This document shows positions 1-64,000 of a DNA stretch of 64,000 nt, one piece after another. Every line of letters begins with the position of its first letter. The stretch's first letter is position 1. Below the pieces are notes generated by a model, which did no database searches, was not told the origin of the DNA, and saw only the letters and a program-made list of their open reading frames with translations. The DNA is taken from the NCBI GenBank assembly GCA_947493885.1, contig CANLTE010000004.1, positions 186,001-250,000 on the forward strand. Direction: 5' to 3'. The stretch is from an uncultured Maribacter sp. (lineage in GTDB: Bacteria > Bacteroidota > Bacteroidia > Flavobacteriales > Flavobacteriaceae). The position numbers were made by a program, and so were the translations under genes.

Positions 1-228
1 AAAACTTTTGGTGAAAAAATGAAAGGATATTATACTTCGGAGGCTAATATTGTTGGTGTTGAGTCTAGAACATCATCTCCCGTTAGCATTCCTAGAAATG
101 AAAATTTAGAACACCCAGAAATTCAAGGACTATTTCCGTGTGGTGAAGGTGGCGGTTACGCTGGCGGAATTGTTTCCGCGGCAATGGATGGTGAACGATG
201 CGCAGAAGCTGCAATTGTTGGGCTATAG
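1..228 (+). CDS. NAD(FAD)-dependent dehydrogenase, C-terminal fragment
   Basis: This is the last 75 codons of a gene that starts left of the window; the frame is open from base 1 to the stop at 226-228. The C-terminus carries GLFPCGEGGGYAGGIVSAAM, the FAD-binding end of the large FAD-dependent dehydrogenase family (COG2509-like), in which the glycine-rich GEG.GYAGGI segment closes over the flavin and is followed by a short helix (DGERCAEAAI). In this family the protein is usually about 500 residues and cytoplasmic; its physiological substrate is generally unknown. The fragment is too short to say more. A helicase gene follows 40 bases downstream on the same strand. Confidence 0.75.
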   Translation, partial: KTFGEKMKGYYTSEANIVGVESRTSSPVSIPRNENLEHPEIQGLFPCGEGGGYAGGIVSAAMDGERCAEAAIVGL

Positions 229-268
229 TCAAACATTAGCTGTATCTTCGCAACTTATCTAACCATAC

Positions 269-1543
269 ATGACATTTAAAGACCTAGGTATTGCCCAGCC
301 TATTCAAAAAGCAATTAGTCAACAAGGATATGTAAATCCTACCCCTATACAACAACAAGCAATTCCTATTTTACTTAACCGAAAAGACCTTTTAGGTGTT
401 GCCCAGACAGGTACCGGAAAAACTGCTGCTTTTAGTATACCTATTATACACCATTTACATAACGATACCAATCAAGCCAAAGGGCGAAAAAAAATAAAGG
501 CATTAATAGTAACTCCAACAAGAGAACTTGCTATTCAAATAGCAGAAAACTTTACAGCATATAGTGTGCATACCTCAATCAAAAATACAGTGATTTTTGG
601 TGGCGTAAAGCAACAACGACAGGTGAACGCTTTGCGAAACGGTGTTGATGCACTAATTGCTACCCCTGGACGTTTGTTGGATCTAATGAATCAGGGTATT
701 TTATCTCTCAGAGATATTGAGTATGTTGTTTTAGATGAAGCTGACCAAATGTTAGACATGGGGTTTATTCATGATATTAAAAAAATAATAGCAAAACTTC
801 CTACACAAAGACAATCACTATTCTTCTCAGCAACCATGCCTAAAGACATTGTTGAACTGTCAAAAAAAATGTTAGGTGATTTTGAACGGGTAACTATAAA
901 ACCTAAACAAGCTACTGCTGAAAAAGTGGAACAGGGTCTTTACTTTGTAAACAAATCAAATAAAGTAAAATTACTTACACATTTACTTCAGGAAAAACCA
1001 AATGATTCGGTTCTAATATTTTCAAGAACAAAACATGGTGCAAATAAAATTGTAAAAAAACTTGCGCAAGCAGATATTAAGTCTGCTGCCATACATGGCA
1101 ATAAATCACAAACAGCTAGGCAAAAAGCCTTGGGCGATTTTAAAGATGGCAATTTAAATGTTTTAGTCGCTACTGATATCGCAGCAAGAGGTATTGATGT
1201 GGAAGAGCTCTCGTTAGTTATTAATTACGATTTACCCAATGTCCCTGAAACTTATGTTCATAGAATTGGTAGAACAGGTAGAGCTAGCGCCAGCGGTATA
1301 GCCATATCTTTTTGCGATGTTGAAGAACGCCCATATTTAAAAGATATAGAAAAGCTTATTAAACAAGAAGTACCAAGAATGCCTGAACATCCTTTTATGG
1401 ATGACCTTGAGACCACACTCCCTCTTAAAGAAAAACAACAGCCAAAAAACAACGGAGCTAAACATAAAAACAAGCAAAGGAGCAAGCACAATTACCGAGG
1501 TAAAAATAATCGCAATTCCAGACCTTCTAAATCAAAAGAATAA
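269..1543 (+). CDS. DEAD-box ATP-dependent RNA helicase (RhlE-like)
   Basis: The 424-residue protein shows all DEAD-box helicase motifs: Q-motif PTPIQ (24-28), Walker A AQTGTGKT (45-52), PTREL (83-87), TPGR (132-135), DEAD (156-159), SAT (187-189) and a C-terminal HRIGRTGR. A basic, low-complexity tail (about 395-424, rich in K, N, R, S) follows the two RecA-like lobes and probably binds RNA. Such enzymes unwind short RNA duplexes using ATP in ribosome assembly and mRNA turnover, and are often induced by cold. Length and tail fit the RhlE branch common in Bacteroidota; assignment to one specific paralogue is not possible from sequence reading alone. It stands alone, with a cyclase gene convergent 33 bases downstream. 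Confidence 0.93.
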   Translation: MTFKDLGIAQPIQKAISQQGYVNPTPIQQQAIPILLNRKDLLGVAQTGTGKTAAFSIPIIHHLHNDTNQAKGRKKIKALIVTPTRELAIQIAENFTAYSVHTSIKNTVIFGGVKQQRQVNALRNGVDALIATPGRLLDLMNQGILSLRDIEYVVLDEADQMLDMGFIHDIKKIIAKLPTQRQSLFFSATMPKDIVELSKKMLGDFERVTIKPKQATAEKVEQGLYFVNKSNKVKLLTHLLQEKPNDSVLIFSRTKHGANKIVKKLAQADIKSAAIHGNKSQTARQKALGDFKDGNLNVLVATDIAARGIDVEELSLVINYDLPNVPETYVHRIGRTGRASASGIAISFCDVEERPYLKDIEKLIKQEVPRMPEHPFMDDLETTLPLKEKQQPKNNGAKHKNKQRSKHNYRGKNNRNSRPSKSKE

Positions 1544-1576
1544 GACTACCATATTTACAAAAAGAGTAAAAGTTTT

Positions 1577-2674
1577 CTAAGAAAAAATCACGCTATACAG
1601 CTGTATTTCATCCTTTTTCCCACGTAAAGTAAGCTTGCCTATTTTAGAGTACGTTATTGGGTCTTTTTTTTGTAATTCTTTCAACAGGTCTCCAGAAATT
1701 AAGGCCTTTGCATTATAAGTATTACATTCTTCTTGTATTCTAGCCGTAGTGTTTAATACATCACCTGTATATATAAGCTCTTTTTTAATAATACCTATTT
1801 CACCAATGGTAACTTCTCCGATATGATAACCCGCTTTAAATTCTGGTAGTAAACCATATTGTTCTTCATAACGTACTTTATTTTTTTCTAATACTTTAGA
1901 TATTTTAGAAAAACACTCTATACAATTATTCTTATAAATACCATCTTTTAGAGACCAAGTAATAACAATCTCATCTCCCACATATTGATAAATTACTCCT
2001 GCGGTTTCTAAAATTGCATCTGTCATGTCCTCATAATATGACTTTAACAAATGAAAATATTTTTCATGCCCGATTTGCTCCGCAATACTTGTGGAAGATT
2101 TCATATCAAGAAACATAAAAATTCTGGTTTCCTGCTTTGGATTATGATATTTTCCAAAGGAATAATTATATAAAACACTATTCCCTAAATAAGCACGTAT
2201 TTCAGAATAAAACAAGGCAACATCTAAAATTACACTAGCATAAACAACAACACTCCAAAACGAAAACTTTTGCATGAACAAAAACAACCTTCCCCAAACA
2301 AAAGGAGAAAAAAGAGAGCTATTATAACGTTCAATATTCACAACAACTATGTTTAGTGAAAGAAAAACAATAATAAAAAGCATGTAAAAAACACTCTTGA
2401 AAATTATTTTCGCCTTAAAAGAATTTCGCTCAAACAAACGCCTAAACCACAGCACCTCTACAGCCCCCTGAATTAACCCTGTAATAAAACTTCCCGCGCA
2501 AATAAAAATTAGCGAGGTTTTGTAATCGTATTTATCACCTGTGGTTGGATAATGAGTACTATCTCCAAGTAATCCGTATTCTATAAAAACATAGATTAAT
2601 CCAAAAATTAACCATATCCCAGCAAAGGTTATAATCTGTTCAAAATTTCTAATATATTTTGGATGAATTTTCAC
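1577..2674 (-). CDS. membrane-anchored class III adenylate/guanylate cyclase
   Basis: The N-terminal half contains several hydrophobic segments (for example GIWLIFGLIYVFIEYG and SVFYMLFIIVFLSLNIVVV), followed by a cytoplasmic class III cyclase domain. The domain starts at MFLDMKSSTSIAEQ, where the aspartate is the expected first metal ligand, and has YVGDEIVITW, where the second metal-binding aspartate sits in the beta-hairpin. It would make a cyclic nucleotide from ATP or GTP. No ATG is in frame near the start: TTG at 2683 and GTG at 2674 are the options, and I chose GTG. A perfect -7-type element lies just upstream, so the mRNA leader would be extremely short. Substrate specificity and effector are not visible; a Crp/Fnr protein is encoded 10 kb away but nothing links the two. 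Confidence 0.85.
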   Translation of the reverse strand: MKIHPKYIRNFEQIITFAGIWLIFGLIYVFIEYGLLGDSTHYPTTGDKYDYKTSLIFICAGSFITGLIQGAVEVLWFRRLFERNSFKAKIIFKSVFYMLFIIVFLSLNIVVVNIERYNSSLFSPFVWGRLFLFMQKFSFWSVVVYASVILDVALFYSEIRAYLGNSVLYNYSFGKYHNPKQETRIFMFLDMKSSTSIAEQIGHEKYFHLLKSYYEDMTDAILETAGVIYQYVGDEIVITWSLKDGIYKNNCIECFSKISKVLEKNKVRYEEQYGLLPEFKAGYHIGEVTIGEIGIIKKELIYTGDVLNTTARIQEECNTYNAKALISGDLLKELQKKDPITYSKIGKLTLRGKKDEIQLYSVIFS

Positions 2675-2680
2675 GAAAAA

Positions 2681-2688
2681 CAAAGATA
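2681..2688 (-). promoter_or_regulatory. candidate -7 promoter element of the cyclase gene
   Basis: On the minus strand this reads TATCTTTG, a perfect match to the Bacteroidota -7 consensus TAnnTTTG. It ends only 6 bases before the GTG chosen as the start. If used, transcription would begin at or within a few bases of the start codon, giving a leaderless or nearly leaderless message. I see no clear -33 TTG at the right distance, so this remains tentative. Confidence 0.35.
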
Positions 2689-2855
2689 CTTATTGAAATC
2701 TTTATATATATGGTGAAGTTACCATTCTTTGAAAAAAAAGAACATCTCCTACAATGTTAAACCTGAGTTAATTGTAAAAAAATAGTGACAAGGGTGCAAC
2801 CTTTTATACTTTCTTTTGTCTATAAAATCGTAAACCTTAATGCAAATAATAAATT

Positions 2856-5255
2856 ATGCCTAAAAAAACTAAATTGGTACATCAAAAAAAACAAATTGTA
2901 TGTGCCTTTCTCTTGCTTTTAAGTTGCTTTGTTCACGCTCAAGAGAATTATTCCATTAATGGAACAGTATCCGATGCTGCAAATGGTGAAACGCTTTTTG
3001 GGGCATCCGTATTTTTAAAAGGTACTACAACGGGTGTTATTACAAACGAATACGGTTTCTACTCACTTACCGCGGCTAAAGGTAACTACACATTAATAAT
3101 TTCATATGTAGGCTTCGAAGAAAAAAGTATTGATATCGTTTTAGACAAAAACCAAAAGCTAAACTTTGAAATTAAAGAATTTGCCACCCAATTAGACGAG
3201 GTAGTTTTAACAGCCGACGAAAAAGAGCATGTTAATATTAGGCAACCAGAAATGAGTGTCAACAAACTTAACATTAAAACGGTTAAACAAATGCCCGTTG
3301 TACTCGGTGAGGTAGACATAATTAAGTCACTGCAAATGCTACCAGGGGTAACCAACAATGGAGAAGGCTCTAGCGGTTTTAATGTAAGAGGTGGAGCTGT
3401 TGACCAAAACCTTGTGCTTTTGGATGAAGCTATTATTTACAATACCTCTCACCTATTGGGTTTCTTCTCTGTTTTTAATGCAGATGCAATTAAAGATATA
3501 AAATTACACAAAGGAGGGATTCCTGCTAAATTTGGAGGTAGAGTTTCTTCTGTTTTAGACGTTAGACAAAAAGATGGTAATAATAAAAGATTTGCCGCCG
3601 CTGGAGGTATTGGCTTAATATCTAGTAGGTTAGCATTAGAGGGCCCTATGTTCAACAAAAATGGCTCTTTCTTGGTTGCAGGAAGGTCTTCATATGTTAA
3701 TTTATTTCTTGCAGCTTCAAACAATAAAAACAGAGTTGGATTTTATGATTTAAACTTAAAAAGCAACTATAAACTAAGTGAAAACAACAAGCTTTACCTC
3801 TCTGGTTATTTCGGAAGAGATAAGTTTAAACTTGGAAGTTCTTTTGAAACTACATACGGTAATGCTTCAGGAAACTTAAGATGGAATCATATTTTTAATG
3901 AAAGACTTTTCTCTAACCTATCAGCAATTTATAGCAGATACGATTATGATATTGGTATTTTAATTGAAGAGTTTGATTGGATTTCCTCAATTGACAACTA
4001 CAACTTAAAGTATGATTTTAAATATTATGCCAGTGATAAGTTTAAACTAGATTTTGGAGCAAGTGGTATATATTATCATTTTAACCCTGGCCAAATAAAA
4101 CCTACCTCTGCCTCCTCTTCCGTAAATGCTATGAAGTTAGACCAGAAAAAAGCCTATGAAACTGGTTTATATGTAACCGCAGAACACAAAATAACAGACA
4201 AGTTAACAGCTCAATATGGTCTACGACACAGCTACTTTAACAGACTAGGTGGACAGCCAATGCAAGACTATATTAACAATCAACCTGTAACATACAACAA
4301 CACTTTAGGTATTTACGAAAGAGGTGAAGCCAGTGGAGAAACTAACTACGAAAAAGGAAAATCAATTGCCAATTATGGTAATTTTGAGCCACGAGCTGCT
4401 CTAGCGTACGAATTAAAGAATGAGTCCTCCGTTAAACTTGGATATTCTAGATCTGCCCAGTATATACACTTACTATCCAACACGACTTCTGTAACTCCAT
4501 TAGATGTTTGGACACCTAGTGGTAAATACATAAAACCTCAACTATCTGACCAATTTGCCGTTGGCTATTTTAAAAACTTTAATGAAGAGGATTATTCTTT
4601 AGAAGTTGAAACCTATTACAAGACCACAGATAATCGTATTGACTATATAGATGGGTCTGATTTAATTGGTAATAATACCATTGAAACTGAAATTTTAAAC
4701 GGAGAATCAAGAGCATATGGTCTTGAAGTTTTATTCCGAAAAAATACTGGAAAATTTACAGGTTGGATTTCATATACCCTTTCTAAATCTGAACAAAGAA
4801 CAAAAGATGAAAACGCTGGTGGACCAGGTATAAGTAGTGGAAATTGGTATAGTACACCTTATGACCGATTACATGATTTATCAGCTACTGGATCTTTTCA
4901 ATTAAACAAAAAATGGTCCTTTAGTGCTAATTTTGCACTACAATCAGGTAGACCTGTAACGTATCCTAACGGACAATATGAATATGAGGGTCTTTCTATT
5001 GCTAGTTATTCGGATAGAAACTCTGATAGATTACCACTTTATCACAGACTAGATTTGTCGGCAACATACAAGCCAAACAAAAAACCAAATAGACGTTGGA
5101 AGGGAGAATGGGTTTTTGGTATTTACAATGCCTATAACCGAAAAAATGCAGCATCAATATCATTTGGTCAAAACACAGATACTGGTGTAAACGAAGCCAC
5201 AAGAACTGCCATTTTTGGAATGGTACCCTCTGCAACCTATAACTTTAAATTTTAA
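2856..5255 (+). CDS. TonB-dependent receptor with carboxypeptidase-regulatory-like domain
   Basis: A 799-residue outer-membrane receptor. It begins with a signal peptide (basic start, then CAFLLLLSCFVHAQ with cleavage after AQ), then a CarboxypepD_reg-like/CNA-B-type beta-sandwich (about 32-115), a TonB plug domain (about 140-235, with GFNVRGG and FGGRVSSVLDV), and a 22-strand barrel ending in the aromatic residue of YNFKF. Receptors of this type import scarce ligands through the outer membrane using TonB/ExbBD energy. It is not SusC-like in length or plug sequence, and no SusD follows; instead a DUF4249 lipoprotein starts 4 bases after its stop. The pair is common in Bacteroidota; the ligand is unknown. 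Confidence 0.92.
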   Translation: MPKKTKLVHQKKQIVCAFLLLLSCFVHAQENYSINGTVSDAANGETLFGASVFLKGTTTGVITNEYGFYSLTAAKGNYTLIISYVGFEEKSIDIVLDKNQKLNFEIKEFATQLDEVVLTADEKEHVNIRQPEMSVNKLNIKTVKQMPVVLGEVDIIKSLQMLPGVTNNGEGSSGFNVRGGAVDQNLVLLDEAIIYNTSHLLGFFSVFNADAIKDIKLHKGGIPAKFGGRVSSVLDVRQKDGNNKRFAAAGGIGLISSRLALEGPMFNKNGSFLVAGRSSYVNLFLAASNNKNRVGFYDLNLKSNYKLSENNKLYLSGYFGRDKFKLGSSFETTYGNASGNLRWNHIFNERLFSNLSAIYSRYDYDIGILIEEFDWISSIDNYNLKYDFKYYASDKFKLDFGASGIYYHFNPGQIKPTSASSSVNAMKLDQKKAYETGLYVTAEHKITDKLTAQYGLRHSYFNRLGGQPMQDYINNQPVTYNNTLGIYERGEASGETNYEKGKSIANYGNFEPRAALAYELKNESSVKLGYSRSAQYIHLLSNTTSVTPLDVWTPSGKYIKPQLSDQFAVGYFKNFNEEDYSLEVETYYKTTDNRIDYIDGSDLIGNNTIETEILNGESRAYGLEVLFRKNTGKFTGWISYTLSKSEQRTKDENAGGPGISSGNWYSTPYDRLHDLSATGSFQLNKKWSFSANFALQSGRPVTYPNGQYEYEGLSIASYSDRNSDRLPLYHRLDLSATYKPNKKPNRRWKGEWVFGIYNAYNRKNAASISFGQNTDTGVNEATRTAIFGMVPSATYNFKF

Positions 5256-5258
5256 GAC

Positions 5259-6098
5259 ATGAAATTATATATAAAAATTACAGTCCTATTAATTATTGCA
5301 AGCTTTATCTCTTGTGAAGACGTAATTGATGTTGACTTACAGACCGAAGAACCAAGACTAACTGTTGAAGCTTCTATAGATTGGGAAAAAGGAACTACCG
5401 GAAATAATCAGACCATAAAGTTATCCACTTCTTCAGAATACTTTGATAAGGATAGAAATAATGCCGTAACAAATGCAACAGTAATAGTAACCAACACGGA
5501 CACCAACGAGGAATTTATTTTCTCGAATCAAAACGATGGTAATTATACTATTAACAACTTTGTTCCGATTATAAATAACACTTATAGTTTAGAAATCATT
5601 TACAACGGAGAAACTTACGAGGCTACAGAAAAATTAATCCCTGTTGTAGATGTTAAAGATGTTAGACAATCAACTGAAAAAGGTTTTGATGATGAAGCCT
5701 TAGAAGTTAATGTTGTGTTTGACGACCCAGAAGATGAAGACAACTTTTATTTATTTAAATATAAAGAAGAAGGCGACTTATTATACGAATTAGAGGACGT
5801 TGATGATGAATTTGTTAATGGCAATGAAGTAAGTTGGTGGTACGAAAAAGATGATGAAGATGAAGACGAAGAAAACTTTATAGCAGGAGATAGAGTATTT
5901 ATAGAAATGTACGGCATATCTGAAGGTTACTTTAACTACATCAGGACTTTAATAGAACAATCAGAAGGTGTTGGATTGTTTGGGTCAATACCTGTTGCAT
6001 TAAAAGGAAACTGTATAAATGTTACCAATAAAGATAACTACGCACATGGTTTTTTCCGACTCACTCAAGTCGTTAAAACTAATTATATTTTTGAGTGA
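5259..6098 (+). CDS. DUF4249 family lipoprotein paired with TonB receptor
   Basis: The 279-residue product has a short lipoprotein signal (hydrophobic stretch to IASFISC, lipidated Cys at about 19) followed by EDVIDVDLQTEEPRLTVEA, typical of DUF4249 proteins. The N-terminal part looks like beta-sandwich (TNATVIVTNTDTNEEF). The middle is unusually acidic: about 30 Asp/Glu between residues 155 and 210, with runs such as DDEDEDEEN, which could bind divalent cations (inference). The gene starts 4 bases after the receptor stop, so the two are almost certainly co-transcribed and may form a surface receptor complex. No substrate can be named. Confidence 0.85.
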   Translation: MKLYIKITVLLIIASFISCEDVIDVDLQTEEPRLTVEASIDWEKGTTGNNQTIKLSTSSEYFDKDRNNAVTNATVIVTNTDTNEEFIFSNQNDGNYTINNFVPIINNTYSLEIIYNGETYEATEKLIPVVDVKDVRQSTEKGFDDEALEVNVVFDDPEDEDNFYLFKYKEEGDLLYELEDVDDEFVNGNEVSWWYEKDDEDEDEENFIAGDRVFIEMYGISEGYFNYIRTLIEQSEGVGLFGSIPVALKGNCINVTNKDNYAHGFFRLTQVVKTNYIFE

Positions 6099-6120
6099 TT
6101 ATTTTTGGTTTTTGGTTGGA

Positions 6121-6153
6121 AGCGGGATAACACTATTGTTATCCCGCTTTTTA
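6121..6153 (+). terminator. intrinsic terminator after TonB receptor/DUF4249 operon
   Basis: A perfect 11-bp stem (6121-6131 with 6138-6148, GC-rich half AGCGGG/CCCGCT) with a 6-base loop is followed by TTTTTATT. The T-run is only on the plus-strand side, so it terminates the receptor/DUF4249 transcript and not the opposing gene. Confidence 0.9.
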
Positions 6154-6159
6154 TTAAAG

Positions 6160-8322
6160 TTATAAATTATCCAATTGATTACTCTTTTTATCTGCGCTAA
6201 TAGTCCAAAAGAAGCCAACAAAGAAAAAAGAATCCGAGGTTGGCCGAATAGCTCGTCTATCAAAATCACCTACTGCATCTGGTTCGTTTGCATATTGATA
6301 ACCATTTATATTATTAAAGCTTAAAACATTGTTTACTGAAAAATACAGAATTTTTTGAGGTGATATTAAGTATGCCCAATTAATACTTAGGTTGTTATAA
6401 CTTTTGGTTTTTTCTGCCATAAATCTCGTAGAATTTGGATTATTATAATACCTCCCTGAGGCAAAATTATAAGAAGCACCAACTTGCGAACGCCAATCTT
6501 CTATCCAATATTTAGTTACTAGAGAAAAATTGTGCTTTGGTGCAAAATCAGGAGTAGCTCTTTCTCTAAAACTTAAATAATCACGCTCCGTGTTTAAGTA
6601 AGAATAAGATACCCAGTAATCTAGATTTTTAATGTTTTTATTATCCCTCCAGAAAAGGTCTAATCCCGATGAATACCCATCCCCTGCGTTACTATAAACA
6701 CTATTAAATTGAGGTTCAGGTGTATCATACTTTACGAGATTGTTATACCGCTTATAAAATGCCTCAGCCCTAAAAGTTTTTCCATCATTTAAATATTGGT
6801 AGTTTAAAACATAATGCGATGTTTTTTCAGATTTTAGTGAGTTGTCAAATTTCAAATATGCGGTTAAAGGGTTTTGATAAAAATCACCATAGGCCAATGA
6901 AAACTGCCCTTTATCGCTACTTTTATATGCCAAAGAAACTCTGGGCGATAATGTAAAATCATCTAAAATTTCAGAATGCTCTCCTCTTAGTCCTAGTTTC
7001 ACTGCAAAACGATTACTAAAAAATATATCGGCCTCTGTAAAAACACCACTTAAATTGTCATCCAAAGAGCTCGTAAATTCTAAATCTTCTATAGTATTTA
7101 ATTTATCATCATAACGTGTTGCAAAATGCTCTGCTCCAAAATTTAGCTGAAAACGATTGCTAAAACTCTTTCTTAATTTAAGCTTTAGATGTGATGCGGT
7201 TTCCTCTATTTTTATAACATCTGTCTCAAAACCAATATTATTTTTATCCGAAGAAATACTTGCACCACTTGATAATGTCCATTCGTTATCAAAAAAATAA
7301 CGGTATGACGTATTAAAATACAAATTGTTGTTTTTCAATGTAAAACCTACAAAATCATCAAAATTAATATCCTCTTGCTCAATATCAAGATTTGTGTAGT
7401 TAAAGCTAGTATATAGTTTAAGCATACTTTTTTCTCCCTTGTTACGATATACAGCTTCACCAGAAAGAGATTCATAGGGTTTATTCCACTTTACGCCTTG
7501 ATCATCAGGTAACAATTTTTGATAAGGAGCTAAATTTATATATGATGTATTAATACTTAATGATTGGTTATCCCATATCTCTGTATGTCCCAAACCTCCC
7601 CCAACAGACATTATGGAAACATCTGTTTTTTCCTGTTTTGGCAAATCTGTAGTGTTTAGTAACAAAACACTTGATAAAGCCTGACCATATTCTGCTGAAT
7701 ATCCGCCGGTACTAAAGGTTATTCCTTTAAACAAAAAGGGAGAAAATCTGCCCCTTGTAGGCATATTGTTTGCGGTAGCGCTAAACGGCTGAAAAACACG
7801 TAAACCATCAATAAAAACCTGAGTTTCTTCAGCTCTCCCGCCACGAACAAACAACCTACCGTCCTCACTCACAGTACTTGTTCCTGGCAGAGTTTGTAAT
7901 GCTCCTAAAAAATCTCCTAAAGCACCCGCAGTGGTTACAATATCTAATGGTTTTAAAACAGAAACTTTAGAGTTATCGCCTGCTTTAAATGTACCCGCAC
8001 TTAATGTAACTCCTGTAAGTTGATTAATAGCTTCTCTTAGTGAAAAGGAAACATCGCTAAACATAGTAACATTCCTTGGTTCATAATAAGTTTCATATGA
8101 AATCATGGAAATTACCAAAGTTTGTGTTCCAGTTTCTGAGGTCTCAAATGAAAATTTACCATCGGCCGAGGTTGAAGCTCCATCATATGTTCCTTCTAAA
8201 TATACATTAGCTCCTACTAAAGGAACTCCTTTGTTATTTGTAACAATACCGGATACTGTAGTTTGGGCAGATATAGCTATTGATACTAAACTTATAATTA
8301 CTGCCGAGATGATTTTAAACAT
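6160..8322 (-). CDS. TonB-dependent receptor, stand-alone
   Basis: A 720-residue outer-membrane receptor. A signal peptide (MFKIISAVIISLVSIAISAQ) is followed by a CarboxypepD_reg-like domain (GIVTNNKGVPLVGANVYLEG, about 24-105), a plug domain (about 110-225, with GRLFVRGGRAEETQVFIDGL) and a beta-barrel. The plug motif VRGGRAEETQVFIDG resembles the outer-membrane receptors for ferrienterochelin and colicins/CirA group rather than SusC. No accessory lipoprotein or regulator is adjacent on its strand. The oxyR gene is divergent from it, 226 bases away; a shared role in metal or oxidative-stress homeostasis is possible but not shown. The ligand is unknown. Confidence 0.9.
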   Translation of the reverse strand: MFKIISAVIISLVSIAISAQTTVSGIVTNNKGVPLVGANVYLEGTYDGASTSADGKFSFETSETGTQTLVISMISYETYYEPRNVTMFSDVSFSLREAINQLTGVTLSAGTFKAGDNSKVSVLKPLDIVTTAGALGDFLGALQTLPGTSTVSEDGRLFVRGGRAEETQVFIDGLRVFQPFSATANNMPTRGRFSPFLFKGITFSTGGYSAEYGQALSSVLLLNTTDLPKQEKTDVSIMSVGGGLGHTEIWDNQSLSINTSYINLAPYQKLLPDDQGVKWNKPYESLSGEAVYRNKGEKSMLKLYTSFNYTNLDIEQEDINFDDFVGFTLKNNNLYFNTSYRYFFDNEWTLSSGASISSDKNNIGFETDVIKIEETASHLKLKLRKSFSNRFQLNFGAEHFATRYDDKLNTIEDLEFTSSLDDNLSGVFTEADIFFSNRFAVKLGLRGEHSEILDDFTLSPRVSLAYKSSDKGQFSLAYGDFYQNPLTAYLKFDNSLKSEKTSHYVLNYQYLNDGKTFRAEAFYKRYNNLVKYDTPEPQFNSVYSNAGDGYSSGLDLFWRDNKNIKNLDYWVSYSYLNTERDYLSFRERATPDFAPKHNFSLVTKYWIEDWRSQVGASYNFASGRYYNNPNSTRFMAEKTKSYNNLSINWAYLISPQKILYFSVNNVLSFNNINGYQYANEPDAVGDFDRRAIRPTSDSFFFVGFFWTISADKKSNQLDNL

Positions 8323-8548
8323 TTGCTTGTTGTTTTAAATTGACAAGACAAAAGTGCAAACCGCTTAAAACCAATACTAAATTTATGTACCCAACTGATG
8401 AATAAAAGGTCTGAAATGAATAATTAAACGAACTCACCTTATAAACCATAAACTCATTTGCTTCACATTTACAGCATAAAATAATCACATGTTATAATGG
8501 AAATCTATAGATAATATTGATACCTTTACTGCTTATAATTTATAGCAT

Positions 8549-9490
8549 ATGACCATTACGCAATTACAATATGTAATAGCCGTTGCAGAGTATCAAAATT
8601 TCACTCTTGCTGCGGAAAAAAGTTTTGTAACTCAACCTACTTTAAGTATGCAGGTTCAAAAACTTGAAGATGAATTAGATGTACAAATTTTTGACCGTGG
8701 AAAAAAACCTATCTCTATAACTGAAGTTGGTAAAAAAATTGTTGCACAGGCAAAGAATATTGTAAACGAGGCTGATAGAATTAAAGACATTGTTGATCAA
8801 GAAAAAGGGTTCATCGGTGGTGATTTTGTTTTAGGGATAATTCCCACGATAATGCCAACATTACTTCCCATGTTTCTAAAAGCTTTTATTAACAGGTTCC
8901 CTAAAGTTAACCTTATTATTAAAGAATTAACTACCGAAAGTATTATTCAAAATTTACACGACGGACATATTGATGCCGCAATTGCAGCCACTCCTTTAGA
9001 AATTGAATACATTAAGGAACGCCCATTGTATTATGAACCTTTTGTTGGTTATGTTCCTAAAAATCATAGATTAAGTAATCAAAAAAAACTGTCTCCAGAG
9101 GATTTAAACATTGAGGATATTTTGTTGCTCCAAGACGGGCATTGTTTTAGGGATGGTGTGGTAAATTTATGTAAAGCCCCTAAAAATTATAACGACGATC
9201 ATTTTCAACTACAAAGTGGAAGTTTTGAAACACTTATAAATTTATCTAACGAAGGATTAGGAATGACACTTCTACCCTATTTAAATACTTTAGAGTTAGA
9301 CCAAACCAAAAAGCAGTATTTAAAATATTTTATGGACCCTTCACCTGCTCGTGAGGTTAGTCTAATTTATCATAAAAGTGAATTAAAAATGCAGATAACT
9401 GAAGCTCTTCGAGATGTTATCGCTAGCGTTGTACGTGGCGCTATAGCATTTCAGGATGTAAAAATAATAAGTCCTATCAATTCAAAATAA
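8549..9490 (+). CDS. oxyR: hydrogen-peroxide sensor regulator OxyR (LysR family)
   Basis: The 313-residue LysR-type protein has an N-terminal winged helix-turn-helix (1-60, LAAEKSFVTQPTLSMQVQKL) and a periplasmic-binding-like sensor domain. The segment GHCFRDGVVNLC places cysteines at residues 199 and 208, the same numbers as the peroxidatic and resolving cysteines of E. coli OxyR, and GHC.RD is the family signature around the reactive thiolate. Oxidation would form a disulfide and switch on antioxidant genes. It lies alone, divergent from a TonB receptor; the upstream region has TACCTTTA at 8521-8528, one base off the -7 consensus. No catalase or Ahp gene is in this window. Confidence 0.92.
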   Translation: MTITQLQYVIAVAEYQNFTLAAEKSFVTQPTLSMQVQKLEDELDVQIFDRGKKPISITEVGKKIVAQAKNIVNEADRIKDIVDQEKGFIGGDFVLGIIPTIMPTLLPMFLKAFINRFPKVNLIIKELTTESIIQNLHDGHIDAAIAATPLEIEYIKERPLYYEPFVGYVPKNHRLSNQKKLSPEDLNIEDILLLQDGHCFRDGVVNLCKAPKNYNDDHFQLQSGSFETLINLSNEGLGMTLLPYLNTLELDQTKKQYLKYFMDPSPAREVSLIYHKSELKMQITEALRDVIASVVRGAIAFQDVKIISPINSK

Positions 9491-9491
9491 A

Positions 9492-9518
9492 AAGCCACCC
9501 TCTCGGATGGCTTTTTTT
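9492..9518. terminator. bidirectional terminator between oxyR and a small gene
   Basis: The hairpin AAGCCACC...GGATGGCTT has 8 pairs with one C-A mismatch and a 4-5 base loop. Runs of T follow it on both strands (TTTTTTT on plus; TTTTTATTTT on minus). It overlaps the stop codon of the convergent small gene. Confidence 0.8.
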
Positions 9519-9714
9519 ATGCTTTTAAATAAATTAAACTTTGTTCTAATTCTGGTTTATCATTTATAAATGATTTTAACCAAATTTTGAGTTCTTCAAT
9601 TTCGCCTGGTTGTAGTCTAGAAATTGCCTTTTTTACTTCCTTACAAAATAGTTTGGCATCAAAACTTACCTTTTTAAGTACAGTCTTGGTGTAATCAAGC
9701 ATTGCTCTCGCCAT
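9517..9714 (-). CDS. small conserved flavobacterial protein of unknown function
   Basis: A 65-residue protein with no signal peptide and no membrane segment. It is predicted helical, with alternating charged and hydrophobic residues (KKVSFDAKLFCKEVKKAI and GEIEELKIWLKSFI) and a single cysteine. The pattern MARAM.DYTKTVL.KVSFD..LF.KE resembles small uncharacterised proteins I know from Flavobacteriaceae; their function is not established. It converges with oxyR and shares its terminator. The ATG start at 9714 is the only good candidate. Confidence 0.75.
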   Translation of the reverse strand: MARAMLDYTKTVLKKVSFDAKLFCKEVKKAISRLQPGEIEELKIWLKSFINDKPELEQSLIYLKA

Positions 9715-9858
9715 ATTTATAAATCTTTTATAATTAGGATGTTGTAGTAAAGTTAACTAAAAAATTAATTTATTAGTATACCCAATACGTTAAAAATTAG
9801 ATAAGAAGTTGTTAAACATCGGTAAAATGAAACCCTGTTATTTAGTATTTTTAGAATC

Positions 9859-11130
9859 ATGAAAAAAACAATACTTTTTTACATAACAGCCTGTTTGCTA
9901 ACAGGATGCGTAAGCTCCAAAAAACTAGTGAGCTCTAAAATTAATACCTCATTGCAATCTGACGTCTTCAGCAACAGCTTTAGCGGTTTTTTATTGGTTG
10001 ATGCCAAAACAAAGGATACGCTGTATAATTACAATGGTCACAAATACTTTACCCCAGGCAGTAACGTAAAACTGTTCACATTTTTTGCTGCACTACAATT
10101 ACTTCCTAAAAACACGCCAGCACTTAAATACATTACAAAAAATGATACACTCTATATTGAAGGAACGGGAGACCCATCTTTTATGAACACCCATTTTAAA
10201 GATAAATCCACTTTAAATTTCTTAAAAAAATACAAACACATAAAGCTGCACCTCAACAATTTTAAGGAACAGAAGTATGCTCCTGGTTGGGCTTGGGAAG
10301 ATTTTAGCTGGTACTATTCTCCAGAACGGAGCGGTTTTCCAATGTACGGAAACGTTGCAACCATTTTAAACAATAGCACCCAAAAGGTATATCCCGAATA
10401 TTTTAAAAATAATGTTTTTGCCCTAAAAGACTTTTCCTTCAATAGAGCTTACTCAGAAAACAAATTCTATATAAACCTTAATGCCAAGGATAGCATAAAG
10501 ATTCCATTTATAACAAGCAATAAGCTTTCTAAAAAATTACTTGAAAAAACCCTTAGTCAAAAAATAGATGTCATCTCAAAAATGCCCAGTGGTGACAAAA
10601 AAACCATTTACAGCATACCAACTGACTCCCTATACAAAAGACTACTACATGAAAGTGATAATTTTATTGGAGAACAATTATTATTGCTTGGCGCTTCTAC
10701 TCTATCAGACACCCTAAATAGTGCAATCACCAAAGAATTTATCATACAAAAACATCTTGGAGATTTACCTCAAAAACCAAGATGGGTAGATGGTTCTGGA
10801 CTATCTAGATATAATTTGTTTACTCCAGAATCTATAGTTTATGTTTTAGATAAAATTTATAATCAGCTACCCCAAAAAAAAATATTCTCCCTTTTCCCTG
10901 CTGGTGGTGTTAGCGGTACCATTAAAAATACATTTAATACAAATGGAAAACCTTATATTTATGCAAAATCGGGTAGTTTAGGTAATAATTATTGTTTAAG
11001 CGGCTATCTCATAACCAAATCTGGTAAAACACTGATTTTTAGCTTCATGAACAATCATTTTAAGCAATCATCATCAACCATAAAACAAGAAATGCAAGCT
11101 ATTTTTGAAAACGTTAAAAATCATTATTAA
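9859..11130 (+). CDS. D-alanyl-D-alanine carboxypeptidase/endopeptidase, PBP4-like (peptidase S13)
   Basis: A 423-residue penicillin-binding protein with all three active-site motifs: S68-N-V-K71 (SxxK), S266-D-N268 (SxN) and K370-S-G372 (KTG equivalent). It starts with a lipoprotein signal (ACLLTGC, Cys 17), so it is probably anchored in the periplasm, unlike soluble E. coli DacB. The substrate is murein pentapeptide side chains or cross-links. The family is usually about 450-480 residues because of an inserted domain between SxxK and SxN; here the gap is about 195 residues, so the insert seems retained but compact. It is a single gene, not in an operon. Confidence 0.88.
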   Translation: MKKTILFYITACLLTGCVSSKKLVSSKINTSLQSDVFSNSFSGFLLVDAKTKDTLYNYNGHKYFTPGSNVKLFTFFAALQLLPKNTPALKYITKNDTLYIEGTGDPSFMNTHFKDKSTLNFLKKYKHIKLHLNNFKEQKYAPGWAWEDFSWYYSPERSGFPMYGNVATILNNSTQKVYPEYFKNNVFALKDFSFNRAYSENKFYINLNAKDSIKIPFITSNKLSKKLLEKTLSQKIDVISKMPSGDKKTIYSIPTDSLYKRLLHESDNFIGEQLLLLGASTLSDTLNSAITKEFIIQKHLGDLPQKPRWVDGSGLSRYNLFTPESIVYVLDKIYNQLPQKKIFSLFPAGGVSGTIKNTFNTNGKPYIYAKSGSLGNNYCLSGYLITKSGKTLIFSFMNNHFKQSSSTIKQEMQAIFENVKNHY

Positions 11131-11201
11131 TTGGTAAGGTTACCGGTTAACATTAACTGTTAAAGTACTAGAAACACCCTTAAAAAATATTATCTAGCAT
11201 A

Positions 11202-11545
11202 ATGAAGGTAAAATCTCATCATATTTCTAATAAGAAAATTGCAGAAGTAACTTCTGAAAAAATTATTATCAATTCAGTCAATGACGGACAGGAATTTCTG
11301 GGTAATTTATATTATCAGCATTTTGATAAAATAATAATTCGTAAGAATAGTATTATAGAAGATTTTTTTGAATTAAGTAATGGAATAGCTGGAGAAATTC
11401 TACAAAAATTTTCAAACTTTTGCGTTCAATTAATAATTATTGGTGATTTTCTGAGTGCGAAAAAATTTTCCATGATTTTATTTATGAAAGCAAAATAAAC
11501 TTTGTTTCCACAAGTTCTGAAGCACTAAAGATGCTATCAAAATAG
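11202..11545 (+). pseudogene. DUF4180 protein gene with a frameshift at a homopolymer
   Basis: The first 84 or so codons encode a DUF4180-like protein (KKIAEVTSEKIIINSVNDG, then GIAGEILQKFSNF and LIIIGDF). The frame then stops at 11498. From about 11463 another frame continues the family pattern without a break: FHDFIYESKINFVSTSSEAL, ending at the TAG at 11543-11545. The switch falls at an A6T4 run (11460-11469), and one added A would restore a single frame of about 114 codons. It is either a real frameshift, programmed slippage or a sequencing error. DUF4180 proteins have no known function. The gene stands alone between a PBP4 gene and a HAD phosphatase gene. Confidence 0.75.
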
Positions 11546-11671
11546 TTAAGTTTGACAAACCAAATTATTTATGTTTGGTTACAACACTGTAAGTTTTCTT
11601 ATTTTAAAATGAAATTTTATCTATTAACAATAACAATACATAAAAAAATTTGACATTAAAATATAGCCAAA

Positions 11672-12322
11672 ATGGATAAAATAAAAGCAGTAATTTTTGA
11701 TTTAGACGGTACTATTGGAAATACCCTACCTCTTTGTATAAAAGCTTTTAAAAAAGCTATTCAACCTCTAATTGGAAGAACCGTTTCAGATGCTGAAATT
11801 ATTGCAACTTTTGGACCTTCTGAGGAAGGCACCATTATGGCCTTAGCTCCCAACCAATATCAAAAAGGAATTGATGCCTATTTAAAATACTATAAGGATT
11901 TTCATGAAATGTGCCCCGCTCCTTTTGATGGAGTTGTAGAATTACTAGAGCACCTCAAATCCAACAATATTCGCATCGCCATGGTAACCGGAAAAGGAGA
12001 ACACAGTACAGAAATATCTTTGCAAAAATTTAAAATAAAATCCTATTTCGAAAATGTAGAAACAGGTATGGCAAGTGGTCCTCGAAAACCCCAAGGTATT
12101 CTAAACATTATTGATACTTTTAAGGATATAGCAAGAGACGAAATCATATACGTTGGTGATGCTCCAAGTGATATTAGTGCCTGCAGACAAGTTAAAGTCC
12201 CCGTTATAGCTGCTGCTTGGGCAGAAACAGCTGAAAAAGAAAAGTTGGAAGCCTTACAACCAGATAAAATTTTCAATTCCTTTACCGCTTTTTCCAACTG
12301 GTTAAAAACAGTAATTTCTTAA
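11672..12322 (+). CDS. HAD-superfamily phosphatase, phosphoglycolate-phosphatase-like
   Basis: A 216-residue HAD hydrolase with motif I FDLDGT (nucleophile D10, acid/base D12), a helical cap of the C1 type between residues 15 and 85, motif II around MVTGKG, and motif IV GDAPSDI. Members dephosphorylate small metabolites such as phosphoglycolate, pyrophosphate or sugar phosphates; the sequence does not settle the substrate. It is cytoplasmic. A Crp/Fnr-type regulator begins 14 bases after its stop, so the two probably form an operon. Confidence 0.85.
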   Translation: MDKIKAVIFDLDGTIGNTLPLCIKAFKKAIQPLIGRTVSDAEIIATFGPSEEGTIMALAPNQYQKGIDAYLKYYKDFHEMCPAPFDGVVELLEHLKSNNIRIAMVTGKGEHSTEISLQKFKIKSYFENVETGMASGPRKPQGILNIIDTFKDIARDEIIYVGDAPSDISACRQVKVPVIAAAWAETAEKEKLEALQPDKIFNSFTAFSNWLKTVIS

Positions 12323-12336
12323 TACCAAAATTGTTG

Positions 12337-12930
12337 ATGGAATTAAAACCTTATCATACAATCATTCTAAAGAATATAAATCGTTTTGTTAATCTTACCC
12401 AAGAGGAAATCAACATTTTTATCTCATTGTTGCAATATAAATCAGTTAAAAAAAAGGACTTTCTTTTACAGGCTGGTAAACTGGCTTATTACGAGTATTT
12501 TATTGTTAGCGGTTGTATCAAAAATTATACTATTGACGAAAAAGGAGGAGAACATATAACCGCTTTTGCAGGAGAAGATTACTGGACTGGTGATTTACAT
12601 AGTTTTATTACCAAAAAGCCTTCAAAACATTATCTTCAAGCAACCGAAGATTCTCAGGTTTTACAAATTTCACAAGTTAACTTAGAACATTTATATGTTA
12701 AGGTTCCAAAATTTGAACGTTTTTTTAGAATCTTGTATCAACGCTCACTGGTAAGTCATATTGAAAGAGCTAACGATAACATTTCGCTAAGTACGGAAGA
12801 AAAGTATTTGAATTTTAAGGAAAAATATCCACAAATTGAACAGCGGGTTTCTCAAAAAAATATGGCATCATACCTCGGAGTTACGCCTGAATTTTTGAGT
12901 GTTTTAAAAAAGAAAATAAAAGAGAAGTAA
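12337..12930 (+). CDS. Crp/Fnr-family transcriptional regulator
   Basis: A 197-residue protein with an N-terminal cyclic-nucleotide-binding-like beta-roll (about 5-115) and a C-terminal helix-turn-helix (QKNMASYLGVTPEFLSVLKKK). I start at ATG 12337; two TTG codons lie directly before it. The beta-roll lacks the PRxAT cAMP pocket (the aligned part reads ITKKPSKHYLQA) and there is no cysteine cluster for an iron-sulfur centre, so the ligand is unknown. Similar short Crp-like proteins are very common in Bacteroidota. It follows the HAD gene closely. Confidence 0.85.
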   Translation: MELKPYHTIILKNINRFVNLTQEEINIFISLLQYKSVKKKDFLLQAGKLAYYEYFIVSGCIKNYTIDEKGGEHITAFAGEDYWTGDLHSFITKKPSKHYLQATEDSQVLQISQVNLEHLYVKVPKFERFFRILYQRSLVSHIERANDNISLSTEEKYLNFKEKYPQIEQRVSQKNMASYLGVTPEFLSVLKKKIKEK

Positions 12931-12950
12931 TTTTTTTGTGTGTATGTGTT

Positions 12951-13835
12951 TTAAACTTCAATCACTTTCATTTTCTCCATAAACAATGTAATTTCTTTTA
13001 GGTTACTGTTTTTTAATTTATACGAATAAAACTGTTTTTGGGTTACATTTTCGGAATTCTGTAATGGCATTTTTATAGTATTGTTCCGTAACTCTTCTTT
13101 ACAAAAACTCTTTGGAACTACACTAAACCCAGTATTTCTTTTCAGGACAGAAACAATTTCTGAATACGACGGTAATATATATCTAGGTACAATTTTAGGA
13201 TTTACATTAAATTTTGCATTCCAAAACTTTTTTATCTCTTGTTGTCTATTACTATAGCTAAACCAAACTTGTTTTTGCAACCACTTAATAAGTTGCAAAT
13301 CATCTACTTGAATATCTTTTGGAACATCAATATCATTAGAACATATTAATACTAATTCTTCACTTTTTAAAAACGAAAATTCATGCTCATATGAATCATA
13401 CATCTTAGTACCAATTAATAATTGAATTTTGTCCGCTTCAAGAGCTTCAATCAATTCATCCTCTCCTGCAAAATAAGAAACAATGTACATATCAAAAGCA
13501 TAAATCCTGTGCTTTAATTCGTTTTTAAAAAAGTCAGAGGTACAGCCAATTGTTATTGCAGGTTTGGCTTTTTTTGCTCTTCGGTTTGAGTAATATTCAA
13601 CCTTTTCTAACTGTTGTAAAGGATTGTTTATTTGAGCATATAAAAATTTACCATATTCGGTCGGCACTAATTTTCGAGTAGTTCTGTTGAACAATTTATT
13701 ACCTATATAACTCTCCAATGCAGATAGGTGCTTACTTACTCCGGGCTGAGTCATATTTACTTTTTTTGAAGCTTCGGTTATACTACTACACTCGTAAATA
13801 GCACTAAACGTTCTAAACCATTCCAAATTAATCAT
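12951..13835 (-). CDS. LysR-family transcriptional regulator
   Basis: The product of 294 residues begins MINLEWFRTF with the usual winged helix-turn-helix (SSITEASKKVNMTQPGVSKHL) and a substrate-binding-protein-like domain. The frame is open further upstream through a hydrophobic stretch beginning with TTG at 13880, but the ATG at 13835 places the start exactly at the LysR domain. It is divergent from a flavodoxin-fold reductase gene with 78 bases between them, the classical layout for a LysR regulator and its target. The inducer is likely an electrophile or quinone (inference from the neighbours). Confidence 0.88.
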   Translation of the reverse strand: MINLEWFRTFSAIYECSSITEASKKVNMTQPGVSKHLSALESYIGNKLFNRTTRKLVPTEYGKFLYAQINNPLQQLEKVEYYSNRRAKKAKPAITIGCTSDFFKNELKHRIYAFDMYIVSYFAGEDELIEALEADKIQLLIGTKMYDSYEHEFSFLKSEELVLICSNDIDVPKDIQVDDLQLIKWLQKQVWFSYSNRQQEIKKFWNAKFNVNPKIVPRYILPSYSEIVSVLKRNTGFSVVPKSFCKEELRNNTIKMPLQNSENVTQKQFYSYKLKNSNLKEITLFMEKMKVIEV

Positions 13836-13863
13836 AACTACAGTTATTAATAAGTAAATAAAA

Positions 13864-13899
13864 ATAATTAAAATTATCAATTAGCAAGATTTACATTTG
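13864..13899 (+). promoter_or_regulatory. LysR-azoreductase divergent control region
   Basis: A perfect inverted repeat ATAATT-AA-AATTAT (13864-13877) is followed at 13892-13899 by TACATTTG, a perfect -7 element for the reductase gene, whose ATG is 14 bases further on. The palindrome lies around position -35 of that promoter, a sensible place for a LysR contact. The sequence is AT-rich, so a chance palindrome cannot be excluded. Confidence 0.4.
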
Positions 13900-13913
13900 A
13901 AAAAAAATAAATC

Positions 13914-14534
13914 ATGACTAAAACATTAGTAATACATTACAGTCCACGAAAAGGTTCTTACACAAAAATTTTATTTGATGAATTTGTAAAGTTGAGTAAA
14001 AACAAAACAACACTTAGTTTTTTAGATTTAAGTAAAACGCCACCAGATTTACTATTAGAACAAAATTTGAATCTAATTATGGAATGGAACATGGGGAAAA
14101 CAAATTTTTCTAAGTCAGAGCTATTAGTGCTCGCCAACCATAACAAACTTATTGATCAAGTAATTGAAGCAGACAATATTGTTTTGGCCTTTCCTATATA
14201 CAACTTTTCAATGCCAGCAACCGTTAAGGCATGGATTGATGCTATTGTAGTTAGCAATAAAACTTTTTCTTTTAATCCTGATACTGGATTTAGTGGTTTA
14301 TGCAAAAGTAAAAGGGCATTATCTATTATTGTAGCAGGATTTAACTATCAACCTTCAAGCGAGGTTAAAGAATATGCTTCTAAAACAATACAACAAAACT
14401 TTGATTTTATTGGAATAGCCTCAAGCCTGGTCCTAGCCTATGGCGTTGACCAAAACAGAGATCAAATAGATAACATTTTAACGAATGCAAAGTCCGAAAT
14501 AAAAGGAGTAGTCAACAGCTGGTTCCCCAGTTAA
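13914..14534 (+). CDS. flavodoxin-fold NAD(P)H oxidoreductase (azoreductase/quinone-reductase-like)
   Basis: A 206-residue protein of the flavodoxin_2 family: the first strand TLVIHYSPRKGSYTKIL leads into the FMN phosphate loop, and FPIYNFSMPATVKAWIDAIV is the characteristic FMN-isoalloxazine and dimer region of AzoR/NQO-type enzymes. Such enzymes transfer two electrons from NAD(P)H to quinones or azo compounds and protect from electrophile stress. It is divergent from its likely LysR regulator and followed by DoxX and another FMN reductase on the same strand. Confidence 0.85.
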   Translation: MTKTLVIHYSPRKGSYTKILFDEFVKLSKNKTTLSFLDLSKTPPDLLLEQNLNLIMEWNMGKTNFSKSELLVLANHNKLIDQVIEADNIVLAFPIYNFSMPATVKAWIDAIVVSNKTFSFNPDTGFSGLCKSKRALSIIVAGFNYQPSSEVKEYASKTIQQNFDFIGIASSLVLAYGVDQNRDQIDNILTNAKSEIKGVVNSWFPS

Positions 14535-14564
14535 AACCAAAAGGTTTCATAAAAAAATAATCTT

Positions 14565-14615
14565 AATGTACATTATTTTTTTTCATTCTGTTCCTCTCAA
14601 TCTTTGCAATGTACA
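14565..14615 (+). promoter_or_regulatory. paired AATGTACA repeats before doxX
   Basis: The octamer AATGTACA, containing the palindrome TGTACA, occurs at 14565-14572 and 14608-14615, exactly 43 bases apart, in the 97-base gap before the DoxX gene. The second copy is 24 bases from the ATG. It may be a regulator site; no factor can be named. Confidence 0.25.
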
Positions 14616-14631
14616 ATTAATATAAAACATT

Positions 14632-15084
14632 ATGTTAGAAAAAATATTTACAACTAAAAACGATTGGGCTGGGTTTATAACTCGTGTAACACTAGGTATT
14701 GTAATGTTTCCTCACGGTGCTCAAAAAATGATTGGTATGTATGGGGGTTATGGTTTTAACGCCACTATGGATTTCTTTACACAAACCATACAACTACCAT
14801 GGATTATTGCATTTTTAATAATTATTATTGAGTTTTTTGGAGCAATTAGTTTGCTAATAGGATTTGCATGTAAATTCTGGGCAATATCATTTATTGGGCT
14901 TTTTATTGGAATAATTTTCACCACTCATTTAGAGCATGGTTTCTTTATGAATTGGTTCGGAAACCAACAAGGGGAAGGTTACGAATATGCATTACTTGTT
15001 ATAGGATTAGCAGCTGCGATATTGGTAAATGGCAGCGGTAAATTTTCAATAGACTCTAAAATTAACGAAAAAATTAAAAAATAA
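14632..15084 (+). CDS. DoxX-family membrane protein
   Basis: A 150-residue protein with four hydrophobic segments and the DoxX opening (GFITRVTLGIVMFPHGAQKM). DoxX/DoxD proteins are small quinol-associated membrane proteins; in other bacteria DoxX works with partners in thiol or oxidative stress responses. Here it is 4 bases upstream of an FMN reductase gene, so the two are co-transcribed, and both sit within a cluster of three flavodoxin-fold reductases. A role in handling quinones or redox stress at the inner membrane is inferred from that context. Confidence 0.87.
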   Translation: MLEKIFTTKNDWAGFITRVTLGIVMFPHGAQKMIGMYGGYGFNATMDFFTQTIQLPWIIAFLIIIIEFFGAISLLIGFACKFWAISFIGLFIGIIFTTHLEHGFFMNWFGNQQGEGYEYALLVIGLAAAILVNGSGKFSIDSKINEKIKK

Positions 15085-15088
15085 AATC

Positions 15089-15640
15089 ATGAAGAAAATA
15101 ATAGCACTTGGAGCAAGCAATAACAGAAACTCAATAAACAAAACACTAGCAACTTACACAGCTAATCAAATAGAACAGGCAGAGGTATTAACTTTAGATT
15201 TAAATGATTATGGCATGCCCATGTATGGTATAGATGAGGAAAACGAAAAAGGAATTCCTGAAAATGCATTGAAATTAAACAGTATAATTGAAAACGCAGA
15301 CGGAATTGTTATTTCCTTAGCGGAGCATAATGGCTCTTATGCTGCTGTCTTTAAAAACGCCTTTGATTGGTTATCTAGAATTGATAAAGAGGTTTGGAAA
15401 AACAAACCAATGTTTCTTATGGCAACTTCTCCTGGAGCACGCGGAGGAGCTACAGTTTTAGAAAGTGCAAAAACTTCTTTTCCATTTTTAGGTGGAAATA
15501 TAGTTGCTGACCTTGCATTTCCTTCATTCTACGATAATTTTTCAGACAAGCAAATTATCAACGAATCTTTAAACTCTATTTTAAACGAAAAAGTAACCCT
15601 TTTTCAAAATTCAGTGAATACAGTAAGTACTGCATATTAA
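15089..15640 (+). CDS. NADPH-dependent FMN reductase family protein
   Basis: A 183-residue flavodoxin-fold protein (FMN_red family). It starts KKIIALGASNNRNSINKTLA, the phosphate-binding loop, and contains AEHNGSYAAVFKNAFDWLSR, matching the family's flavin-contact and dimer helix (normally PEYNGSIPGVLKNAIDWLSR), followed by KPMFLMATSPGARGG. It would reduce FMN, quinones or chromate using NAD(P)H in the cytoplasm. It shares an operon with doxX. Confidence 0.88.
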   Translation: MKKIIALGASNNRNSINKTLATYTANQIEQAEVLTLDLNDYGMPMYGIDEENEKGIPENALKLNSIIENADGIVISLAEHNGSYAAVFKNAFDWLSRIDKEVWKNKPMFLMATSPGARGGATVLESAKTSFPFLGGNIVADLAFPSFYDNFSDKQIINESLNSILNEKVTLFQNSVNTVSTAY

Positions 15641-15776
15641 TTATTTACCAAGGCATTTGTTCTTCTATGAATTCGACTAATATTCATATGCATTACAAAT
15701 GCTTTATTTTTTTGTTCCAGAATAGTTTTCATTCAAAATACCTTTTTAGAATTCATTATATTTCATCATTAAAGAC

Positions 15777-15805
15777 GTCACGTTTTTATCTTTTCAATTG
15801 TTATT
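15777..15805 (+). promoter_or_regulatory. candidate ECF41 promoter before the sigma gene
   Basis: GTCACGTTTTTA (15777-15788), 9 bases, then TTGTTATT (15798-15805). The same two blocks with the same 9-base gap occur before the azoreductase gene at 16667-16695. The ECF41 group is reported to use a TGTCACA -35 element, and GTCACG here fits in position and sequence. It ends 15 bases before the sigma-factor ATG, suggesting autoregulation. Confidence 0.6.
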
Positions 15806-15820
15806 TAATACTAGTCCTTA

Positions 15821-16663
15821 ATGAAATTAAAATTGAAAAACTACCAAGCAAAACTATTTCCATATGCCTATAATATTTTAGGTTCTATTGAAGATGCAAA
15901 AGATACTGTACAAGATGTATTAGTTAAACACCTTTCTGCTGACAAAGCACATTTAGAAAACGAAATTGGTTATTTAACAAAATCGGTTATCAACACTTCT
16001 ATCAACCTAAAGAAGAGAAAATCTAAATTCAACACTAATATTTTATGGCTACCAGAACCCCTATCGACTGTAAACACAGATGAAGATATTGATAAAGAAA
16101 AAATTATAACCTACTCTTTATTGGTTCTTCTTGAAAAGCTTACAGCAAAGGAAAGAGCTGTTTTTATTTTAAAAGAAGCTTTTAACTATTCGCACAAAGA
16201 AATTGCTGAACTTATTATGTCAACAGTGGAAAATTCAAGAAAATTACTAAGCAGAGCAAAAATTAAGCTGGATGCCACACCAAAACATTTAAGTCTAAAA
16301 AATGTGGAAATTTCAGAGTCCATGAAAGCTTATATTGAAAGTATTAAAAATGGGGATGTTAAAAGTTTGGAAAAAATGCTTTCTGAAGACATTACACTAA
16401 GTGCGGATGGAGGAAAAGATATTCAGGTTGTTCGAGAATTAACCTCAGGAAAAACAGCTACATTACAACTAATTTTATATGTTTTTGAAACCCATCAAAA
16501 AACCTTATCTATTAAGATAACGGAAATTGCTCATCAACCTGCTTTACTCTTTTACAATAAAGAAACCCTTATTAACTGTCAAGTTTTTGAATGGAATCAA
16601 AACAAAATACAAAACATCTATTCCGTTATTGACCCTTTAAAATTAAATCATCTTAAAAAATAA
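15821..16663 (+). CDS. ECF41-type sigma factor with C-terminal SnoaL-like domain
   Basis: A 280-residue extracytoplasmic-function sigma factor. Sigma2 (about 5-70, NILGSIEDAKDTVQDVLVK) is followed by the linker motif WLPEP (76-80), a hallmark of the ECF41 group, then sigma4 (about 95-150, LTAKERAVFILKEAFNYSHK) and an NTF2/SnoaL-like tail (about 165-275) containing DGGK (196-199), the second ECF41 hallmark. In ECF41 the fused tail replaces an anti-sigma factor and tunes activity. It is adjacent to an azoreductase/cupin operon, consistent with the oxidoreductase-type partner genes of the group. The target promoters seem to be its own and that of the azoreductase. Confidence 0.9.
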   Translation: MKLKLKNYQAKLFPYAYNILGSIEDAKDTVQDVLVKHLSADKAHLENEIGYLTKSVINTSINLKKRKSKFNTNILWLPEPLSTVNTDEDIDKEKIITYSLLVLLEKLTAKERAVFILKEAFNYSHKEIAELIMSTVENSRKLLSRAKIKLDATPKHLSLKNVEISESMKAYIESIKNGDVKSLEKMLSEDITLSADGGKDIQVVRELTSGKTATLQLILYVFETHQKTLSIKITEIAHQPALLFYNKETLINCQVFEWNQNKIQNIYSVIDPLKLNHLKK

Positions 16664-16666
16664 AAT

Positions 16667-16695
16667 GTCACGTTTTTAGCAACTGTTTTGTTATT
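16667..16695 (+). promoter_or_regulatory. candidate ECF41 promoter before azoreductase-cupin operon
   Basis: TGTCAC begins at 16666; GTCACGTTTTTA (16667-16678) is separated by 9 bases from TTGTTATT (16688-16695). Twenty positions in two blocks match the sequence before the sigma gene with identical spacing. It ends 25 bases before the azoreductase ATG. Confidence 0.62.
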
Positions 16696-16720
16696 CTTTT
16701 GAATCTATAAAATTAAAGGA

Positions 16721-17332
16721 ATGAAAACATTATTAAGAATTGATTGCAGTTCTAGAACTCATGGCTCACACTCAAGGGCTCTGGCAGATTGTTTTGAACA
16801 ACAGTGGAAAATTGTTAACCCCAAAGGTGTTGTAATAAAAAGAGATTTAGCATTATTCACCTTACCACATATCCAAAATAATACTATTGAAGGTTTTTAT
16901 ACACCCGCGGAATACATCACTTCGGAAACCATAAATGCCACAGCATTATCTGATGAACTCATAACCGAGTTGAAATCTGCAGATGAAATTGTTATTAGTA
17001 GCCCATTATACAACTTAAATGTTCCATCTAACTTAAAAGCGTATTTAGACCAAGTAGTAAGAATTGGTCACACCTTTAACATCAATGAAAATGGGTATTA
17101 TGGACTGTTAACTGATAAAAAAGCGTATTTGGTAACAACAAAAGGCGGTACATATAGAGGAACACCTATGGAGAATTTTGATTTCCAAGAACCTTATTTA
17201 AATGCAATTCTAAATCATATGGGAATTCAAGTTCAAGAAATGTATTCCCTTGAAAGCACAAGTAATAACGACTTATTAAGCACCAACAGGCTTGCCGTTG
17301 AAAATAGTATTAAACAAACCTTCACTAGCTAA
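16721..17332 (+). CDS. azoR: FMN-dependent NADH-azoreductase
   Basis: A 203-residue AzoR-type enzyme: LLRIDCSSRTHGSHSRALAD is the N-terminal strand and FMN phosphate loop (family SS.R...S.SR), SPLYNLNVPSNLKAYLDQV is the substrate/FMN wall, and TTKGGTYRGTP corresponds to the SRGG...... segment contacting FMN. It reduces azo dyes and quinones with NADH. It is preceded by a promoter-like sequence shared with the neighbouring sigma gene, and a cupin gene starts one base after its stop codon, so it is likely a direct member of the sigma factor's regulon. Confidence 0.9.
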   Translation: MKTLLRIDCSSRTHGSHSRALADCFEQQWKIVNPKGVVIKRDLALFTLPHIQNNTIEGFYTPAEYITSETINATALSDELITELKSADEIVISSPLYNLNVPSNLKAYLDQVVRIGHTFNINENGYYGLLTDKKAYLVTTKGGTYRGTPMENFDFQEPYLNAILNHMGIQVQEMYSLESTSNNDLLSTNRLAVENSIKQTFTS

Positions 17333-17333
17333 A

Positions 17334-17843
17334 ATGAAAACTGAAAACTATTTTGAAGATCAATTAGAAAATAAAGCTGTTATAATTTCACCTGATAAAG
17401 GTGAAAAATTAGAGCTAAATACAATTTCCATAACTTTTAAAGTAACCAGCGAACTATCAAATGACCAATTGGGTGTTTACGAAATATCGCTTCCACCCAT
17501 GGCAATTGGTGCAAAGTTACATTACCACAGGTTTATGGATGAAACTTTTATAGTTAATAAAGGAACGTTAACTATACAAGTAGGAGATAAAGAATATCAA
17601 GCCAAACCGGAAACGGTGGCATATATACCAAGATTTACACCACATGGATTTAAAAATGATACCAACGAAACAGTAAAACTTACACTAATTTTTAACCCAT
17701 CACAGAAACGAGAAGGCTTTTTTAAAGGTTTATACGAAACGTTGAATGAAACTCCAATAAACCCAGAGAAATACTTAAAACTCTATAACAAATATGATAG
17801 CTTTCCGGTAGACACCTCCAACATGATTCCTATTAGGGAATAA
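17334..17843 (+). CDS. cupin-domain protein
   Basis: A 169-residue protein with a conserved double-stranded beta-helix (cupin_2): LHYHRFMDETFIVNKGTLTI gives the first metal-binding motif (HYH....E) and PRFTPHGFKN the second (the H of PHG). I start at ATG 17334, one base after the azoreductase stop, rather than at an in-frame ATG inside that gene. Such cupins in redox operons may be quercetinase/pirin-like dioxygenases or binding proteins; the substrate is not visible. Confidence 0.83.
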   Translation: MKTENYFEDQLENKAVIISPDKGEKLELNTISITFKVTSELSNDQLGVYEISLPPMAIGAKLHYHRFMDETFIVNKGTLTIQVGDKEYQAKPETVAYIPRFTPHGFKNDTNETVKLTLIFNPSQKREGFFKGLYETLNETPINPEKYLKLYNKYDSFPVDTSNMIPIRE

Positions 17844-18926
17844 TTATTTGACGATGCTAGATGCTGCTATTTTTGCAGCATCTTTTTCTATTTTCATATA
17901 ATTTCCCTTAGCTATTATCATTACCCCCAAAATAAGAATGGATAAACTTATAACCAGAAAAGTAACGCTCTTTTTGGAGGCTCCTTTCCACTCCTTGGTT
18001 AGTATTCCATTAACATTTGCTACCATAATGGCACCTGTTTCAAGAATAGCAAAGCCAACCGAAGTTCCAAGTTCTCCTAATTTGTAAGCCGCAAGCCCGT
18101 AAATTACCAATGCAGAATCATGAAAAACTGCCATGGCTAAAATCAATACAAGACCAAGTAAAGCTCCCTTACCTTTATAATTCCTCCACGTTTTTCTTTT
18201 TGTAATTGTATAAACAAAGTAGGTCATTGTAGACAAAGCGGCACCCATAAAAATGGGTAAAAGAACTGCCAAACGTGCTATCCAAGGTTCATTCCCATAT
18301 TCTGTTTCTGCAATATGCCCAATTTTACCAAGATTGTTACCTACATGGTAGGAAAGATTAAATCCAGCAGCACATATCGCCCCCAAAACGCATAGCAAAA
18401 TTCCTTTTTTCATGACTTTAGAATCAATTCCAGTCTGTGAATCGGACTTTTTACTTTTATCACGTAAAATACCAGCATAACCATTAAGAGCTATTCCAAA
18501 AACTATAACAAAAATTCCAGTAAGCATTATATTTCCAATATCGGTTCCTATAACACTTTGTTGTCCTTCGGGTACTAAAATCAAAGGTAGAATAGTGTCT
18601 ATTGATGTAATTACTCCTAAAAACAAACTAAAGGCAAGGGACATTCCAATTGATGAAATACTAAATCCCCAAAGAATGTTTCCTATTCCCCAACAAAAGC
18701 TGAGCCCAAACATTGCAAAAAACACCCAAGTAGGTGTATTACTGTATATCCCATTTAAATTATTTACCAGTAAAAAAGTAGTAATTAACGGAATTACTAT
18801 CATTCCAAAAAAGAAGAAACCACCCCAAGTATTTTCCCAAGCATAGTTTTTAGCGTATTTAGATGGTAACGCATATAAGCCCAGTAAAACTGCCGATATA
18901 AAGGCATACATAATTCCAATAGCCAT
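17844..18926 (-). CDS. RhaT-like sugar/H+ symporter (DMT superfamily)
   Basis: A protein of about 360 residues with ten hydrophobic segments, similar in pattern to the L-rhamnose-proton symporter RhaT: an N-terminal helix followed by a KxAKNYAWENTWGG loop, then GLSFCWGIGNILWGFSISSIG and GMSLAFSLFLGVITSIDTILP. I start at ATG 18926 (MAIGIMYAFIS); the open frame runs 9 codons further to a TTG. It could carry L-rhamnose or another deoxy-hexose. It stands alone, and its stop codon abuts the stop codon of the convergent cupin gene with no base between. Confidence 0.82.
   Translation of the reverse strand: MAIGIMYAFISAVLLGLYALPSKYAKNYAWENTWGGFFFFGMIVIPLITTFLLVNNLNGIYSNTPTWVFFAMFGLSFCWGIGNILWGFSISSIGMSLAFSLFLGVITSIDTILPLILVPEGQQSVIGTDIGNIMLTGIFVIVFGIALNGYAGILRDKSKKSDSQTGIDSKVMKKGILLCVLGAICAAGFNLSYHVGNNLGKIGHIAETEYGNEPWIARLAVLLPIFMGAALSTMTYFVYTITKRKTWRNYKGKGALLGLVLILAMAVFHDSALVIYGLAAYKLGELGTSVGFAILETGAIMVANVNGILTKEWKGASKKSVTFLVISLSILILGVMIIAKGNYMKIEKDAAKIAASSIVK
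17859..17887 (+). terminator. terminator of azoR-cupin operon inside the 3' end of the opposite gene
   Basis: A 9-bp stem (17859-17867 with 17875-17883, AGATGCTGC/GCAGCATCT) and 7-base loop followed by TTTTC. The T-run is on the plus side only. The hairpin lies within the last codons of the RhaT-like gene on the minus strand, where the repeat encodes Ala-Ala-rich residues. Confidence 0.65.
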
Positions 18927-19127
18927 TTGTATGAGTTTAAAATTGAAAGCCAAATCTAACGATTAATTTATTTTATGAACATGATTTAACTCAATTACAT
19001 TTCACTGGTAATTAACATTTTGTGAATTAAATATTAATAGGGCAAATCCAATTACCACTGTATTGCGCATTAAATAATTCACTTTATATTTAAGTTTCAA
19101 TAGTTTTATTCCTGCTAAATATTTAAA

Positions 19128-19811
19128 ATGAATCTTACACCACATTATTTGGATTTATACAAAAATTCCAAAGCTAAAATTGCTTCAGAAAAATACGATG
19201 TTGACACTTTAATGGATTCGGATTTAGATCAAAGGTTTGGTATTACACTATTGATTAGGCCTCCTGAAGAAATTAAAAATGCGGCTCAGTTTTTTTTAAG
19301 CAAACTTAAGCTGGTTGAACCTCAGCAATATTACTATCCAAATTCCGACATACACATTACCGTAATGTCTATTATTTCTTGTTACGATGGCTTTAAGCTT
19401 TCTTCTATTAACTTAGAGGACTATATTGAGATTGTTGAAAAATGCATTATAAAAAACCAAAAAATCGAAATAAATTTTAAAGGCGTTACGGCCTCCAGTT
19501 CTTGTGTTATGCTACAGGGACACATGAATAACTCGGTGTTGAATGATACTAGAAATAATTTAAGAACAGCTTTCAAAAATTCTAATCTTGAACAAAGTAT
19601 TGATGCTCGTTATGCTATTCAAACAGCACACTCAACCGTTGTTCGTTTTAAAGAAAAATTAAAACAAAAAGAGTTGTTTTTACAAACGTTGGACGAATAC
19701 TTACACTACGATTTTGGTACTTTTGAGGTTAACAATTTTGAACTTGTTTTCAACGATTGGTATCAACGGGCAAAGTATGTTAAAACTCTACATCAATTTA
19801 AATGCATTTAA
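19128..19811 (+). CDS. 2H phosphoesterase superfamily protein (LigT/2'-5' RNA ligase-like)
   Basis: A 227-residue protein with the two HxT motifs that define the 2H phosphoesterase fold: H76-I-T78 (DIHITVMS) and H168-S-T170 (TAHSTVVRF), about 90 residues apart as in LigT-like proteins. Such enzymes act on cyclic or 2'-5' phosphodiester bonds in RNA or nucleotides; the natural substrate here is unknown. It is cytoplasmic. The next gene begins 2 bases after its stop, so they are co-transcribed, although no functional link is evident. Confidence 0.8.
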   Translation: MNLTPHYLDLYKNSKAKIASEKYDVDTLMDSDLDQRFGITLLIRPPEEIKNAAQFFLSKLKLVEPQQYYYPNSDIHITVMSIISCYDGFKLSSINLEDYIEIVEKCIIKNQKIEINFKGVTASSSCVMLQGHMNNSVLNDTRNNLRTAFKNSNLEQSIDARYAIQTAHSTVVRFKEKLKQKELFLQTLDEYLHYDFGTFEVNNFELVFNDWYQRAKYVKTLHQFKCI

Positions 19812-19813
19812 GA

Positions 19814-20800
19814 ATGAAAAAACTCCTTTCATTAACTGATGTTGAAAAAGCTTATGAACGTGTTAAACCGTTTATAAATAAAACTCCCATTCTAACATCT
19901 ACATTGCTAAACAAATGGCTGGGGCATGAAATTTATTTTAAAGCAGAGGGAATGCAAAAAATTGGTGCTTTTAAAGCAAGAGGAGCGCTTAACACAGTTT
20001 CATGGCTCATTGAAAATGACCAAAAACCAAAACACATTGTTGCCAATAGTTCTGGTAATCATGCTCAAGCAGTAGCCTGGGCGTCCGCCATGAATAAAAT
20101 ACCCGCTACAATATACATGCCTAAACATTGTTCTAAGGTAAAAATACAGGCTACACAATCTTATGGAGCAAAAGTTGTTTTGTGCGAATCTAGAGCGATC
20201 GCTAACGAAAAAGTTGTTGAAGCATCAAAAGTAGAAGGTACGTATTGGATTCCTCCATATAATCACAACCAAGTGGTTTCAGGTCAAGGTACAGCGGCCT
20301 ATGAAACTTTAATGGAAATTGGGAAAGTCAGTGCTGTTTTTGCTCCCTGTGGAGGTGGTGGGCTATTGTCCGGAACATTTGTTGCCACCAAAGGGCTTTT
20401 TCCTGATACTAAAGTTATTGGAGCTGAACCGCTAAATGCCAATGATGCTGCGCAATCAATACGAAAGTCATCCATTCAAAAATTAGCTAATACACCAAAT
20501 ACGCTGGCCGATGGAGCAATGACGCTTTCAGTAGGTAAAATTACTTTTGAGTACCTTAAACAACTCGATGCTTTTTATGAAATTACTGAAAACGATATGA
20601 TTTATTGGACACAATGGCTTACGCATTTATTAAAAATTAGAGTAGAACCTACCAGTGCTTTGGGAATGGTAGCTGCACAAAAATGGTTATCCAAACAATC
20701 TAAAAAATCAAAAGTGTTAGTTATTCTTTCCGGTGGAAATATTGACCAACAAACAAATCAAAAAATTTGGAAAACCGATTATCTACAGCAAAGACCATAA
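19814..20800 (+). CDS. PLP-dependent threonine dehydratase / serine racemase-like enzyme
   Basis: A 328-residue fold-type II PLP enzyme. FKARGALN carries the Schiff-base lysine (about 53), ANSSGNHAQAVAWA is the substrate-carboxylate loop, CGGGGLLSG is the PLP-phosphate loop, and LSGGN ends the active site. It would deaminate L-threonine/L-serine or racemise serine; there is no C-terminal ACT domain, so it is the catabolic, IlvA-independent type. I use the ATG at 19814, two bases after the previous stop; an in-frame ATG at 19802 overlaps that gene. Confidence 0.87.
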   Translation: MKKLLSLTDVEKAYERVKPFINKTPILTSTLLNKWLGHEIYFKAEGMQKIGAFKARGALNTVSWLIENDQKPKHIVANSSGNHAQAVAWASAMNKIPATIYMPKHCSKVKIQATQSYGAKVVLCESRAIANEKVVEASKVEGTYWIPPYNHNQVVSGQGTAAYETLMEIGKVSAVFAPCGGGGLLSGTFVATKGLFPDTKVIGAEPLNANDAAQSIRKSSIQKLANTPNTLADGAMTLSVGKITFEYLKQLDAFYEITENDMIYWTQWLTHLLKIRVEPTSALGMVAAQKWLSKQSKKSKVLVILSGGNIDQQTNQKIWKTDYLQQRP

Positions 20801-20813
20801 TAAATTTCTATTT

Positions 20814-21611
20814 CTAAAATCTATTATCTCCATCTAACAAATCTCCAATACCTCCTAATATGCTACCCTCTCCTTTGCTGTTACCTCCTCGTGGTAAAGC
20901 AGCAATAACTCTGCCGGCTAATCTACTAAATGGTAACGATTGTATGTAAACCGTTCCAGGACCTCTTAAGGTTGCAAAAAACAAACCTTCCCCTCCAAAA
21001 ACAGTATTTTTAATTCCACCTACAAATTCTATATCATAATCAACGGTTTGACTAAAACCTACAATACAACCGGTATCTACTTTTAACACTTCTCCCGCCT
21101 GCAATTCTTTTCTGGCTAAAGTACCTCCAGCATGTACAAATGCCATACCATCACCTTCCAGTTTTTGCATAATAAAACCTTCTCCACCAAAAAGGCCTCT
21201 ACCTAATTTTTTTGAAAATTCGATGCCTACAGAAACACCTTTGGCTGCGCATAAAAAAGCATCTTTTTGACAAATAAATTTACCTTGCTTTTCTGACAAA
21301 TCAATAGCTACAATTTTGCCAGGATATGGAGAGGCAAAACTTACCTTTTTTTTGCCTTGACCAATATTTAAGAAAGCTGTCATAAATAAACTCTCACCAG
21401 TAAGCATACGTTTACCTGCCGAAAATATTTTACCCAAAACACTAGTATCTTGGTTAGATCCATCACCAAAAATAGTATCCATTTTAATATCAGAGTCCAT
21501 CATCATGAAACTACCAGCTTCAGCAACTACAGCCTCTTGAGGGTCTAACTCTATTTCTACATATTGCATTTCTTCTCCGTAAATGTGGTAATCTATTTCG
21601 TGTGCATTCAT
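20814..21611 (-). CDS. AIM24 / TIGR00266 family protein
   Basis: A 265-residue protein of the TIGR00266/AIM24 family. It has a beta-helical, glycine-rich architecture: VVAEAGSFMMMDSDIKM, ESLFMTAFLN, GEGFIMQKLEGDG, FVGGIKNTVFGGEGLFFATL, and the end SLPFSRLAGRVI. There is no signal peptide. The biochemical function is not known for bacterial members. It is the last gene of a probable three-gene operon with a small membrane protein and a DUF4442 protein. Confidence 0.87.
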   Translation of the reverse strand: MNAHEIDYHIYGEEMQYVEIELDPQEAVVAEAGSFMMMDSDIKMDTIFGDGSNQDTSVLGKIFSAGKRMLTGESLFMTAFLNIGQGKKKVSFASPYPGKIVAIDLSEKQGKFICQKDAFLCAAKGVSVGIEFSKKLGRGLFGGEGFIMQKLEGDGMAFVHAGGTLARKELQAGEVLKVDTGCIVGFSQTVDYDIEFVGGIKNTVFGGEGLFFATLRGPGTVYIQSLPFSRLAGRVIAALPRGGNSKGEGSILGGIGDLLDGDNRF

Positions 21612-21666
21612 TTCTATATTGTTTTTTATGATTGATGCTTATTAGTTGTTTTTCTCATCGAAAAAG

Positions 21667-22146
21667 TTACACATTATCAAAGATTATTTTTAAAACATCT
21701 TCTAAAGTTTTCGGTTTTTGAGTTCCGATAAGAAATTTTTTTCCATTTATTTGGGTTACCAATAATCCTTTGTTTCCTTTAGTTTTTAATACTGTTCCAT
21801 ATTTACTACTCTTTCTTAAACCATAACCAACAAAATTATGCGTAACAATTTTACAGTTTTTGACCTCTTTAAAAGTTATTGTTTTTCTATAAAAATGTAA
21901 ATGTTGAATTTTAATCTCACCCTTAGTAAACGTTGTTTTTAATTTAGCCTTTCCAATAAAAATAATAAAGATCAGTAAGAACAGAATACCAATCCAATTC
22001 TCCATGGGCATGATAATTGAAATAGAGAAATCTCCAGAATTACTTCTAAGGATATAAAACAGCGGAAGAGGAATAGCAATCAATATCAACCATATCCACC
22101 AAAACGAAAACCGCTGAGTTTCCTTAAAAAGAATTTTTTCTGCCAT
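21667..22146 (-). CDS. membrane protein with PH-like C-terminal domain, unknown function
   Basis: A 159-residue protein with two N-terminal transmembrane segments (FWWIWLILIAIPLPLFYIL and WIGILFLLIFIIFIG) and a soluble C-terminal half rich in beta-strand (ITFKEVKNCKIVTHNF, then GLLVTQINGKKFLIGTQKP). The shape, two helices then a small beta domain, resembles bacterial PH-like membrane proteins, but I cannot assign a named family with certainty. It starts 4 bases after the DUF4442 gene on the same strand. Confidence 0.75.
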   Translation of the reverse strand: MAEKILFKETQRFSFWWIWLILIAIPLPLFYILRSNSGDFSISIIMPMENWIGILFLLIFIIFIGKAKLKTTFTKGEIKIQHLHFYRKTITFKEVKNCKIVTHNFVGYGLRKSSKYGTVLKTKGNKGLLVTQINGKKFLIGTQKPKTLEDVLKIIFDNV

Positions 22147-22150
22147 TAAA

Positions 22151-22606
22151 TTAACCTTTTAATCTAACCGTCCATTCAAAATTAAATGTAGATACCACCA
22201 CCCCATCTGTATTTGTGCCAATAACTTGCATCCACAAGGTTTCACCTTCACCAGTTGCAATGGTTTTATCTAATGCCTCTTTTATTTTGAGTCCGTCTTC
22301 ACAAACAAACGTAATTTTACCTGTAGCTTTTTTAGAAAAGTTGGCATTATTATTAGCAACTAGCATGGAAATTTTTTTTCCACTTTCCTTAATTTGACTT
22401 ATCATCATTGCTCCTGTGGTTAGCTCCGCCGCCATACCTTGAACAGCCCAAAACATAGATTTAAACGGATTCTGATTTATCCATCTGTGCCGAACTGTTA
22501 CTATGGCCTTCTTTTCTCCTACATACTTTACGCGTACTCCACACCACCATGCAGATGGCAATTTAAAAAAGGTAAACATGTTGAATTTACGGGCAGATAC
22601 AGGCAT
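22151..22606 (-). CDS. DUF4442 hotdog-fold protein (thioesterase-like)
   Basis: A 151-residue protein matching DUF4442: an N-terminal FFKLPSAWWCGVRVKYV, the central helix MFWAVQGMAAELTTGAMM of the hotdog fold, and MLVANNNANFSKKATGKITF. Hotdog proteins bind or hydrolyse acyl-CoA thioesters; no activity is proven for this family as far as I know. It is the first gene of a probable operon with the two genes that follow on the minus strand. Confidence 0.83.
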   Translation of the reverse strand: MPVSARKFNMFTFFKLPSAWWCGVRVKYVGEKKAIVTVRHRWINQNPFKSMFWAVQGMAAELTTGAMMISQIKESGKKISMLVANNNANFSKKATGKITFVCEDGLKIKEALDKTIATGEGETLWMQVIGTNTDGVVVSTFNFEWTVRLKG

Positions 22607-22688
22607 AAGGCTATTTATTTTTTACTAAATATAAAGGATATAATCCAAACTTGGAAATGTTAAATTATGTTAAAATTTAGTACTATGT

Positions 22689-22721
22689 TTTGCAAAGTAC
22701 CTTCTTTTAGACATATATTTG
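22689..22721 (+). promoter_or_regulatory. Bacteroidota-type promoter of the DUF4870 gene
   Basis: TTTG (22689-22692) and TATATTTG (22714-22721) are separated by 21 bases, matching both the -33 TTG and -7 TAnnTTTG consensus at normal spacing. The ATG follows 20 bases later. This is the cleanest promoter I see in the window. Confidence 0.65.
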
Positions 22722-22740
22722 TATAAGAAACTAATATGCC

Positions 22741-23214
22741 ATGACAGAGACTTTATCAAAACACGAGCGAAATTTGTCTGCAATACTGCATGCTTCTACC
22801 TTTTCTAGATGTATCATTCCGTTCGGACATTTTATTATACCCTTAATACTTTGGACCGCTAATAAAAAGGAATACAATTTTGTAGACTATAATGGAAAAC
22901 AAGTTTTAAATTTTCAGATAAGTCTACTACTCTATTCCATACTACTTGGTTTAGTAAGCATTCCAATATTTTTTGGTTTTTTTCCTGAATTTTTCAATTT
23001 CAACAATTGGGGAACACATCATTTTGACAATTTTGATTTTGATTTTGATTTTCACAATATCGGATTACGCAACTGGATGTTTCCACTGGGCATAGCAGGA
23101 CTTTTACACGCGGGGTTGTTTATTGTTAATATTGTTTACACCATATTGGCCACAATAAAAACTAATGAAGGAGAATATTTTAAATATCCGTTTACAATTC
23201 AGTTTATTAAATAA
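22741..23214 (+). CDS. DUF4870 domain membrane protein
   Basis: A 157-residue protein with three hydrophobic segments and the DUF4870 pattern: an N-terminal HERNLSAILHASTFSRCIIP, then IPLILWTANKKEYNFVDYNG and KQVLNFQISLLLYSI. A phenylalanine/aspartate-rich loop (FDNFDFDFDFHNIG) is inserted between helices 2 and 3. The function is unknown. It lies directly upstream of the PadR-PspC-GIN genes, a context often seen in Bacteroidota, and may share their envelope-stress role (inference). Confidence 0.85.
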   Translation: MTETLSKHERNLSAILHASTFSRCIIPFGHFIIPLILWTANKKEYNFVDYNGKQVLNFQISLLLYSILLGLVSIPIFFGFFPEFFNFNNWGTHHFDNFDFDFDFHNIGLRNWMFPLGIAGLLHAGLFIVNIVYTILATIKTNEGEYFKYPFTIQFIK

Positions 23215-23272
23215 TAATCAAAAAACAATAAAACTATTCATCAAATCAAAAAGGAGTTTAATCATCAATCAA

Positions 23273-23336
23273 CGTCTACCGTACTTTACCGCAGTCTACT
23301 AATCACAGACCCATATATTGTCAAGTACGGTTTACG
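23273..23336. promoter_or_regulatory. candidate PadR operator: paired inverted repeats
   Basis: Arms 23273-23288 and 23321-23336 are inverted copies with 13 of 16 bases matching, including the perfect core ACCGTACTT/AAGTACGGT. Inside the left arm region TACCG occurs twice, 10 bases apart. The right arm ends 36 bases before the PadR ATG. The GC content of the arms is well above the surrounding sequence, which argues against chance. Confidence 0.5.
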
Positions 23337-23372
23337 AAAAACGAACAGTTAATTTAATAGAATTATGAAATT

Positions 23373-23714
23373 ATGAATGTAGAAAACACAAAAGCACAAA
23401 TGCGCAAAGGCGTGCTAGAGTATTGCATACTTTCCATTTTAAATGGTCATGATAAATATGCATCAGAAATTCTAAGCACGTTAAAAGACGCAAAAATGCT
23501 TGTTGTAGAAGGAACCATATATCCACTATTAACAAGGTTAAAGAACGCTGGCTTACTCAACTACCGTTGGGAAGAGTCAACTTCGGGTCCACCTAGAAAG
23601 TATTACACATTAACCGAAACAGGAAAATTGTTTCTTAAAGAATTAGATACTACATGGGATGAATTAAGAAACGCCACTAATGTGGTCACCAACACAAAAA
23701 CAGCTAAAAAATGA
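23373..23714 (+). CDS. PadR-family transcriptional regulator
   Basis: A 113-residue winged-helix protein of the PadR family: KGVLEYCILSILNGHDKYAS, EGTIYPLLTRLKNAGLL (recognition helix) and the wing ESTSGPPRKYYTLTETG. It is of the short type without a long C-terminal domain. Its stop overlaps the start of the PspC gene by 4 bases (ATGA), showing translational coupling. In Bacteroidota this regulator is typically encoded with PspC and GIN-domain proteins, and probably represses this operon. Confidence 0.9.
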   Translation: MNVENTKAQMRKGVLEYCILSILNGHDKYASEILSTLKDAKMLVVEGTIYPLLTRLKNAGLLNYRWEESTSGPPRKYYTLTETGKLFLKELDTTWDELRNATNVVTNTKTAKK

Positions 23715-25489
23715 ACAAGACAGTAAATATAAATCTCGCTAATACCCTTTTTCATATGGACGAAGAGGCGTATAACAAAATGCGACGATATTTAGAATCC
23801 ATAAAACGTTCCTTTGCAAATACCTCTGGTAGTGATGAAATCTTAGCCGATATCGAAGCTAGAATTGCCGAGTTATTTTACGAAAAACTAGAAAATGAGC
23901 GTCAAGTAATCACCATTAAAGAGGTTGATGAAGTAATTACCATTATGGGCCAACCAGAAGATTATATGGTTGATGAGGATATTTTTGATGATGAACCAAA
24001 ATCAAAAAAATCCGCTCAGACTACTAGGGTTAAAAAACTCTACAGAGATACTTCTACAAAATATGTTGCAGGTGTATCCGCTGGTTTAGGTCACTATTTA
24101 GGTATTGATGCTTTATGGGTTAGACTATTATGGATTTTTCTAACCATATTTTCATGGGGTGGCTTTATTTTAATTTACGGGTTACTATGGCTGCTAATCC
24201 CAGAAGCCTTAACAACAGCGCAAAAGCTTGATATGCAAGGCGAAGCTGTAAACATAAGTAATATTGAAAAAAAGGTTAAAGAGGGTTTTGACGACGTTGC
24301 CGAAAAAGTAAAAAGCGTAGATTACGAAAAAGTAGGCAACAAGGTTAAAAACGGAGGAAAAACATTTTTCGAAACCCTCGGTGACATTATTATGTTTTTC
24401 TTTAAAGTTATTGGTAAGTTTATAGGTGTTATTTTAATTATTGTTGGAGCCGCTGTTGTAATAGGTTTGTTCATTGGACTTCTAATACGTTCATTAAATT
24501 TTATTCATATTCCTGGAATGGACGATTTCATCCAAAACCCAGTACACGCACCTGTATGGCTAACTTCGATGATTGTCTTTTTTGCAATCGGAATCCCATT
24601 TTTCTTTTTACTATATCTTGGATTAAAAATATTAGTAACTAATTTAAAATCCATTGGAAACATTGCTAAATTTTCACTGCTTGGTTTGTGGATAGTTGCG
24701 ATTATCGGCGGAATAATAATTGGAGTAAAAGAAGCATCAGCTCACGCATATTCAGGAACAGTTACAACCGAAAATGAGTTGATTGTTGATAACCCTATGG
24801 ATACCTTAAACATCAATTTAGTTTCCTCTAGATATAAAGAAAATAGAGGAATAATGCGAATGAATTACATTATTATGACTCATAATGATGATGGTGAAGA
24901 GGTATTGTTATCTGAAGATGTAAGAATTCGTATAAAAAGATCAAAAGATTCTATCATTAAAATGGAAATACGAAAAGAAGCTAATGGTCCTTCGTTCAGT
25001 GAAGCAAGAGATAATGCGGATGCCATTGAATATACGTATAAAGTGAATGGTAATACCATAACACTTAACGATTTTAGTATTATACCTGACGCCAATAAAC
25101 TTCAAGATTTAGAAGTTAATGCTACACTTTACGTTCCTATGAATACGGTTTTAAAATACGAATCATTAAGCTCCAGATGTTACACCATTAGAACTAAAAA
25201 TGACCATAATTTAAATGGATGTGATTTACAAAAGTATAGCTGGAAAATGTCCTCAAATGGGGAGCTAAAATGTCTGGACTGCCCTGAACATGAAGCTGAG
25301 TTTAAAAACGATAATGATAAAGTAATTATTAACTCAGAAGGGATAAATATTAATATTAACGAAAACGGAGAAAACAATAAAATTAAAATTGACAAAAACG
25401 GCGTTGACATTGATATTAACGAAAACGGCGAGTCCTTTAAAATGAAAATTAATGAAGAAGGAGTTAAGGTAAAAACCGATAACAAATAA
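23711..25489 (+). CDS. PspC-domain membrane protein
   Basis: A 592-residue protein. Residues 1-95 are a helical soluble region (NLANTLFHMDEEAYNKMRRY..., DIEARIAELFYEKL). A PspC domain follows (about 110-165, KLYRDTSTKYVAGVSAGLGH then two helices), and further transmembrane segments lie near 230-265, 285-310 and 325-345. The C-terminal 250 residues are probably extracytoplasmic beta-structure. They end in near-repeats of NENGE...KIKI (about 545-590), which look like short beta-helical turns. PspC proteins belong to phage-shock-type envelope stress responses. It is translationally coupled to padR. Confidence 0.88.
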   Translation: MNKTVNINLANTLFHMDEEAYNKMRRYLESIKRSFANTSGSDEILADIEARIAELFYEKLENERQVITIKEVDEVITIMGQPEDYMVDEDIFDDEPKSKKSAQTTRVKKLYRDTSTKYVAGVSAGLGHYLGIDALWVRLLWIFLTIFSWGGFILIYGLLWLLIPEALTTAQKLDMQGEAVNISNIEKKVKEGFDDVAEKVKSVDYEKVGNKVKNGGKTFFETLGDIIMFFFKVIGKFIGVILIIVGAAVVIGLFIGLLIRSLNFIHIPGMDDFIQNPVHAPVWLTSMIVFFAIGIPFFFLLYLGLKILVTNLKSIGNIAKFSLLGLWIVAIIGGIIIGVKEASAHAYSGTVTTENELIVDNPMDTLNINLVSSRYKENRGIMRMNYIIMTHNDDGEEVLLSEDVRIRIKRSKDSIIKMEIRKEANGPSFSEARDNADAIEYTYKVNGNTITLNDFSIIPDANKLQDLEVNATLYVPMNTVLKYESLSSRCYTIRTKNDHNLNGCDLQKYSWKMSSNGELKCLDCPEHEAEFKNDNDKVIINSEGINININENGENNKIKIDKNGVDIDINENGESFKMKINEEGVKVKTDNK

Positions 25490-25582
25490 CAATCCAGTCA
25501 CTTAAATCAACAACTGGGTAATAAAAACAATTAAACAAATACAGAAAAATTCATCTTTACATCAACAATAAAAAACAACATC

Positions 25583-26299
25583 ATGACAACCTTAATTAGA
25601 ATTGCAATCGCATTAGTACTATCACTATTTTTATCTTCCTGCGCTTTTGATTTTAGTACCGGAGAAAAAGGAAATGGTAACATCGTAGAGGAATCTAGGG
25701 AAATTACGAGCGAATTCACTCAAATTTCTGCTTCTGAAGGCATTAGAGTTTTTGTCACGCAGGCGAACAATTTTGACATTACCATTGAAGCCGATGAAAA
25801 CATTATTGATTTAATTGGCACGGATATTAACAACGGTAAATTACGCATTCATGCTATTCGCAACATTGGTAATGCTACAAAAAAAGTTTACGTTTCAATG
25901 CCTAAAATAAATGCTATTTCCAGCTCAAGTGGCGCACATTTAAGTTCCAAAAATGTAATAACTACAAGTCAATTAGATTTGAATGCCAGCAGCGGCTCTA
26001 TTTTAACCGCTGAAATTGAAACTGAAGATTTGGAAATAGATGCTAGCAGTGGAGCAAACATAAATCTAAGTGGAAAAGCTTCTAACGCTGATATTGATGG
26101 CAGTAGTGGAGCAAACATTAGAGCTAAAGATTTATTATCTGAACGTTGCAATGCTCAAGCAAGCAGCGGAGCCAATTTAAACGTAAATGTTTCAAAAAAT
26201 CTTACAGCTGATGCTTCTAGTGGCGGAAACATATCTTATTCTGGAGATGCTGAAGTTCATAAGAAAAAGTCGGTTTCAGGTAGTGTCCACAAATATTAA
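25583..26299 (+). CDS. GIN-domain (DUF2807) lipoprotein
   Basis: A 238-residue lipoprotein (signal ending LFLSSC, Cys about 17) with a head GIN domain: ITSEFTQISASEGIRVFVTQ, then beta-helix-like repeats of the type SSSGA.L / ASSGA.I at about ten-residue steps from residue 113 to 220. These proteins are right-handed beta-helix-like, sit at the cell surface or in the periplasm, and have unknown ligands. It follows the PspC gene after 93 bases and precedes a strong terminator, so it is probably the last gene of that operon. Confidence 0.87.
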   Translation: MTTLIRIAIALVLSLFLSSCAFDFSTGEKGNGNIVEESREITSEFTQISASEGIRVFVTQANNFDITIEADENIIDLIGTDINNGKLRIHAIRNIGNATKKVYVSMPKINAISSSSGAHLSSKNVITTSQLDLNASSGSILTAEIETEDLEIDASSGANINLSGKASNADIDGSSGANIRAKDLLSERCNAQASSGANLNVNVSKNLTADASSGGNISYSGDAEVHKKKSVSGSVHKY

Positions 26300-26324
26300 A
26301 ACTAATACATATTAAACAATATAG

Positions 26325-26357
26325 ACCCATTGAAATTTCAATGGGTTTTTGTTTTTT
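26325..26357 (+). terminator. intrinsic terminator after GIN-domain gene
   Basis: A perfect 9-bp stem (26325-26333 with 26338-26346, ACCCATTGA/TCAATGGGT) with AATT loop, followed by TTTTGTTTTTT. Confidence 0.88.
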
Positions 26358-26385
26358 CATATAGTTATATCTTTATATTAGTTCC

Positions 26386-27396
26386 ATGCAAATTCTCCTT
26401 AAAAAATATCAACTACAACTAAAACATACCTTTTCCATTTCTAGAGAATCTAGAAATCAACAAGATACATTAATTGTATGTTTAAGTTTAAGTGGAAAAA
26501 CAGGATATGGTGAGGCCACTGCAAGTAAATATTACAATATTACTGTTGAAAGCATGATTCTAGAGATAGAAAAAATTAAGAACGATATTGAAACATTTAA
26601 TTTTACAACGCCAGGAAATTTTCATTCCTTTCTAACTAATAAGGCACTTTCTAATTTTGCGATTTGTGCATTAGATATTGCTGCCCACGACATGTATGGT
26701 AAGTTAAAGAACAAACCTTTACATCAAATATGGAATACCCAAACTAACTCCTACCCCATAACCAATTACACTATCGGAATAGATTCCATTCCAAAAATGG
26801 TGGAAAAAATTAAAGAAAAACCTTGGCCCATATATAAAATAAAACTGGGCACCGAAAATGATGTTGCCATTGTAAAGGAATTACGAAAACATACCAATGC
26901 TATTTTTAGAATTGATGCTAACTGCGCGTGGACAGCTGAAGAAACTATTGATAACGCTGATATGTTAAAAGAACTAGATGTAGAATTCATTGAACAACCT
27001 CTAAAAGCAACTGATTGGGAGGGCATGAAAAAAGTAGCGCAAAAAAGTGCTCTACCAACGATGGCTGATGAAAGTTGTATTATTGAGACCGATGTTGAAA
27101 AATGTGCTTCACATTTTTCTGGAATAAACATAAAACTTACCAAATGTGGTGGATTAACACCTGCCCTTCGTATGATAGCAAAAGGAAAAGCCCTTGGGCT
27201 CAAAGTTATGACAGGCTGTATGACAGAATCTACCGTTGGTATATCAGCCATTGCACAACTTTTACCGCAACTAGATTATGTTGATATGGATGGCGCTCTT
27301 TTACTCAAAAATGATATTGCTGAGGGCGTTGTTGTCAAAGAAAACGGCAAAATAGTATTTCCGAAAACTCCTGGAACCGGTGTAACATTACTGTAA
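26386..27396 (+). CDS. dipeptide epimerase (L-Ala-D/L-Glu epimerase-like, enolase superfamily)
   Basis: A 336-residue muconate-lactonising subgroup enzyme of the enolase superfamily. The catalytic lysine pair is K151/K153 (YKIKLG). Metal ligands are D177 (RIDANCAW), E203 (IEQPL) and D228 (ADES), and the opposite-face lysines are around K250/K253 (IKLTKCGG). The combination RIDAN, EQPL, ADES and K.TKCGG is that of L-Ala-D/L-Glu epimerases, which recycle murein peptides in the cytoplasm. Specificity for another dipeptide is possible. The gene is monocistronic; a broken minus-strand gene overlaps its last 9 bases. Confidence 0.87.
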   Translation: MQILLKKYQLQLKHTFSISRESRNQQDTLIVCLSLSGKTGYGEATASKYYNITVESMILEIEKIKNDIETFNFTTPGNFHSFLTNKALSNFAICALDIAAHDMYGKLKNKPLHQIWNTQTNSYPITNYTIGIDSIPKMVEKIKEKPWPIYKIKLGTENDVAIVKELRKHTNAIFRIDANCAWTAEETIDNADMLKELDVEFIEQPLKATDWEGMKKVAQKSALPTMADESCIIETDVEKCASHFSGINIKLTKCGGLTPALRMIAKGKALGLKVMTGCMTESTVGISAIAQLLPQLDYVDMDGALLLKNDIAEGVVVKENGKIVFPKTPGTGVTLL

Positions 27397-27652
27397 TGTA
27401 TTATCCTTCTCTTCTTCTCCATTTTGCACTTTACCTCCATTTTTAGAAACTGTATTTGCTATTTCGATAGCAGCGGTAGAACCAAAATAAAATGATACAA
27501 CAACCATTAACAAGTTAGACAATGTGGGTATCATAGTTGAGGCAAAACTGCCAATGGTTAAATCATCCTCACTTTGAGCATCTTTATGAAGATATACAAC
27601 ACTACCAAAATAAACCAGATATACTATAACTTAGTAAAACTACTAACTCCAT
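27388..27652 (-). pseudogene. frameshifted small membrane protein gene
   Basis: From an ATG at 27652 the minus strand reads MELVVLLS and soon stops. One base further, another frame begins VIVYLVYFGSVVYLHKDAQS and stays open to the TAA at 27388-27390, giving about 87 residues in all. The second frame contains IGSFASTMIPTLSNLLMV and VVSFYFGSTAAIEIANTV, typical of a two-helix membrane protein, then a charged tail. The total length, 265 bases, is one base more than whole codons, so removing a single base near 27631 restores one frame. It is therefore a decayed gene or a sequencing error. I do not recognise a named family. Confidence 0.6.
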
Positions 27653-27949
27653 TTTTTTGTTTAAGATTATCTATAGTATTGAAAAAAAAGACAAACATGG
27701 TACGCATTAGGTAATTCAATTATTAATTGAAGCAAATCTATATATGAAAAACATCCTGAAAAGCTGCAACAACATTTCTATTGCAAAAAACGGAAAGAGG
27801 TAAAGAAAGTACAATATAAAACAACTTATCATTCGTGTTAAGATATGAAGAAGGTTAGGTTAAAGATAAGAAAGATATTTTTATAAAAGTTTTTTCTTAT
27901 AAAAAGAAGAAGAAAATAATTACATTTAAAAAATTAACAATTCATAAAA
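27653..27949. other. AT-rich intergenic region, no gene seen
   Basis: I see no open frame with coding character here. An AT-only inverted repeat TTTTTATAA / TTATAAAAA (27878-27886 and 27897-27905) lies before the next gene; it may be chance in such AT-rich sequence. Confidence 0.5.
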
Positions 27950-28399
27950 ATGAAAGCCAAAGTTTATATGTTTACCCGAATTTTAACCCTTTCGCTAATA
28001 GTAGTCATAGCTACTTCATGCGCTAATGAAAAAATTGAAACCTCAGAAGATACCACACTTACTATAGCTTTTGTGAATAAGGGCTTGGTGCTGAATGGTA
28101 ATGAAAATAATGTGTTTGATAAATCGGTGCCAGAAGAATCTATAGTTCATGTATCGCCTAACAGTAACATAACCTGGGAACTTGGTAATGGGCTTTCGTC
28201 TATAGCAATACGAATTGATTCTGGTGAAACAATTTTTGATGTGACACCTAAAGCAGATGACCATGGTAATTATATAGGAAAAATAGGAAATATAGAACAT
28301 GGAGAAGCAAAGTATAGTATTATTTATACTGTTATTGGAGACGATACTGTTTTTGTGTTAGATCCCGTAGTACATGTTAGATCTAAGGGCCCAAAATAA
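27950..28399 (+). CDS. hypothetical lipoprotein
   Basis: A 149-residue protein with a lipoprotein signal peptide (RILTLSLIVVIATSC, Cys about 24). The mature part alternates short polar and hydrophobic stretches, suggesting a small beta-sandwich (SNITWELGNGLSSIAIRIDS, KYSIIYTVIGDDTVFVLDP). I recognise no family. It lies alone between a decayed membrane protein gene and a gene remnant, with a weak terminator-like hairpin after it. Confidence 0.7.
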   Translation: MKAKVYMFTRILTLSLIVVIATSCANEKIETSEDTTLTIAFVNKGLVLNGNENNVFDKSVPEESIVHVSPNSNITWELGNGLSSIAIRIDSGETIFDVTPKADDHGNYIGKIGNIEHGEAKYSIIYTVIGDDTVFVLDPVVHVRSKGPK

Positions 28400-28405
28400 G
28401 AATAA

Positions 28406-28431
28406 CAGCTTTATGAATAAACTGCTTTTTT
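28406..28431 (+). terminator. weak terminator-like hairpin after hypothetical lipoprotein gene
   Basis: CAG(C)TTTAT pairs with ATAAACTG through a stem of about 8 pairs with one bulge, followed by CTTTTTTATTG. The very short apical loop means the top pairs must open, so stability is low. Confidence 0.4.
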
Positions 28432-28635
28432 ATTGTTCCTTTTAATCATTCCTTCTCCTAAAAGATGATAGTTTAGTTGTTAGTAATAGAACTCACTTGA
28501 GCTTTTAAAGGTCTGTAAATAATTTCATAACCTTAAGATTAACAAATGAATAAAAGATGTATATTTTTACTTCTAGAATTTGTCTAACGGTTCAAAATAG
28601 ACTTGAATTGTAAGGATTACCAAGATTAAACTAAA

Positions 28636-28824
28636 TGGAAAAACTATTATACTTATTATAAATGTGGTGATGCGGAAAATCTAACAGCAAATACGATTTT
28701 TCGTATAGTACACTTTGGTACGGGAACAGCTTTTTTCATTTACTTTGCGTTTATTGAAAATCACAAAATTCCTGTTAGTAAAAATCGTAAAGAGGCTGTT
28801 TTTAATTTATTTCAAAAAATTTAG
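28636..28824 (+). pseudogene. C-terminal remnant of an unidentified gene
   Basis: An in-frame stretch of 62 codons without a start codon ends at TAG 28822-28824. It reads with coding character: ANTIFRIVHFGTGTAFFIYF, then AFIENHKIPVSKNRKEAVF. It has one likely transmembrane segment followed by a basic tail. A stop lies a few codons upstream and no ATG precedes it, so only the 3' end of a former gene seems to remain. I cannot name the family. The rest of the gap 28400-28941 shows nothing else. Confidence 0.45.
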
Positions 28825-28941
28825 TCTTAAAAATATGCTCCCATAATTTATTCTTATCTAAAACAAATCTGTTTTATTTTACTTAAATCTCGAAAAAATA
28901 ATGTAACTTATTAGTAGTTAACAACTTAAAAACAGACAACC

Positions 28942-29388
28942 ATGAAAAAAATATTAGGATTGGTTTTCTTGATGCTTATTTTGGTTTCTTCAACTAACTT
29001 TACATCATCAAAATCGCATGTTAAACCTTCTATGGAAGGTACTTGGGAGCTCGTTAATCGTTTTCATTACGATGGGATAAACGTATCTGACACTTTAAAA
29101 AATATTAATGGTTACCGTCAGATAAAAATATACAGTAAAGGTAAAGTCATGTGGACAAGATATTCGCCAGATGACCCTAACGAATGGTATGGCTACGGCA
29201 CATATACAAATACACAAAACTCACTTGACGAAAGATTAGAATATGGTTCTAAAGCCATGATGACAATTATTGATACTGTTCAGGTGTTTAAATTTGAATT
29301 GCATTTAGAAAAAAACTATTACAGCCAAATTACTTTAGATGCTGAGGGACATCCTACTTTTTCTGAAAATTACAAACGAATTGATTAA
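28942..29388 (+). CDS. exported lipocalin-like hypothetical protein
   Basis: A 148-residue protein with an N-terminal signal (KKILGLVFLMLILVSSTNF) and a mature domain starting MEGTWELVNRF, the G.W.L opening seen in lipocalin-like proteins, followed by alternating strands (YRQIKIYSKGKVMWTRYSPD, YGYGTYT, KFELHLEKNYYSQITLD). It probably forms a small periplasmic beta-barrel that binds a hydrophobic ligand; the ligand is unknown. It converges with trxB and shares a terminator with it. Confidence 0.75.
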   Translation: MKKILGLVFLMLILVSSTNFTSSKSHVKPSMEGTWELVNRFHYDGINVSDTLKNINGYRQIKIYSKGKVMWTRYSPDDPNEWYGYGTYTNTQNSLDERLEYGSKAMMTIIDTVQVFKFELHLEKNYYSQITLDAEGHPTFSENYKRID

Positions 29389-29392
29389 TAAA

Positions 29393-29427
29393 AAATCCAG
29401 TACAATTATGTACTGGATTTAATTTTT
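29393..29427. terminator. terminator between lipocalin-like gene and trxB
   Basis: A perfect 12-bp stem (29393-29404 with 29409-29420, AAATCCAGTACA/TGTACTGGATTT) with loop ATTA, followed by AATTTTTACTTTT on plus; on the minus strand TTTTTATTAAT follows. Probably works in both directions. Confidence 0.82.
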
Positions 29428-29447
29428 ACTTTTCAAAAAGATACTAT

Positions 29448-30413
29448 TTAAGCCACTTCTTCTGGGGTTTCAATAGTAGCTAAATAACGTTCTGCATCCA
29501 ATGCAGCCATACAACCTGTTCCGGCAGCAGTAACGGCTTGTCTGTATTCCTTATCTTGAGCATCTCCACATGCAAACACACCAGGTAAGTTCGTTTTAGT
29601 AGATTTCCCCTCTGTAATTAAATAACCGGTTTCGTCCATATCCAACTGACCTTTAAAAATATCAGTATTTGGTTTATGCCCAATAGCTATAAATAAACCA
29701 GTTATCTCAATATCTTCTTTTTCTCCTGTTTGGTTATTAACCATACGTAGACCTTCAACAACCTGATCACCTAAAACTTCATCAACTTCAGTATTATATT
29801 TTACCTCAATATTAGAAATGCTATTAACTCTATGCTGCATAGCTTTTGAAGCTCTCATATGGTCTTTACGAACTAACATTGTCACTTTTCTACATATGTT
29901 TGCTAAATAAGATGCTTCTTCCGCTGCAGTATCACCTGCTCCAACAATGGCTACATCTTGTCCTTTATAAAAGAATCCATCACAAACTGCACAAGCAGAT
30001 ACTCCGCCACCTCTTAGCTTTTGTTCACTAGGCAATCCTAAGTACTTTGCTGTAGCTCCTGTAGAAATAATAATGGTTTCCGCTTCAATTACTTTATCGT
30101 TATCAACTGTTACCTTATGAATTCCTCCTACCTTATCACTTAATTCAGTAGCAGTAATCATTCCTATACGAACTTCTGTTCCAAAACGCTCAGCTTGCTG
30201 TTGTAACTGAACCATCATTGTAGGGCCATCAATACCTTCTGGATATCCAGGAAAATTATCTACTTCTGTGGTAGTTGTTAACTGTCCTCCTGGTTCCATT
30301 CCTGTATATAAAACAGGCTTTAAATCTGCTCTAGAAGCATAAATAGCAGCAGTATAACCTGCAGGACCTGAACCTATAATCAACGTTTTTATTCTTTCAA
30401 TTTTATCAGACAT
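29448..30413 (-). CDS. trxB: thioredoxin reductase
   Basis: A 321-residue flavoprotein beginning MSDKIERIKTLIIGSGPAGY, the FAD-binding GxGxxG motif. The redox-active pair is C141-A-V-C144 (SACAVCDG), the NADPH fold has GAGDTAAEEA, and the second FAD motif is GVFACGDAQD. It passes electrons from NADPH to thioredoxin in the cytoplasm. The frame is open for 37 more codons upstream, but that extension is not conserved in character, and a promoter -7 element lies inside it; the ATG at 30413 is the right start. Confidence 0.95.
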   Translation of the reverse strand: MSDKIERIKTLIIGSGPAGYTAAIYASRADLKPVLYTGMEPGGQLTTTTEVDNFPGYPEGIDGPTMMVQLQQQAERFGTEVRIGMITATELSDKVGGIHKVTVDNDKVIEAETIIISTGATAKYLGLPSEQKLRGGGVSACAVCDGFFYKGQDVAIVGAGDTAAEEASYLANICRKVTMLVRKDHMRASKAMQHRVNSISNIEVKYNTEVDEVLGDQVVEGLRMVNNQTGEKEDIEITGLFIAIGHKPNTDIFKGQLDMDETGYLITEGKSTKTNLPGVFACGDAQDKEYRQAVTAAGTGCMAALDAERYLATIETPEEVA

Positions 30414-30450
30414 ATTCTTAAAATTATTTCCTAACCATTTTTCAGTAAAG

Positions 30451-30458
30451 CAAAAATA
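30451..30458 (-). promoter_or_regulatory. candidate -7 element of trxB
   Basis: Reads TATTTTTG on the minus strand, a perfect match to TAnnTTTG, 37 bases before the trxB ATG. The -33 region is not clear. Confidence 0.4.
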
Positions 30459-30596
30459 AGGCTTTGCAAAAAAGCATAAACTTAAAGTTATTAAAAGTTT
30501 TACTTGTTCTATTATTTTACACAAATATTGTCGTAATAATTAAAAAAAATTACATCACGATATAGACTTTTACAATATCATTAGAATTTAGAGGTA

Positions 30597-31931
30597 TTAC
30601 AGAACTATACTTTTACCTGGAACTGGAATGTTATATGTTCCATCAGTATTAGGTTGAACAGGTGCAGGAGAATCCCATGTTAATGTATTTGGCACTAAAC
30701 TTAGGTTAGATTTCATGGCTTCATCCCATGTAATAACTTTTCCTGAATAAGTAGCCATTCTACCCATAATAGCGCTCATTGTCGCCTTAGCTCCATTTTC
30801 TCCATCAGCGATTACTTCTTTGTTGCGAATAGAAGCAAATAAACGATTGTGTTCTATTTGTTGTGAGTTTAAATCATTTTCTCCATTGTATTCGAAAAGA
30901 GTAGTTCCATTCCAATTCTTTATTTCTGAGTTTTTTCCAGCTGTTGAAACGGTACCTTTTGCTCCTTGGAAAAATTCGGAAACCTTCCGCATTGTATTTG
31001 GTTGATGTCTACATTGACTTGCAATTACCGCTCCACTTGGATAGGTGTATTCCACGAAGTGATGGTCAAAAATCTCTCCATGATTCTTACCATTTCTAAC
31101 TTGTCTACCCCCCATACCTTGCGCGTATTTTGGATACTCGCCTACAAACCAATTCGCTATATCAATATTATGAATATGTTGCTCCAATATATGATCTCCG
31201 CATAGCCAATTAAAATAATACCAATTTCTCATTTGGTACTCTAACTCTGACTGCCCCTCTTTTCTATTACGTACCCAAACACCAGCACTATTCCAATAAA
31301 CTTGACCAGAAACAATTTTTCCAATGTTTCCCTCCTTTAATTTTTTGTACGCTTCCAAATAATTGGTTTGATATCGTCTTTGCAATCCAACTACTACATT
31401 TAATTTTTTCTCTTTTGCAAGTTTTGCAGAAGCCAATACTTTTCGTACCCCTGGAACATCAGTCGCCACAGGTTTTTCCATAAAAACATGTTTATCATTT
31501 GCAATTGCGTATTCAAAATGTTGTGGTCTAAAACCAGGAGGTGTAGCCAAAATAACTACATCAGCCAATTCCATTGCCCTTTCAGCTGCGTCAAAACCAA
31601 CAAATTGGTGTTTAGGTTTCACTTTTACCCTACTACTTTCAACAGCCTCTGAAATACGTGTTAAACTCTTTTTTAAATTATCTTCAAAAGCATCCGCCAT
31701 TGCAATCAATTCCACATTTTCGTCTGCTTTTAAAGCCTGTATTGCGGCTCCAGTCCCTCGCCCTCCACAACCTACAACAGCAATCTTTAATTTTTTATCA
31801 TTTGCTACATTAAACATAGCACTCATTTGCGTTACGGGAAGTATCGTAGCTCCTGTAATCAGAGCTGTGTTTTTGCAAAAATTCCTTCTTGATGTGGGGT
31901 TCTTTTTTTCTTTGTTTGCAGAGTTTTTCAT
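30597..31931 (-). CDS. Tat-exported Gfo/Idh/MocA-family oxidoreductase
   Basis: A 444-residue protein with a twin-arginine signal (TSRRNFCKNTALITGATIL), then a Rossmann domain (KIAVVGCGGRGTGAAIQA), the EKPVATDVPGVRKV motif (EKP contacts NAD(P)) and the C-terminal alpha/beta domain. The family oxidises or reduces sugars and their derivatives with NAD(P); Tat-exported members are frequent in Bacteroidota and Planctomycetes and are thought to carry a tightly bound cofactor. The sugar substrate is unknown. A 10-bp perfect inverted repeat lies upstream. The gene stands alone. Confidence 0.88.
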   Translation of the reverse strand: MKNSANKEKKNPTSRRNFCKNTALITGATILPVTQMSAMFNVANDKKLKIAVVGCGGRGTGAAIQALKADENVELIAMADAFEDNLKKSLTRISEAVESSRVKVKPKHQFVGFDAAERAMELADVVILATPPGFRPQHFEYAIANDKHVFMEKPVATDVPGVRKVLASAKLAKEKKLNVVVGLQRRYQTNYLEAYKKLKEGNIGKIVSGQVYWNSAGVWVRNRKEGQSELEYQMRNWYYFNWLCGDHILEQHIHNIDIANWFVGEYPKYAQGMGGRQVRNGKNHGEIFDHHFVEYTYPSGAVIASQCRHQPNTMRKVSEFFQGAKGTVSTAGKNSEIKNWNGTTLFEYNGENDLNSQQIEHNRLFASIRNKEVIADGENGAKATMSAIMGRMATYSGKVITWDEAMKSNLSLVPNTLTWDSPAPVQPNTDGTYNIPVPGKSIVL

Positions 31932-31941
31932 TTTGTACGTT

Positions 31942-32000
31942 TAGATTGAATAAATTATTTACTAGAATCTATGGTAAAAGGTACTCAATAATTCAATCTA
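31942..32000. promoter_or_regulatory. inverted repeat upstream of the Gfo/Idh/MocA gene
   Basis: TAGATTGAAT (31942-31951) and ATTCAATCTA (31991-32000) are perfect 10-bp inverted copies with 39 bases between them; next to each is AATTATT/AATAATT. The pair spans the region 11-69 bases before the gene start, where a promoter must lie, and may be a looping operator. Confidence 0.4.
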
Positions 32001-32060
32001 GAACAATTCAAAAATTATTTAAACAACTCAAAACCAAATAACTAAAAATATATTAAACGA

Positions 32061-32090
32061 AAAAAGCCTACCGTTATTAATAACAGTAGG
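32061..32090 (-). terminator. terminator of transketolase-transaldolase operon
   Basis: On the minus strand CCTACTGTTATT...AATAACGGTAGG forms a stem of 11 pairs with one mismatch and is followed by a run of six T. It lies 33 bases after the stop of the transaldolase-like gene. Confidence 0.75.
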
Positions 32091-32122
32091 ACTTTACTTA
32101 ATACTAAATAGTATCTTATAAT

Positions 32123-32776
32123 TTAGTTTCCTTTATTGTAATCTGCCAAAAATTTAGCCAATCCACTATCTGTTAAAGGGTGCTTTAATAATCCTTTTAT
32201 TGAACTAAGAGGTCCTGTCATAACATCCGCACCAATTTTAGCACAATCTAACACGTGCATAGTATGACGAACTGACGCTGCTAAAATCTCAGTATTAAAA
32301 CCATAATTATCGTAAATAAGTCTGATATCAGAAATTAAACCTAAACCATCTGTAGAAATATCATCTAAACGACCTATAAAAGGAGATACATAGGTTGCAC
32401 CAGCCTTTGCTGCCAAAAGTGCTTGTCCAGCAGAAAACACTAAAGTAACGTTGGTTTTGATGCCTTTATCAGAAAAGTATCTACATGCCTTTACTCCATC
32501 TGCGATCATTGGAAGTTTTACTACAATTTGAGGATTTAAAGCAGCCAAAGCTTCTCCTTCTTTCACCATACCCTCAAAATCTGTAGAAATAACTTCTGCA
32601 CTAACGTGACCATCGACTACGTCGCATATTTTCTTATAGTGGTTTAAAATATTATCTGCACCTGTAATACCCTCTTTAGCCATCAAAGATGGATTGGTAG
32701 TAACACCATCTAAAACACCCAAATCTTGAGCTTCTTTAATTTCTTCTAGGTTTGCTGTATCAATAAAAAATTTCAT
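32123..32776 (-). CDS. transaldolase / fructose-6-phosphate aldolase family
   Basis: A 217-residue enzyme of the short transaldolase subfamily (TalC/FSA-like): [29 protein letters not shown], and the Schiff-base lysine K87 in VVKLPM. It works in the cytoplasm, moving a dihydroxyacetone unit in the non-oxidative pentose phosphate pathway or acting as an aldolase. It follows the transketolase gene after 25 bases, so both act in the same pathway; this context favours transaldolase activity. Confidence 0.92.
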
Positions 32777-32801
32777 TAGACCTCGTATTTATTTGGTTAT
32801 T

Positions 32802-34826
32802 TTATTTTAAAAATTTTACTACCTGTTCAAATACTTTTTCTCCTGTAAAACCAAACTTATCATCCAATATTTTTGCTGGAGCTGAGTACCCAAAGTGTTC
32901 CAATCCAAAAACCTTACCATTAGGGCCTGCTAAAGCTTCTAAGTTTACAGGAAGACCTGCTGTTAAACCAAAAATAGGCTTATCAGAAGGAATTATGCTA
33001 TTTTGATATTCCTTATCCTGCTGTCTAAAAATCCCTTCAGATGGTATGGACGCAATGTTTACTTTTAATCCTTCTTTCTCTTCTAACAAGGCAGTTGCTT
33101 CAATTAAAGTTGCAACCTCAGATCCATTAGCTATTAATACAACGTCTGGGTTTTCCACCTCTTTAACTAAATATCCTCCTTTTTGAGCTGCTAATGCTTG
33201 ATTGTATCTTTCTGGAGTATCAATATCTTTAATACCTTGTCTTGATAAAATTAAGCCAGTAGGTGTTTTCGTGTTTTCAAGCGCCATTTTCCAAGCAACA
33301 CTTGTTTCTGAAGAATCCGCAGGACGTAACGCCACAAAACTTTGCTCATGACTATGATTCTTCAACTTTTCCAATAATCTTATTTGGGCTTCTTGCTCAA
33401 TTGGTTGGTGTGTTGGTCCATCCTCCCCTACTCTAAATGCATCATGGGTCCAAACAAACTTAACTGGCAACTCTTGAATACAACTTAAACGAATTGCTGG
33501 TTTCATATAATCAGAAAAGACAAAGAAAGTAGCAACCACTGGAATAACACCTCCATGAAGCGCTATACCATTTGCAATTGACGCCATTGTTAACTCAGCA
33601 ACACCTGCCTGTAAAAAACCTCCTGAAAAATTATTCTTTTGAATAACGGTAGTTTTCTTTAAGAAACCATCTGTTTTATCACTATTAGATAAATCAGCAG
33701 ACGAAACAATCATGTTTTCTACATTTTCTGCCAAGTAACCTAAAACATTAGAAGAAGCCACTCTAGTTGCTAAACCTTGTTTATGCTCAATACTACTAAA
33801 ATCTAACTCAGGTATCTCTCCAGAAAAGAACTTATCCATTTTAGTCGCCAAATCCTCATTGCTAGCTCTCCAAGCATTAATCTCAGCTTTCTTTTTAGTC
33901 GCATTTTCTTTTTTTGAAGCCAAAATAGTATCGTAATAAGAATGTACTTCTTTATAAATATCAAAAGGGTTTTCTGGATCTGCCTTTAAATTAAGAAGCG
34001 TTTTAACGTAATCAGCTCCAGTATTTCCAATAGGCTGACCGTGTAATTCGCAATAACCCTCAAACATTTCACCTTCCGCTGTAACACAACCTTTACCCAT
34101 AATTGTTTTTCCAATTATAAGGGTAGGTTTTTCAGTTTCTGCATTAGCGTCTTTCAAGGCCTTTCTTATTTGTTCATGGTCATGACCATCTATGGTAACA
34201 ACTTTCCATCCCCAAGATTCATACTTCATTGCCGTATCTTCTGAAGTAACCTCATCCGTCATTGAAGATAATTGAACATCATTAGCATCATAAAACATAA
34301 TAAAATTGTTCAGCCCTAAATGTCCTGCTATTCTACCTGCACCTTGAGATATTTCTTCTTGCACACCTCCATCAGAAATAAAACCATATATTTTATGATT
34401 CATCCAATCACCAAACTTGGCGGCTAAAAACTTTGCAGCAATTGCAGCTCCAACTCCCATTGTATGCCCCTGGCCTAATGGTCCAGAAGTATTTTCAACT
34501 CCTCTTTTAACATCAACCTCTGGGTGACCAGGTGTTACTGAACCCCATTGTCTAAAACTCGCAACATCATCTTTCTCATAATTACCTAGTAAATAGTACT
34601 GAGCATACATTAAAGAAGATAAATGCCCCGCATCCATAAAAAAACGGTCTCTGAACGACCACTCCATATCAGAAGGATCAAAATTAAAAAACTCCGAATA
34701 CAAAATATGCATAAAGTCCGCTCCTCCCATTGGTCCACCTGGATGCCCAGATTGGGCTTTTTCTACCATAGAAATGGCCAACGCTCTGATATTATCCGCA
34801 GATAACTGATCTAATTCTTTGTTCAT
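32802..34826 (-). CDS. tkt: transketolase
   Basis: A 674-residue thiamine-diphosphate enzyme with the full single-chain architecture: the TPP domain (GPLGQGHTMGVGAAIAA, SDGGVQEEISQGAG as the GDG motif region, FYDANDVQLS), the pyrimidine domain (VWTHDAFRVGEDGPTHQP with the conserved EDGPTHQ) and the C-terminal domain. It transfers two-carbon units in the pentose phosphate pathway. The usual GDG of the TPP motif appears here as SDGG. Its transcript probably starts about 80 bases upstream and continues into the transaldolase-like gene. Confidence 0.95.
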   Translation of the reverse strand: MNKELDQLSADNIRALAISMVEKAQSGHPGGPMGGADFMHILYSEFFNFDPSDMEWSFRDRFFMDAGHLSSLMYAQYYLLGNYEKDDVASFRQWGSVTPGHPEVDVKRGVENTSGPLGQGHTMGVGAAIAAKFLAAKFGDWMNHKIYGFISDGGVQEEISQGAGRIAGHLGLNNFIMFYDANDVQLSSMTDEVTSEDTAMKYESWGWKVVTIDGHDHEQIRKALKDANAETEKPTLIIGKTIMGKGCVTAEGEMFEGYCELHGQPIGNTGADYVKTLLNLKADPENPFDIYKEVHSYYDTILASKKENATKKKAEINAWRASNEDLATKMDKFFSGEIPELDFSSIEHKQGLATRVASSNVLGYLAENVENMIVSSADLSNSDKTDGFLKKTTVIQKNNFSGGFLQAGVAELTMASIANGIALHGGVIPVVATFFVFSDYMKPAIRLSCIQELPVKFVWTHDAFRVGEDGPTHQPIEQEAQIRLLEKLKNHSHEQSFVALRPADSSETSVAWKMALENTKTPTGLILSRQGIKDIDTPERYNQALAAQKGGYLVKEVENPDVVLIANGSEVATLIEATALLEEKEGLKVNIASIPSEGIFRQQDKEYQNSIIPSDKPIFGLTAGLPVNLEALAGPNGKVFGLEHFGYSAPAKILDDKFGFTGEKVFEQVVKFLK

Positions 34827-34881
34827 TTGTTTTGAAGTAATTTTAACTTGATAAAAGTTTTATTTTATGTTTGTTTTTATA

Positions 34882-34905
34882 CAAAATTCATCTACATGAA
34901 TTTTG
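34882..34905. repeat. perfect inverted repeat in the transketolase leader
   Basis: CAAAATTCAT (34882-34891) and ATGAATTTTG (34896-34905) are exact inverted copies around the loop CTAC. It starts about 5 bases after the -7 element on the minus strand, so it would form a hairpin at the very 5' end of the tkt mRNA or act as an operator. Confidence 0.5.
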
Positions 34906-34909
34906 CCCC

Positions 34910-34942
34910 CAAATATACCTGTTTTAAGCTTCTTAAAGTCAA
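34910..34942 (-). promoter_or_regulatory. promoter of tkt-tal operon
   Basis: On the minus strand TTG (34942-34940) is followed after 22 bases by TATATTTG (34917-34910), fitting the Bacteroidota consensus. The tkt ATG lies 83 bases downstream. Confidence 0.55.
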
Positions 34943-35491
34943 TGAAAAAAGAGAATTATTTAACAAAAATAATTGGTTCTGAAATAGAACAAAAGAATAC
35001 CTACAAATAATTACTAATTGGCAACCTTAAAATCATAATAAAACCTTCATTTAAAAAATTTATTTTTTAACCTGTGGAAATTCAACAATACACAACACAA
35101 CATAAAACACTCATAAACAACACTATAAAATCATTTAATTTATAACAAAAAAGAAAGATATGATTTTTAAGCAAAGAACATTTTGGTTGATTTTACCACA
35201 GAAAAACTAATTTTATAATATGTATTATAAAAAAACTCACGATAAATTTATATTCTTAAATTATTACAATTGTTAATAACCAACTGTTTTAATTTGGCTT
35301 ATTAAATTACTTTTCGAAGTAAGTTATACAAGCCCAAAAGATTAACAAACTTCAAATAAATCTAGCTGCTCTTACGCTAACAGTTATTTAAAAATTAAAC
35401 ATATGTTACGTTATCAAAACCATTTATAGCGTATAGCGAAGATATTTACAACTATATTTAAGTGACCATATTTTAGATAAAAAATATTTAA
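34943..35491. other. intergenic region before the hybrid two-component gene
   Basis: No open frame with coding character. It holds a perfect AT-only palindrome with 10-bp arms around TG (35211-35232) about 260 bases before the sensor gene. I find no convincing promoter: TATTTTAG at about 35470 is one base off the -7 consensus. The length suggests regulatory sites for the sensor operon. Confidence 0.45.
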
Positions 35492-38400
35492 ATGCAGCAT
35501 TTAAAAAGCACCATCATCCTAATAATATTTGGGTTTACTCAACTTTTAGTTTCTCAAAACAATATTCACTTTGATCATATTTCCACTGAACAAGGGCTAT
35601 CTCAAAGTGATATCAATGGTATTTATCAAGATAATGATGGTTTCATGTGGTTTGCAACACACGATGGTTTAAATAAATATGACGGTTATACCTTTACCAC
35701 CTATACTCCAGAAAATATTAACCAAGGTATTAGCAGTAACCTTGTTTTTTGCATTGAAGGTGATAAAAACGGAAACATCTGGATTGGAACAACGGGTGGA
35801 GGCTTAAATTTATTTAATAAAAAAACAGAAAAATTCACGCATTTTAAGCATGATAAAAATAACATTAAAAGTCTTAGCGACGACTATGTAACCTCTATTC
35901 TTTTGGATAGTAAAAATAGATTATGGGTAGGAACTTTTGATGGCATTTCATTGTTAGATCTAAATGACCAAAATAGCTTTGAAAATAAAGAATTTAAACG
36001 TTTTGTTCCTGAACATGACAACTTTAACTTTGACATTCAAGGCAACTCAGTATCAGCAATTTACGAAGACAGTCAAGGTCAAATTCTTGTAGGTGCTGCG
36101 GGTGGGCTATTTAAATTATCTAGAAATGCGTCAGGCGATAGTTATTTTAAGAACATTAATAGCGTATTAGGATTAGAAAGTGTTGCTGTGCGAACTATTG
36201 AAGAGCTAAGCCCAGGCAGGTTTTTAATAGGAAATGGAATTCAATTATATTGTCAATCAAGAAACCAAAATGATCAAAAAGTATACAGCCTAAACGCTTA
36301 TGGTCACATGAACAGTCTATTAATTGATAATAATAATAATATCTGGGCTGGAACAAATACTGGACTTTATTTTCTTGAAAATCTTCCAAACCAAGAATTT
36401 CCAAGATTAACCCAGAAATACAATTATAGTCCAAGAACATCAAACAGTCTTAGCAAAGACGTTGTAAAATCTTTATACAAAGACAAAACAGGTGTAATAT
36501 GGATTGGAACTAATGGTGGAGGTTTAAACAAGTACGACCCAACCAGAAAGCAATTTAAGCATATCAGAAAAACACTTGAAAAAAATAGCCTGAGTTATGA
36601 CAAAATAAGATCATTTTATGAAGATAGCAACGGCTATTTATGGATTGGCACAGAAGGTGGAGGTTTAAATATGCTGGCAAAAGACGATGATGGAAACTAT
36701 TTAAACTTTCAATCTTTTGGTTTTACTCCAATGTCCTTCGCCCTCGAGGAAATTTCAGTTAACAATAAAAAAATGCTATTAATTGGTGGTGAAAATGCCA
36801 GTGGGCTAAACATGCTAGACATTTCTAATCCTAACGAAATTAATAAATCTAAGCTGAGTCCGGTTAAAAGTGTTAGCCGAAGCGTTTTTTCATTACTTAA
36901 AGATTCTGATGATAATTTATGGATTGGCACATATAATGGCGGAGTTCATCGCTGGATTAAAAAAGAAGGGACATCAGAATATCAAAAGGACAACATTAGA
37001 CATAACTCCAACAATGTAAATTCTATTTCGAATGATATTGTTAGAGATATTTTCGAAGATGGCTATGGAAATATCTGGTTTGCTACGGGTGATGGTTTAT
37101 GCCAGCTTTCTCTTGAAGAAAAATTAAAAAAAACACCCCGTTTTAAAATATACAAAAATGACCCCGAAGATGTAAATTCTCTTAGCCATAATTACTCTTT
37201 GGCATTATATCAAAGTAAAAATGGTGATTTATGGGTTGGAACTTTTGGAGGTGGTTTAAATAAATTTGTACCTGGTAAAGAGGGTTCCAAAGGAAAGTTT
37301 ATGCGATTTTCTGAAAAAGATGGGTTACCAAATAATGTCATAAAAGGTATTCTTGAAGATAGTGATAATAACCTTTGGCTTTCAACTAATAAGGGATTAT
37401 CCAAGTTTAGTATTGAAAATAACAAAATAAAAAATTATGATACAGGAGATGGATTACAGAGTAATGAATTCCAAGAATTAGCATGCATAAAACGTAAAAA
37501 TGGGGAAATGCTTTTTGGAGGTATAAATGGATTTAACGCCTTTTACCCCAGAGATATTTCGGAAAACGGTTTCGGTGCGGAAACTGTTGTTACCAATTTT
37601 TCCATTTTTAATAAAAAAGTTGAGATAGGAAAACCTTTCAAGGGTAGAATTATTCTAGAGAACAACATCAATAAAATAAAAGAAATTAAGCTTAAGTATA
37701 ATGAAAATAGTTTTTCATTCGAGTTTTCATCTCTTCATTTCGCAGCTCCTGACAAAAATAAATTCGCATACATGCTTGAAGGTTTTGATGAGAATTGGGT
37801 TTATACTACCTCTGACAAAAGATTTGCTAACTATACTAATTTAGAACCCGGAGACTATAAATTAAAGGTGAAAGCCTCTAACAACGATGGCTTATGGGAT
37901 GAATCCCCTTCCGAAATCTTAATCACGGTCATACCTCCTATCTGGAAGACCAATTTTGCCTATTTTATTTATCTATTGATGGTGGGGGGAATTCTTTTAC
38001 TTTTTTGGAGATATACATTTATACGTACAACAGAAAAGCACCAACTGGAATTGGAACATTTAGAAAAAGAACAATCCGAAGAGATGCAACGTATTAAACT
38101 TGAATTTTTTACCAACATTTCTCACGAGCTTAGAACCCCACTTACACTAATTAAGGGTCCTTTAGAATATCTTCAAAAAAAAGGAACTCAATTAGATCAA
38201 CAAAAAGTTCAAGAACAATATACCTTAATGCATAAAAACACAAATTATTTAATGCGTTTGGTAAATCAATTATTAGATTTCAGAAAAATAAATCAGGGCA
38301 AAATGCGATTGGTTGTGCGCAATAGCAACATCGTAGAATTCATAAAAGAAATCGCAGAGCCTTTTCAGTTCCTTGCGCTTAAGAAAAGTATAGATTTTAG

Positions 38401-39742
38401 AATATCTTCAGCCAACAACATACTTATGTCATGGTTTGATCATGATGCGCTAGAAAAAATAATGAATAATATTTTATCCAACGCATTTAAATTTACACCT
38501 AATGATGGTAATATCAGAATTGTGGTTGGTGTTAACAACAACTTACCTAGTCCTGACTTTTTAAAAAAGAGCAAAAAAAATATTGAATGTATTGAAATAC
38601 AAATAGTTGATAACGGACCTGGCATCAAAAAAAATAAACTAAACAATATTTTTGAGCGCTTTTATATTGAAAAAAATGAATCAAATTCAAATCGCGAAGG
38701 AGTTGGTATAGGGTTATCATTTACCAAAAACCTTATTGAACTACACCAAGGGCGCATTGAAGTTAGTAGTGAAGAAGGACAAGGAACAACGTTTAATATT
38801 AAATTACCTATTGACAAATTTATTTATGAAAATGTTGAAGAAATTAGCTGCAAAGAAATATCAGACAATGACTTTTTAGTTCGTTCTTCGGAAACGGAAT
38901 CGTTTGCAATTGGTATTAATGATGAAATATTAGATGAAAACTTATCTAAATTAAGGCCAAACCTTCCCGTTTTATTGGTTGTTGACGACAACCCAGACAT
39001 TCGTAAATATATTAGACAATCACTAGACGAAGATTATTCCATTTACGAAGCAGAAAATGGAATTAAAGCTTTAAAAATTGCTAATGACGTAATCCCAAAT
39101 ATAATTTTAAGTGATGTTATAATGCCAGAAATGGATGGTATAGAATTTTGTCAAAAAGTAAAATCGCAACAAGGCACAAGTCATATTCCAGTAATATTAC
39201 TAACAGCTAAATCTTCCGAAAAGACGGAAATGGAAGGATTAAAAATTGGCGCTGATGATTATTTAACCAAGCCATTTAATATGGACTTACTTAAAATAAA
39301 GTTAAGTAATATTATTTCTCATAGAGATGAAATGAGGAAGTTATTCAACAGAAAAATAACCCTTCAACCGTCGGAAGTTACTGTAACTTCAATGGATGAA
39401 AAATTCTTAAACAACGCCATTGAAATAGCTGAAAAACACATGATGAATACCGACTTTAATGTTGAAATGCTTGTAAAAGAAATGGGACTTAGTCGCAGTA
39501 ACTTATATTTAAAATTTAAAGAACTTACAGGGCTTTCATCAAGTGAATTTATACGTAATGTACGTTTAAAAAGAGCTGTACAACTCCTTGAAAGTAGTGA
39601 TCTTTCGGTTAAAGAAATTATGTACATGACCGGATTTAATACCGCTTCTTATTTTTCCAAATGCTTTAAAAAACAGTTTGGTGTAATACCTCGAGAATAT
39701 GTAAAAGAGCTTAAAAAAAAGAAAGTAGTTAATGGAGAATAA
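35492..39742 (+). CDS. hybrid two-component system sensor/regulator (HTCS)
   Basis: A 1,416-residue one-protein signalling system. After a signal peptide come periplasmic beta-propeller repeats (about 25-690, repeats like WIGTTGGGLN) and a Y_Y_Y domain (about 735-815), a transmembrane helix (about 821-842), a HisKA dimerisation domain with H878 (SHELRTPL), a HATPase domain (N-box near 990, DNGPGI, GVGIGLSF), a receiver domain (about 1155-1270, phospho-acceptor D1208 in SDVIMPEMDG) and an AraC-type helix-turn-helix (about 1310-1410). Such proteins sense glycan fragments in the periplasm and switch on polysaccharide loci. Two sulfatases follow within 17 bases, so they are likely its operon partners and targets. 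Confidence 0.95.
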   Translation: MQHLKSTIILIIFGFTQLLVSQNNIHFDHISTEQGLSQSDINGIYQDNDGFMWFATHDGLNKYDGYTFTTYTPENINQGISSNLVFCIEGDKNGNIWIGTTGGGLNLFNKKTEKFTHFKHDKNNIKSLSDDYVTSILLDSKNRLWVGTFDGISLLDLNDQNSFENKEFKRFVPEHDNFNFDIQGNSVSAIYEDSQGQILVGAAGGLFKLSRNASGDSYFKNINSVLGLESVAVRTIEELSPGRFLIGNGIQLYCQSRNQNDQKVYSLNAYGHMNSLLIDNNNNIWAGTNTGLYFLENLPNQEFPRLTQKYNYSPRTSNSLSKDVVKSLYKDKTGVIWIGTNGGGLNKYDPTRKQFKHIRKTLEKNSLSYDKIRSFYEDSNGYLWIGTEGGGLNMLAKDDDGNYLNFQSFGFTPMSFALEEISVNNKKMLLIGGENASGLNMLDISNPNEINKSKLSPVKSVSRSVFSLLKDSDDNLWIGTYNGGVHRWIKKEGTSEYQKDNIRHNSNNVNSISNDIVRDIFEDGYGNIWFATGDGLCQLSLEEKLKKTPRFKIYKNDPEDVNSLSHNYSLALYQSKNGDLWVGTFGGGLNKFVPGKEGSKGKFMRFSEKDGLPNNVIKGILEDSDNNLWLSTNKGLSKFSIENNKIKNYDTGDGLQSNEFQELACIKRKNGEMLFGGINGFNAFYPRDISENGFGAETVVTNFSIFNKKVEIGKPFKGRIILENNINKIKEIKLKYNENSFSFEFSSLHFAAPDKNKFAYMLEGFDENWVYTTSDKRFANYTNLEPGDYKLKVKASNNDGLWDESPSEILITVIPPIWKTNFAYFIYLLMVGGILLLFWRYTFIRTTEKHQLELEHLEKEQSEEMQRIKLEFFTNISHELRTPLTLIKGPLEYLQKKGTQLDQQKVQEQYTLMHKNTNYLMRLVNQLLDFRKINQGKMRLVVRNSNIVEFIKEIAEPFQFLALKKSIDFRISSANNILMSWFDHDALEKIMNNILSNAFKFTPNDGNIRIVVGVNNNLPSPDFLKKSKKNIECIEIQIVDNGPGIKKNKLNNIFERFYIEKNESNSNREGVGIGLSFTKNLIELHQGRIEVSSEEGQGTTFNIKLPIDKFIYENVEEISCKEISDNDFLVRSSETESFAIGINDEILDENLSKLRPNLPVLLVVDDNPDIRKYIRQSLDEDYSIYEAENGIKALKIANDVIPNIILSDVIMPEMDGIEFCQKVKSQQGTSHIPVILLTAKSSEKTEMEGLKIGADDYLTKPFNMDLLKIKLSNIISHRDEMRKLFNRKITLQPSEVTVTSMDEKFLNNAIEIAEKHMMNTDFNVEMLVKEMGLSRSNLYLKFKELTGLSSSEFIRNVRLKRAVQLLESSDLSVKEIMYMTGFNTASYFSKCFKKQFGVIPREYVKELKKKKVVNGE

Positions 39743-39759
39743 TCAATAAAGTAAAATCT

Positions 39760-41553
39760 ATGAAAATGAAAAACATTTTGTTTTTACTTGTTTCACCATT
39801 TTTGGTACTAAGCTGTAATACCAAAACAACTAATATTAAAAATCCAAATATTATTGTTATTGTTACTGACGATCAAGGATATGGAGATTTGGGATATCAT
39901 GGAAATCCTTGGATAAAAACACCTAATTTAGATAAATTTGCAGCACAATCATTAGAGCTTACTAATTTTCATGTAGGTACAACATGCGCTCCCACAAGAG
40001 CCGGCTTAATGACAGGGCGAAATGCAAATAGAAATAATGCGTGGCATACTATTGCAGGATGTTCTATTTTAAAGCAAGAAGAAGAAACCATGGCTCAGGT
40101 TTTTGAAAAAAATGGATATAAAACTGCAATGTTTGGCAAATGGCATCTTGGTGATAATTATCCATATAGACCACATGACAGAGGTTTTCAAAACGCAATA
40201 TATCATGGTGGTGGTGGAGTTGGTCAAACTCCTGATTTATGGAACAATAATTATTTTGATGACACCTATTTAAGAAACGGAATTCCAGAGAAATTTAAAG
40301 GCTACTGTACAGACATTTGGTTTAATGAAACCATGAATTTCATATCCAAAAATAATACAGAACCTTTTTTCATATACCTTGCAACCAATGCTGCTCACCA
40401 CCCCTTTAATGTCCCTGAGGAATATGCGAAAATATATGAGAACACTGAACTCATGGATTATCAAAAAAGGTTCTATGGTATGATTACCAACATTGATGAT
40501 AATTTTGGAAAACTAATAAAATACCTTAAGAAAAAAGAAATCTATGATAATACCATAATAGTTTTTACTACAGATAATGGTACGGCGGCAGGCATAACCT
40601 ATGACAAAATTAGAGATCTTGAAATTGGTTATAATGCAGGCCTAAAAGGCACAAAAGGGAGCCATTATGATGGTGGGCATCGTGTACCGTTTTTTATAAG
40701 CTGGCCAAATGGCAAAATACTGAAAAACAAAAGTCTAAATGCACTTACCGCACATGTAGATTTATTACCTACCCTTACTAACTTATCTAAAGTCCCCTTT
40801 GAACCCAAAAACACATTGGATGGCACCGATATTTCTCCAATATTAACTGGAGAAAAAAATGACATAAAAAGAATGCTAGTAGTTGACACGCAACGCAACC
40901 AATGGCCCGAAAAAAATAAAAATAGTACAGTAATGTCTACGAATTATAGACTAGTAAATAACTCCGAACTATACAATACCGTAAAGGATCCTGGACAAAA
41001 AGTAGATATTGCCAACAAAAACCAAGAAATTGTATCTAAAATGCAAGCTTTTTACAACCACTGGTGGGAATCCATTGAACCAGAATTTACTCATGCAAAA
41101 ATTCCAATTGGTCATACTGAACATGAACCAGTAGATATCACCATTCATGATTTGCATTCAACTGAAAATATTCCCTGGAATCAAGTTCAAATTAGAGAAG
41201 GAAAGTTTTACCCTAAAGGCTATTATAGTATTAAAGTTATAAAAGACGGGACCTATAATTTTAAATTAAAGAGATATCCTTTTGACTCCTCCTTTACATT
41301 AAATCAAGAATTAACTTCTATACCTGAAACCGAATATGTTGATGGATCTCCCAAAGGAAATCAAATTTTAATTTCAACTGGGATAATAAAAATGAATGAC
41401 TTAACTTTCAATGGAATAAACAATTCAAGTGATGAATTTATCCAAATAGAAGCGACACTAAAAAAAGGTAATTACAAAATGCAGAGTTCATTTTTACTTT
41501 CAAACGGAAATGAGGTTCCTGCCTATTATACTCAAATACAAACTTTAAAATAG
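39760..41553 (+). CDS. sulfatase (family S1, formylglycine type), lipoprotein
   Basis: A 597-residue sulfatase with a lipoprotein signal (LVSPFLVLSC). The catalytic motif C76-A-P-T-R-A-G-L-M-T-G is the CxPxR signature in which Cys becomes formylglycine. Metal ligands include VTDDQGYGD near the start and FTTDNGTAAG. The C-terminal 150 residues after about 450 form an extra beta domain. It would remove sulfate esters from algal glycans outside the cytoplasm. It needs an anaerobic or aerobic sulfatase-maturing enzyme, not found in the window. It lies 17 bases after the sensor gene and 11 before the next sulfatase. Confidence 0.92.
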   Translation: MKMKNILFLLVSPFLVLSCNTKTTNIKNPNIIVIVTDDQGYGDLGYHGNPWIKTPNLDKFAAQSLELTNFHVGTTCAPTRAGLMTGRNANRNNAWHTIAGCSILKQEEETMAQVFEKNGYKTAMFGKWHLGDNYPYRPHDRGFQNAIYHGGGGVGQTPDLWNNNYFDDTYLRNGIPEKFKGYCTDIWFNETMNFISKNNTEPFFIYLATNAAHHPFNVPEEYAKIYENTELMDYQKRFYGMITNIDDNFGKLIKYLKKKEIYDNTIIVFTTDNGTAAGITYDKIRDLEIGYNAGLKGTKGSHYDGGHRVPFFISWPNGKILKNKSLNALTAHVDLLPTLTNLSKVPFEPKNTLDGTDISPILTGEKNDIKRMLVVDTQRNQWPEKNKNSTVMSTNYRLVNNSELYNTVKDPGQKVDIANKNQEIVSKMQAFYNHWWESIEPEFTHAKIPIGHTEHEPVDITIHDLHSTENIPWNQVQIREGKFYPKGYYSIKVIKDGTYNFKLKRYPFDSSFTLNQELTSIPETEYVDGSPKGNQILISTGIIKMNDLTFNGINNSSDEFIQIEATLKKGNYKMQSSFLLSNGNEVPAYYTQIQTLK

Positions 41554-41564
41554 ACCATACTTTT

Positions 41565-43067
41565 ATGAAAAACCTTTTAAGTGCACTTATAATACTATTA
41601 TGTATTGGATGCTCTCCAGACAAAAAAGCTCAACCAGTAAAACCTAACGTAGTATTCATTTTTGCCGATGACATGACCTATTCTGCTATTAACGCTCTAG
41701 GAAACAAGCAAATAAAAACACCAAATCTCGATAAGTTAGTAAATCAGGGCACAACTTTTACGCATGCCTATAATATGGGTGCCTGGAATGGTGCCGTTTG
41801 TCAGGCTTCCAGAGCAATGCTGCTTTCAGGTAGAAGTGTTTGGAACATAGATAATTTCCGTAAGAGCTGGATAGCAAACCAAAACTTTGATAAAACATGG
41901 CCTAAACTAATGGAGAAAGAGGGCTATGAAACCTATATGACAGGCAAATGGCATATTGATGCAAAAGCTGATTCCGTTTTTAACAATGTAACTCATGTCC
42001 GCCCAGGAATGCCTGGTGATGCTTGGAATCATGATGAAATGGTTCAAAAATTCAAAGACATCCAAGGAACTAATGTAGACCCGGCAACTCTAATGCCTGT
42101 AGGTTATAATAGGCCGCTAAGTAAAAATGACACCACCTGGAATGCTACGGATAAAAAATACGGAGGCTTCTGGGAAGGAGGAAAACATTGGAGCGAAGTC
42201 CTAAAAGATGATGCTATTACATATATTAATAAGGCGAAGAAAAGTAAAAACCCTTTCTTCATGTATTTAGCATTCAATGCTCCACATGACCCCAGACAAG
42301 CACCACAAAAATATTTAGACATGTACCCTGTGGATAGTATTCAATTACCTAAAAGTTGGTTACCGCAATATCCATTTAAAGATAGTATTGGTAATGGTCA
42401 TGATTTAAGAGATGAGGCGCTTGGTCCGTTTCCCCGAACAGAATATGCAACTAAAACTCATGTTCGTGAATATTATGCATTAATCTCTCATTTAGATGCA
42501 CAAATTGGTGAAATACTAAATAGCTTAGAAGCGTCAGGAAAAATGGATAACACATACATTATATTTTCTGCTGATCATGGTTTAGCTGAAGGAAGGCACG
42601 GGCTTTTGGGAAAACAAACTCTGTTTGATCATAGTATTAGAGCTCCATTCATGGTAGTTGGTCCAAATATTCCAAAAGGACAAAAAGTAGATGCTGATAT
42701 TTACATTCAAGATGCTATGGCTACTAGTTTAGAAATTGCAGGTGCAAAAAAACCAGATTATGTTTTTTTTAATAGTGTTTTAGATTTAATTAATACTGAT
42801 AATAACAAAAGCCATTATCAAAGTATTTACGGTGGATATATTAACTACCAAAGAATGATTCGTAAAGATGGTTTTAAACTTTTATTGTATCCTAAATTAA
42901 AAAAAGTTCTCCTTTTTGATTTGAATAATGATCCAGAAGAAATGAATGATTTAGCTTCAAACGAAGTTTATAAAAGTAAGATTTCATCGCTATATAAAGA
43001 TTTAATCAAGCTCCAAAAAGAACTGAATGACCCTCTAGATTTAAGTCAATTTTACGACATTGAATAG
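41565..43067 (+). CDS. sulfatase (family S1, CxAxR variant), lipoprotein
   Basis: A 500-residue sulfatase with a lipoprotein signal (LIILLCIGC). The metal site FADDMTYSAI is present, and the active-site motif is C79-Q-A-S-R-A-M-L-L-S-G. It has alanine where most S1 sulfatases have proline (CxPxR); CxAxR is a known tolerated variant. FSADHGLAEGRHGLLGKQ supplies the other metal ligands. It resembles choline-sulfatase/iduronate-sulfatase-like proteins of marine Bacteroidota. Substrate: probably a sulfated sugar from the same glycan as its neighbour. The next gene overlaps its end by 8 bases. Confidence 0.9.
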   Translation: MKNLLSALIILLCIGCSPDKKAQPVKPNVVFIFADDMTYSAINALGNKQIKTPNLDKLVNQGTTFTHAYNMGAWNGAVCQASRAMLLSGRSVWNIDNFRKSWIANQNFDKTWPKLMEKEGYETYMTGKWHIDAKADSVFNNVTHVRPGMPGDAWNHDEMVQKFKDIQGTNVDPATLMPVGYNRPLSKNDTTWNATDKKYGGFWEGGKHWSEVLKDDAITYINKAKKSKNPFFMYLAFNAPHDPRQAPQKYLDMYPVDSIQLPKSWLPQYPFKDSIGNGHDLRDEALGPFPRTEYATKTHVREYYALISHLDAQIGEILNSLEASGKMDNTYIIFSADHGLAEGRHGLLGKQTLFDHSIRAPFMVVGPNIPKGQKVDADIYIQDAMATSLEIAGAKKPDYVFFNSVLDLINTDNNKSHYQSIYGGYINYQRMIRKDGFKLLLYPKLKKVLLFDLNNDPEEMNDLASNEVYKSKISSLYKDLIKLQKELNDPLDLSQFYDIE

Positions 43068-44262
43068 AAAAACGTTACAACAATTAGCTGTATTAGTTTG
43101 TTTAGTGTTACTAAACACCGGCTGCGTTAAAAAAAAAGAAAAACCAGTTACTTTTACCACTTTTTTAGAAGATTTAAAATTTGTTGAAAAATTCACAAAA
43201 CCAATACTTCTAAAAAGTGGTGAAAGCAGCATTTTAGTGACACCTGATTATGAGGCTATTATATTAACAAGTACCACATCTGGAAACAATGGTTTTAGCA
43301 ATGGCTATTTAAATCAAACACAAATTTCCGAAAATATAATCCACGCAGGAGGTAACCAATATGGTGGTGAAGACCGCTTATGGCTTGCCCCCCTTGGTAG
43401 TAGATTTACATTGTTCTATAAACAAAATCCTATTGAAGATGAAAACTGGTTTATTCCTAAAGCTTTTGACGCAACGCCTTTCAGCTTAAATTCAGAAACA
43501 TCTACCTCCCTAAGTTTTCAAAAAGAAGTTTTAATAACCAATAACATTGGTACTTCTTTCAATATTAGAATAAACAGAGATATCAATATTTTTTCAAAAA
43601 CTGAAATTGAAAAAGAACTCAACATAAAAATTGGTTCCGCATTGAAACATGTGGGCTTTCAATCCAAAAATACAATTACCAATATTGGATTAGATTGGTC
43701 AGAAGAAAAAGGACTAATAACACCATGGGTATTAGGCATGTATAAAGGAAATAATAAATCAACAGCAATTTTCCCCTATACGGAGTCAGATTCCGTTACG
43801 ACTAAAATTTCCACATATTTAAATGATATTAAAACAGATAGATTAATTCGTAAAAATGGAAACGTTTTATTTAAAACAGATGGAGCTTACCGAAGTAAAA
43901 TAGGACTTAAACCAAAAAATGTACTTCCAATTTTCGGAAATTACGATGGCATTAATGAAGTATTGACTGTTATAACCTTTTCGTTTCGCAAAGAAGAACG
44001 TTTTTTAAGTTCTGATGATAGAGATTTAGAAAGCGGACTCTGGAATGGTGATGTTATAAATTCTTATAACAATGGAGAAAATAAAGACGGTATGGCTACT
44101 TTTTTTGAATTAGAAAGTGCTGCTCATGGTAAAACGTTAAAGAGTAATGAAAATATAACACATACCCACAAAACGTTTCACTTTACTGGAGATAAAAAAG
44201 AACTTAGCAAACTATGCTCAAAACTTTTTAATATAGAACTAAAAGACCTTTATTTTGATTGA
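43060..44262 (+). CDS. DUF6786-like lipoprotein
   Basis: A 400-residue lipoprotein (signal QLAVLVCLVLLNTGC, Cys 22) with no catalytic motif that I recognise. It contains NQYGGEDRLWLAPLGSRFTL, which I recall from DUF6786-type proteins, and many alternating strands, suggesting a beta-sandwich similar to galactose-mutarotase-like folds. The only possible start that keeps the signal peptide is TTG at 43060, inside the end of the preceding sulfatase gene, so translation is coupled to it. Its last 13 bases overlap the end of the convergent araC gene. A role in glycan binding or processing is inferred from position only. Confidence 0.72.
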   Translation: MNRKTLQQLAVLVCLVLLNTGCVKKKEKPVTFTTFLEDLKFVEKFTKPILLKSGESSILVTPDYEAIILTSTTSGNNGFSNGYLNQTQISENIIHAGGNQYGGEDRLWLAPLGSRFTLFYKQNPIEDENWFIPKAFDATPFSLNSETSTSLSFQKEVLITNNIGTSFNIRINRDINIFSKTEIEKELNIKIGSALKHVGFQSKNTITNIGLDWSEEKGLITPWVLGMYKGNNKSTAIFPYTESDSVTTKISTYLNDIKTDRLIRKNGNVLFKTDGAYRSKIGLKPKNVLPIFGNYDGINEVLTVITFSFRKEERFLSSDDRDLESGLWNGDVINSYNNGENKDGMATFFELESAAHGKTLKSNENITHTHKTFHFTGDKKELSKLCSKLFNIELKDLYFD

Positions 44263-45125
44263 TATTTACGAAGCCCCTGATTTCGAAAATGAGCAGGAGT
44301 TTGTCCAATTATTTTTTTAAACAACTTAGAAAAATAAGAAAAGTTATAAAACCCAACCTTATTAGAAATTTCCCTTAAAGAATCATCGGTGGTTAATAAC
44401 AAAAGTTGTGCTCTTTCTATTCGTTTAAGCTGAATGTATTGGTTTGGTCCCAAACCATATTGTTTTTTAAAACTTCTTGAAAAATAATCCTTGCTTAAAT
44501 GGCAATATGCTGCCAAGACATCTAATGTAATTGTTTCATGTAAATGTTGCGAAATATAATTTAAAACTCTTGTTAAATTATGTTCGTTCTTTTTTTTAGA
44601 TGTAAACTTATAATCTATAAACTTTGACAACAAAAGCTTTATAATTGCTTGAGTTTCTATAAACTTATCGGTCGACAAAAGCTCATTTCTTTTCTGAAAT
44701 GAATATAAAGCGGGGTAGTTATCGTAACTTTCTGGGTTGCTTTTAACCAAACTTCTTTCTGGGTTTATTTTAAGAAGTCGCTTAAAACATTTAATATCCA
44801 ACTTACTTGCCTTAACCTCGTTTAAAAAATGTATTAAATTATAAATGGACAAACCGTTTTCCATCTCCTCAAAAAAACTTATGTAAAATTGTTCATGATG
44901 TAGATTACATTTATAACTACTATAGGTATAACTTGGTATTAAATATAAATTTCCAGGCCTAAGAATATACTCCTTGTTATTATGATAAACATACGCCTCT
45001 CCTTTAGTTATTAAATACAATCTCGTAAACGGACTTATAACATTATCATAGTTCCAGCTACTATCCAATTTTGCATAGCCAATGTTTAACAAGCTAACCT
45101 TTAGCGATTCTATTGGTAAAAACAT
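44250..45125 (-). CDS. AraC-family transcriptional regulator (second of tandem pair)
   Basis: A 291-residue protein with an N-terminal cupin-like sensing domain (RLYLITKGEAYVYHN, LRPGNLYLIPSYTYSSYKC) and a C-terminal double helix-turn-helix (LDVLAAYCHLSKDYFSRSFK, then REISNKVGFYNFSYFSKLFK). It is a clear paralogue of the gene 5 bases upstream: both share GYA.LD..WNY.NVIS and EVKASKLD. The pair probably arose by tandem duplication. They are likely regulators of the surrounding glycan genes; the ligand is probably a sugar. Confidence 0.92.
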   Translation of the reverse strand: MFLPIESLKVSLLNIGYAKLDSSWNYDNVISPFTRLYLITKGEAYVYHNNKEYILRPGNLYLIPSYTYSSYKCNLHHEQFYISFFEEMENGLSIYNLIHFLNEVKASKLDIKCFKRLLKINPERSLVKSNPESYDNYPALYSFQKRNELLSTDKFIETQAIIKLLLSKFIDYKFTSKKKNEHNLTRVLNYISQHLHETITLDVLAAYCHLSKDYFSRSFKKQYGLGPNQYIQLKRIERAQLLLLTTDDSLREISNKVGFYNFSYFSKLFKKIIGQTPAHFRNQGLRKYQSK

Positions 45126-45130
45126 ATAAT

Positions 45131-45991
45131 TTAACTGTATAACTGTTGTTTTCTGAAACCAGCAGGGGTAACTCCTGTTAACTTTTTAAAAGTCTTTGAA
45201 AAATAAGCAACATCATACATCCCAACCTCTTCCGCTATTTGTTTTAAAGATTTTTTAGTGGTAAGCAATAAAAATTGAGAACGTTCTATTCGTTTTAATT
45301 GAATAAATCTAATTGGTCTTATTCCGTATTTATCTTTAAAACTTCTTGAAAAATAATCAGTATTTAAATTACAAAAATCTGACAGACCTTCTACCGTAAG
45401 ATTTCCAGATAAATTTTCAGCAATATAAACTAACACCTTGTTTAAATCCCCCTTATCCTTTTTAGAAACACTTATATTTCCTTCAGTAACAAATCTTGAA
45501 AGTAATATTTCCAAAATTGATTTCGTTTCAAGCTGGTTTTTCAAATCGTTCTGAGAGTTCTCCGTTTTTTTAATTAAACCTCCATTAACAAAGACCTTAG
45601 GGTCTGAATTTTTAACCATTTTATTAGGATGTATTTCTAACAAGCGTTTAAAAAGCCTTTTATCCAATTTACTTGCCTTAACCTCATAAGTAAAAGCAAG
45701 TAAATTAAAAATAGAAACCCCGTAAGTTACCTCTTCAAAAAAACCAGTATAAAATTGCTCATGATACTCTATACATCTATAATTATTATACGTATAACTA
45801 GGTATTAAATACATATAACCAGGCCTTAAGGTATAAGCTTCTCCCGAGTGTTCCATTTCTCCCGCTCCTTTAGTAATAAAAAATAACCTTACGAACGTGC
45901 TTATAACATTACTATAATTCCATTTATTATCTAATTCTGCATAACCTGTATGAAGAAGATTACAATTTATATTCTGCAAAAAATTTGCCAT
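45131..45991 (-). CDS. AraC-family transcriptional regulator (first of tandem pair)
   Basis: A 286-residue paralogue of the following gene with the same layout: a cupin-like domain (LRPGYMYLIPSYTYNNYRC) and an AraC helix-turn-helix (GLSDFCNLNTDYFSRSFKDK, KQIAEEVGMYDVAYFSKTFK). It is transcribed away from the planctomycete-type cytochrome operon, with 174 bases between the two starts. That gap has paired repeats which could be the binding site of either regulator. Confidence 0.92.
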   Translation of the reverse strand: MANFLQNINCNLLHTGYAELDNKWNYSNVISTFVRLFFITKGAGEMEHSGEAYTLRPGYMYLIPSYTYNNYRCIEYHEQFYTGFFEEVTYGVSIFNLLAFTYEVKASKLDKRLFKRLLEIHPNKMVKNSDPKVFVNGGLIKKTENSQNDLKNQLETKSILEILLSRFVTEGNISVSKKDKGDLNKVLVYIAENLSGNLTVEGLSDFCNLNTDYFSRSFKDKYGIRPIRFIQLKRIERSQFLLLTTKKSLKQIAEEVGMYDVAYFSKTFKKLTGVTPAGFRKQQLYS

Positions 45992-46088
45992 AAACTCAAA
46001 CTATTTTCGTTAATTGCAATTCACCAGTTACAACAACACCATCCTAAATAAAATAGGGGTCTCAAAAACAATTAGTCGGAAATATACA

Positions 46089-46171
46089 TATTTTTGACTG
46101 ATTTAGATAGAAAATATCATTTCATTAAATTTATTTTTGTTTTAATGAATGATAAATATCATTTTATGATA
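46089..46171 (+). promoter_or_regulatory. control region of the PSD1-DUF1501 operon
   Basis: TATTTTTG (46089-46096) matches the -7 consensus perfectly. Two exact copies of AAATATCATTT lie at 46112-46122 and 46154-46164, 42 bases (four helical turns) apart. The second is embedded in AATGATA-AA-TATCATT (46147-46162) and in TATCAT-TTT-ATGATA (46157-46171), whose right arm contains the start codon. These may be AraC-type sites or leader hairpins that cover the start codon. Confidence 0.4.
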
Positions 46172-49100
46172 AAACATAGCATATTTTTTTCTTTTTTAGC
46201 AGTTATATTGATTTCTTGTGGAGGTCCTGAATTACCAGATTCTGTGGCGCAAGCCTATACGAATATTCCCAAAAAAATCGACTTTAATCAACATGTAAAA
46301 CCTATATTATCAGACAAATGTTATTTATGTCATGGACCTGATAAAGCTAATATCAAAGGTGGACTACAACTTCATACTCCAGAGCTGGCTTACGCAGAAC
46401 TTTCTGAATCGCCTGGTAAATATGCCATTAAACCTGGAAACCTAAATAAAAGTGAATTTTTCCATCGCATTATTACGGAGGACCCAAAATATATGATGCC
46501 GGAACCAGATTCTCATTTATCGTTATCCGATTATGAAAAGGCAATACTAATTAAATGGATAGAAGACGGCGCTGAGTATAAAGATCATTGGGCTTTTATT
46601 AAACCAATAAAGGAAAAAATACCGGAGGTAAAAAACACGGATTTAGTAGCAAATTTGATTGATAATTTTGTTTTAGAAGAACTAGAACTTAACAACATGA
46701 AGTTTGCTCCAAAAGCAGATAAAGAGTTGTTATTACGAAGAGCTTCATTAGATTTAACGGGCTTACCTCCTACTATCGAAGAACTTGATGCTTTTTTAAA
46801 TGACAATTCTCCAGATGCATACGAAAAGCAAATTGATCGCCTTTTAGCATCACCTCATTACGGAGAGCAACGTACGTTAGATTGGATGGATTTAGCAAGG
46901 TATGCTGACACACATGGCTATAGTGTAGATTGGTTTAGAGACGTTTCTCCTTGGAAAGATTGGGTAATAAAATCATTTAATGAAAACATGCCCTATGACG
47001 AATTTGTTTTATGGCAAATGGCAGGTGACATGTTACCAAATGCTACTCGAGAACAACGTTTAGCTACAACATTCAACAGACTACATCCACAAAATCTCGA
47101 AGGAGGCATTATTGATGAAGAATTTCGTGTTGAATATGTTGCTGACCGAACAGCAACTGTAAGTCAGGCCTTTTTAGGATTAACCGTTGCCTGTGCTAAA
47201 TGTCATGATCATAAATATGATCCTATTTCGCAAAAAGATCATTTTGAATTATTCAGCTTTTTTAATAATGTTAACGAGACGGGATTAATTCCATGGGATT
47301 TGGCAACACCTGTACCAAATATGCTACTTCCAACTGAAGAGCAAGAAAAAGTTCTTGCCTATTTAGAAACTCTAGTTGAAGACAAAGAAAAAATTGTAGA
47401 TGAAGTAACAAATACTGAATCCAAAAATGCTTTGGATTGGATTACTGATGAAGCATATAAAACAATAAATACAAAAAACTATCCAACTGGTCTGGTTTCC
47501 CATTTTGATTTTAACGACAAAAAATTAAAAGACAAATTACCTCAAAGAAAAAAGCTTAATATTAGAATGCGTCAACAGTATGCTGATAATCAAAAGGCAG
47601 TATTCCAAAAAGGAGCTTCTGGATACGGGTTAAGCATGGATGGAGACACTTGGTTAGATTTAGATGAAATTGGTATTTATAATAGAAGTAACGCATTTAC
47701 TATTGGCATTAAGGCATTTATTCCAGAAGACTTAGAAAACGGTGTTATTTTTCACAAAATGCAAGGCCCTGAATTACATAGCTATAGAGGGTATCACCTA
47801 AACATTAAGGATAATAAAATAGAAGCGCTGTTAGCACACGTATGGCCAGACAATGCGGTTGTAACCCAATCTTTAAAAGATGTTCCAAAGAATAAATGGA
47901 TACAATTAACAATGTCATATGATGGTTCTAGTAAAGCAAGTGGGGTCTCAATGTATTTAGATGGCGAAAAATTAGAAACCGAAACCAAGGTAGATAATCT
48001 TTATAAAGATATTGTTTTCAGAAAACAAGATATAGGGCTTTACAATGGAAAAACCGAACCTGGTTTAAGAATTGGAGCTATTTGGAGAGGAAAAGGCTTA
48101 AGAAATGGTGCTGTTGACGATATTATGGTTTTTAACCGTGAGTTAACTCAAATTGAAGTAATGCAAATTGCCAATAAAAAAGGGTTAGATCAATTAATTT
48201 CAAAGTCTAATAATGTCATTTCTCAAGAAGAAAAAAGTTTACTTACAAAGTATTATTTAGTTCATAAATCTTCTAGCTATAAAAAATCAATGGAAGAACT
48301 GGCTAAAACTAGAACTGCGTATGTTGACAGTATTGAACCTGTGAAAGAAATCATGGTGATGAAAGAAATGGAGACACCTAGACAGGCATACGTTCTAGAC
48401 AGAGGGCAATATGACTCTCCTACTGATTCTGTTTTCCCAAATGTGCCTGAGAAAATATTTCCTTTTCCAGATAGCTTACCAAAAAACAGAATTGGATTAT
48501 CTAAATGGATAACACATAAAGACAATCCTTTAACGGCAAGAGTTACGGTAAATAGATATTGGCAAAACATTTTTGGAAGAGGTTTGGTTAAAACCTCTGA
48601 AGACTTTGGTAATCAAGGAGAGCTACCAAGTCATCCAAAACTTTTAGACTGGTTAGCTGTTAACTTTGTAGAATCTGGTTGGGACGTAAAAGCACTTCAT
48701 AAATTAATAATGCTATCTAACACCTATCAACAGAGTAGTAGAGTTAGCGAAGAATTATTAAATATAGACAAGGAAAACAGACTCTTAGCAAGAGGGCCAG
48801 CAAAACGACTATCTGGAGAAATGCTAAGAGATAATGCATTATTTGCCTCAGGATTATTAAGTAAAAAAATTGGAGGCGAAAGTGTTAGTCCATACCAACC
48901 TCCAGGATTATGGCTAGTAAATGGTGATAAATACAAACCTAGTTCAGGTGAAGATTTGTATAGAAGAAGTATGTATACCATCTGGAAAAGAACTGTTCCA
49001 CACCCTACAATTTCTACTTTTGATGCTCCTACAAGAGATTTATGTACTACAAGAAGGCAAGAAACAAACACACCTCTTCAAGCATTAGTTTTACTAAATG

Positions 49101-49411
49101 ACCCAACCTTTATTGAGGCCTCTAGAGTTTTAGGAATAACCATGAGTACCTATGATAATGTTGAATTAGGTATTTCTGATGCATTTAGAAAGCTTACAGG
49201 TAGAAAAATAAAGACTAAAGAGTTAGAAGTTTTAGCTGCTTTGCAAAAGTCTGAGCTAGAAAAATTCAGAAACAACGATACAAAAGCTAAAGGTTGGATT
49301 AGTCTTGGTGAGCACAAAATTACCTCTGGTGATGATGAAGCTTTAATTGCAGCTAACGCGGTTGTAGCAAGTACAATTATGAATTCAGATGCTAGCATTA
49401 CCAAAAGGTAA
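46166..49411 (+). CDS. PSD1/DUF1549/LamG/DUF1553 c-type cytochrome lipoprotein
   Basis: About 1,081 residues from ATG 46166, which gives a lipoprotein signal (FFSFLAVILISC); the frame is open to 46094. Domains in order: planctomycete cytochrome c (PSC) with haem motif C52-Y-L-C-H56; DUF1549 (about 130-375) with RASLDLTGLPPT and a second CxxCH, C343-A-K-C-H347; a LamG/concanavalin-like insert (about 455-660); and DUF1553 (about 780-1040, with NRIGLSKWITHKDNPLTARV, GPAKRLSGEMLRDNA and TRRQETNTPLQALVLLNDP). This architecture is typical of Planctomycetes and Verrucomicrobia. The biochemical role is unknown; the two haems suggest extracytoplasmic electron transfer, and LamG suggests glycan binding. 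First gene of a four-gene operon. Confidence 0.92.
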   Translation: MIKHSIFFSFLAVILISCGGPELPDSVAQAYTNIPKKIDFNQHVKPILSDKCYLCHGPDKANIKGGLQLHTPELAYAELSESPGKYAIKPGNLNKSEFFHRIITEDPKYMMPEPDSHLSLSDYEKAILIKWIEDGAEYKDHWAFIKPIKEKIPEVKNTDLVANLIDNFVLEELELNNMKFAPKADKELLLRRASLDLTGLPPTIEELDAFLNDNSPDAYEKQIDRLLASPHYGEQRTLDWMDLARYADTHGYSVDWFRDVSPWKDWVIKSFNENMPYDEFVLWQMAGDMLPNATREQRLATTFNRLHPQNLEGGIIDEEFRVEYVADRTATVSQAFLGLTVACAKCHDHKYDPISQKDHFELFSFFNNVNETGLIPWDLATPVPNMLLPTEEQEKVLAYLETLVEDKEKIVDEVTNTESKNALDWITDEAYKTINTKNYPTGLVSHFDFNDKKLKDKLPQRKKLNIRMRQQYADNQKAVFQKGASGYGLSMDGDTWLDLDEIGIYNRSNAFTIGIKAFIPEDLENGVIFHKMQGPELHSYRGYHLNIKDNKIEALLAHVWPDNAVVTQSLKDVPKNKWIQLTMSYDGSSKASGVSMYLDGEKLETETKVDNLYKDIVFRKQDIGLYNGKTEPGLRIGAIWRGKGLRNGAVDDIMVFNRELTQIEVMQIANKKGLDQLISKSNNVISQEEKSLLTKYYLVHKSSSYKKSMEELAKTRTAYVDSIEPVKEIMVMKEMETPRQAYVLDRGQYDSPTDSVFPNVPEKIFPFPDSLPKNRIGLSKWITHKDNPLTARVTVNRYWQNIFGRGLVKTSEDFGNQGELPSHPKLLDWLAVNFVESGWDVKALHKLIMLSNTYQQSSRVSEELLNIDKENRLLARGPAKRLSGEMLRDNALFASGLLSKKIGGESVSPYQPPGLWLVNGDKYKPSSGEDLYRRSMYTIWKRTVPHPTISTFDAPTRDLCTTRRQETNTPLQALVLLNDPTFIEASRVLGITMSTYDNVELGISDAFRKLTGRKIKTKELEVLAALQKSELEKFRNNDTKAKGWISLGEHKITSGDDEALIAANAVVASTIMNSDASITKR

Positions 49412-49435
49412 CTAGTAATTCTAAAATACAATATT

Positions 49436-50953
49436 ATGTGTAATAATCACGAACACAGCAGATTAACCTCTAACAATAAAGACTTTCAAGAAATTGAAAA
49501 ACAAATTGATAGAAGGCATTTTTTAAAGAAAACATCTTTGGGACTTGGAGCTATGGCACTAGGAAGTCTTTTGGGTTCCGAAAAGTTAATGGCCAACTTG
49601 GGGAATAAAGATGTTCAAGAAGCGGTACTTAATAATTACAATAAAAACAGACTTGGTTTACCTCACCATTTACCCAAGGCAAAACGCATTATCTATTTAT
49701 TTCAAAGTGGAGGACCTTCACAAATAGATTTATTTGATTATAAGCCAAAACTAGTAGATATGTTTGGTAAAGAATTACCAGAGTCTGTTATTGGTGGTCA
49801 AAGACTTACCGGTATGAGTGGTAGTCAAAGTACACTACCTGTTGCTCCCTCTTCATTTAACTTTAAGCAATATGGAGAATCTAGAGCATGGGTTAGTGAT
49901 GCCATGCCATATTTATCTGAAGTTGTTGACGATTTATGTTTTGTAAAAGGAATGCAAACTGATCAGATAAATCATACCCCTGCTATCACGTTTATGCAAA
50001 CTGGTCATCAACTACCAGGTAGACCTTCAATTGGCTCATGGTTAAGTTATGGTTTAGGCTCTGACAATGAAAATTTACCAACTTTTATTACCCTTGTATC
50101 CAAAAACGGTAAAGGTCAACCTTTAAAAGCAAGTTTATGGGGAAACGGTTTTTTACCAACAGAGCATCAAGGTGTACAATTTAGATCAGGTAAAGACCCT
50201 GTATTATATTTAAGTGACCCTGAAAATTACGACGGTAATGACCGAAGACATATGCTAGATTATTTAGGGCATTTAAATGAAATTCAGAATGATGCCTATG
50301 GAGATCCTGAAATTCAAGCAAGAATGGCTCAATACGAAATGGCATTTAAAATGCAAACATCTGTTCCTGAAGTAGCAGATTTGTCGGATGAGCCAGAACA
50401 TATTTTTGATTTATATGGAAAAGACAGCAGAGATCCAGGCACATACGCGGCCAATTGTTTAATGGCAAGAAAACTTTTAGAAAAAGGAGTAAAATTTATA
50501 CAACTATACCACCAAGGTTGGGATCAACACATTGGATGCCCTGGTGGAGTCAAAAATCAAAGTAAAAATACAGACCAAGCCAATGCTGCTCTTATTAAAG
50601 ACCTAAAGCAACGAGGTATGCTTGATGATACCTTAGTGATTTGGGGCGGAGAATTTGGTCGTACCGTATATTCGCAAGGACAATTAACCGAAGATAATTA
50701 TGGTCGTGACCATCACCCAAAGGCTTTTACTATGTGGATGGCTGGTGCGGGTATAAAACCAGGATTCACCTATGGAGAAACGGATGATTTTAGTTACAAT
50801 GTTGTAAAAGATCCTGTTCATGTTCACGATTTTCACGCTACACTGTTACATTTATTTGGTGTTGATCACGAAAGACTCACCTTTAAGCATCAAGGAAGAC
50901 GCTATAGATTAACCGATGTACACGGTAATGTTGTGAAAGATTTATTAACCTAA
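49436..50953 (+). CDS. DUF1501 family protein, exported
   Basis: A 505-residue protein with a twin-arginine-like signal (DRRHFLKKTSLGLGAMALGS). DUF1501 proteins share the alkaline-phosphatase/sulfatase fold; visible features include LFQSGGPSQIDLFDYKP, MQTDQINHTPAITFMQTG, WGGEFGRTVYSQG, GRDHHPKAFTMWMAGAG and DVHGNVVKDL. In planctomycetes the DUF1501 gene almost always follows a DUF1553 gene, and the same is true here, with 24 bases between them. It has no formylglycine motif, so it is not an ordinary sulfatase. Function is unknown. Confidence 0.92.
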   Translation: MCNNHEHSRLTSNNKDFQEIEKQIDRRHFLKKTSLGLGAMALGSLLGSEKLMANLGNKDVQEAVLNNYNKNRLGLPHHLPKAKRIIYLFQSGGPSQIDLFDYKPKLVDMFGKELPESVIGGQRLTGMSGSQSTLPVAPSSFNFKQYGESRAWVSDAMPYLSEVVDDLCFVKGMQTDQINHTPAITFMQTGHQLPGRPSIGSWLSYGLGSDNENLPTFITLVSKNGKGQPLKASLWGNGFLPTEHQGVQFRSGKDPVLYLSDPENYDGNDRRHMLDYLGHLNEIQNDAYGDPEIQARMAQYEMAFKMQTSVPEVADLSDEPEHIFDLYGKDSRDPGTYAANCLMARKLLEKGVKFIQLYHQGWDQHIGCPGGVKNQSKNTDQANAALIKDLKQRGMLDDTLVIWGGEFGRTVYSQGQLTEDNYGRDHHPKAFTMWMAGAGIKPGFTYGETDDFSYNVVKDPVHVHDFHATLLHLFGVDHERLTFKHQGRRYRLTDVHGNVVKDLLT

Positions 50954-50970
50954 TAGTAAACAAATAAAAA

Positions 50971-52077
50971 ATGTCAAGTAGACGAAACTTTATAAAAAAA
51001 ACAGGTTTAGCAGGAGCGGTCCTTACTGCCACCCCTTCTTTTGGGTTTAACATTTTGAAAAAAAGTCAACCGGAAGAAACCCTATTAGGTCATGGAGATT
51101 ATCAATACAAATTGGTTAAGGATTGGGGGAAAATTAGTTCGGTTCGAAACCCTCTTCTTAATTGCCATGAAATGCAGATGGACAGTAAAGGGAGACTAAT
51201 TATGATAGGAGATCATCCAAAAAATAATATCATAATTTTTGATAAATCTGGTAAAGTATTAGATTATTGGGGAACGGCTTATCCTGGAGGACATGGTTTA
51301 ACTATTTCCAATGAAGGAGGAGAAGATTTTCTTTTCTTAGCTGATTCTGGGTGGTTTTTGAATAAAACGGGAAAATGGACAAAACACAATGGGCGTGTAT
51401 CTAAAACAACTACTGACGGTCGTGTTGTTTTTGATATAGGCCACCCACAAACTATTGGCATTTATGAGCCTGGACAGCATTACTGTCCAACGGAAGTAGC
51501 CGTTGGTCCAAATGGTGATATTTATGTTGCCGATGGTTACGGCCAAGACGTTATTATCCAATACGATTATAAAGGACAATATAAAAGACACTGGGGAGGA
51601 CACAACAACGAGGATAAAAACTATAACTTTAATTGTGCTCACGGAATTGCGATAGATTATCGTGAAAAAAATAACCCAATGCTAGTTATCACCTCCAGAG
51701 CTGATAAATGCTTTAAATGGTTTACTCTTGATGGTAAATATGTAAAAACACTTCACTTACCTAACATGCAAGTGTGTCGACCTGTTTTTGATGATATCAA
51801 TCTATACGCAGGAGTATGTTGGTCACAACCTAAAGAAGGCAAAACTAGCTGGAAAGAACATACCGGTTTTGTTACAATTTTAGAGGGCGATAAAGTTGTC
51901 TCCAACCCTGGAGGAACATCTCCCGAATATAAAAATGGTGAACTTCAAAAGTCTTACCAACTACTAAGCAAACCTATTTTACATGGTCATGATGTTTGTG
52001 TTGACGAAGATAAAAATCTTTATATCTGTCAATGGAATGCAAATCATTCAGCTCCTTTAAAACTAGAAAGAGTTTAA
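50971..52077 (+). CDS. Tat-exported NHL-type beta-propeller protein
   Basis: A 368-residue protein with a twin-arginine signal (SSRRNFIKKTGLAGAVLTA) and beta-propeller blades of the NHL/6-bladed type: GKVLDYWGTAYPGGHGLTIS, HYCPTEVAVGPNGDIYVADG, GYGQDVIIQYDYKGQYKRHW, CAHGIAIDYREKNNPMLVIT and HGHDVCVDEDKNLYICQWN. The closest type is peptidyl-alpha-hydroxyglycine-lyase/NHL-like proteins found in planctomycetes, but no catalytic zinc site can be confirmed by eye. It is 17 bases after the DUF1501 gene and 22 before a cytochrome gene, clearly one operon. Confidence 0.85.
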   Translation: MSSRRNFIKKTGLAGAVLTATPSFGFNILKKSQPEETLLGHGDYQYKLVKDWGKISSVRNPLLNCHEMQMDSKGRLIMIGDHPKNNIIIFDKSGKVLDYWGTAYPGGHGLTISNEGGEDFLFLADSGWFLNKTGKWTKHNGRVSKTTTDGRVVFDIGHPQTIGIYEPGQHYCPTEVAVGPNGDIYVADGYGQDVIIQYDYKGQYKRHWGGHNNEDKNYNFNCAHGIAIDYREKNNPMLVITSRADKCFKWFTLDGKYVKTLHLPNMQVCRPVFDDINLYAGVCWSQPKEGKTSWKEHTGFVTILEGDKVVSNPGGTSPEYKNGELQKSYQLLSKPILHGHDVCVDEDKNLYICQWNANHSAPLKLERV

Positions 52078-52099
52078 AAGCTATTAACACTACATTTTA

Positions 52100-53494
52100 A
52101 TGAACGAAGTATCAGACATTGTCTTATTTTTTGGAAGATTCCATCCACTTTTAGTGCACCTACCAATTGGATTCTTATTTTTTGCTTTTCTACTTGAAAT
52201 TATTAGTAAATGGAAAAAGAATCCGAGCCTTACCACAGCCATACCATTAGCATTATTATTAGGTGCACTGAGTGCTTTGGGAAGTTGTATTTTAGGCTAT
52301 ATGCTTTCTTTAAGTGGCGATTACGATGAAAGCGCGGTTGACATTCATTTTTGGTTTGGAATAGCTACCACGGTAGTTGCATTTGTTGCATGGTTAATTA
52401 GAACTGAAAAACTTAATATTCCAAATACAAATACTGTTAAAGCCAATATTTCAACGCTTACTTTAATTGTGGTTTTACTTAGTGTTACTGGACATTATGG
52501 TGGTAACTTAACTCATGGAAGCGATTATCTTGTAAAATATTTACCTTTTGGGAAAGAGCCCAAAAAGGAGCTTCCAGCGATATCTAAGATTGAAGATGCA
52601 GGTGTATACGATTACTTAGTAGACCCTATTCTTCAAAACAAATGTACCAGCTGTCACAATCCAAGCAAGAAAAAGGGGGGGCTTTCATTTATAGACAGTA
52701 CATCCATTCTTGCTGGCGGAAAAAATGGAGATGCCCTTATTCCAGGCAACTCAAATAAATCTGAAATGATAAAAAGGGTTTTGTTAGACCCTCATCATGA
52801 TGATTTTATGCCTCCTGAAGGAAAAACACCTTTAACTGAGGAAGAAATAGCTATTTTAATGTATTGGATTGATAATGCAAATGCTAACTTTTCATCTCAA
52901 ATAAAAGGTATTGAAACACCAGAAAACATTAACAAGATTGCATCCAATTTCCTGGAAATTCCTATCGAAGGCGAAAAAGGAACCACAAAATTACCTACTG
53001 TAACTCCAATTAATGAGGAAACATTAACCGCAATTAAAAAAGAAGGGTTTCAAATTAGAGAATTAGTTTTTGAATCTAATATATATGAAGTTGTGCTGCC
53101 TTCTCAAACAATTACAGCCGAAAATTCAAACGAACTAGACAAAAAACTAGCTCTTTTAACTGATATTAAAGAAAATATATTATGGTTTTATGCGGAAAAT
53201 AATGGTATTAATGATGGGCATTTAAAGTTAATTTCTGAATTTGTAAATCTTCAAAAATTAAACATAAATAATAACCCTATTACGGATAAAGGTATTGCTG
53301 CATTTGAAAATCACGCTTTTCTAAATAGTGTTAACCTTTATGGAACTAATGTCACGAAGAAAAGTTTAGTTTCATTTACTAAAATGAAAAATTTACAAAA
53401 CGTTTATGCATGGAAAACAGCAATAAAAAGCGACGATATCACTTCAACGTTTAAAGACAATGAAAATGCCCCAAAAATAAGTTTAGGGCTTTAA
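52100..53494 (+). CDS. DUF2231 membrane protein with cytochrome c (PSC) and leucine-rich repeats
   Basis: A 464-residue protein. The N-terminus is a DUF2231-type four-helix membrane domain (FFGRFHPLLVHLPIGFLFFA, with the conserved HP...HLPIG) to about residue 150. It is followed by a planctomycete-type cytochrome c domain with haem motif C182-T-S-C-H186 and DDFMPPEGKTPLTEEEI as the Met-ligand region, and then leucine-rich repeats (about 350-460). It would anchor a haem c at the outer face of the inner membrane, making it a candidate electron acceptor or donor for the PSD1 cytochrome of the same operon. Last gene of the operon. Confidence 0.9.
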   Translation: MNEVSDIVLFFGRFHPLLVHLPIGFLFFAFLLEIISKWKKNPSLTTAIPLALLLGALSALGSCILGYMLSLSGDYDESAVDIHFWFGIATTVVAFVAWLIRTEKLNIPNTNTVKANISTLTLIVVLLSVTGHYGGNLTHGSDYLVKYLPFGKEPKKELPAISKIEDAGVYDYLVDPILQNKCTSCHNPSKKKGGLSFIDSTSILAGGKNGDALIPGNSNKSEMIKRVLLDPHHDDFMPPEGKTPLTEEEIAILMYWIDNANANFSSQIKGIETPENINKIASNFLEIPIEGEKGTTKLPTVTPINEETLTAIKKEGFQIRELVFESNIYEVVLPSQTITAENSNELDKKLALLTDIKENILWFYAENNGINDGHLKLISEFVNLQKLNINNNPITDKGIAAFENHAFLNSVNLYGTNVTKKSLVSFTKMKNLQNVYAWKTAIKSDDITSTFKDNENAPKISLGL

Positions 53495-53560
53495 GATTAT
53501 GGCTTTTTTACATCTGTTTTATCCCTAAAACCATTTGTGTTATTCTAATGAATGTATCTA

Positions 53561-53589
53561 TCCCTATTATGGGAAGGATATTCCCTATT
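53561..53589 (+). promoter_or_regulatory. direct repeats upstream of sulfatase-GH2 operon
   Basis: TCCCTATT occurs at 53561-53568 and 53582-53589, exactly 21 bases (two helical turns) apart, 47 bases before the sulfatase ATG. A third CCCTA is at 53523-53527. Direct repeats at 21-base spacing suit AraC-type DNA-binding domains, such as the hybrid sensor or the two AraC proteins nearby. Confidence 0.4.
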
Positions 53590-53635
53590 TTTACAATAAC
53601 AACATATTTCTATAATCACACAAAAAGAATAACTC

Positions 53636-55321
53636 ATGTTAACGCTGGTTAAAAAGCTTCTGTCTTACATAATTTTTATCATTCTTTTATTTCTATACTC
53701 ATGTTCTGAAAAAATAAAAAAAACACCTCAAAAGCCAAATATAATCTATATCATGGCGGATGACCACACCAGTCAAGCTTTTGGTATTTATGGTAGCAGA
53801 CTGGCTAGCTTAAACCCTACTCCTACTTTGGATAAGTTGGCAAATGATGGGATGATTTTTGACAATTGCTTTGTAAACAATTCTATATGCGTGCCGAGCA
53901 GAGCTGCAATAATGACGGGTCAGCGCGCGCAAACTAATGGGGTTATTGATTTAGAAGGGGTACTACCTCCCGAAAAACAATACCTACCAAAAGAAATGAG
54001 GAAATTAGGTTACCAAACAGCTATGATTGGTAAATGGCATCTACATGAAGAACCTGCAGCTTTTGATTATTACAAAGTATTTCCAGCTCAAGGAAAGTAC
54101 TTTGACCCTGAGTTTAGAATTCAAGGAGACAAACCATGGCCAGAAAATATTGAGAAAAGAAAAGGACATTCCTCAGATAATGTTACTGACATAGCTCTTA
54201 ATTGGTTAAAAAAAGAAAGAGATCCCAACAAACCTTTCTTTTTAATGCACCACTTTAAAGCTCCACATGACGATTTTAAATATGCTCCACGATACAAAAA
54301 TTATCTAGCCAACACTTTTATTCCTGAGCCAGAGAGCCTTTATGATAACAAAAACAATGGTTCCGTTGCTACAAGAGGTGTAAATGACTCCTTAACACGA
54401 ATAATTGGGTCATCAGTATCTCATAGAAATCATATTCGTAATCAAGCTATGAATATTTACTGGAACGATAGTACAATATACAAGCAGTATAGAAACGCTA
54501 GAGACATTCAACCTAATGAATATACGAAATTTGAGTTAACTGCCGATGAAAAAACATATACAAGTAAAGTTTATCAAGATTATTTAAAAAAATATTTACG
54601 ATGTGTAAAAGGAGTTGATGATAATGTAAAGCGCTTGTTGGATTATTTAGAAGCCGAAAATTTATTGGAAAACACTATTATTGTTTATACTGGTGATCAA
54701 GGATTTATGCTTGGCGAACATGATTATATTGACAAACGTTGGATGTATGAAGAATCTATGCGAATGCCATTTTTTGTGCGTTACCCAAAATCCATTGCAC
54801 GTGGCTCTAGAACGGATGCCATAATTAACAACACTGATTTTGCTCCAACCCTAATACAACTTGCTGGAGGAGAAAAGCCAGAGTACATGCAAGGGAACAG
54901 TTTTAAATCTATACTGGAAACTGGAGAAGAGCCAGAAAATTGGCAACAGGCAACATATTATCGCTATTGGATGCATTTAGCCCACAGACACCAAAATCCA
55001 GCACATTTTGGCATTCGCACAAAAGAACATAAGCTAATTTTTTACTACGGAAAGTATTGGGTAGACACCGATAACCCTAGCGCGGAATACAACAAAGAAA
55101 GCTGGGGTAACGATTTTGCTAATCATACACCAGTGGCTTGGGAATTTTATGATTTAAAAAATGATCCTAAAGAAATGAATAACGCTTACAATAATCCAAA
55201 ATATAAAGATATTATTGGTAAATTGAAGGCTCAATTAATTACAATGAGAGAAAATCTCAATGAAACAGATGCTAATTATCCGCACATTCAAAAAGTAATT
55301 GATGAACACTGGAACGATTAA
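53636..55321 (+). CDS. sulfatase (family S1, formylglycine type), lipoprotein
   Basis: A 561-residue sulfatase with a lipoprotein signal (IIFIILLFLYSC). Metal site MADDHTSQAFGIYG, catalytic motif C85-V-P-S-R-A-A-I-M-T-G (CxPxR), GKWHLHEEPAAF and YTGDQGFMLGEH are all present. The layout, including HHFKAPHDDF, resembles the iduronate/N-acetylglucosamine-6-sulfatase-like group seen in fucan and carrageenan loci. It would desulfate glycans in the periplasm or at the surface. It shares an operon with a GH2 enzyme 24 bases downstream. Confidence 0.92.
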   Translation: MLTLVKKLLSYIIFIILLFLYSCSEKIKKTPQKPNIIYIMADDHTSQAFGIYGSRLASLNPTPTLDKLANDGMIFDNCFVNNSICVPSRAAIMTGQRAQTNGVIDLEGVLPPEKQYLPKEMRKLGYQTAMIGKWHLHEEPAAFDYYKVFPAQGKYFDPEFRIQGDKPWPENIEKRKGHSSDNVTDIALNWLKKERDPNKPFFLMHHFKAPHDDFKYAPRYKNYLANTFIPEPESLYDNKNNGSVATRGVNDSLTRIIGSSVSHRNHIRNQAMNIYWNDSTIYKQYRNARDIQPNEYTKFELTADEKTYTSKVYQDYLKKYLRCVKGVDDNVKRLLDYLEAENLLENTIIVYTGDQGFMLGEHDYIDKRWMYEESMRMPFFVRYPKSIARGSRTDAIINNTDFAPTLIQLAGGEKPEYMQGNSFKSILETGEEPENWQQATYYRYWMHLAHRHQNPAHFGIRTKEHKLIFYYGKYWVDTDNPSAEYNKESWGNDFANHTPVAWEFYDLKNDPKEMNNAYNNPKYKDIIGKLKAQLITMRENLNETDANYPHIQKVIDEHWND

Positions 55322-55335
55322 CAAACTATCCTTAA

Positions 55336-58617
<3,282 letters not shown>

Positions 58618-58640
58618 TAACAGCACCTCTTAACAAAACA

Positions 58641-58672
58641 AAAAAAGCTAGTGACATTTCACTAGCTTTTTT
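58641..58672. terminator. shared bidirectional terminator between GH2 and fucose operons
   Basis: A perfect 14-bp stem (58641-58654 with 58659-58672) with CATT loop. The arms begin with six A and end with six T, so it terminates transcripts from both strands. Confidence 0.92.
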
Positions 58673-58695
58673 ATTTTCTATTCAATATATACTAT

Positions 58696-59040
58696 TTATA
58701 ACTGAAATACCTTTTCCATTTCAATCCACTTATCCCCTTTTTTAGCCCAAGGTAGTTCTTGTTGATAATTCCACATCAGTTGCTCCCACTCTTGCACCTT
58801 AGGGTTATTAGCGTCCATTTCCGCCTTTTTATTTGGGTCAAAAGTTTCATCCACCTCCATTATCATAAACATGCGATTTCCTGTTAAATAAATTTGCATA
58901 TCCACTATACCTGCGTCTTTTATGCTTTTTGTAATTTCAGGCCATGCATTTCCAGCCCCATGATACCTTTTATACTCCTCAATTAGTTTTGGGTCATCCT
59001 TTAAATCACAAGAAAGACAATATCGCTTTACTACGCTCAT
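58696..59040 (-). CDS. L-fucose/L-rhamnose mutarotase (RhaM type)
   Basis: A 114-residue protein of the RhaM (DUF718) family: a short ferredoxin-like dimer with KRYCLSCDLKDDPKLIEEY, the GAGNAWPEI helix and YLTGNRMFMIMEVDE. It interconverts alpha and beta anomers of a 6-deoxyhexose. Its place at the end of an operon with alpha-L-fucosidase and a FucP-type permease points to L-fucose, although the family name comes from L-rhamnose. It lies one base after the permease gene. Confidence 0.88.
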   Translation of the reverse strand: MSVVKRYCLSCDLKDDPKLIEEYKRYHGAGNAWPEITKSIKDAGIVDMQIYLTGNRMFMIMEVDETFDPNKKAEMDANNPKVQEWEQLMWNYQQELPWAKKGDKWIEMEKVFQL

Positions 59041-59041
59041 A

Positions 59042-60364
59042 TTACTTCTTATTATATACTTTATAAACTTTTCTTCCGTAAAGAGTTACCACCAGTAAAC
59101 ACACTAATGAAAGAAAAAATGAATATCTCATTTCGGTTACTCCTAAAAACAAAGTGTCTTCATATCCACTACCTCCAAAATCCAAAATATACCCTTTAAG
59201 GTAAGGTAATAAAGCCCCTCCTACTATTGCCATTACTAAAAATGCTGCACCAAACTTGGCATCTTCACCTTGACCTTCTAATGCAATACCATAAATTGTT
59301 GGAAACATAATTGATAAAAAGAATGATGTTGCTACCAATGAATAAATACCTGCCATTCCTGGTAAAAAGATTGCTCCCAAAACAGTTGTCATTGCTCCTA
59401 ATCCAAAAAACATAAGTAATTTACCTGAATCCATTTTTGCCATTAAAGCAGTACCAACTGTTCTACCAACTAGAAAAACAATATATCCAGCTAAACCATA
59501 TGTAACAGCTGATTTGCTATCTATACCTAAAGTTTCAGCGTATTGATATACATATGTCCAGCACATAATTTGTGCTCCTACATAAAACGCCTGAGCTATA
59601 ACCCCAAAAGAAAACTTAGGTTGTTTCCACAATCTCTGTACCGATTCAGAAAATTTGACCTTTGCTCCTTGAGTTTTATTTTCTGGCATTTTTAAAACAC
59701 TTATCAGAATAAAAAATACCAAAACTACAATTCCTAAAATTACATATGGATTACGAATAACGGCTAAATCAGAAGTTCGTATTGCCGCTTTTGCTGTCTC
59801 AGAAAGTGTATCGTAAATAGCTGTACCGTCTGCAGTGGTATCATCAGATTGTAACGCTCCTAAAACAAAGTTTTGCGCTATTAGTAACCCTGCTATAGAT
59901 CCCATTGGGTTAAACATTTGGGCAAAATTCAAACGTCTAGTAGCAGTCTCTTCCGCTCCCATAGATAATACATATGGGTTTGCAGTTGTTTCTAAAAATG
60001 CTAGCCCAAAAGTTAAAATGTATAATGCTGCTAAAAAGAATGCATAGCTTTCATTTGCAGCGGCTGGATAAAAAAGTAGTGCACCACAAGCATATAGAGC
60101 TAAACCAACAAGGACTCCCTTTTTATAAGAAAACTTGTTTACAAATAATGCTGCGGGAATTGCCATTGTAAAATACCCCCCGTAAAACGCTAATTGTACT
60201 AATGAAGCTTGTACATTTGTAAGTTCTAACACTTTTTGAAACCCTCTTACCATAGGATTTGTCATATCATTTGCTAACCCCCACAAGGCAAATAACGAGG
60301 TAATGAGTATAAATGGAATTAAAATAGATTTTGCTACTACAGGTATTTTACTTTCTGTACTCAT
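59042..60364 (-). CDS. fucP: L-fucose:H+ symporter (FucP type, MFS)
   Basis: A 440-residue major-facilitator transporter with about 12 hydrophobic segments and the FucP-like N-terminus (FALWGLANDMTNPMVRGFQK, family FFLWGxxNxxND.L), followed by FYGGYFTMAIPAALFVNKFS and ETTANPYVLSMG. In E. coli FucP the Asp of this N-terminal helix binds proton and sugar. It would import L-fucose across the inner membrane. It is in an operon with the mutarotase and two oxidative-pathway enzymes. Confidence 0.92.
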   Translation of the reverse strand: MSTESKIPVVAKSILIPFILITSLFALWGLANDMTNPMVRGFQKVLELTNVQASLVQLAFYGGYFTMAIPAALFVNKFSYKKGVLVGLALYACGALLFYPAAANESYAFFLAALYILTFGLAFLETTANPYVLSMGAEETATRRLNFAQMFNPMGSIAGLLIAQNFVLGALQSDDTTADGTAIYDTLSETAKAAIRTSDLAVIRNPYVILGIVVLVFFILISVLKMPENKTQGAKVKFSESVQRLWKQPKFSFGVIAQAFYVGAQIMCWTYVYQYAETLGIDSKSAVTYGLAGYIVFLVGRTVGTALMAKMDSGKLLMFFGLGAMTTVLGAIFLPGMAGIYSLVATSFFLSIMFPTIYGIALEGQGEDAKFGAAFLVMAIVGGALLPYLKGYILDFGGSGYEDTLFLGVTEMRYSFFLSLVCLLVVTLYGRKVYKVYNKK

Positions 60365-60436
60365 AATTATATTATTGTTTTAAGTTGGTTATAAATATAT
60401 TATCTAATTCGTCCAAAAAAACACAGAATTCATAAG

Positions 60437-61228
60437 TTATTCTGTTAACAATGACCTATCCAAATGCACATAACCTCCATCAACTGTAATAAACTGTCCT
60501 GTGGTATGAGATGACTTGTCTGATATTATAAACAAACATGTGTTTGCAATTTCTTCAGGAGTTGTCATCCTATTTTCCAAAGGAATTTTCTTTACAATTG
60601 ATTTTAATTTTTCCTCACCATTTTCAAGCGTTTTAATCCAATTATCATAAGCAGGTGTCCAACTTTCAGCTATAATAATAGCATTTACACGAATACCTTC
60701 TTTAATTAAATCAACCGCCCATTCTCTTGTTAAACCTAAAACGCCTCCTTTAGCGGCAGCATATCCAGAGGTCCCTCCCTGACCAGTTAAACCTACTTTT
60801 GAGCCTATATTTAAGATATTCCCTTTTGATTTTTTTAGCAATGGTAAGGCATGTTTAACGATAAGAAAATAACTTACCATATTCAACTTAAGAGAGTTCA
60901 TAAACTCTTCATAAGAAGCATCTAATCCAGCACCGTCATTAACTCCCACATTGTTGATAACAATATCAATACATCCATATTTTTTAGAAATAGCCTCTAC
61001 CGCATTTTGTATTTGACCTGGTTGAGTTACATCGGTTTGATAAAAACTTGCGTCCACACCTTTTTCTTGAAGCTCTTTTACGTATTCAAAACCTCTTGCA
61101 TTTCTATCGATAACCGCAGGAATAGCCCCTTCTTCTGCTAGTTTTTGCAAAATGGTTTCTCCGATGCTGCCTTTTATACCTGCTGCTCCACTGATTACTA
61201 CTACTTTTCCTTTTAAACTTAAATCCAT
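60437..61228 (-). CDS. SDR dehydrogenase, probable L-fucose dehydrogenase
   Basis: A 263-residue short-chain dehydrogenase with a variant cofactor loop (SGAAGIKGSIGE), NNVG (92-95), and the catalytic triad S143, Y156, K160 (SGYAAAK). It ends with FITVDGGY as is normal for the family. Given its place between a fucose permease and a lactone hydrolase, it most likely oxidises L-fucose to L-fuconolactone with NAD(P). A later step, such as 2-keto-3-deoxy-L-fuconate dehydrogenase, is the main alternative since that enzyme is also an SDR. Confidence 0.82.
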   Translation of the reverse strand: MDLSLKGKVVVISGAAGIKGSIGETILQKLAEEGAIPAVIDRNARGFEYVKELQEKGVDASFYQTDVTQPGQIQNAVEAISKKYGCIDIVINNVGVNDGAGLDASYEEFMNSLKLNMVSYFLIVKHALPLLKKSKGNILNIGSKVGLTGQGGTSGYAAAKGGVLGLTREWAVDLIKEGIRVNAIIIAESWTPAYDNWIKTLENGEEKLKSIVKKIPLENRMTTPEEIANTCLFIISDKSSHTTGQFITVDGGYVHLDRSLLTE

Positions 61229-61236
61229 AGTAATTT

Positions 61237-62064
61237 TTATAAATTGTAAAATTTAACTGCGTTATCGCCCATTATAGAGTCTTGTTCCGTTTGACTTAAG
61301 CTTGCTATAAAATTTGACACGTTTTTTTTCATTCTTGAGTAATCGGAAGCTACTAGGCACACAGGCCAATCCGAACCAAACAATACTCTATCACTTCCAA
61401 AAATATTTAATACGTGATTCATATATGGTTCTAATTGTGTTTCGTCCCAACTTTTATAATCAGCTTCAGTAACCATACCCGACAACTTACAATACACATT
61501 TTCATGTTTCGCTATTGCACTCATAAGTGTCGCCCACCCTTCAAAAAAACCATCCTTTATATAAGGTTTTGCAATATGATCTATTACAAATTTTTGATTT
61601 GGAAATAACTTAACAAACTCCAAAACTGCACCTAATTGATGGGGGAATACTAAAATATCATAAACAAAGTTGAATTTTTCTAAACTAGAAATTCCCCTTA
61701 AGAAATTTGGTCTAAGCAAAAAATTATGATCGGGCTCTCCTTGTACCACATGTCTAAACCCCTTTATTTTGACCTGTTGACTATATTCTTCCAATTTTTT
61801 TCCAACAGTATTACTTCGTAAATCAACCCAACCAACTATACCTTTTATAAAACTATGCTGTTTGGCTAATTCCAATAAAAAAGTATTCTCTTCAATTGTC
61901 TGATCAGCCTGTACGGCTACGCATCCATCTACACCATTTTCATCATATACCTTTTGTAAGTCTGAAGGCAAAAAATCTCGCCTTATAACAGACATATCGT
62001 CATCTATCCAACTATGTTTTTCGGCTTCGTATTTCCAAAAATGCTGATGAGAATCTATTATCAT
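61237..62064 (-). CDS. amidohydrolase, probable L-fuconolactone hydrolase
   Basis: A 275-residue amidohydrolase_2 (COG3618) protein: DSHQHFWKYEAEKHSWID gives the HxH-type metal site, FVIDHIAKPYIKDG the third histidine, and FGSDWPVCL the active-site Asp. COG3618 members include L-fucono-1,5-lactonase and L-rhamnono-lactonase. Here it lies between GH29 and the SDR gene, so the predicted reaction is hydrolysis of L-fuconolactone to L-fuconate in the cytoplasm. Confidence 0.87.
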   Translation of the reverse strand: MIIDSHQHFWKYEAEKHSWIDDDMSVIRRDFLPSDLQKVYDENGVDGCVAVQADQTIEENTFLLELAKQHSFIKGIVGWVDLRSNTVGKKLEEYSQQVKIKGFRHVVQGEPDHNFLLRPNFLRGISSLEKFNFVYDILVFPHQLGAVLEFVKLFPNQKFVIDHIAKPYIKDGFFEGWATLMSAIAKHENVYCKLSGMVTEADYKSWDETQLEPYMNHVLNIFGSDRVLFGSDWPVCLVASDYSRMKKNVSNFIASLSQTEQDSIMGDNAVKFYNL

Positions 62065-62068
62065 AATA

Positions 62069-63613
62069 TTATTGAGAAATGGTTATTTTAATTACCGTAG
62101 CCATTTCATCCATTTGCTTAGACGGTGCTTTTACCTTCAACCCCTTTTCCTCATCTAAAGTCCATTCTATTTTTTCATTACTTCCTAAAAAGGAAACACT
62201 TTCTATGGATGGTTTATCATGAATGTTATCGGTAGAAAAAGAAGTCAACAACACCTCTTTGTTCGCTTCAACACTCCCTAATATAATGGCATAAATATTA
62301 TAGTCCTTAGTTGTATACCTAATATCCTTGTTAGAATATTTAAGCTTCATAAAATCTTTATGGTTTTTAAAGTGCCCATTAGGCTCTTTAGTTGGACCTT
62401 CTCCAAAAGTATACCAAGCCTCTGTTCCGTAGATAGCTTCACCATACTTTTTTAACCAGCTCCCCATATTCAATAAACTTTCTTTTTGATCTTCAGGAAT
62501 TGTACCATCAGCTTTAGGAGAAACATTTAGCAATAACACTCCGTTCTTACTTGTTATGTCTATAAGAATATGTAAAACATCTTTAGCCTCTTTAACACCT
62601 AAATCATCGGTATATGACCAACTACCATCACTTATGGTAGCATCGGTCATCCAAGTTTTTGTACCAATAACATTTTTACGTGATTGCTCTAAATCCTCAA
62701 CACTCATATTTAAGGGTAAATCGTGCTGTTTACGTACTATAACAACTTCTTTGTCGTCTTTTTTTGCCTCGTTTAAGTAATATGCTGCAAATTCTTTTCT
62801 ATATTTTTCTGGAATATCACCCAAAACATAATCAAACCAAACAATGTCTGGGCTATATTTATCTATCACCTCTTTCAACTTAGGAAACCATACTTCTTTA
62901 TACCATTTTTCTGGTTCCATATTACCATACATAAGCTGCAACTCAGGGTCATTAGAACTTGGCGGCATGCCTTCTAAATAGGGAAAATGACTATTTGGAT
63001 TCTCTTTACCCAACTCAGTACTTAACTGCAAGTTTTTAGAATGATGGAATGTTGTTATGAGTTTCATATCTCGCTTACGAATTTCTTTTTCAATCTCTCC
63101 AGTAATGTCTCTCTTTGGCCCCCTGTCTAATACATTCCATGGAGTAACTTCACTATCCCACATGGAAAAACCATCATGATGCTCTGCCACAGGACCTGCA
63201 AACTTCGCCCCTGCTTCGTAAAAAAGATCTACCCACTCTTTTGGATTAAAATTTTCCGCTTTAAACATAGGCACAAAATCATGGTAACCAAATTCAGAAG
63301 GTTCCCCATATTTTTCAACATGGTGTTTATATACTTTGTGATCTTTAAAGTGCATATTTCGTGGATACCACTCTGAGTGAAATGCAGGAACAGAATATAC
63401 TCCCCAATGAAAATATATTCCAAGTTTTGCATCTTTAAACCATTCCGGAGACTCTTTATGTTTACCAAGAGATTCCCAGTCTTCAGTATAAGGATTTTCT
63501 ATTGCAATTTGTTTGGTAATGTCTTCTTGAATATTTTCTGTTTTTTTTTCTCCACAAGAAACTGCCAAAAAAGATACAGAAAGTGCCCAGGTTTTTATAT
63601 AGCTTAATTTCAT
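62069..63613 (-). CDS. alpha-L-fucosidase, GH29, lipoprotein
   Basis: A 514-residue GH29 enzyme starting at ATG 63613, which gives a lipoprotein signal (TWALSVSFLAVSC); an open extension to 63646 is not needed. Motifs: FHWGVYSVPAFHSEWYPRNM, EHHDGFSMWDSEVTPWN and the nucleophile D261 in DIVWFDYVLG, followed by LLLNVSPKADGTIP. It removes terminal alpha-L-fucose from glycans in the periplasm. It is the first gene of the operon that imports and oxidises the released fucose, a clear functional link. Confidence 0.94.
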   Translation of the reverse strand: MKLSYIKTWALSVSFLAVSCGEKKTENIQEDITKQIAIENPYTEDWESLGKHKESPEWFKDAKLGIYFHWGVYSVPAFHSEWYPRNMHFKDHKVYKHHVEKYGEPSEFGYHDFVPMFKAENFNPKEWVDLFYEAGAKFAGPVAEHHDGFSMWDSEVTPWNVLDRGPKRDITGEIEKEIRKRDMKLITTFHHSKNLQLSTELGKENPNSHFPYLEGMPPSSNDPELQLMYGNMEPEKWYKEVWFPKLKEVIDKYSPDIVWFDYVLGDIPEKYRKEFAAYYLNEAKKDDKEVVIVRKQHDLPLNMSVEDLEQSRKNVIGTKTWMTDATISDGSWSYTDDLGVKEAKDVLHILIDITSKNGVLLLNVSPKADGTIPEDQKESLLNMGSWLKKYGEAIYGTEAWYTFGEGPTKEPNGHFKNHKDFMKLKYSNKDIRYTTKDYNIYAIILGSVEANKEVLLTSFSTDNIHDKPSIESVSFLGSNEKIEWTLDEEKGLKVKAPSKQMDEMATVIKITISQ

Positions 63614-63633
63614 AATATTAATTCGTTTGTTTC

Positions 63634-63650
63634 GGCAATAAAACATTGCC
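63634..63650. promoter_or_regulatory. small inverted repeat before the fucose operon
   Basis: GGCAAT-5 bases-ATTGCC is a perfect 6-bp inverted repeat, 21-37 bases before the fucosidase ATG. It may be an operator or a leader hairpin. Confidence 0.3.
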
Positions 63651-63789
63651 TAAAATTATTATTGTTGCGTTTAATCTTACGGTACGGCAAAGTAGTTTAA
63701 TTGACCTCCCAAAAACGCAAAAATTGTTCTTAAGAGTATAACATATGGTTAGTACAATAGAACCAATGTTACCCTCACAAAGAAAATAT

Positions 63790-63807
63790 TAAGCGAACAA
63801 TCGCTTA
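63790..63807. repeat. inverted repeat TAAGCGA-ACAA-TCGCTTA
   Basis: A perfect 7-bp inverted repeat with a 4-base centre, GC-richer than its surroundings. On the minus strand it lies 47 bases after the stop of the tagaturonate-reductase-like gene and is followed by ATATTTTCTTT, so it may be that gene's terminator; it could also be an operator for the fucose operon. Confidence 0.5.
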
Positions 63808-63854
63808 TAAAAACACTTTTGATATTAAAAATCAAACAGTTAATAACAAAAAAA

Positions 63855-64000
63855 CTATACAATAGTTTTAATAGCTACATCTATCCCTTTTGTGATAATT
63901 ACTTCAAGATGATTTTTAACCAACTCTTCTAATCCGCTTACCTGCGTTAAATCTGTTCCCCAAAAATTAGTATTACTTAACACCGAATTTACGATTTCAG
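63855..64000 (-). CDS. tagaturonate reductase / altronate oxidoreductase-like, C-terminal fragment
   Basis: The minus strand is open from the window edge to TAG at 63855-63857, 48 codons. The end reads EIVNSVLSNTNFWGTDLTQV, then GLEELVKNHLEVIITKGIDV. The pattern VL.N..FWG.DLT...GL...V...L..I...G is the C-terminus of UxaB-type polyol/hexuronate dehydrogenases as I know them. These reduce tagaturonate to altronate in uronate breakdown. The gene starts to the right of the window, so full identity cannot be checked. Confidence 0.62.
   Translation of the reverse strand, partial: EIVNSVLSNTNFWGTDLTQVSGLEELVKNHLEVIITKGIDVAIKTIV

Follow-up and report, generated by a model that had tools for sequence, protein, structure and literature searches.

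A compact cassette of four genes, here called P1 to P4 in map order, combines exported haem proteins with a predicted zinc-lyase-like propeller, and its link with fucose and sulfatase genes clearly holds in its own clade. Computation supports the order of the genes, their export signals and haem motifs, the residues that do not vary, the propeller match, the recurrence and the clade-level link. We tentatively propose that the cassette is an exported metallo-redox and lyase module with fucose-containing sulfated glycans as its substrates and with sulfatases and glycosidases as its partners, a reading that is plausible but somewhat short of probable.

The cassette and its surroundings

The window, meaning the whole 64,000-nucleotide stretch of DNA that was read and not the cassette alone, comes from a marine bacterium whose genome carries a single copy of the four-gene cassette. 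All four genes lie on the forward strand, with gaps of 24, 17 and 22 bases between P1-P2, P2-P3 and P3-P4, in keeping with the tight order described by an earlier, sequence-only reading. P1 (46166..49411; the longest frame starts at 46094) encodes a lipoprotein with PSCyt1, DUF1549, LamG and DUF1553 (PSD1) domains, P2 (49436..50953) a DUF1501 protein with a Tat signal, P3 (50971..52077) a Tat-signal NHL propeller resembling peptidyl-hydroxyglycine amidating lyase (PAL), and P4 (52100..53494) a DUF2231 membrane domain followed by a PSCyt1 haem c domain and an LRR-like end. Promoter and terminator scans gave results near the shuffle background.

The flanking sulfatases, GH2 and fucosidase of the earlier reading were all found in this neighbourhood. 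Two sulfatases (39760-41553 and 41565-43067, forward) and two divergent AraC-type regulators (44250-45125 and 45131-45991, reverse) precede the cassette. An SGSH_C-type sulfatase (53636-55321, forward) begins 141 bases past P4 and is followed on the same strand by GH2 (55345-58617). Further on, a reverse-strand L-fucose block (59042..63646) encodes FucP, L-fucose dehydrogenase, an L-fuconolactonase-like amidohydrolase and a GH29 alpha-L-fucosidase (62069-63646, reverse). FucP (TIGR00885) and L-fucose dehydrogenase exceed their NCBIfam cut-offs; L-fuconolactonase falls under its own (275.8 of 400 bits). A hybrid two-component regulator and a sugar transporter are also encoded in the window.

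Predicted exported haem proteins

P1 matches PSCyt1, PSCyt2/DUF1549, Laminin_G_3 and PSD1/DUF1553 in Pfam, with PSCyt1, PSCyt2 and PSD1 all exceeding their cut-offs in this one protein; the concanavalin-like lectin (LamG) domain (47687..48160, forward; E 9.9e-9) sits between DUF1549 and DUF1553. The domain set previously assigned to this gene stands, but not the name PSD1 for its N-terminal haem domain, which is PSCyt1, PSD1 being DUF1553. Its first haem c motif, CYLCH (46319..46333, forward), lies within the PSCyt1 domain (46319-46510), and C52, C55 and H56 are each kept in 88/88 aligned sequences. The second, CAKCH (47192..47206, forward), lies within DUF1549 with conserved D348 and H349 next to it, and C343, C346, H347 and H349 are likewise each found in 88/88. 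With CxxCH in both PSCyt1 and DUF1549 and an adjacent DUF1501 gene, the locus has the domains and arrangement of the PSD1/PSCyt-with-DUF1501 type. The P1 N-terminus, MIKHSIFFSFLAVILISCGG, reads as a lipoprotein signal whose Cys is retained in 68/88 aligned sequences, and a crude lipobox pattern matches just 34/87. A comparison of the P1 PSCyt1 domain with hydrazine synthase was not significant (E 0.15). AlphaFold models built with seven close sequences had a mean pLDDT of 37.6 for P1 and 30.0 for P2.

P2 is a DUF1501 protein (E 1.1e-156). The Tat signals of P2 and P3 exceed the NCBIfam cut-off, and RRxF occurs in 81/84 DUF1501 proteins and 46/47 propellers. P4 matches DUF2231 and PSCyt1, with LRR models under their cut-offs, and contains four hydrophobic segments long enough for a helix. 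Its haem c motif, CTSCH (52643..52657, forward; C182-H186), is present in 63/63 aligned sequences, as are H15, H20, H83, H132 and H139, which lie in or near membrane helices. Conserved His at helices together with a CxxCH domain is the pattern of a membrane b/c cytochrome, and two ORFs elsewhere in the sequence data for this genome match the cytochrome c assembly family PF01578. The three CxxCH motifs reported earlier (two in P1, one in P4) are thus all conserved, export signals are present on the first three genes as claimed (lipoprotein-like on P1, Tat on P2 and P3), and at sequence level these features bear out an extracytoplasmic haem system with a membrane cytochrome.

A PAL-like propeller

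The likeness of P3 to a zinc lyase, missed by the earlier reading, shifts the likely chemistry of the cassette. In Pfam P3 matches the NHL repeat, and hhalign aligned it with PAL (3fvz 141-320) with a probability of 95.7 and E 9.6e-9. In hmmsearch with a 47-row profile (the window plus 46 of 47 propellers, L045 being left out), P3 H108, Y190, H224, R243 and H340 align with PAL H585, Y654, H690, R706 and H786, in an alignment that excludes the first blade (PAL Arg533). The hhalign match also aligns H224 and H340; H108 is aligned by hmmsearch only. H585, H690 and H786 are the zinc His of PAL. All five P3 positions are invariant in 48/48 cassette sequences and in 22/22 further relatives, several of which share an origin (L174, L175, L177 and L178 share one genus, L172, L173 and L176 one other, and L170 and L180 one genome). 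Met784 of PAL is not kept, the equivalent P3 position 338 being H in 38, N in 9 and Y in 1 of 48 sequences. It should be noted that other NHL proteins (Thin, TRIM3) outscore PAL over the whole sequence; generic NHL proteins match too, but no individual stretch in the five alignments shown is better than that of PAL. Among 17 plasmid records that contain a P3 relative, four bear a PAL-like annotation.

The loci of the 22 further relatives had no PSD1 or DUF1501 match. An RRxF signal is missing from 7/22 of these relatives, and a listed PSD1 is found within 7 kb at only 17 of 46 listed propeller places, so P3 seems not to depend on this redox partner, a point against the proposed module. Glycyl-radical-enzyme and PhyH neighbours of the propellers, at two and three of the 22 loci, were too few to support an argument.

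Recurrence of the cassette

PSD1 occurs in 67/249 Flavobacteriaceae and 38/296 Bacteroidota genomes, which gives no support to the suggestion that the module is new to Bacteroidota. We sampled 80 PSD1 loci, comprising 60/65 LamG-type and 20/63 of the other type, from 128 rows of a longer score-ordered list that itself does not show every match, so high scorers are favoured. Together with L032-L037 these make 86 loci, one of them counted twice because L033 and L045 are one place, and DUF1501 is present in 84, a DUF2231 cytochrome in 62, a propeller in 47 and all four genes in 35, a gene being counted if it lies at any point of a stretch no longer than ~21 kb. DUF1501, the DUF2231 cytochrome and the propeller were each found in 0/40 control windows, which had hand-chosen round coordinates (39 in the search genomes and one in the window's genome). 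Among the 60 LamG-type loci, P3 is present in only 35, P4 in 36 and both in 23, which also counts against the proposed module. Two plasmids of Catenovulum adriaticum (Gammaproteobacteria) carry all four genes in two different gene orders, one cassette being followed by fucP and the other by GH115 and GH98; the tree placement of Catenovulum is unsure owing to long branches, according to the tree program.

Association with sulfatase and fucose genes

Across all sampled PSD1 loci, sulfatases were present in 16/80 versus 4/40 controls (Fisher p 0.20), and such p values overstate the evidence because the genomes are related. The window's clade, which was defined after viewing the tree and comprises 32 loci (not counting the window itself or L032, its kin at 96% identity, and with L033 dropped from the tree), has sulfatases in 14/32 loci versus 4/52 other PSD1 loci and 4/40 controls. 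The sulfatase link proposed earlier is supported for this clade and not for the PSD1 family generally, and a comparison of independent tree pairs for the clade link was not significant (median p 0.25). FucP is present in 9/32 clade loci, 1/52 other loci and 0/40 controls, a lactonase-like gene in 8/32 clade loci and 0/40 controls, and AraC genes in 25/32 clade loci. GH29, for which the earlier reading had proposed a co-occurrence search, was not enriched (2/32 clade loci, 3/52 other loci and 1/40 controls). Beside the other PSD1 type, GH92 was found at 6/20 loci and GH20 at 5/20. A link to DUF1080 was not supported (LamG-type 2/60, other 0/20, controls 2/40).

The immediate neighbours of the 60 LamG-type cassettes (103 flanking genes of 150-1000 aa, with AraC genes treated as core) include 10 sulfatases, compared with 7/569 control ORFs.

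Proposed function and alternatives

If the cassette does oxidise and cleave a glycan, the lectin-domain, di-haem lipoprotein P1 would bind it, and its second haem would be the probable oxidising centre. P4, likely carrying haem b as well as haem c, would link P1 to the quinone pool by electron exchange. P3 as a PAL-like zinc propeller would cleave or rearrange the oxidised product, and P2, as a putative metalloprotein perhaps of alkaline-phosphatase fold, would be a partner of P1 and perhaps a hydrolase. Haem b, zinc, the direction of electron flow, the substrate and the order of oxidation before cleavage are what we infer here. Sulfated algal glycan breakdown would then gain a redox route that is currently uncounted. 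A bolder version makes the cassette the design counterpart of animal PAM plus cytochrome b561: quinone-linked P4 would feed or drain electrons for oxidation of a glycan substituent or linkage at a P1 haem centre, after which the P3 lyase would break the resulting hemiacetal or hemiaminal, giving a new non-hydrolytic route for dismantling fucose-containing sulfated glycans that Bacteroidota and Gammaproteobacteria would share by horizontal transfer. We regard this version as a long shot.

Alternatively, P1 and P4 could form an electron-acceptor chain that re-oxidises an exported sugar dehydrogenase, for example Gfo/Idh/MocA, with P2 and P3 as accessories and the glycan itself not attacked. Directly beside LamG-type cassettes, Gfo/Idh/MocA genes (10/103 versus 4/569 control ORFs) and sulfatases occur most often, ThuA is also found there (5/103 versus 1/569), and Gfo/Idh/MocA is present in 13/32 clade loci versus 3/40 controls. 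However, the window's own operon has no such gene, one lying outside it (30597-31931), and Gfo/Idh/MocA occurs in only 22/86 PSD1 loci whereas DUF1501 occurs in 84/86, making this explanation rather unlikely.

It is similarly unlikely that P1 and P2 are hydrolytic, with DUF1501 as a metal-dependent, phosphatase- or sulfatase-like enzyme and the haem domains serving folding, sensing or structure. P2 does match sulfatase weakly in Pfam (E 0.0087; 15.8 bits, where the cut-off is 25) and in hhalign (probability 90, E 1.6e-6, 94 C-terminal columns), and DUF1501 has eight His invariant in 85/85 sequences, with D363, E406 and D425 in >98%. Yet the trusted match covers the C-terminal part only and global alignment failed, the formylglycine motif CxPxR/SxPxR is absent from P2 and from 84/84 DUF1501 sequences, and the invariant haem motifs of P1 and P4 are left unexplained. 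A sulfatase-like nucleophile motif spotted by eye in P2 (INHTPAITFMQTG versus CxPSRxxxxTG) was dropped because profile alignment gave it no support; the DUF1501 alignment had 48 rows, the window plus 47 of 84 DUF1501.

A general respiratory or stress cassette, with glycan genes nearby by chance or through clustering of exported genes, fits the background-level sulfatase and FucP counts outside the clade and the treatment of the Rhodopirellula PSD1/DUF1549 gene RB10051 under a common stress response in the portion of that account available (PMC2754498), but is unlikely given FucP and the lactonase-like gene in the clade versus none in controls, fucP adjoining the cassette on a Catenovulum plasmid, the LamG domain in P1, and GH92 and GH20 beside the other PSD1 type.

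Comparison with known systems

The proposed oxidising and cleaving module shares features with several known systems. The PAL domain of PAM (3fvz) and P3 are alike in being NHL propellers by profile and in the three zinc-His positions, Tyr654 and Arg706. They differ in sequence (27% identity over 157 columns) and in the H/N/Y found at the Met784 position in the P3 family, and P3 is bacterial, Tat-exported, without a PHM domain and inside a haem operon. The sulfatase/alkaline phosphatase superfamily and DUF1501 share weak C-terminal similarity and a conserved Asp/His/Glu set, whereas DUF1501 is without CxPxR and its N-terminal half has no trusted match. Like a SusCD-type polysaccharide utilisation locus, the window combines sulfatases and glycoside hydrolases with a hybrid two-component regulator and a sugar transporter, but SusC and SusD are not enriched around clade cassettes (9 and 4/32 versus 9 and 3/40 controls).

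Planctomycetes are rich in DUF1549/DUF1553 genes. Rhodopirellula baltica has 41 copies each of DUF1549 and DUF1553, according to the part of that study available (PMC2754498). In the available part of the Verrucomicrobia account, PSCyt genes have sulfatase neighbours, along with two families of unknown genes, and a carbohydrate role is suggested (PMC5615132); the parts of the two papers available give no reaction for DUF1549/DUF1553 proteins. As far as that account goes, the cassette shares PSCyt1, PSCyt2, PSD1 and the extra module Laminin_G_3 with the Verrucomicrobia PSCyt/PSD genes, but differs in its recurrent set with a PAL-like propeller and DUF2231 cytochrome, its AraC genes and its L-fucose block (PMC5615132). 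With a partner that resembles a zinc lyase and a sugar setting that can be named, this compact set offers a testable handle on the role of DUF1549/DUF1553.

Organization of the cassette and its surroundings

The four genes lie on the forward strand where the sequence-only reading had placed them, with intergenic gaps of 24, 17 and 22 bases. By Pfam, P1 (46166-49411) combines PSCyt1, DUF1549, LamG and DUF1553 (PSD1) domains, and its N-terminus looks like that of a lipoprotein. P2 (49436-50953), a DUF1501 protein, and P3 (50971-52077), an NHL propeller, each have a Tat signal, and P4 (52100-53494) joins DUF2231 and PSCyt1 to an LRR-like end. Two divergent AraC-type regulators and, farther away, two sulfatases are found upstream; downstream of P4 there is a sulfatase at 141 bases, then GH2, and then an L-fucose block of FucP, L-fucose dehydrogenase, a lactonase-like amidohydrolase and a GH29 fucosidase. 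Within the collection of named genomes, P4 is most similar to a protein from an uncultured Maribacter sp. (95% identity). The window's genome has one PSD1 copy, and a cytochrome c assembly domain in two ORFs. After the two upstream sulfatases comes a DUF6786 protein (43060-44262), present in one of 86 PSD1 loci, that of the near twin L032. Elsewhere in the window, a Gfo/Idh/MocA protein (30597-31931) has a Tat-like start (RRNFCKNT) and adjoins genes that look, by eye, like transaldolase and transketolase.

Recurrence of the cassette

Among Flavobacteriaceae, PSD1 was found in 67 of 249 genomes. In a set of 296 Bacteroidota genomes, PSD1 and the propeller family are each present in 38, and 31 genomes have both, kinship ignored. 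For comparison we used 80 PSD1 neighbourhoods of at most 20 kb each (60 of 65 matches of the window's LamG type and 20 of 63 others, from a longer score-ordered list, which favours high scorers), six named-genome loci (L032-L037) and 40 control windows. Among these 86 PSD1 loci, with one place counted twice, 84 have a DUF1501 gene, 62 a DUF2231 gene and 47 a propeller gene, and none of the three was found in the 40 control windows. The complete set is present in 35 of the 86 loci; counting only the 60 LamG-type loci sampled, 23 have it. It is therefore recurrent, yet not the rule. When the loci were read as operons, the order PSD1-DUF1501-propeller-DUF2231 came up repeatedly, and an AraC gene frequently stood divergent to it. 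The full set also occurs beyond the Bacteroidota, on two plasmids of the alga-derived gammaproteobacterium Catenovulum adriaticum, with homology checked. The gene order differs between the two: on one plasmid an AraC gene is divergent and fucP immediately follows the cassette, and on the other GH115 and GH98 genes come next.

Other neighbours were also observed. A MauG/MbnH-like di-haem enzyme directly follows P4 in six LamG-type loci of 60 (L042, L045, L049, L059, L064, L072; for example L049:14077-15249), the MauG/MbnH models matching the L049 protein below their cut-offs. In 10 of the 60 (L083:13495-14691 and nine others) there is a gene, mostly divergent from P1, for a protein family about 398 aa long; Pfam gave no match for one member. 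A shorter PSD1 type (about 780 aa) is accompanied by FGE-like and YceI proteins in 11 of the 20 loci sampled (L099, L102, L103, L105, L106, L107, L112, L113, L116, L117, L118), each of these two families being named from a single member. Another type has GH92, GH20 and a GHL10-like gene in the locus (L100, L110, L111, L114, L115) and a P4 of about 700 aa, which in L100 carries F5/8C and CHB_HEX/Fn3-like domains.

Association with sulfatases and fucose genes

The sequence-only reading had noted flanking sulfatases, GH2 and a fucosidase. Across the 80 sampled loci a sulfatase link is not supported (16/80 vs. 4/40 controls, p 0.20); by type, sulfatases are found in 16 of 60 LamG-type loci and 0 of 20 others. 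Among the 103 genes directly adjoining LamG-type cassettes, Pfam identifies 10 sulfatases, 10 Gfo/Idh/MocA, six CCP_MauG (di-haem) and five ThuA proteins, against base rates of 7, 4, 2 and 1 in 569 control ORFs. In a tree of 89 P1 proteins the window falls within a 34-row clade with a support of 100; beside it stands the Catenovulum P1 near fucP, a long branch whose place the tree program rates as unsure. With the window and its near twin removed, the 32 clade loci, a clade named after the tree was seen, hold sulfatase in 14, FucP in nine, lactonase-like genes in eight and AraC in 25, compared with 4, 1, 0 and 3 among the 52 other PSD1 loci and 4, 0, 0 and 7 among the 40 control windows. Eight of the nine FucP loci also hold a sulfatase. 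GH29, GH2 and SusC/SusD were not enriched in these 32 loci. Independent tree pairs were concordant for FucP and sulfatase in about three of eight and opposite in none, a number too small to reach significance (median p 0.25). Overall, the sulfatase/fucose link is therefore good for the window's clade and weak for the family.

A propeller resembling a zinc lyase

PDB matches of P3 are NHL propellers, including peptidyl-hydroxyglycine amidating lyase (PAL; 3fvz). Of the five alignments shown for a 47-row P3 profile, the one to PAL contains the strongest single stretch (i-E 5.6e-11), although Thin and TRIM3 outscore it over the whole sequence; hhalign of P3 against PAL gave a probability of 95.7 (E 9.6e-9, 157 columns, 27% identity). 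Both hmmsearch and hhalign place P3 Y190, H224, R243 and H340 on PAL Y654, H690, R706 and H786, and the hmmsearch alignment places H108 on H585. We take H585, H690 and H786 to be the three zinc histidines of PAL, and Y654 and R706 to be catalytic. All five P3 residues are invariant in 48/48 cassette sequences and 22/22 further relatives. At the level of sequence, P3 looks like a zinc lyase.

No PSD1 or DUF1501 was found in the loci of the 22 further relatives, two of which have the propeller followed by a P4-like gene (L179, DUF2231 and PSCyt1; L186, PSCyt1 only; Pfam). Seven relatives (L165, L166, L181-L185) have no RRxF signal near the predicted start and may therefore be cytoplasmic. Among 17 plasmid records with a P3 relative, the annotation reads 'peptidylglycine monooxygenase-like' in one and 'peptidyl-alpha-hydroxyglycine alpha-amidating lyase family' in three; the remainder carry other names, such as 6-bladed beta-propeller or hypothetical protein. 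On plasmids of Moraxella osloensis (L165) and Persicobacter (L166) the propeller has a glycyl-radical enzyme plus activase nearby. PhyH-type dioxygenases lie near propellers lacking RRxF (L166:2694-3446, L184:9527-10303, L185:14114-14932), a possible hydroxylase-lyase pairing. These relatives suggest a P3-family activity independent of haem partners, and the family is perhaps habitually near radical or oxygenating enzymes, on small counts.

Proposed reaction and alternatives

Both haem motifs of P1 are invariant (88/88), as are H141, H349 and H823. A Met-Pro conserved in the PSCyt1 domains of both P1 and P4 presumably provides the Met ligand typical of class I cytochromes c. An invariant His lies two residues past the second P1 motif, which would therefore be the likelier site of a catalytic haem. 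P4 has four hydrophobic stretches, and its basic loops fit a periplasmic C-terminus; H15, H20, H83, H132 and H139 are invariant (63/63), as is CxxCH. P4 is likely a b/c cytochrome facing the quinone pool, with a putative haem b and quinone link.

From the observed anatomy, residue conservation and neighbourhood we infer a reaction, a substrate and a direction of electron flow. P1 would dock on a glycan via LamG and oxidise it at the second haem, with electrons passing by way of the PSCyt1 haems and P4 to the quinone pool, or in reverse if the reaction needs oxygen. P3 would cleave the oxidised, unstable product, P2 would remove or transfer an ester group, and the sulfatases, GH2, GH29 and fucose block would complete the process. 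We favour this exported redox-plus-lyase reading tentatively, at somewhat below even chances, our confidence being slightly lowered because the full set is confined to a minority of loci. P2 keeps eight His (85/85) and D363, E406 and D425 (>98%), its C-terminal part has weak sulfatase similarity, and the CxPxR/SxPxR motif is absent from it and from all 84 relatives. That P1 and P2 form a hydrolytic pair is unlikely in our view. It is equally improbable that the cassette takes up electrons from an exported sugar dehydrogenase through its haem proteins; more doubtful still is a general function in respiration or stress.

Comparison with known systems

A paper on stress in Rhodopirellula mentions that two of the domains occur in 41 copies each and that a redox role has been suggested (PMC2754498). 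No reaction for the cassette families was named in titles or abstract openings of the papers listed in literature searches of a library with few subscription journals. Against this background, the present cassette stands out by a fucose context and a PAL-like member, P3, which differs from PAL in that Met784 is not kept.
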